Positions 1 to 20,603 of a stretch of 20,603 bases of DNA are shown here, piece after piece. A program made the translations under genes and the position numbers. Numbering within the stretch: position 1 is the first letter of the stretch; the number at the start of each line of letters is the position of its first letter. The notes under the pieces are model-generated. The model was not told where the DNA came from and made no database searches. It saw only the letters and a list, made by a program, of their open reading frames with translations. The DNA is from Actinomycetes bacterium (lineage in GTDB: Bacteria > Actinomycetota > Acidimicrobiia > Acidimicrobiales > Palsa-688): NCBI GenBank assembly GCA_021808665.1, contig JAKBBA010000056.1, forward strand, positions 1-20,603. The letters run 5' to 3'.

Positions 1-46
1 GAAACAGGCATTAAACGCTTTCGAAATGTTCTTCCCCGGAAGACTC

Positions 47-118
47 AACTTATGATAACATAACACCAGAGGCACAACTAAACAATAACCACATAAAGCC
101 TCTTACACAGAATAAGTT
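47..118. repeat. AT-rich segment with interrupted inverted repeat
   Basis: The first ~125 bases are much more AT-rich than the rest of the window. Two blocks recur in inverted order: AACTTAT (47-53) then AGAGGC (68-73), mirrored by GCCTCT (98-103) then ATAAGTT (112-118). The repeat sits just where the neighbouring zinc-ribbon gene loses its family sequence. It could be an element end, a recombination site or a hairpin. No gene is seen in 1-102. Function is unassigned. Confidence 0.4.
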
Positions 119-453
119 ACAGGCCCGATCCCGCAGGTCCGACATGTTCGCCCCGGGCCCGCTATGCCCGCGCAGTCGGCGCAGCGCGTGGCGCCGGGTC
201 CGGGTGGGTCGATCAGCCTGCGGGGTCGCCCGCAGCCGGCGCAGTTCCCCCGCCTTCGCAGCGCCGCCCGGTAACAGCGCTCGCATACCGGCCCTTCGGG
301 CCAGTGCGCCGAGGGCGGGCGCTCAGCACCGCAGTGCGCGCAGGGCAGGGACCGCCGCGGTGAGCACGCCGCGCAGATCGGGTGCCCTTCGGCCACGAAG
401 GTGCACCGTCTTTTCTGTCCGCAGCTGCCACAGGAAGGTCGGTCACCCGATGG
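103..453 (-). pseudogene. Truncated zinc-ribbon (multi-CxxC) protein, mobile-element associated
   Basis: The minus-strand frame is open from just after a TAA at 454-456 to 103. It carries seven CxxC pairs (CGSC, CAAC, CAHC, CERC, CAGC, CADC, CRTC) separated by Arg/Pro-rich linkers. This matches from memory a cysteine-rich actinobacterial family found with, or fused to, tyrosine recombinases. A GTG at 396 would start a 97-residue product, but the first CxxC finger lies upstream of it with no start codon available, so the 5' end is missing. After the last finger the sequence changes abruptly to AT-rich DNA and stops, so the 3' end is also lost. It is best read as a relic truncated at both ends. 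The integrase link is from family knowledge; no integrase is in the window. Confidence 0.6.
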
Positions 454-524
454 TTATGCCCTGGTATACAAGGGTGGGCAGCGCCGACGGACTCCTCGCC
501 CGTCTCGACGACTGAGCGTACTGA

Positions 525-743
525 GGGAGTTCTAACGGAAATCCGTATCAGTCCCTTGATAGGTATCACCCACAGAAGTTCAACCAGGACCGCCTTCACA
601 CTCATTGCGGGGACATTCGCCTCACGCAGTACGAGACAGCGTTCTATGCTGCCTACAAAGCCGACCGGCTACCATACTCGTTGGAAACCAATAAATCGGG
701 CTCCATCAAACCCAGGGCGGTTCAGACAACGATTGTGTTCTGA
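525..743 (+). pseudogene. IS3-family transposase C-terminal relic
   Basis: The plus-strand frame between a TGA at 522-524 and a TGA at 741-743 shows, from about 579, the typical C-terminal end of IS3-family OrfB transposases: FNQDRLH, then GDI, then QYETAFYAAYKADRLP. The N-xx-RLH-xxx-GD-I and YE-xA-FYA patterns are characteristic. The DDE catalytic core is absent. The frame reads through the element's terminal repeat into flanking DNA, so the normal stop has been lost. Sequence before ~570 is not recognisable as transposase. It is a decayed 3' remnant. Confidence 0.65.
701..724. repeat. IS3-type terminal inverted repeat (right end)
   Basis: The stretch ending CCCAGGGCGGTTCA, read from the other strand, begins TGAACCGCCCTGGG. 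This resembles the 5'-TGA...-type ends of actinobacterial IS3-family elements as I recall them. It lies immediately after the transposase relic, where an IS3 right end is expected. The left end is not in the window. The element boundary would be at 724. Confidence 0.55.
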
Positions 744-874
744 ATTTGCTCGTGCCGAAGCCGACCAGCGGAGTCGCCTAAGCCGCGTTCACTCCACAGA
801 ATGTGCACTCACTCGAGGAGCTCGGCGCGGCGTGTAGTGGGTAGTTGTCGGGCGCCACTTTGGGAAGCATCCGT

Positions 875-1705
875 TCAATCGTCTTTTTCAGCGAGAAAGT
901 CGGTAGTCAGTCGAGCGAACTGTTCGGTGTATTCGATCTGGGTCCAGTGGCCACAACGCCCGAAGACGTGGAGTTGAGATTTGCCAATCAGCTGGTTCAG
1001 TCGTATCGAGCTTTCCACGGGTACTACCCGGTCGTCCCGGCCGTGGACTATCAGGACATCGTTGTCCAAGGCGCTAATTCGTTCCTCAGTGAGCGCTAGC
1101 GCGTCGACCCACCGTTGCCGCGGGGCGGGGAACATTGCCTCATACGATTCTTGTACGCCGGGTCGGATCGACGCCTCGAAGCGTAGCCGGGCGAGTTCGT
1201 CGGTGGCTATGGCCTGGTCGAAAGCAAAGATTCCCAGCAGCGTCCGCATGTTCTCCACCGAAGGCTGGTATCCCCATACTGCATCCAACCCGTATGTCAG
1301 ATCAAACCGAAGCCCGGCGCTGCCCATCAACACCATACGACTCACCCTGCGGGATTCGGCTGCGAGCCATAGGGAAAGTGCTCCGCCGAAGCTGTTGCCA
1401 ACGAGGTGCGCTCGGTCTATTTCGAGGGCATCGAGGAAGTTGTTGAGATGGCGGGTCCAGGCTGGTATCCCGTATGCGAAGCCTGAAGGTCTCTCAGTGT
1501 AACCAAATCCCACGATGTCCGGTGCCACGACTCGGAAGCGCTTCGCCAGAAGTGGTATGACCGTCCGCCAGTTGGCCCATGCCGACACGCCAGGACCGGA
1601 ACCGTGCAGGAGTACTACGGTAGGACCCGCTCCCGTGTCATGGTAGTTGGTTGCTATACCACCGGCGTCGACGCTGTACGCTACCTCCGGGATGGTAGCG
1701 CTCAT
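875..1705 (-). CDS. dmpD: 2-hydroxymuconic semialdehyde hydrolase (DmpD/XylF/BphD family)
   Basis: An alpha/beta-hydrolase of 276 residues, the usual size for meta-cleavage-product hydrolases. These cleave the C-C bond of a 2-hydroxy-6-oxo-dienoate to give 2-oxopent-4-enoate plus a carboxylic acid (formate from the semialdehyde). The oxyanion-hole segment HGSGPG is at 34-39, the nucleophile elbow GNSFGG has Ser105, the acid is Asp225 in HGRDD, and the base is His253 in GRCGHW. The frame is open back to 1792, but the ATG at 1705 is preferred because it overlaps the tautomerase stop as ATGA and begins the family's N-terminus. It is the last gene of the lower operon; in classical dmp/xyl operons the hydrolase lies before the hydratase. 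The exact substrate (semialdehyde or ketone product) cannot be fixed from sequence. Confidence 0.85.
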   Translation of the reverse strand: MSATIPEVAYSVDAGGIATNYHDTGAGPTVVLLHGSGPGVSAWANWRTVIPLLAKRFRVVAPDIVGFGYTERPSGFAYGIPAWTRHLNNFLDALEIDRAHLVGNSFGGALSLWLAAESRRVSRMVLMGSAGLRFDLTYGLDAVWGYQPSVENMRTLLGIFAFDQAIATDELARLRFEASIRPGVQESYEAMFPAPRQRWVDALALTEERISALDNDVLIVHGRDDRVVPVESSIRLNQLIGKSQLHVFGRCGHWTQIEYTEQFARLTTDFLAEKDD

Positions 1706-1914
1706 CCCGGGTTTCCTTGCGCGTGACCAGCTCGTTCGATTGCGAGTTCGCCCCCGGCAATAAAGTTGGCCGGCGGGAACTCTTGGATCCACACCCGGAT
1801 GGACGAAACCGGGGCACCGATACTCTCATGCACTGCATCGGTGATAGCCCGCAGCATCCGTTCTTTTTGGGCGTCGGTGCGGCCTTCGAGCATGTTGACC
1901 TGGATGAGCGGCAT
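1702..1914 (-). CDS. dmpI: 4-oxalocrotonate tautomerase (2-hydroxymuconate tautomerase)
   Basis: A 70-codon gene starting Met-Pro, so that Pro becomes the N-terminal catalytic base after Met removal, as in all 4-OT enzymes. It interconverts 2-hydroxymuconate and 4-oxalocrotonate in the dehydrogenase branch of meta-cleavage. The family pattern is clear: PLIQVNMLEGRTDAQKERM, then a helix with Arg and the WIQE segment. Mature length is 69 residues against ~62 for XylH, because of a Gly-rich C-terminal extension. It directly follows the decarboxylase stop and overlaps the hydrolase start by 4 bases, so translation is coupled. It is small and acts as an oligomer in the cytoplasm in known members. 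Confidence 0.88.
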   Translation of the reverse strand: MPLIQVNMLEGRTDAQKERMLRAITDAVHESIGAPVSSIRVWIQEFPPANFIAGGELAIERAGHAQGNPG

Positions 1915-2694
1915 TTAGACACCTCGCAGGGTCACGGTTCCGAGCTGTGCGAAGCTCGCGGATACGCATACGCCTGGGCGGATCGGGACCGCGTTTGTCA
2001 TACCGCCCGATAACACGATCGTCCCTCGTCTGAGGCACCCACCCTGAGCGCCTAGCCAGTTAGCCAACAAGGCTACTGCTGAGGCGGGATGGCCGAGTAT
2101 GGCCGCGCCCGCAGCGCTAGCCACGACACGGCTGTTCGTTTGGAGGTTGCAACCGATAAGAGCAAGATCCGTGATATCAGATGGGCGTACTCGCTGCGCC
2201 CCCAAGACGAACCGGCTGGCGCTGGTGTTATCCGCAACCACGTCGGCATAGGTGAAACGGAAGTCAGAGTAGCGGCTGTCGATCACTTCTAGACCACACG
2301 TGAGGTAGCGGGTCGCATCAAGCACGTCGTGGCCGGTGATGCCCGGACCGGTAAGATCGTCACCGAGAACGAAGACGATCTCGGGCTCCACCCTGGGGTG
2401 TATCAGTTTCGAGCAATCCAGGGGATGCTCGACTTCCAGCGCCATGCCAGACATGAGCACGCCGTACACAGGCTGCTCCACGCGCATGGCGATCTGCTTA
2501 GCAATTGATGTAAGCCCGAGTTTGGCACCCACGATGAACTCTCCTGCCGCGACCTTGGCTTCAACGACGAGAGCCTGGATCTGGTAGGCGTCGTCGGCGC
2601 TCAACTCGGGTTCGAGGTCGGTGATGGGATTCACAGCTTCTCGCCTGGCCTCGGCGTCGACGAGGTACGCGGCCCACTTCCCAAGGTCATGCAA
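1915..2694 (-). CDS. dmpH: 4-oxalocrotonate decarboxylase (DmpH/XylI), hydratase superfamily
   Basis: Of the 2-oxopent-4-enoate hydratase/4-oxalocrotonate decarboxylase family, expected to convert 4-oxalocrotonate to 2-oxopent-4-enoate with Mg2+. From TTG at 2694 it is 259 residues, the family norm. The longer open frame to 2868 lies inside the aldolase gene in another phase and has no family sequence. The TTG overlaps the aldolase stop by 8 bases, with AAGGGAG just upstream as ribosome site. Visible family motifs are [29 protein letters not shown] and [11 protein letters not shown]. The metal-binding E-x-E is in RVEPEIVF. Decarboxylase rather than hydratase is assigned mainly by gene order (the H position of EFGHI). 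The paralogue at 4645 would be the hydratase; the two roles could be swapped. Confidence 0.8.
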
Positions 2695-3733
2695 GGACTG
2701 TTTCTCCCTTCCCGGCCTGGGATGCCAGGGCGGCGGCGATCGAAATGATCTGGTCTTCCTGACCGCCGACAAGTCGGCGGCGGCCGCATTCCGCCAGGAT
2801 GGCGACTCCTGGGACCTCATACTGTCGGGCTGCGTCCCAGGCGTGACGGAGGAACGAGCTGTATACACCGGCGTAGCCCATCGTCACCGCCATTCGGTCT
2901 TTGATGCAGTCTCCGTCCATGATCGGCCGGACTGCTTCCTCCGCTGCATCTATCAGCGCGGCCATGTCGATACCGGTCTTAATGCCAAGACGTTCCGCTA
3001 CAGCGACCAGCACCTCGAGGGGGGTGTTCCCGGCTCCTGCTCCCAGGCCACGCGTCGAGCCGTCTATCTGTACAGCGCCAGCCCGGATGGCGAAGATGCT
3101 GTTGGCGATCGAGCACCCTAGGTTCTCGTGTGCATGAAATCCTATGGACGCGTCAGTTCCGAGCTCAGCTGCGGTCGCCTTAACGCGATCCGTGACCTCG
3201 TCGAGCAAAAGGGCGCCTGCCGAGTCAACAATGTACACGCACTGGCTGCCGGCGTCCACCATAATGCGGGCTTGGGATGCGAGAACGTCGGGAGACGCTG
3301 AATGCGCCATCATCAAGAACCCGACCGTCTCCAACCCGAGGTCTCGGGCCATGCCAAAGTGCTGGATTGCAATGTCTGCCTCCGTGCAGTGGGTGGCGAT
3401 CCGTACCACTGACACGCCAACGTCGGCCAGGAAGCGAATATCATCTTTGGTGCCCACGCCGGGTAGCATCAAAGCGGCGATCTTGGCCCGCTCTGCTGAC
3501 TCCACCGCAGCGCGCATCAATACCCTCTCGTCGACGAGGGAAAAGCCATAATTGAACGAAGAACCGCCCAGCCCGTCGCCGTGGGTGACCTCGATGACAG
3601 GGATGCCAGCGGCGTCCAAGGCTGTCACCACGGAACGCACCTCTCCTTCGCTGAACTGGTGCGAACGGGCGTGAGAACCGTCGCGGAGAGACGTATCGGT
3701 CAGCCTGACGTCCAGATCGGATGAGTATGGCAA
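2687..3733 (-). CDS. dmpG: 4-hydroxy-2-oxovalerate aldolase (DmpG/BphI)
   Basis: Splits 4-hydroxy-2-oxovalerate into pyruvate and acetaldehyde. It is a 348-residue HMGL-like TIM barrel. The DmpG metal and catalytic residues sit at the classical positions: Arg17-Asp18 and His21 in LRDGSHA, and His200 and His202 in GFHAHENLG. The more common sequence at the latter site is HGHHN, so one neighbouring residue differs but both ligands remain. Its partner, the acylating acetaldehyde dehydrogenase, lies immediately upstream. The two normally form a channelling complex. The start is ATG-equivalent at 3733, five bases after the dehydrogenase stop. The 3' end overlaps the decarboxylase start. Confidence 0.92.
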
Positions 3734-3738
3734 CGTTC

Positions 3739-4632
3739 TCAGACCCTTTCTGCAGTCAGGTGTAGAGCGATCTGCTCGCCGACTCGAACGGCGGCCGCTG
3801 TCATGATGTCGAGGTTCCCCGAGTAGGGTGGAAGGAAATCTCCCGCCCCTTCGACCTCCAAGAAGACCGCTACGCGCGGAATGCCGTTGCGGGCTGTGCC
3901 GAATTGCGGTGGAACGACCAAGCGGTAACCGGGCACGTAGGCGGCGACGGCCGCGACCATGTCTTCGATCGATGACACTACCTTTTCCCGGTCCACGTCT
4001 TCGGGGACTTGGCAGTAGATCGTGTCACGCATAATTAACGGCGGCTCAGCCGGGTTGAGTATGATGATTGCCTTACCCCGGGAGACTCCTCCGATTGTCT
4101 CGACTGCCCTGGCTGTAGTCGTCGTGAACTCGTCGATGTTCGCCCGGGTCCCGGGGCCTGCTGACTTGGACGCAACTGAAGCCACAATTTCTGCGTAGGG
4201 CACTTCGACCACCCGGCTTATCGCGTAGACCATCGGAATAGTTGCTTGGCCACCGCACGTCACCATATTGACGTTCATTGCGTCGAGGTGCTCTCCCAGG
4301 TTCACCGGTGGAATCACGTAAGGGCCGCGCGCTGCGGGGGTCAAGTCCACTGCGCGGATCCCGGCGGCGGCGAAGCGGGGAGCGTTATGTAAGTGAACAT
4401 ATGCGCTCGTGGCTTCGAAGACGATCGGCGGAAGCTCTGGTCTGGCGAGAAGCCAATCGACTCCATCTGCACTCGCCTCGACTCCGAGCTCTCTGGCCCG
4501 AGACAGACCTTCGCTGCCTGGGTCGATGCCAACCATATAGCGCGCTTCGAGCACGTCAGACCGCACCAACTTGTACAAGAGGTCGGTACCGATATTGCCG
4601 GATCCTACGACCGCCACGGGAACCTTCGACAT
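3739..4632 (-). CDS. dmpF: Acetaldehyde dehydrogenase, acylating (DmpF/BphJ)
   Basis: Oxidises acetaldehyde to acetyl-CoA with NAD+ and CoA, taking its substrate by channelling from the aldolase encoded next. The NAD-binding loop GSGNIGTD is at residues 10-17 and the catalytic Cys126 is in MVTCGGQAT. The C-terminal half carries [19 protein letters not shown], typical of the family. Length is 297 residues. A GTG six bases further upstream is possible, but the ATG at 4632 lies 7 bases after AGGAG and is preferred. It follows the hydratase stop by 12 bases. Confidence 0.92.
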
Positions 4633-4644
4633 GCTCACACTCCT

Positions 4645-5430
4645 CTATACAAAACTGATCTCAACGCGACCCAGCTGGTGAAAGTCGGCTCTGATCCAGT
4701 CGCCGGCGCACACGTCATAAGCACGTGTGCAACTCCCAGGCAAAACCACATCTCCGGCAGCCAGTTGCACGCCGAAGGCGGCGACCTTATTCGCCAACCA
4801 GGCCACGGCGATGGCTGGGTTGCCGAGAACCGCCCCGGAGGAACCGCTGTCGACAATCTCGCCGTTTCGGCGTAGCACAGCGCCGACAGTACGGAGGTCC
4901 AGCTTCTCGACAGAAAGGCAGGTCCCTCCGATTACTACCCCTGCCGAAGAGGCGTTGTCGGCGATAGTGTCGGGCAGGGTGATCCGCCAGTCTTTGATGC
5001 GGCTATCTATGATCTCGATGCAGGGCATCACGAACTCCGTAGCCCGCATCACATCTGCCACGGTGCAGCCCGGACCCGCTAGCGGCCGTGCGAGCATGAA
5101 ACCGATTTCCACCTCGACCCGAGGGGCGCAGAAAGTCTCGGCAGGCAAGTCGTCGCCGTCGAAGACGAACATGTCGTCGAGAAGGTGTCCGTAGTCAGGT
5201 TCATTCACTCCAAGCATTTCCTGCATCGCCCGCGACGACAACCCGACCTTGTGGCCGCGGACGACAGCCCCCGAGGTGACCCGCTCGCTGACATTGAGGA
5301 CCTGGATCTGATATGCATCGTGGGGATCTATGGCTGGCCAGATTTGGGAAAGCGGGTCGATTGGAGTCGTGTCTCGCCGCGCGATCCGCAGTAACTCGGC
5401 CGCCTGGGTTAGTTCCGATTCGCTCAGCAC
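4645..5430 (-). CDS. dmpE: 2-oxopent-4-enoate hydratase (DmpE/XylJ/MhpD)
   Basis: Adds water to 2-hydroxypenta-2,4-dienoate to give 4-hydroxy-2-oxovalerate, the aldolase substrate. It is 261 residues with family motifs AYQIQVLNV, GHKVGLSSRAMQ, PDYGHLLDDM, VEVEIGFML, EIIDSRIKDW and DNASSAGVVIGG. It is a paralogue of the gene at 1915-2694 and occupies the E position of a dmpEFGHI-ordered operon, which supports hydratase. The GTG at 5430 is the first start. The ribosome site is weak: AGAGG lies about 12 bases upstream. It is the first gene of the lower operon, read from a promoter in the iclR-shared intergenic region. Confidence 0.83.
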   Translation of the reverse strand: MLSESELTQAAELLRIARRDTTPIDPLSQIWPAIDPHDAYQIQVLNVSERVTSGAVVRGHKVGLSSRAMQEMLGVNEPDYGHLLDDMFVFDGDDLPAETFCAPRVEVEIGFMLARPLAGPGCTVADVMRATEFVMPCIEIIDSRIKDWRITLPDTIADNASSAGVVIGGTCLSVEKLDLRTVGAVLRRNGEIVDSGSSGAVLGNPAIAVAWLANKVAAFGVQLAAGDVVLPGSCTRAYDVCAGDWIRADFHQLGRVEISFV

Positions 5431-5464
5431 TTGGACGTTTCGCCTCTCAAGTTAGCCTCGCCTG

Positions 5465-5493
5465 AGAATACGCAGATAGCTCCGGAGTTCCAA
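5465..5493 (-). promoter_or_regulatory. Predicted promoter of the lower (dmpE) operon
   Basis: On the minus strand TTGGAA (5488-5493) and TATTCT (5465-5470) are separated by exactly 17 bases, a sound sigma-70-type -35/-10 pair. It lies 35 bases before the hydratase GTG. The palindrome at 5501-5517 is centred about 50 bases upstream of the expected start site, where IclR-family activators commonly bind. Confidence 0.6.
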
Positions 5494-5500
5494 TCCCCGC

Positions 5501-5517
5501 GTTCCGCCCGGTGGAAC
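5501..5517. promoter_or_regulatory. Candidate IclR operator, GTTCC-N7-GGAAC (site 1)
   Basis: A 17-base palindrome between the divergent dmpE and iclR genes. The outer arms are perfect and two inner pairs also match. It ends 7 bases before the -35 of the dmpE promoter and overlaps the -35 region of the iclR promoter. It is therefore placed to activate the operon and repress the regulator. The same arms and spacing recur at 17559-17575. Binding is inferred. Confidence 0.6.
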
Positions 5518-5523
5518 TGCGTC

Positions 5524-5529
5524 TATCAT
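5524..5529 (+). promoter_or_regulatory. Predicted -10 of the iclR gene, leaderless
   Basis: TATCAT ends six bases before the ATG at 5536, so transcription would begin at or next to the start codon. There is no ribosome-binding sequence before that ATG, consistent with a leaderless message, which is frequent in actinobacteria. The -35 region is poor and overlaps the palindrome. Confidence 0.5.
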
Positions 5530-5535
5530 TGGTAC

Positions 5536-6348
5536 ATGGGGAGGCATTCTGAGTCAGCACCGAGGGCGCCGGAACACGGTCGGGCGGAAACTGGATCAAT
5601 CGAGTTGCTTCACCGCACCTTCGATATCCTCGATGCCTTTCGCGGTCCCGGGCATCGCCTTGGCGTGACTGAAATAGCTCGCCGTAGCGCCCTTCCGAAG
5701 TCGAGCGCACATCGTATTCTGGCCTGTCTGGTCTCCCTACACGCTGTGGAGCGAAGCGGTCATGGCTACCAGCTGGGAATGAAGCTGTTCGAGCTTGGAG
5801 AGCTCGTGCCTCGCAAACGCGATCTCCGGGAGGCTGCACTCCCGTTCATGGAGGATCTCTACGAGGTCACTCATGAGACGGTCCACCTCGCGGTGCTCGA
5901 CGGAACGGAAGTCCTGTACATTGAGCGGATCCACGGCCACAACGAGTACCGTCAGCTCGCTTCTCGTGTCGGGGGTCGGCTGCCTGCACACTGCACGGGA
6001 GTGGGAAAAGCTCTTCTCGCCTTCAACCCCGAGTCGGTCGTGGCGCTGCTAGCAACCGGCACGCTTCAAGCCCGAACCGCCTATACAATCACGAGCCCGC
6101 AGGTCTTCGTAGACGAACTGGCGAAGATCCGCCAACGGCGGTTGGCGAGTGACCGCGACGAGAGCGCCATCGGGATCCACTGTGTTGCGGCACCCATTAT
6201 CGTCGACGGCAAAGCCGTCGCAGCTCTGTCGGTCACTGGTCCACCGAACCGTATAGACGAAGAAAAGCTCGGCTCCGCTGTCCGAACCGCCGGTCTCGGA
6301 CTACAACGGGCCCTGAGCGCACCCAACCTGCGGTCGGCGCGCGCATAA
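5536..6348 (+). CDS. IclR-family transcriptional regulator
   Basis: The 270-residue product has the IclR plan: an N-terminal winged helix-turn-helix (about 20-85, with LGVTEIARRSALPKSSAHRI as recognition region) and a C-terminal effector domain with PAHCTGVGKALLAF and the IGIHCVAAPI/ALSVTGP core. The family controls aromatic catabolism (PcaU, PobR, CatR) and usually senses a pathway acid. The frame is open from 5431, but the N-terminal 35 codons before ATG 5536 are not family-like and run through the promoter. It is divergent from the dmpE operon and convergent with the PdxA-family gene. It is the only regulator seen and the likely regulator of both catabolic operons, probably also of itself. 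The effector is unknown. Confidence 0.9.
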   Translation: MGRHSESAPRAPEHGRAETGSIELLHRTFDILDAFRGPGHRLGVTEIARRSALPKSSAHRILACLVSLHAVERSGHGYQLGMKLFELGELVPRKRDLREAALPFMEDLYEVTHETVHLAVLDGTEVLYIERIHGHNEYRQLASRVGGRLPAHCTGVGKALLAFNPESVVALLATGTLQARTAYTITSPQVFVDELAKIRQRRLASDRDESAIGIHCVAAPIIVDGKAVAALSVTGPPNRIDEEKLGSAVRTAGLGLQRALSAPNLRSARA

Positions 6349-6358
6349 GTACCCGACC

Positions 6359-6389
6359 CGAGGGGGCACCTCGAGTCATCGCAGACTCG
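6359..6389. terminator. Possible hairpins between convergent iclR and pdxA-like genes
   Basis: Two adjacent small hairpins lie at the convergent junction: CGAGG-5-CCTCG (6359-6373) and CGAGTC-6-GACTCG (6372-6389). The second overlaps the 3' end of the PdxA-family gene. No U-tract follows on either strand, so intrinsic termination is doubtful. It is listed because no better terminator is visible in this gap. Confidence 0.3.
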
Positions 6390-7356
6390 GAAAGCCTCTG
6401 CCGTTCATTAACGACGACGACGTTCGCAGAGCGGCGCTCATACTCTCGTGGCGAGCCACTCCTTTCCCGGCGATGTCGACGGCGGTCCCGTGCGGCACGG
6501 TCATCCTGATGTAGGGCACTCCAACGTAGAGGGTGCAAGCCCCGAGGAACGCAGCGGTTTTCAGTGCAACCTGGCCCTGGTCGTGGTACATGCTGACGAC
6601 CACATCGAATTCCCCTTCAATGCACCGCCGGAAAACCGAGTCAGGTGGCAACGGCCCAACGGCGTCCAAACCACGCTCTAAAGCTGCCTCGACGGCCGGA
6701 CCGATCTCGGCAACTTCCTCCGCGCCCACTGCGTGCGGATTGAGACCAGCGATCGCATAACGTACCCGGTGCATGCCGTGATCGCCCACATACGCGTTGA
6801 AAAGATCCAGCAGTTCCAAAATGGCATCCCTGGTTACTGTTCCGGGGACGGCGCTGATCGGTATATGTTCAGACAGGGCGATAACGCGCAGATTTCCGTT
6901 GATCCGGAACATGAAAGTACCGGCAGGTTGAAGGTCGTCGATGGAATCGGCCACACCCGCAGCCTTGAATGCCTCTGCGCTCACCGGGGCCATGATCCAA
7001 CCTGCGAGACGACGTTGCTCGCACAGCTGTTCGCAGAGCCTCGCCCACTCGAAGGACGCCCGGCCGCATTCCGCGGAAACAGAGCCGAGGGCCAGGCTCT
7101 GAGCAGCGAGATTGTCCGGGTCGAGGACGTTCAAAGTTCCGGGAGTGCCCTCAAGTTCCATAGTGTCGCCGATAAGCCGGCACCGCCAGTCGTGCATTTG
7201 CGAAACCTCAAGAGCGTTCTCCAAAGCATGCCTGCTGCCGACGAGTACAACCTCGCCAAGGAGATCGGTGTTGGCTGCCAGGGCTTTTACGCATACTTCG
7301 GGCCCGATCCCGTTCGGATCGCCGATCATGAGGCCAATACAGAAAGGATCTATCAT
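6376..7356 (-). CDS. PdxA-family dehydrogenase, probably a dihydrodiol dehydrogenase (TphB-like)
   Basis: A 326-residue member of the PdxA family of metal- and NAD-dependent (decarboxylating) dehydrogenases. GDPNGIGPE is at 12-20 and the three metal histidines are at 164 (SEHIP), 208 (GLNPHA) and 258 (MYHDQG). The PHGTAVDIAGKG segment follows. The PdxA substrate segment is altered: the usual Lys after the AP-I/V turn is absent (APVSAEAF) and the PGHTE motif is missing. That argues against a vitamin B6 role. TphB of terephthalate degradation is a PdxA homologue that oxidises and decarboxylates a cis-dihydrodiol dicarboxylate. The Rieske oxygenase in this operon makes a similar role likely. ATG at 7356 has AGGGGAG upstream. 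The 72-base gap before it is AT-rich. It may have its own promoter, but no convincing one was found. Confidence 0.75.
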   Translation of the reverse strand: MIDPFCIGLMIGDPNGIGPEVCVKALAANTDLLGEVVLVGSRHALENALEVSQMHDWRCRLIGDTMELEGTPGTLNVLDPDNLAAQSLALGSVSAECGRASFEWARLCEQLCEQRRLAGWIMAPVSAEAFKAAGVADSIDDLQPAGTFMFRINGNLRVIALSEHIPISAVPGTVTRDAILELLDLFNAYVGDHGMHRVRYAIAGLNPHAVGAEEVAEIGPAVEAALERGLDAVGPLPPDSVFRRCIEGEFDVVVSMYHDQGQVALKTAAFLGACTLYVGVPYIRMTVPHGTAVDIAGKGVARHESMSAALRTSSSLMNGRGFPSLR

Positions 7357-7428
7357 GTGTATGTCTCCCCTATCCTTCGTAAAAATTTATCGTACATGAG
7401 TCTCAAAAACCACACGTCTTACAAGAAC

Positions 7429-8181
7429 CTAGGCTAGCGACGTAACAAGCGTCTCGAGGGCTAATACGAGTAGTCCAGCGAGGACGATCCGCTCAAAGCT
7501 CTCGGTGCTGAGGTGTTGCCGAAGCGCCGATCCGATCGCCAGGCCGCCGAGCAAAGGAACCAGTGCGGCTGCGCTCAGCGCGACCCTGGTCAGGTCGTAG
7601 TGACGGAGGACAGCGAGATACGCGACCTGAAATGCTGTCAGTACCTCGAATACGGCGGCCATCGTGAAGACAAAGGCCTCCTTGCGGAAGCCTACGGCAT
7701 TCAGGTACGTGGCGAGGACCGGTCCTGACACCCCCGTAGCGCCCTGAAGGAAGCCGACGAGGACCGCTGCCGGTGCACCAACGACTTTGCCGGTCGTAGT
7801 ACCGATACGAAACTCCGGCCGGAGCGACCTGACCACTACGTACATTACGATGACACCCGCAAGCAGTTCACCGAGGACCGTCTCTTTAGCCGTTGTAAAG
7901 AGCAAGGTGCCGGCGACGATACCGCCGAAGCCAAACAGCGTCAGGACTAGCAATGAGCGGCTACGCACCATCCCAGATCGGGAGGACCACATTTGTCCGG
8001 CGTTCGTGGCGAGATTGGTGAGCACGATGATCGGCACCGCCGCCTTTAAGCCCACGGCGTGCCCGAGAAAAGGGACCGCGACCACGTTCTGGCCGAGACC
8101 GATACTTCCCTTCACCACACCCGCCACCAGGAGACCAGCGGTAGCAAGAACGAGGGCCTCGAATCCAGCGTGCGCTACCAC
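7429..8181 (-). CDS. TSUP (TauE/SafE) family membrane permease
   Basis: About 250 hydrophobic residues with roughly eight membrane segments. The family-type N-terminal helix holds VAGVVKGSIGLG, and the repeat half holds GFLQGATGVSGPVLATYL. TSUP proteins move sulfite, sulfonates or small organic acids across the membrane. The open frame extends to 8424, but that part overlaps the upstream small gene and is not membrane-like. The GTG at 8181 overlaps that gene's stop and precedes the first helix directly. Its place in the operon suggests uptake of the substrate or export of a by-product such as sulfite. The direction and ligand cannot be read from sequence. Confidence 0.78.
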   Translation of the reverse strand: MVAHAGFEALVLATAGLLVAGVVKGSIGLGQNVVAVPFLGHAVGLKAAVPIIVLTNLATNAGQMWSSRSGMVRSRSLLVLTLFGFGGIVAGTLLFTTAKETVLGELLAGVIVMYVVVRSLRPEFRIGTTTGKVVGAPAAVLVGFLQGATGVSGPVLATYLNAVGFRKEAFVFTMAAVFEVLTAFQVAYLAVLRHYDLTRVALSAAALVPLLGGLAIGSALRQHLSTESFERIVLAGLLVLALETLVTSLA

Positions 8182-8483
8182 CGTCCCGGTTCCAGCCCCG
8201 CCAAGAGGTCTTTCGTGCCCGTACCAGTCCACTCCGCCTGTTCGGTCGGTAAGTTGCCGTTTTCTGCGGAGGACCATCGCGCGGCTGGATCCATCAAGTC
8301 GTCCTGTTGATCCGGGGACAACCATATTATGCTCTCCAGGAATAACGCGTCGAAGGTGGCCGTCCTCCCAGTTCGCAGGTCGACGAGTCGCAGGCGCAGG
8401 GCATTGCCTGTGTCGTCCTTGCATATCTCCACAGCCGCGAATTCGTTCTCGATCACAAGGCGACCGTCTTCCATCTGGAACAC
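8175..8483 (-). CDS. Small Rieske-dioxygenase-associated protein (often labelled dihydrodiol dehydrogenase)
   Basis: A 102-residue cytoplasmic-type protein with no signal or membrane segment. The central pattern is a VIENEFAAVEI strand, then LRLRL, then a FDALFLESIIW segment. It resembles from memory a small actinobacterial family often annotated as dihydrodiol dehydrogenase and found beside ring-hydroxylating dioxygenases. It is far too short to be an enzyme of the classical SDR type, so that label is doubtful. A GTG at 8483 or an ATG at 8474 may start it; neither has a strong ribosome site. It follows the beta subunit by three bases and overlaps the TSUP start, which makes it a true operon member. 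It may be an assembly or regulatory partner of the oxygenase; this is inference. Confidence 0.65.
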   Translation of the reverse strand: MFQMEDGRLVIENEFAAVEICKDDTGNALRLRLVDLRTGRTATFDALFLESIIWLSPDQQDDLMDPAARWSSAENGNLPTEQAEWTGTGTKDLLAGLEPGRW

Positions 8484-8486
8484 GTT

Positions 8487-9011
8487 CTAGAGAAGGAAGG
8501 TGAGGTTGCGGATATGGCCGTCATTATTGACCAGGCATACCTTCTTAACGCGAATCCGGAACCCGTCGCTCGCCACATCGAGGTCGTGGGTAACTGCCGC
8601 GAAATAGGTGGTCTGTATGCCGCAGCGGAATTCCGCTATCGCCTGGTTTGAACGGACCGTGACGGAGCTGTCGGTCGCGTCAAGAACCTCGATGTTCGCA
8701 ACCAGGCGCACCGTCCGGGAAGGGGGATCCTGCGAATGAGCAGCGGGGCTACGCAGACGAACTACCCGCTCCGCGAGGCGTTGGCGGTCGTCGTATATCA
8801 GCGATACGTGCTCGGTAGGATCGTAATCGTCCTCGTTGCACGGCACCCAGTAGGTGAGGGCGCCCTCCTCGGCCCACAGCGACAGCCACTGTTCATAACG
8901 GTGCTCGTCGAGCAATCGAGCTTCGTGGAATAGGAATTCAGCGGCGCCCCCTACCGGCAAGCGGTCACCCGTGACGGCAGACCTATCCCTGTCCAGATTC
9001 ACCTGACTCAC
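8487..9011 (-). CDS. Aromatic-ring-hydroxylating dioxygenase, beta subunit
   Basis: A 174-residue NTF2/SnoaL-fold small subunit that supports the alpha subunit in an (alpha-beta)n oxygenase. Recognisable parts are EFLFHEARLLDEHRYEQWLS, LTYWVP, VSLIYDDRQRLAERVVRLRS and RTVRLVANIEV, all typical of BenB/CmtAc/HcaF-like subunits. The start is GTG at 9011, overlapping the alpha stop as GTGA; a second GTG at 9002 is possible. The longer open frame to 9086 lies in the alpha gene and is not family-like. It is co-translated with alpha. Confidence 0.85.
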   Translation of the reverse strand: MSQVNLDRDRSAVTGDRLPVGGAAEFLFHEARLLDEHRYEQWLSLWAEEGALTYWVPCNEDDYDPTEHVSLIYDDRQRLAERVVRLRSPAAHSQDPPSRTVRLVANIEVLDATDSSVTVRSNQAIAEFRCGIQTTYFAAVTHDLDVASDGFRIRVKKVCLVNNDGHIRNLTFLL

Positions 9012-10354
9012 CTGTCGACCGCCCCGCTCACCACAGCCTCGGGCATCACAGTTCCCTCTGATCGTCCCGTCATTACCCAAAGCCACTGCTTAAAGCGCCC
9101 ACGATCGGTTGTCTCATCGGTGATCTGGCCAATCACGGTCCCTTTATCATCGACGGTCTCGCGCTGGAGTCCCCTCGCAAAGAGTAGCCATGGCTCCTTG
9201 TCATTCAGGTTACCTTGGTATGCGCGCTCGAACATCTCGCCGTCGTCGGGCGTCCCGAAACTGGCAGGCCCGTGGAACCACTCGTGGCCCCGGATCCGGG
9301 CCAGGTTGATCTGCTTCGGAGCACCTTTGAGGGTGGCCGGGTAGCAGTCGACCCGGGTGACACCGGGTGCCACGGGCCGCAAGACACGGATATGTGCACC
9401 GGTTAGTTGCAAGTTCGGCCACACATGCATGTGCGGATCGGCCTCCCACATGTAGCGGGCCGCTCCCTCGGGACCGTAAGCGGATTCCATCATCTCACGG
9501 TACTGTCGGTTCGCATCGGATTCGCCCACGCTGCGGGCGAATGCGAGCAGGCTTCCCGTCTCCTCCTGCTGCTCGTCGAGCCTGACGTGTCCGTTGCCGA
9601 GATCGATTGTGCGCTGACGGGACTGCTCGCCGTACTGGTTGAACGTTGCGGACGCCATGTCCTTCGATCTCACCGCCATAATGTCCTGGACGGAGCGGTG
9701 CGTGAATTCGGGGTGGTAACCGTCCATGCCGACATATTTCCAGTTGCCGAAAAACTCCATCTTTGTGACCCCGGCCCGGGCCTCGATTTCGCCGGTAGGA
9801 GACGCGTCGACAAACATGTCGATGCCCTCGCGCGCCCTCCCGAGGTAGTCTTCAAATGTAACCGGCGCCCCTCGCAGGCTGGCGAACACGAACCCTCGGT
9901 AGGTTCCCGTCTGTGCGACCTCAGTCAACCCAAGCCATGACTTGTCGAACCCGTCACCGTATCCGTTGGGAAACGGCACACCGACGAGATCTCCGTCGTT
10001 GCGGTAGGTCCACCCGTGATAACCGCAACGGAAGAAGCCGGCGTTCCCGCTGTCGCGATGGCAGACGATCGCCCCACGGTGGCGGCAGCGATTGAACAAC
10101 AGCTTGACCTCCCGTGTCCGCGAACGAGCCATAATGAGCTGCTCAGTACCGACGTGTTTGACGACATAGTCCCCTGGCTCGGGGATCTCGCTGTCATGGC
10201 CGACATACACCCACCAGTGCTCGAAGATGCGCCTCATCTCCTCCGCAAAGACGTCGGGGTGCGTGAAGACGGCGCTGTGCACTCTCTCGTCGAGGACGAG
10301 CCGGTGATAGTCAATCATTCCATCGGCTGTCATAGGTAACGGTGTTTTGGTCAT
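9008..10354 (-). CDS. Rieske aromatic-ring-hydroxylating dioxygenase, alpha subunit
   Basis: Catalytic subunit of 448 residues that adds O2 to an aromatic ring to give a cis-dihydrodiol. The Rieske [2Fe-2S] ligands are Cys90, His92, Cys110 and His113 (CRH...CGYH). The mononuclear iron site shows Asp211-x2-His214-x4-His219 (DGYHPEFTH), with Asp211 as the bridging residue to the neighbouring Rieske centre. ATG 10354 follows GGGAGG at good spacing. The open frame to 10414 overlaps the end of livF and is not family sequence. A beta subunit follows, but no ferredoxin or reductase gene is in the window. The general type is that of benzoate/cumate/terephthalate-like oxygenases; the substrate, probably an aromatic acid, is not determinable. 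Confidence 0.92.
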   Translation of the reverse strand: MTKTPLPMTADGMIDYHRLVLDERVHSAVFTHPDVFAEEMRRIFEHWWVYVGHDSEIPEPGDYVVKHVGTEQLIMARSRTREVKLLFNRCRHRGAIVCHRDSGNAGFFRCGYHGWTYRNDGDLVGVPFPNGYGDGFDKSWLGLTEVAQTGTYRGFVFASLRGAPVTFEDYLGRAREGIDMFVDASPTGEIEARAGVTKMEFFGNWKYVGMDGYHPEFTHRSVQDIMAVRSKDMASATFNQYGEQSRQRTIDLGNGHVRLDEQQEETGSLLAFARSVGESDANRQYREMMESAYGPEGAARYMWEADPHMHVWPNLQLTGAHIRVLRPVAPGVTRVDCYPATLKGAPKQINLARIRGHEWFHGPASFGTPDDGEMFERAYQGNLNDKEPWLLFARGLQRETVDDKGTVIGQITDETTDRGRFKQWLWVMTGRSEGTVMPEAVVSGAVDR

Positions 10355-10370
10355 TCGGTCCTCCCTGTTG

Positions 10371-11120
10371 TCACTTGTTCTCAGCTTCTCTCTCGAATCT
10401 GTGGGCGCCATCATGGGACGCTCCTAGGTAGTGGCTCTGGATGGACTCATCAGCGAGTAGCTCTTCGGCGACGCCAGAACGGACCACCGCGCCACTCTCC
10501 AAGACGTAAGCCCTCTTAGCTATAGCGAGACTTGCACGCAGGTTCTGCTCGACCAGCATTACGCTCCGGCCGGCAGTGTGCAGCTCCTGAAGGACAGCGA
10601 AAATCCGGTCGCATACCAAAGGAGCCAATCCGAGAGACGGCTCGTCCAGGATCAGCAACCGCGGATCCGACATCAAGGCACGGGCAATCGCTACCATTTG
10701 CTGCTGACCGCCCGACAGGGATCCCGCCATCACATCCAGGTACGGCCGCAGCTCAGGAAAGAGACTTAAGCAGTAGTCCTGCCGCTGAGGCAAGCGGCGG
10801 CCCTTCCTCTTGCTGAAGTATCCGAGAGTCAAGTTATCACGGACGGACATGCCTGGAAAGAGCTGGCGACCCTCGGGAACCAAGACGACGCCCATAGTCA
10901 CCATCTCATGCGCTGGAAGCCTTGAGGTGTCCTTGCCACAAAACGTTACTGATCCGCTCATCGGCGGCTCAAGACCTGCGATACAACGCAACAGTGTCGT
11001 CTTCCCCGCGCCGTTTGCACCAAGAAGTGCGACCAGCTCGCCTTCGGATACCGATATTGAAACCTCGCGGACTGCAGGAGATCCCCCATAGCCAACCGTT
11101 AGAGAATCAACTTCAAGCAC
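10371..11120 (-). CDS. livF: ABC transporter ATP-binding protein, branched-chain type (LivF)
   Basis: A 249-residue ATPase of the hydrophobic amino acid transporter family. Walker A GANGAGKTT is at 34-42, the signature LSGGQQ at 135-140, and Walker B LLILDE at 155-160. VPEGRQLFPGMSVRDNL is the LivF-type segment. GTG 11120 overlaps the end of the LivM-LivG fusion by 8 bases. The Rieske alpha gene begins 16 bases downstream, so transport and oxygenase are probably on one message. In catabolic clusters, transporters of this class import aromatic acids. Confidence 0.92.
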   Translation of the reverse strand: MLEVDSLTVGYGGSPAVREVSISVSEGELVALLGANGAGKTTLLRCIAGLEPPMSGSVTFCGKDTSRLPAHEMVTMGVVLVPEGRQLFPGMSVRDNLTLGYFSKRKGRRLPQRQDYCLSLFPELRPYLDVMAGSLSGGQQQMVAIARALMSDPRLLILDEPSLGLAPLVCDRIFAVLQELHTAGRSVMLVEQNLRASLAIAKRAYVLESGAVVRSGVAEELLADESIQSHYLGASHDGAHRFEREAENK

Positions 11121-13083
11121 GGTCGGCGCCCCCCGTCATCGAACGCGGCCCTGGAGCAGCTGATGCTCTTTCTTGACCGAGGTATGCATCGATGACAGCC
11201 GTAACCTTCCGAATCTCGTCAGGGGTTCCGGAACCAATCACATTTCCTTGATCGAGGACGATAACCTGATGCGAAATAGACATGACGAGATCCATGTTGT
11301 GCTCGACCAGCAACACGGTACAACCACTCTCGTTGAGTTTCTTGAACAGCTCAGCCAACTCTCCGCGCTCATGGTCGTTTGAGCCGGCGGCCGGTTCGTC
11401 CACGACCAGCAGTGATGGCCTGGCCATTAAGGCGCGGGCGATCTCGAGACGACGCTGGTGTCCCAGGGGAAGCTGACCGGCCGGACGATCGTCAAATCCT
11501 TCGAGGCCGATCAGGCGTATCAACTGCCGGGCGAACTCCGCGTCGTCCTTCTCGCGCTTGCGGTATCCACGGAGACCTAGAAGTGCTCCGGGGAGGGAGC
11601 CGGCTGATAGTGCACTTCCGCCCGTCAACACGTTGTCCAGAGCGCTCATGGTGAGCTCCAGTCGAGGGGTCTGGAACGTCCGTCCGATTCCCGCTCTCGC
11701 AACTTTGTGCGGCAAGGGCTGGTGCATTCGTTTACCATTTAACTCCAGCACACCTCGATCCGGAGCTACGGCCCCGGTGATGACGTTTAGCAAGGTGGTC
11801 TTTCCGGCGCCGTTTGGGCCGATCACCGACGTTATGGAGCCGGATGGGACAGCAAACGTCACGCCCGACAGAACATGGAGACCAGAAAACGACTTCACTA
11901 TACCCTGCACCCGCAGGATGTCTTCTGTCCTGTGTGTACCCGGCGGCTGCCCGCAACCACTCGCCGGTGGTGACTCGGTCTGGGCGACGCGGAGGGAAAC
12001 TGGGAGAGCTAACTCCGATATTGGAAGTCGCTCCTGGCGTAACCGCCCGGCAGTTCGCCGCCAAGGACCACGTTTCGCTACGCGTTGCACCGCCGCTGCA
12101 ACACCGGGAACGATGCCCATCGGAAAGAACCTGAGCACTGCCAGCAGAACGCCTCCGTCGATGAGCAACTGGAAGCGCTGCGCGCTCGGGGCGATCTGTG
12201 GGACAGCCTGGAGTATCGCTACTCCAATTATCGCTCCGATGATGCTGCCTACGCCTCCGAGCACATGCATCACGAACACCTGAAGGCTCGCCTGGTAACC
12301 CACGAGACCCGGTGACACGAATTGTAGCGTCCCCGCATAAAGCGCTCCGGCGACCCCGGCTAGCGCTGCGCTGATCACAAAAGCTGCGACCTTATATCGC
12401 ACCACCGGTACCCCGAGTGAACCGGCCATCAGTTCATCTCTGCCGATTGCCTTCAAGGCGCGTCCTCTAGGCGACTTGGCGAACTGGTGCAGAACTACCC
12501 CGACGACGACGACGACAACCCAAGCGAGCACGTACTGGCGCAAAGGAGAGCTGATGGCGTAGCCAGCGAAGGAGATGGACGGTACGATCTCCCCGCTGGG
12601 ACCTCCCGTAACCTTACTCCATCCGGAACTGATCGTCTCGACGATGTCAGCAAAGGCGAGGGTGGCCAAGGCAAGGTATAGCCCACGCATCCGGAGGAGT
12701 ACCACACCCATCACAAGAGCGACCGCGACGCACAACACCAAGCCGAACGCCAGGCCTGCGAGGGCTGGCCAGTGATAGCGAGCACTCATGTGGGCCATGG
12801 TGTAGGCAGTGACGGCCATGAAGCCCCCTTGGCCGAGCGATAATTGCCCGCTGTAACCGTGAAGGGCTACGAGCCCGATGGTCACGAGGGCCAACTCGCC
12901 GACCTCCGTAGCGACAGTCATGTTGGCAGCGCTCAACAAAGTGGGCAGAACAACTAGTACGGCGATACCCAATGCAAGTCCAAGGCTCGTGGCGCCTGCC
13001 GTTCCTATCTTGAGGCCTGCACGGACTATTCGCGGAGGCATCACCTCGTCATCGGCTATCGGCTCCATCTCGGTCATGAACAT
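11113..13083 (-). CDS. Fused ABC permease-ATPase (LivM-LivG)
   Basis: One 656-residue chain. The N-terminal ~335 residues form a LivM-type permease with several membrane helices and the GYSGQLSLGQGGFMA motif at 76-90. A linker of about 50 residues follows. From ~388 there is a LivG-type ATPase with Walker A GPNGAGKTT at 422-430, the Q-loop TFQTPRL, the signature variant LPLGHQRR at 538-545 (usually LSYGxQRR) and Walker B LLVVDEP at 558-564. There is no stop or frameshift in the linker, so the fusion is real in this sequence. An ATG at 13077 is an alternative start. The partner permease LivH is upstream and LivF downstream, giving a complete importer. Confidence 0.9.
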   Translation of the reverse strand: MFMTEMEPIADDEVMPPRIVRAGLKIGTAGATSLGLALGIAVLVVLPTLLSAANMTVATEVGELALVTIGLVALHGYSGQLSLGQGGFMAVTAYTMAHMSARYHWPALAGLAFGLVLCVAVALVMGVVLLRMRGLYLALATLAFADIVETISSGWSKVTGGPSGEIVPSISFAGYAISSPLRQYVLAWVVVVVVGVVLHQFAKSPRGRALKAIGRDELMAGSLGVPVVRYKVAAFVISAALAGVAGALYAGTLQFVSPGLVGYQASLQVFVMHVLGGVGSIIGAIIGVAILQAVPQIAPSAQRFQLLIDGGVLLAVLRFFPMGIVPGVAAAVQRVAKRGPWRRTAGRLRQERLPISELALPVSLRVAQTESPPASGCGQPPGTHRTEDILRVQGIVKSFSGLHVLSGVTFAVPSGSITSVIGPNGAGKTTLLNVITGAVAPDRGVLELNGKRMHQPLPHKVARAGIGRTFQTPRLELTMSALDNVLTGGSALSAGSLPGALLGLRGYRKREKDDAEFARQLIRLIGLEGFDDRPAGQLPLGHQRRLEIARALMARPSLLVVDEPAAGSNDHERGELAELFKKLNESGCTVLLVEHNMDLVMSISHQVIVLDQGNVIGSGTPDEIRKVTAVIDAYLGQERASAAPGPRSMTGGADRA

Positions 13084-13097
13084 CTAGCCACCGGGAT

Positions 13098-13982
13098 TCA
13101 GACCCGCCTGACAACATCGCCGGAACGGCCCAGTACTCCTGCAGGAAACACAGCAAGAACGACCATGAGGATCGCAAACACAATGGCGGTTCCGAACAAT
13201 GCAGACACGTACCCGGTCACGACAGCATTCAGAAGTCCAACGCTGATGCCCCCGAGGATCGCTCCCGAACTTTTACCAAACCCGCCGATGCCAAGCGCGA
13301 TGAACGCGTACAACAAGAATCCTATACCTGAGTCGAAGGAAACGAATGTGATCGGCACGATTAGAACGCCAGCGAGAGTCGCTAGGGCCGCCGCTACCAT
13401 GAAAGTCACCCTGGTCGCCTTTTCAGTCTTGATCCCGACGAGCTTCGCCGCCTCCTTGTTCTGCGAGATCGCGCGAAGCGCCTTCCCCCAAACTGTACGG
13501 TTGAAGACGAGCCACACAGCGATAGACGCCGAAACGCATGCGCCGACCACCCACATTGTCTGGGTTGGGATACTCACTCCGCTAACCAGGTACGGCCTCG
13601 CACCGCTGAATGAGCGAAGGCCGTAGACGTTGGTTCCCCATACGGCCTGTTCGACTCCTCTCATGATCAAGGCGACCGCCAGAGTAATTATAAACGGTGA
13701 TCGGATCCTTGAACCACCCCGCGAGGGTGCACGGATGCTGATGTCGAACTGGACCGCTCCTAGGACCGCCGCCCCCGCCATCGCCGTCACGATGGCGATG
13801 GGTAAAGGCAAACCATGACCGACAATCCCGATAACAACGAACGCGCCCAGCACGGCGAACTCGGTAACGGCTACATTAAGCACGTCCGCACTCATAATAA
13901 TGAGATTGATGGCAATGCCGAGAAGAGCGTAACAACTGCCCGTCGTCAGGCCGGAGATGAGGGTATCGAGCAAACGCACCAT
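13098..13982 (-). CDS. livH: ABC transporter permease, branched-chain type (LivH)
   Basis: A 294-residue integral membrane protein with about eight helices. It begins in the family style (LISGLTTGSCYALLGIAINLI) and carries the cytoplasmic coupling segment GKALRAISQNKEAAKLVGI, followed by the GGFGKSSGAILGG loop. It forms the channel with the permease half of the downstream fusion protein. ATG 13982 follows the binding-protein stop by 17 bases; the ribosome site is weak (GCAGG). Confidence 0.92.
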   Translation of the reverse strand: MVRLLDTLISGLTTGSCYALLGIAINLIIMSADVLNVAVTEFAVLGAFVVIGIVGHGLPLPIAIVTAMAGAAVLGAVQFDISIRAPSRGGSRIRSPFIITLAVALIMRGVEQAVWGTNVYGLRSFSGARPYLVSGVSIPTQTMWVVGACVSASIAVWLVFNRTVWGKALRAISQNKEAAKLVGIKTEKATRVTFMVAAALATLAGVLIVPITFVSFDSGIGFLLYAFIALGIGGFGKSSGAILGGISVGLLNAVVTGYVSALFGTAIVFAILMVVLAVFPAGVLGRSGDVVRRV

Positions 13983-13999
13983 ACGCGGTACCTGCGGCT

Positions 14000-15217
14000 T
14001 TACGACGCGCCAGGCGGCACTACGTAAGTGCCGTTCTCGACCTGAGCTATGACGAGCGAATTGTTCTGAAGGCTCTTCTCGCCTTTGTGATCAGTCGAGG
14101 TGATGTTGTAGACGCCTTCCATCCCCTGGTAGTTCACGACATGCTCAAGCGCATTCACTTCGGCGGACAGGTTCGTGCCACCTTCGGTGAGTGCTCGCAC
14201 CACCATATTGACAGGATCATAGGCCAGAACTCCGCCTTCGTCGAGCGGCTGGTGTGCAGACGACTCAATAAGGGCATTGGCGTTCTTGCCCATGACTGCG
14301 TATGGATCGGTCGAAGGAAGTTTGTTCCACAGAATGGCCTTGAACACCGGTGCAAAAAGTTCCTTCGGGTTGAAGGAAGCAGTGGATTGGGCGAACTTCA
14401 GGCTTCCATTCGCCCATGACACTATTAGTGGGATGTTGCTGGTTGACTCCTGCGTGAACGCCTTTGCCACCACGTTGGCGGGAAGACCCGAAACCCAGGA
14501 GATGAGCGCTTGCGGCTTGGAGCCCAGTACGTTGGCTAACTCCGGAGTGATGTCAGGGTTCGTCGGGTCGAAGGCTACTGCACCCGCAAGTTTCATGCCG
14601 AGGCTTTGACCGTAGCTTCCCTTTAGCACTGATTCAACTTCCTGCTGCGCTATCGATCCGGCGGCGTCGTTCGAGCTTAGGAGCCCGACTCGTGATAGCC
14701 CTTTTTGTTTTAGAAAACGCAAGGTGGCACCCAGCGGTGACGAGTCATATGGAGAAATAGAGAAAATGTTGGATGGCACCGGCGGTGTATAGCCACTACC
14801 GAAGTCCACGATAAGTGTATGAGCACCAAAGGGCTGGATCGCCGTCATAGTGGTGGCGGTAGGGCCGAACATCATGACATTGGCATGCGCCGCAACGAAT
14901 GCCTTGGCATCGAGAATTGCCTGGTTGGGATTGTTCTGATTGTCCTTGACGATAACCTCGACCTTGTGACCGTGGATTCCCCCCGAAGAGTTGATCTTGG
15001 CGAACATCGCCTGAGCCATACTGGCCTCTTGGGCGCCGAAAGCGGCGGCGGGACCCGTTAGGTCAGTTGATACTCCCACAACATACGGCGACCCACCGGC
15101 AGTACTTGATGCAGGTGTGCTCGTAGATACGGCTGTTCCTTGCTTGTTGGTGCTTCCGCAGGCGGCCGCCAGAAGAGCGAGTCCGCCGACAGAAGCCGCA
15201 ACCTTGTAGCGTTTCAT
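14000..15217 (-). CDS. livK: ABC transporter substrate-binding lipoprotein (LivK-like)
   Basis: A 405-residue periplasmic-binding protein (type I fold) anchored as a lipoprotein. It has a short Lys/Arg N-terminus, a hydrophobic core and lipobox LAAAC with Cys20, then a Ser/Thr/Ala-rich linker. The YVVGVSTDLTGPAAAFG opening is typical of the Leu/Ile/Val-binding family, as are the later ISPYDSSP and LAYDPVNMV segments. ATG 15217 has AAGGGGAA just upstream, the strongest ribosome site in this operon. This fits the high stoichiometry of binding proteins. The context suggests an aromatic acid as ligand. Confidence 0.92.
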   Translation of the reverse strand: MKRYKVAASVGGLALLAAACGSTNKQGTAVSTSTPASSTAGGSPYVVGVSTDLTGPAAAFGAQEASMAQAMFAKINSSGGIHGHKVEVIVKDNQNNPNQAILDAKAFVAAHANVMMFGPTATTMTAIQPFGAHTLIVDFGSGYTPPVPSNIFSISPYDSSPLGATLRFLKQKGLSRVGLLSSNDAAGSIAQQEVESVLKGSYGQSLGMKLAGAVAFDPTNPDITPELANVLGSKPQALISWVSGLPANVVAKAFTQESTSNIPLIVSWANGSLKFAQSTASFNPKELFAPVFKAILWNKLPSTDPYAVMGKNANALIESSAHQPLDEGGVLAYDPVNMVVRALTEGGTNLSAEVNALEHVVNYQGMEGVYNITSTDHKGEKSLQNNSLVIAQVENGTYVVPPGAS

Positions 15218-15286
15218 TTGTTCCCCTTTTCTTTCTTCATAGATTTGCAGTTTGTTTCACACCTTGGTCGTCCAGTTTCTCGCCAC

Positions 15287-16327
15287 CTACCTGCTAGATC
15301 GAGCAACGGAAGCGAAGAGACGGCTCGCGTTACCACGCCTTATCTTGTCGAGCGACTCTTCTCCCAACCGTTCCAGGTGGCTCAATATCGCTCCGGGCGG
15401 TGATTCCCGAGCATCGAATGGATAGTCGCTGCCCACCATGACGTTGTCTATGCCGAACCTGGCGATCGACATCTGAAGGCAAAGCGGATCGTATGCAAGC
15501 GTGTCACACATGAACCTACTGGCAGCGTCGAGAGGCGAGACCGCGCTACCGGTACCCTGAGGAAAGATATCGAAGCCTCGATCGAGTCGCGGTAAGATCG
15601 ATGGGAGCGCTCCACCAGCGTGCGCGAGGCAGATCTGTACGTTCGGCCACCGATCGAACACACCGCCGAGAGCTAACTTAGCTGCGGCAGTCGCCGTCTC
15701 GCAAGGCATGCCTGCACCGAATTGGAGACTTGGCGTTGTGAACCTAGAGGCATCCGGGAATTCAGCCGGATGGACAAAGACCAGCGCTCCAAGCCGCTCG
15801 GCGGCGGCGAAGAACGGTTCGAGGCTCGTATCGCTAAGCTCCCGGCCGGCCACATACGAGCCAACCTCGACTCCGAGGAATCCGAGGGAACGGACACAGT
15901 ACTCAAGCTCATGTATCGCCGCAGCGGTGTCCTGGAGAGGGACAGCGCCTAGAGCGGCGAAACGTTCGGCGCTCTCATCTCTCAGACTGGCAAGGAACTG
16001 ATTCTGGAAGCGGCACAGCTCCCGTGCGCCATCGGCTGGGGCCCGGTAACAGAACGTGACTGGTACCGGGGAAAGGACCTGGACAGCAACCCCTTCCTGG
16101 TCCATGTCAGCCAGTCGCCGCGCTGCCGACCAGGAACGGCTGTCGATCGTCCTGAAGTAGCGACCACCTACTAAGATCTCGGCTTCGTCATTCCCTATAG
16201 GGCGCACGCTTGGCCAACTGTCGAACGGATATCGGTCCTCTAGGCGGGGCATTGCGGGCGAGATCGCGTGCGTGTGTATATCGACTACGTCATTCAACAC
16301 AGGCCCGTCACAGTCGCTCAGCACGTC
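15287..16327 (-). CDS. ACMSD-like metal-dependent decarboxylase (amidohydrolase superfamily)
   Basis: Closest in pattern to 2-amino-3-carboxymuconate-6-semialdehyde decarboxylase. It has DIHTH (His17, His19), MDQEGVAVQV, AVPLQD, VFVHP (His185), ICLAHAGG (His235) and VMVGSDYPF (Asp300), i.e. the complete metal set. It is about 346 residues. In the pra pathway the decarboxylase PraH removes CO2 from 5-carboxy-2-hydroxymuconate-6-semialdehyde and belongs to this group as I recall. The gene is next to the ring-cleavage dioxygenase, so removing a carboxylate from the cleavage product is the likely job. The start is uncertain: TTG 16342, GTG 16327 (overlapping the dioxygenase stop, chosen) or GTG 16300. 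Family members can also decarboxylate aromatic acids directly. Confidence 0.78.
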   Translation of the reverse strand, partial: DVLSDCDGPVLNDVVDIHTHAISPAMPRLEDRYPFDSWPSVRPIGNDEAEILVGGRYFRTIDSRSWSAARRLADMDQEGVAVQVLSPVPVTFCYRAPADGARELCRFQNQFLASLRDESAERFAALGAVPLQDTAAAIHELEYCVRSLGFLGVEVGSYVAGRELSDTSLEPFFAAAERLGALVFVHPAEFPDASRFTTPSLQFGAGMPCETATAAAKLALGGVFDRWPNVQICLAHAGGALPSILPRLDRGFDIFPQGTGSAVSPLDAASRFMCDTLAYDPLCLQMSIARFGIDNVMVGSDYPFDARESPPGAILSHLERLGEESLDKIRRGNASRLFASVARSSR

Positions 16328-17391
16328 GGCTCGTATACGCAAAAGGCCTTGTTAGAATTAAACACTTCGGTACGGACCATATCTGCCCAGTTCGGAGTGC
16401 GCCGGCCAAGTTCTTCCATCGCCCCTACTAAGCAGAACCAGTTCAGCATCTCCTGCTGGCCGGATCGTTCGAGATCGCCAACCGCCTTGGAACGCCATTG
16501 ATTCGTGTCACCTTGTAGAAGCGCCTGGTATAACTCCATGTCGGCATCGGTGTCCGGTCTGAGACGCCATGTCTTGTCGCACAAGAACGCGTGCGACCAA
16601 CTTGAGGACGCTACGAGCGCGACCTTGAGCGGCTGATCAGCGAAGAAACGGGCGACTGCAGCGCCGACATCCATCATGTGACTAGGTGAAGGCGAGGGCG
16701 GGTCCAGCTCACGCTGCTCGCCGAACCTGCTGAGAAAACCCTTGTAGCTCACTACCTTGCGGCCGTAGCAATTCACGGGAAAGGGGATTATCGGATAGCT
16801 GAATCCTCTACGGTCATAATCGAGGTAGAGGATCGCGTTCAGAAAGGCGTGCGGAAGACCCGGATGGTGAAGCTGGGTGTAGCTGTACGCAACCGGTAGG
16901 TCGTCTTCAGTCAGCGCTGTCACCAAGGCTTTGGCCAGATCCGGTCGACCTCGAACGATGAATGACGTTGAAGGAGGTTCATTCCAGATGTTCGCCTTCC
17001 CAACCATATCGGACGACTCCTGAACCATCTTCCACGGATACAGGAGTAGATCGCCGTAAGCCAAGACTGCGTACGGGGGAATGACATCCTCGCGGAAGTT
17101 CTCGTACTGGTCGTCCCCCCAGATGAGGAGGACATCGGGCGAGAAATCGTCTAGGACTTGACGAACTTCACGGAAGGCGGCCACAAGCCGAGTACGGTGC
17201 TCACTGGCGGCTGCCGCCCCCCCGTCGTCAGCCCACTCTCGCCGCATTTCCTTCGGCCAGGTTTCCGGCTGCTTCTCCGCGGCGGGGATATCAGGATCCT
17301 CAAGTGTCCATCGGAGTATCCCAGCCATGTCTTCGTCGCGCCCGCTCAGCGGCGGGTAGTGGGAGAGACCGATTCCGAGAATCTCACCCAC
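16318..17391 (-). CDS. Class III extradiol ring-cleavage dioxygenase (LigB superfamily)
   Basis: A 357-residue LigB-type enzyme expected to open a catecholic ring next to its two hydroxyls with Fe(II). Candidate site residues are His11 (GLSHYPP), His267 (ASSSWSH, the position of the LigB catalytic histidine) and Glu314 (GQQEMLNW). The second LigB metal histidine (NDH) aligns with Gln95 in WGDDQYENF, a replacement I recall from a related subfamily. It is probably the first gene of the upper operon. GTG 17391 starts it, with no clear ribosome site. There is no sign of the small LigA-type partner. The adjacent ACMSD-like gene suggests a carboxylated substrate such as protocatechuate, cleaved in the 2,3 position. 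Confidence 0.75.
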   Translation of the reverse strand: MGEILGIGLSHYPPLSGRDEDMAGILRWTLEDPDIPAAEKQPETWPKEMRREWADDGGAAAASEHRTRLVAAFREVRQVLDDFSPDVLLIWGDDQYENFREDVIPPYAVLAYGDLLLYPWKMVQESSDMVGKANIWNEPPSTSFIVRGRPDLAKALVTALTEDDLPVAYSYTQLHHPGLPHAFLNAILYLDYDRRGFSYPIIPFPVNCYGRKVVSYKGFLSRFGEQRELDPPSPSPSHMMDVGAAVARFFADQPLKVALVASSSWSHAFLCDKTWRLRPDTDADMELYQALLQGDTNQWRSKAVGDLERSGQQEMLNWFCLVGAMEELGRRTPNWADMVRTEVFNSNKAFCVYEPTC

Positions 17392-17466
17392 GATTGTATC
17401 CCGGACACGTTGCAGTGGTCCCCGCGAGGGTACGTGGGCGGCTGGTCACAACTTTGTTCGGCATGT

Positions 17467-17482
17467 CTCGTGCTGGCACGAG
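17467..17482. repeat. 16-base palindrome, CTCGTGC-TG-GCACGAG
   Basis: Perfect 7-base arms with two bases between them. It lies in the presumed leader of the upper operon, about 75 bases before the dioxygenase start. It could be an operator or, given the 2-base centre, more likely a dimer-binding site than a hairpin. The binding protein is unknown. Confidence 0.45.
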
Positions 17483-17545
17483 GATCTCCCTCATCAGAAT
17501 GCGCGGATCTCTTCTTCGAGGAGTTTCCTCCCACGTGGCAGATGT

Positions 17546-17575
17546 CCACAAGGATCATGTTCCGTGTCCCGGAAC
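17546..17575 (-). promoter_or_regulatory. Candidate IclR operator (site 2) with promoter -35 element
   Basis: GTTCC-N7-GGAAC occupies 17559-17575, with the same arms and spacing as at 5501-5517. Read on the minus strand, it is followed after exactly 7 bases by TTGTGG (17546-17551), just as site 1 is followed after 7 bases by TTGGAA. The -10 expected near 17523-17528 is poor (GGAAAC), which would fit an activator-dependent promoter. It is the likely control site of the upper operon. Confidence 0.5.
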
Positions 17576-17863
17576 GCCCCTTCGCCGGAGCTGAGAATAA
17601 GACGAAAGACGGTTCGAATCAAAATGTTTCGTGTTTTAGTTCCCGGTCGATGTTCGTCTTGGCTATGCGATGACCCGGGTGCCGTGCCCCCGGGTGGCGT
17701 TTTCTTCCCCGGCGCTTGGACTCATCGACTTGCTCGTCCTTGGAGAACGACGCCGCTTCACCGTTGCCCGAACGACGGAATTCGTCAAGCAGCTTCACCA
17801 ACGTGCCTGTGCAGCTCCGAAACCGACCCGACATACCCTAACCACGCCTGCAACGCATCCACT

Positions 17864-18144
17864 CTAGAAGGGGTCGACCTTGGACAAGGTGAAATGCGGG
17901 GGCGTACGCATTGACTTTACCTCCTGCCCGAACTCGAGAACGTCGTAGCCGGCCGACAGCCAGGCCCATCTGTCCGGGAACGGCCCCGCCAAGTCGCCGT
18001 CCGACGTGCCGGCGGTGATACCTCGATCCGAGATGATCTTCCTTGCCGCCGACACGTCACGGTGCGAACAGCCCACCGCCTCGAAGATCTGCCGATAACT
18101 CCAGTCCTAAAATGCAAAGCCATGATCGCGCGATAATCCAGCAT
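17864..18144 (-). pseudogene. IS21-family transposase IstA, N-terminal relic with frameshift
   Basis: From ATG 18144 the reading MLDYRAIMALHF is the usual IstA start. After it a 1-base slip moves the frame, and the match continues as DWSYRQIFEAVGCSHRDVSAARK, then a segment corresponding to the 'FPD...S-xx-Y' region and SMRTPPHFTLSK, before a stop at 17864. This is the DNA-binding N-terminus of IstA only. The DDE catalytic domain and the IstB ATPase gene are absent. It is a decayed fragment and marks the right-hand edge of the catabolic block. Confidence 0.68.
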
Positions 18145-18802
18145 CCCTGCGTCCTCGCAAAGACGTGGCGACACCCAACGCGTCAGCGTAGCCACGAAGA
18201 CCAGCACCAAGGCCGGCGTCCGCCAACGTTGCATCGCCCGATGCCACTGTGTGCGCCTCTTTTGATTTGGCGGTTCAGCTGTCGGGCTTGCTGGCACCGT
18301 CGATGCTGCCTGCCGGTTCGGGTGCTCGGATTTGGGTGTTTGCTCGCGACGGCTCCGTCGTTTGATTACCGTGCAGCTGGTGTGGGGGTGCGGGCTTGGC
18401 GTCACGATCGCAGCGGGCTCTACCAGCTGACTTGTGAGGGCAAACCGCCCGGCCGGCCGTTAGGACGGCCCGGCGGTGCGCCCGCCGGCGGGTGCGCTAC
18501 AGGCCCCTCCCGCCGTCAGCCACCACTTCGCCGATGGCAGGCCGGGTCAGGCGTCTGGCCTGGGCTGCAACGTTTACGGCAACCCTGCGGCAACGCTTGG
18601 GCAACCACGGCAGCTGTCGCAAACCTGGCAGAGTAGACCGTCGCGAGAGACGCCGGGCTGATTCCTGTGTGCGATCAATCGACAGAACCGGCTCCGCGGT
18701 CGCGGTGGGCTCGACAGGGCACGACAACTGACCGAGGATCGGTGGCGAGTCAATACGGCACGCCGAAAACGGTTGGCCTACAGTGACTTGGACCTCGACG
18801 GG
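18145..18802. other. Gene-free stretch between the IS21 relic and the nurA-like gene
   Basis: About 660 GC-rich bases with no gene I can support. The part beside the IstA start may be the IS21 left end, but I cannot identify a terminal repeat. A plus-strand frame open from 18192 to 18365 has protein-like composition (hydrophobic/aromatic, ending RDGSVV) but no start or known family. An imperfect GC-rich hairpin lies at 18449-18476. No terminator with a U-tract is visible after the nurA-like gene. Confidence 0.4.
18449..18476. repeat. GC-rich imperfect hairpin
   Basis: Arms of about 12 bases, CCGGCCGGCCGT and ACGGCCCGGCGG, pair in 10 of 12 positions around the loop TAGG. No T-run follows on either strand. 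It may act as a transcription barrier downstream of the nurA-like gene or may only reflect GC-rich composition. Confidence 0.35.
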
Positions 18803-19804
18803 CTACGAGCCGGCGGTTTGCAGCGATCGTAGGAGCAGCCGCGCGTCGCCGAGACGGTGTCGCAGGTCGTGTTCGAGTCCGCCGATTGGGATGAGGTTCT
18901 GCGGAGCGCGGGGTTCGCGAAACTCTTTGCTGGCATGTGGGGGTAGAACCGCCTGGCTGACGTTAGCGAGGGCCACTACTTGAGACGCGGGCAGGTCGGC
19001 CGCGCACTCGATTCGTACCACGCCGGCCCAGGGTGCTCGGCTGGCTGCGGGCAAGCGGAGGTACCACGAGTGCCTGTCCCATCCGGTGCCGAGCAGGAAG
19101 ACCGGGGTCCGCTCTCCGGGTTTTAACGTCCCGACGATAGCGTTGAGCTGGGAGGCAAGGTAGGTCGTCCGGTGCGTCTTGATGTAGCCGAGCGTCCTCG
19201 GTAGGTGACCTCGTCCCTTGAGCGGTCCGTCGATGATCAGCAGGTCAAGATCCGGATCGGGTCCGTGATCGCCTAGCGCTGCGCGGGCAGCGAGAGCGGT
19301 CGCTACCTCCAGCTCGCCGAGGCGTTTCTGCAGGCCCAAGCTAAGGGCAGTCATCAGCGTCTGGCCAGCCGGCACCGTCGTGTGTGCAACTCTCCATATG
19401 TCGGCAGGTGTGACGACGTCGGTGGCATGCGTTGAGGTAGTAACCAGCAAGCGACGGCTCTCGACTGTGACGATATGGGCTCTACCTGCGCAGCAGCAGA
19501 CGACACCCGCTGCGATCGACGCACAGATGCTCGGCTGCGGCGTTTCGACCGGTTCGGCTGGGTCGATCCACACCCGGGCGTCGATCCGGCGGACGCCGTC
19601 GACGAAGAGCAGGGCGCTCGGTTGGATCACCGGCTCGCTGGCGCTGATCGGTTTCCAGTCATCGTGGGCTGTCTCGACGTTCGCGTCGACGGCTTGCGCC
19701 GATTCGGCAGCGAGGTCGTCGCCTTCGGCGTCGAAAGCGTTACCGTACGCTGGGTCCCAGCCATCAACTGTGAATCGCATGGCCGTCTTCTCGGTCGTGC
19801 TCAT
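18803..19804 (-). CDS. NurA-domain-like nuclease
   Basis: A 333-residue protein with the NurA pattern. An acidic motif in a hydrophobic strand, LLFVDGVRRIDARVW, has Asp69 and Asp75. A second acidic strand follows, LDLLIIDGPL with Asp192, and then GYIKTHR with Lys209. NurA enzymes are Mn-dependent 5'-3' nucleases that resect DNA ends, usually with the HerA pump and near Mre11-Rad50. Here the gene overlaps the end of an SbcC/Rad50-like gene as ATGA, so it is translationally coupled to it. The first ~60 residues are acidic and variable. Assignment rests on these motifs and on memory of actinobacterial homologues annotated as hypothetical or NurA; nuclease activity is inferred. Confidence 0.65.
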   Translation of the reverse strand: MSTTEKTAMRFTVDGWDPAYGNAFDAEGDDLAAESAQAVDANVETAHDDWKPISASEPVIQPSALLFVDGVRRIDARVWIDPAEPVETPQPSICASIAAGVVCCCAGRAHIVTVESRRLLVTTSTHATDVVTPADIWRVAHTTVPAGQTLMTALSLGLQKRLGELEVATALAARAALGDHGPDPDLDLLIIDGPLKGRGHLPRTLGYIKTHRTTYLASQLNAIVGTLKPGERTPVFLLGTGWDRHSWYLRLPAASRAPWAGVVRIECAADLPASQVVALANVSQAVLPPHASKEFREPRAPQNLIPIGGLEHDLRHRLGDARLLLRSLQTAGS

Positions 19805-20603
19805 AGGGTTTCTCGGTGGACGGTGCTACCGCGCGGGTCACGGTTGACTCGGAACCGAACCGGCACCCTGGCGGCGAGGCCGGGCACGTGGGTGATGACG
19901 CCGACCATCCGCCCGACGTTCATGGCCAGCGATTCGAGCGTGTCGGCCACGACCTCGAGGGTGTTCTCGTCTAGCGTTCCGAAACCCTCGTCGACGAAGA
20001 GCGCTTCGAGCTGGACGGCGCCGTTATTGGCCAGGGCGCCGAGATTTTGGGCGAGGGCGAGGGCGAGGGCAAGCGAGGCCTGGAAGGTTTCCCCGCCCGA
20101 CAAGGTCTTGACGGGCCGCACGGCATCGGCGTCGGCGTGGTCGATGATCGCGAAGTTGGCGTCGTCGGCCTCCGACAGGGACAGCTCGAACTGGCCGCCA
20201 GACAGATCCATGAGCGCGCGGGACGCCGAGGTGACCAGAACTTCAAGGGCATTACGGTTCAGCCACCGAGGGAAGCCGTTGACGGCGAGCAGGTCGCCGA
20301 GCTGTTTGGCGACAGCGGAGTGCTCCCGCGCCTTGGTGATCTCGTCGACTGTCAAAGCGCGGCGGTCTCGGGCCTGCTTGATGTATTGAACGGCGGCGGT
20401 GGTCTGAGCGCCGGCGGCGGCGACGGCAGCAGCGGCCCAGACGTCGGGTGAGCGGCTGTCATCGGCGGCGACGTCCGCTTCAGTTAGGAGTCGGCGGATC
20501 TCGCTGTCGAGCTTGTTGCTATCGCAAACGCGTTTCTCGGCGATAGCCGCCGCCTTGTCGCGACTTCCCTTCGCCTTGGCCGCCGCGGCAGCCGACCACT
20601 CGA
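19801..20603 (-). CDS. sbcC: SbcC/Rad50-like ATPase, C-terminal part (runs off window)
   Basis: The frame is open to the window edge, so only the last ~267 residues are present. The first ~80 residues are Ala/Lys/Glu-rich and helix-forming, as in the SbcC coiled coil. The C-terminal lobe has the ABC signature LSGGETFQASLALALALAQ, the Walker B/D-loop LFVDEGFGTLDENTLE and the final ITHVPGLAARVPVRFRV, all typical of SbcC. With its SbcD nuclease partner this ATPase opens and trims DNA ends and hairpins. The TTG at 20355 is internal, not the start. The stop overlaps the nurA-like ATG by four bases. Confidence 0.85.
   Translation of the reverse strand, partial: EWSAAAAAKAKGSRDKAAAIAEKRVCDSNKLDSEIRRLLTEADVAADDSRSPDVWAAAAVAAAGAQTTAAVQYIKQARDRRALTVDEITKAREHSAVAKQLGDLLAVNGFPRWLNRNALEVLVTSASRALMDLSGGQFELSLSEADDANFAIIDHADADAVRPVKTLSGGETFQASLALALALAQNLGALANNGAVQLEALFVDEGFGTLDENTLEVVADTLESLAMNVGRMVGVITHVPGLAARVPVRFRVNRDPRGSTVHRETL

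Follow-up and report, generated by a model that had tools for sequence, protein, structure and literature searches.

Which aromatic acid is opened by a LigB-fold dioxygenase encoded beside an ACMSD-type decarboxylase, and at which bond? The question is raised by a 20,603-nucleotide actinobacterial stretch (the window), whose open reading frames and their families form a nearly complete gene set for aromatic-acid breakdown. An earlier note had proposed a protocatechuate 2,3-cleavage route. What we observed are gene families, gene order, phylogenies and exchanges of partner genes among related loci, and from these we infer every reaction and substrate named below. Judged in this way, the pair most probably opens a dihydroxybenzoate by extradiol cleavage and decarboxylates it, and we somewhat favor a substrate of the 2,3-dihydroxybenzoate type over protocatechuate.

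Gene content of the window

Both genes of the pair lie on the minus strand, adjacent and overlapping as the earlier note had described, and the LigB end and the amidohydrolase start share 25 nt, or 7 nt with the later start codon (Table 1). Genes for an ABC transporter, both Rieske subunits, a small ORF, a TauE/SafE protein and the PdxA-like dehydrogenase follow downstream in the same direction, and the lower-pathway genes lie beyond the divergent IclR gene. The small ORF has no Pfam match; a 41% match to it follows the Rieske genes of locus L010. The lower operon carries the genes that had been read from it, namely those for a tautomerase-like, a 4-oxalocrotonate-decarboxylase-like and a hydratase-like protein, an aldolase and an acetaldehyde dehydrogenase. 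Among the window's ORFs we recognized neither a 2-hydroxymuconic semialdehyde (HMS) dehydrogenase nor a 3-hydroxyanthranilate dioxygenase (3HAO) gene, and searches of the window returned no match above threshold to two VOC dioxygenase queries or to the MarR-like gene described below.

Table 1. Genes of the window, with strand and, where recorded, basis of assignment
Feature	Position	Strand	Basis
LigB-fold extradiol dioxygenase (putative), 357 aa, GTG start	16318..17391	-	domain, fold, alignments
ACMSD-type decarboxylase, 351 aa (345 aa if GTG at 16324)	15287..16342	-	
ABC transporter substrate-binding protein, branched-chain amino acid type	14000..15217	-	
ABC permease, LivH type	13098..13982	-	
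Fused ABC permease and ATPase, LivM-LivG	11113..13083	-	
ABC ATPase, LivF type	10371..11120	-	
Rieske ring-hydroxylating dioxygenase, large subunit, PdxA-linked clade	9008..10414	-	
Rieske dioxygenase, small subunit	8487..9086	-	
Small ORF, 102 aa, 3' of Rieske genes	8175..8483	-	
TauE/SafE-family membrane protein, true start probably later	7429..8424	-	
PdxA-like dehydrogenase, probable cis-dihydrodiol dehydrogenase (role from context)	6376..7356	-	
IclR-family regulator, divergent from lower operon	5431..6348	+	
2-oxopent-4-enoate hydratase-like, FAA family, HpaH/DmpE side	4645..5430	-	below curated cut-offs
Acylating acetaldehyde dehydrogenase	3739..4638	-	above curated cut-off
4-hydroxy-2-oxovalerate aldolase	2687..3733	-	above curated cut-off
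4-oxalocrotonate decarboxylase-like, FAA family, DmpH/NahK side, start probably later	1915..2868	-	below curated cut-offs
4-oxalocrotonate tautomerase-like, 70 aa	1702..1914	-	
Alpha/beta hydrolase, closest to CumD (2-hydroxy-6-oxo-7-methylocta-2,4-dienoate hydrolase)	875..1792	-	

Proposed route and its precedents

Our preferred reading, which we hold at about even odds, is that the pair cleaves a 2,3-dihydroxybenzoate-type compound at the 3,4 position and then decarboxylates the product, following the logic of the opa, dhb and cmt pathways with a non-homologous dioxygenase. An imported aromatic acid would become 2,3-dihydroxybenzoate, plain or C4-substituted, through the Rieske dioxygenase and PdxA-like dehydrogenase, which, only by analogy, may act on a carboxylated ring. 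The LigB-fold enzyme, standing where opa, dhb and cmt have a type I (VOC) dioxygenase, would cleave beside the diol, and the product, a 3-carboxy-2-hydroxy-6-oxo-dienoate, would correspond to the natural ACMSD substrate as its oxygen analogue. Decarboxylation by the ACMSD-type enzyme would yield HMS or a 6-alkyl analogue, which the CumD-like hydrolase and then the hydratase, aldolase and acetaldehyde dehydrogenase would convert to pyruvate and acetyl-CoA. Ring cleavage, carboxylate loss and HMS-type processing would follow one another as the earlier note had them, which remains the most sensible order.

The opa pathway of Pseudomonas sp. PTH10 degrades o-phthalate via 2,3-dihydroxybenzoate and, in the portion of its description available to us, shares with the window a Rieske oxygenase, a dihydrodiol dehydrogenase, a ring-cleavage enzyme and an ACMSD-related decarboxylase, together with tautomerase, 4-oxalocrotonate decarboxylase, hydrolase, hydratase, aldolase and acetaldehyde dehydrogenase (PMC6362003). 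According to the same text, which includes mutants, a VOC enzyme and an ACMSD relative carry out 3,4-cleavage of 2,3-dihydroxybenzoate and decarboxylation, the latter (OpaD) acting on 3-carboxy-2-hydroxymuconate semialdehyde (PMC6362003). Unlike the window, opa has the type I (VOC) enzyme OpaC, a BenD-like dehydrogenase, a TRAP transporter and an HMS dehydrogenase (PMC6362003). The cmt (p-cumate) pathway of Pseudomonas putida F1 and Burkholderia xenovorans LB400, as far as the accessible text goes, resembles the window in its Rieske oxygenase, dehydrogenase, ring cleavage and decarboxylase and in its HOMODA hydrolase, hydratase, aldolase and acetaldehyde dehydrogenase, but its CmtC has 314 aa, its CmtD, at 244 aa, is shorter than ACMSD relatives, and that text describes no tautomerase or 4-oxalocrotonate decarboxylase, both of which the window has (PMC5224996). 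AromaDeg, in the section available, places 2,3-dihydroxy-p-cumate cleavage among the type I (VOC) enzymes (PMC4250580). Opa, dhb and cmt combine an SDR dihydrodiol dehydrogenase with a type I 3,4-dioxygenase, whereas the window has a PdxA-like gene and a LigB fold.

The amidohydrolase groups with ACMSD

The window's amidohydrolase matches human ACMSD with E 1e-68 (118 of 322 residues identical, 37%) and aromatic decarboxylases with E 2e-23 and weaker, which rules out a direct aromatic decarboxylase, the placement that would have refuted the earlier note, and upholds the assignment to the ACMSD group. It has the zinc ligands H23, H25, H191 and D306, together with H241 and the substrate arginines R64 and R252, residues with roles in zinc binding, catalysis and carboxylate binding. 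The zinc ligands, catalytic histidine and first arginine are kept in 121/121 rows of the ACMSD alignment, and the second arginine in 120, with one gap; this conservation, with the OpaD precedent, counts for 3,4-cleavage.

The kynurenine-pathway ACMSD shares the zinc ligands and both arginines, but its partner is 3HAO rather than a LigB-fold dioxygenase, and the residue aligned with Trp191 of the human enzyme is Phe in 121/121 rows. We ruled out a kynurenine-type enzyme, as the three 3HAO-linked rows form their own clade (100/98) and no 3HAO gene was recognized among the window's ORFs. Decarboxylases of LigB-linked loci interleave with VOC-linked ones in the tree, and the VOC-linked decarboxylases of loci L097 and L100 group with 13 LigB-linked ones (100/99), which, given the separate 3HAO-linked clade, also favors 3,4-cleavage. 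The L097/L100 clade, however, lies outside the half of the midpoint-rooted tree that holds both the window's decarboxylase and the 3HAO-linked clade, and human ACMSD is as near to the window (37%) as are betaproteobacterial LigB-linked decarboxylases (about 33-38%); kinship of this kind counts against the reading.

LigB loci and their neighborhoods

Scanning genome contigs, we found 79 loci with a strong LigB match and, with 7 plasmid loci, 86 in total. Neighborhoods were counted for the 63 loci flanked on each side by 7.5 kb or more, using score cut-offs chosen for this count. An ACMSD-like gene was present in 26, a class II aldolase in 8, both in 0 and neither in 29; L072, with a weak ACMSD match (about 80 bits) beside a class II aldolase, was counted as class II only. 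A Rieske gene occurred in 29 loci (PdxA only 7, SDR only 11, both 0, neither 11), and among the 34 with a decarboxylase, 14 had the hydrolase only, 5 an HMS-dehydrogenase-like gene only, 4 both and 11 neither. The two dehydrogenase kinds, like the two decarboxylase kinds, therefore never occurred together above cut-off, and many loci had neither.

An even draw of 296 genomes from the phylum of the Mycolicibacterium locus L019 gave 24 with any match (E up to 0.001) and three strong matches (E below 1e-90, L019's genome included; one partial). The suggestion that such a route is unusual in actinobacteria therefore fits that phylum at 3/296 strong matches, but LigB relatives occur in several phyla. 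The nearest rows of named source in the LigB tree are actinobacterial.

LigB and VOC enzymes replace each other in related clusters

The Rieske large subunit of the window belongs to a clade of 11 rows (95/84), all of them PdxA-linked except L031, where the contig ends. Within it falls L093, on plasmid p3 of Caballeronia zhejiangensis, whose Rieske large subunit and PdxA are 42% and 49% identical to the window's. L093 encodes a hydrolase, a VOC enzyme, a class II aldolase, a hydratase, an aldehyde dehydrogenase, an aldolase, Rieske proteins, a ferredoxin and PdxA, with the VOC enzyme and class II aldolase in the positions of LigB and ACMSD. Its VOC family is named 2,3-dihydroxy-p-cumate/2,3-dihydroxybenzoate 3,4-dioxygenase in 32/32 JGI-named rows among the 120 listed, an automatic annotation that counts against leaning on it; the NCBI names among the listed matches are general.

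A second exchange lies in the SDR-linked Rieske clade, where L097 (VOC) and L027 (LigB with an ACMSD-like gene) are sisters (100/100); the L097 VOC is 55% identical to that of L093, and the L027 LigB 59% to the window's. L097 has the modules of the window (Rieske, Liv-type ABC transporter, ACMSD-like decarboxylase, hydratase, aldehyde dehydrogenase, aldolase and hydrolase) but an SDR for PdxA and two VOC genes. The simplest reading of both exchanges is that LigB takes over the role of the VOC enzyme, and it is these, with the L093 VOC in the ring-cleavage slot, that lead us to favor 3,4-cleavage of a 2,3-dihydroxybenzoate. The partner genes point the same way: the VOC-linked class II aldolase shares 43-59% identity with nine such aldolases found next to LigB. 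We left out L092, which had resembled one more swap but whose class II aldolase scores as a true PhtC (390 bits, cut-off 200), at most 33% identical to any of those nine, and dropped L101, whose VOC shares only 29% identity with the L093 enzyme.

Protocatechuate as a rival substrate

Protocatechuate is a serious rival. On the pra model, the Rieske and PdxA-like enzymes would turn a phthalate isomer into protocatechuate, LigB would open this by 2,3-cleavage to 5-carboxy-2-hydroxymuconic semialdehyde, and the ACMSD-type enzyme would act as PraH; we consider this rather unlikely for the window. The pra pathway of Paenibacillus sp. JJ-1b reportedly consists of protocatechuate 2,3-cleavage, decarboxylation by the ACMSD relative PraH and an HMS-type lower pathway; it is said to have an IclR-type regulator, as the window has, but no Rieske/PdxA upper part. 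Tautomerase, 4-oxalocrotonate decarboxylase, hydratase, aldolase and acetaldehyde dehydrogenase are common to both, whereas PraB, the HMS dehydrogenase, was not seen among the window's ORFs, which, within this stretch, counts against the pra model. A tautomerase and a 4-oxalocrotonate decarboxylase without the usual feeding dehydrogenase in the window count against 3,4-cleavage. In the annotation tables of two Bacillota plasmids (L104, L105) we recognized no pra-like operon. The praA gene is given as 881 bp in the excerpt available (PMC13254512), so that PraA, compared by size rather than sequence, would have about 293 aa against 357 aa for the window's LigB.

Evidence for protocatechuate comes from relatives. 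Four actinobacterial loci (L011, L013, L017, L024; LigB 61-64% identical) carry Pht3-, Pht4- and Pht5-like genes, of the phthalate-4,5 kind, beside LigB and the ACMSD-like gene, and such genes also occur in L034, L037 and L051, there without ACMSD above threshold; altogether, Pht3-like and Pht5-like genes stand above threshold near LigB in these 7/86 loci. The L013 and L017 oxygenases have Rieske and LigXa_C domains, the third gene of L017 is a Gfo/Idh oxidoreductase, and the L011 Pht5-like protein is 43% identical to a plasmid gene product annotated as 4,5-dihydroxyphthalate decarboxylase. In the four actinobacterial loci, this set of oxygenase, oxidoreductase and 4,5-dihydroxyphthalate-decarboxylase-like gene predicts protocatechuate, for 4,5-dihydroxyphthalate minus one carboxylate is protocatechuate and not 2,3-dihydroxybenzoate, and only 2,3-cleavage of protocatechuate would then suit an ACMSD-type decarboxylase. 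Next to IclR, L017 and L024 have their lower-operon genes in the window's order. Spread over three kinds of upper pathway, 21 loci have a MarR-like gene no more than about 300 bases from LigB; this hints at a single ring-cleavage substrate for them and, with the Pht-like genes, counts against 3,4-cleavage. In the LigB tree, Pht-type loci interleave with XylM-linked ones in a 12-row clade (99/95), and L034 adjoins the PdxA-linked L070 (91/89). TctC-type receptors are often linked with phthalates; they occur in 7/8 PdxA-linked related loci (all but L007) and in many others, 14/63 of the full-flank set.

Against this, none of the tested Pht3-, Pht4- and Pht5-like proteins has a phthalate-specific NCBIfam match, and among 20 matches listed for the L011 Pht5-like protein, one plasmid (two records) is named 4,5-dihydroxyphthalate decarboxylase, most others being ABC transporter substrate-binding proteins or nameless. 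The window's Rieske is only distantly similar to terephthalate dioxygenase (E 4e-21, best match 7e-51), and its PdxA-like protein is nearer D-threonate-4-phosphate dehydrogenase (2e-48) than TphB (1e-14); with both kinships weak, a TphB-type terephthalate upper pathway is not supported. The protocatechuate proposal of the earlier note is what the Pht-like genes of the four actinobacterial relatives would predict, whereas one cluster within the clade of the window's Rieske/PdxA has a 2,3-dihydroxybenzoate-type VOC enzyme. For phthalate itself, the accessible part of the Sphingobium AntQ-1 transcriptome paper describes a pht2345 route and gives the LigB, PdxA and Rieske genes of L007 no assignment, so no substrate (PMC9836352).

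Substituted benzoates as possible substrates

A narrower form of 3,4-cleavage, already counted within the even odds given above and by itself improbable, is a cmt-type route for para-alkyl or para-aryl benzoates, in which ring cleavage would give a ketone and the CumD-like hydrolase would free a short-chain or aryl acid. The hydrolase indeed matches CumD best (E 2e-115; the next different protein, 5e-50), but neither DmpD nor XylF appears by name in the structure listing, and CumD may be best by default. No HMS-dehydrogenase-like match turned up in two betaproteobacterial PdxA-linked loci (L038, L070), which do have the hydrolase, hydratase, aldehyde dehydrogenase and aldolase. In the mycobacterial loci L015, L016, L019 and L064, a XylM/AlkB-like hydroxylase (Pfam FA_desaturase) adjoins the Rieske genes, with alcohol and aldehyde dehydrogenases also beside Rieske, LigB and ACMSD, suggesting that alkylbenzenes may feed some clusters; L015 and L019, however, carry an HMS-dehydrogenase-like gene 80-81% identical to the tautomerase-adjoining aldehyde dehydrogenase of L005, and this gene, like the window's own tautomerase and 4-oxalocrotonate decarboxylase, points to an unsubstituted semialdehyde.

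An altered metal site in the LigB-fold protein

Domain and fold place the protein in the LigB / PCAD superfamily at fold level. Its predicted site comprises H11, D93, Q95 and E314, with acid/base residues H181 and H267; H11 is equated with the first iron-ligand histidine from sequence rather than from a residue-level structural alignment. The first histidine, the glutamate and the acid/base histidines of the classical type II His-His-Glu site are therefore present, but the second histidine is replaced by Q95, so that dioxygenase activity is a prediction, which counts against the preferred reading. In LigB this second ligand is His61. Compared with the type II extradiol enzymes LigB, DesB and MhpB (identity about 20%), the window's protein has Gln at this position, and Asp for the neighboring Asn. 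DesB His59 is the corresponding ligand in the portion of its description available (PMC3962378).

Among 120 LigB homologues, Gln occupies this position in 119, H11 is kept in 118 (two gaps) and E314, H181 and H267 in 120 each. The string GDDQYEN is missing in only 2/86 loci, a conservation biased by its use as one of two scan patterns. Our searches met no characterized member of this Gln-type branch, and in the literature on Gln-type LigB iron sites and DesZ/LigZ we recognized no description of it; its novelty is provisional, as DesZ (3-O-methylgallate dioxygenase) might belong to this branch. The glutamine and the lack of a characterized member in our searches could suggest that the LigB-fold protein cleaves no ring, the amidohydrolase decarboxylating an intact aromatic acid and a gene outside the window opening the ring, but this is very improbable given an amidohydrolase in the ACMSD group, LigB standing in for a VOC dioxygenase in otherwise similar clusters, and a large Gln branch with its other catalytic residues kept.

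Implications

Beyond this locus, we put forward tentatively, as possible though doubtful, that the large Gln-type LigB branch gained 3,4-cleavage of 2,3-dihydroxybenzoates independently, exchanging places repeatedly with type I enzymes and recruiting an ACMSD-type decarboxylase. If 3,4-cleavage is right for the window, it would provide a second, unrelated enzyme solution for this reaction, and pathway calls that seek the type I enzyme alone may miss such routes in actinobacteria and others. It would also give a function to a big family that so far bears general names, such as extradiol ring-cleavage dioxygenase, and would offer a natural case in which to ask whether extradiol cleavage is possible at a His-Gln-Glu site.

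Additional genes of the window

A small ORF that matched no Pfam family separates the TauE gene from that of the Rieske beta subunit; its product has a 41% match at the equivalent position in L010, one of the compared loci, so it is probably a real gene. The LivM permease and LivG ATPase of the transporter are fused in a single protein. At one end of the window, a possible zinc-ribbon protein, whose match falls under Pfam's cut-off, adjoins the end of the catabolic operon; at the other, the C-terminus of an SbcC/Rad50-like ATPase precedes a protein that matches NurA weakly, slightly below the cut-off, both genes apparently unrelated to the catabolic genes.

Positions of the features discussed
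Feature	Window position	Strand	Length (aa)
Possible zinc-ribbon protein	103-396		
Small ORF	8175-8483		102
LivM-LivG fusion	11113-13083		656
LigB protein	16318-17391	-	
SbcC/Rad50-like C-terminus and weak NurA match	18803-20601		

LigB genes with other partners

Both Pigmentiphaga operons (L037 and L051) have the order Pht5-like, LigB, hydrolase, Pht3-like, Gfo/Idh, with the hydrolase identified by ORF in L037 and by tblastn in L051; near neither operon did a gene for an ACMSD-like protein or a class II aldolase score above threshold. On a Mycolicibacterium rufum plasmid (L092), a distant LigB relative adjoins a true PhtC (3,4-dihydroxyphthalate decarboxylase), and its neighbours also include a meta-cleavage lower pathway together with Rieske genes and a hydrolase gene. 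One and the same plasmid record of Pseudonocardia sp. EC080610-09 (L101) holds a LigB-type match and, elsewhere, a cluster that combines VOC and ACMSD-like genes and has Rieske, SDR and hydrolase genes of its own.

Iron site of the LigB branch

Residues 93-95 of the window's LigB protein are a conserved D-D-Q, and the matching positions in the relatives from L008, L009 and L089-L092 read D-D-Q or N/K-D-Q, whereas LigB and DesB carry N-D-H. The second iron-ligand His is thus replaced by Gln across this broad LigB branch.
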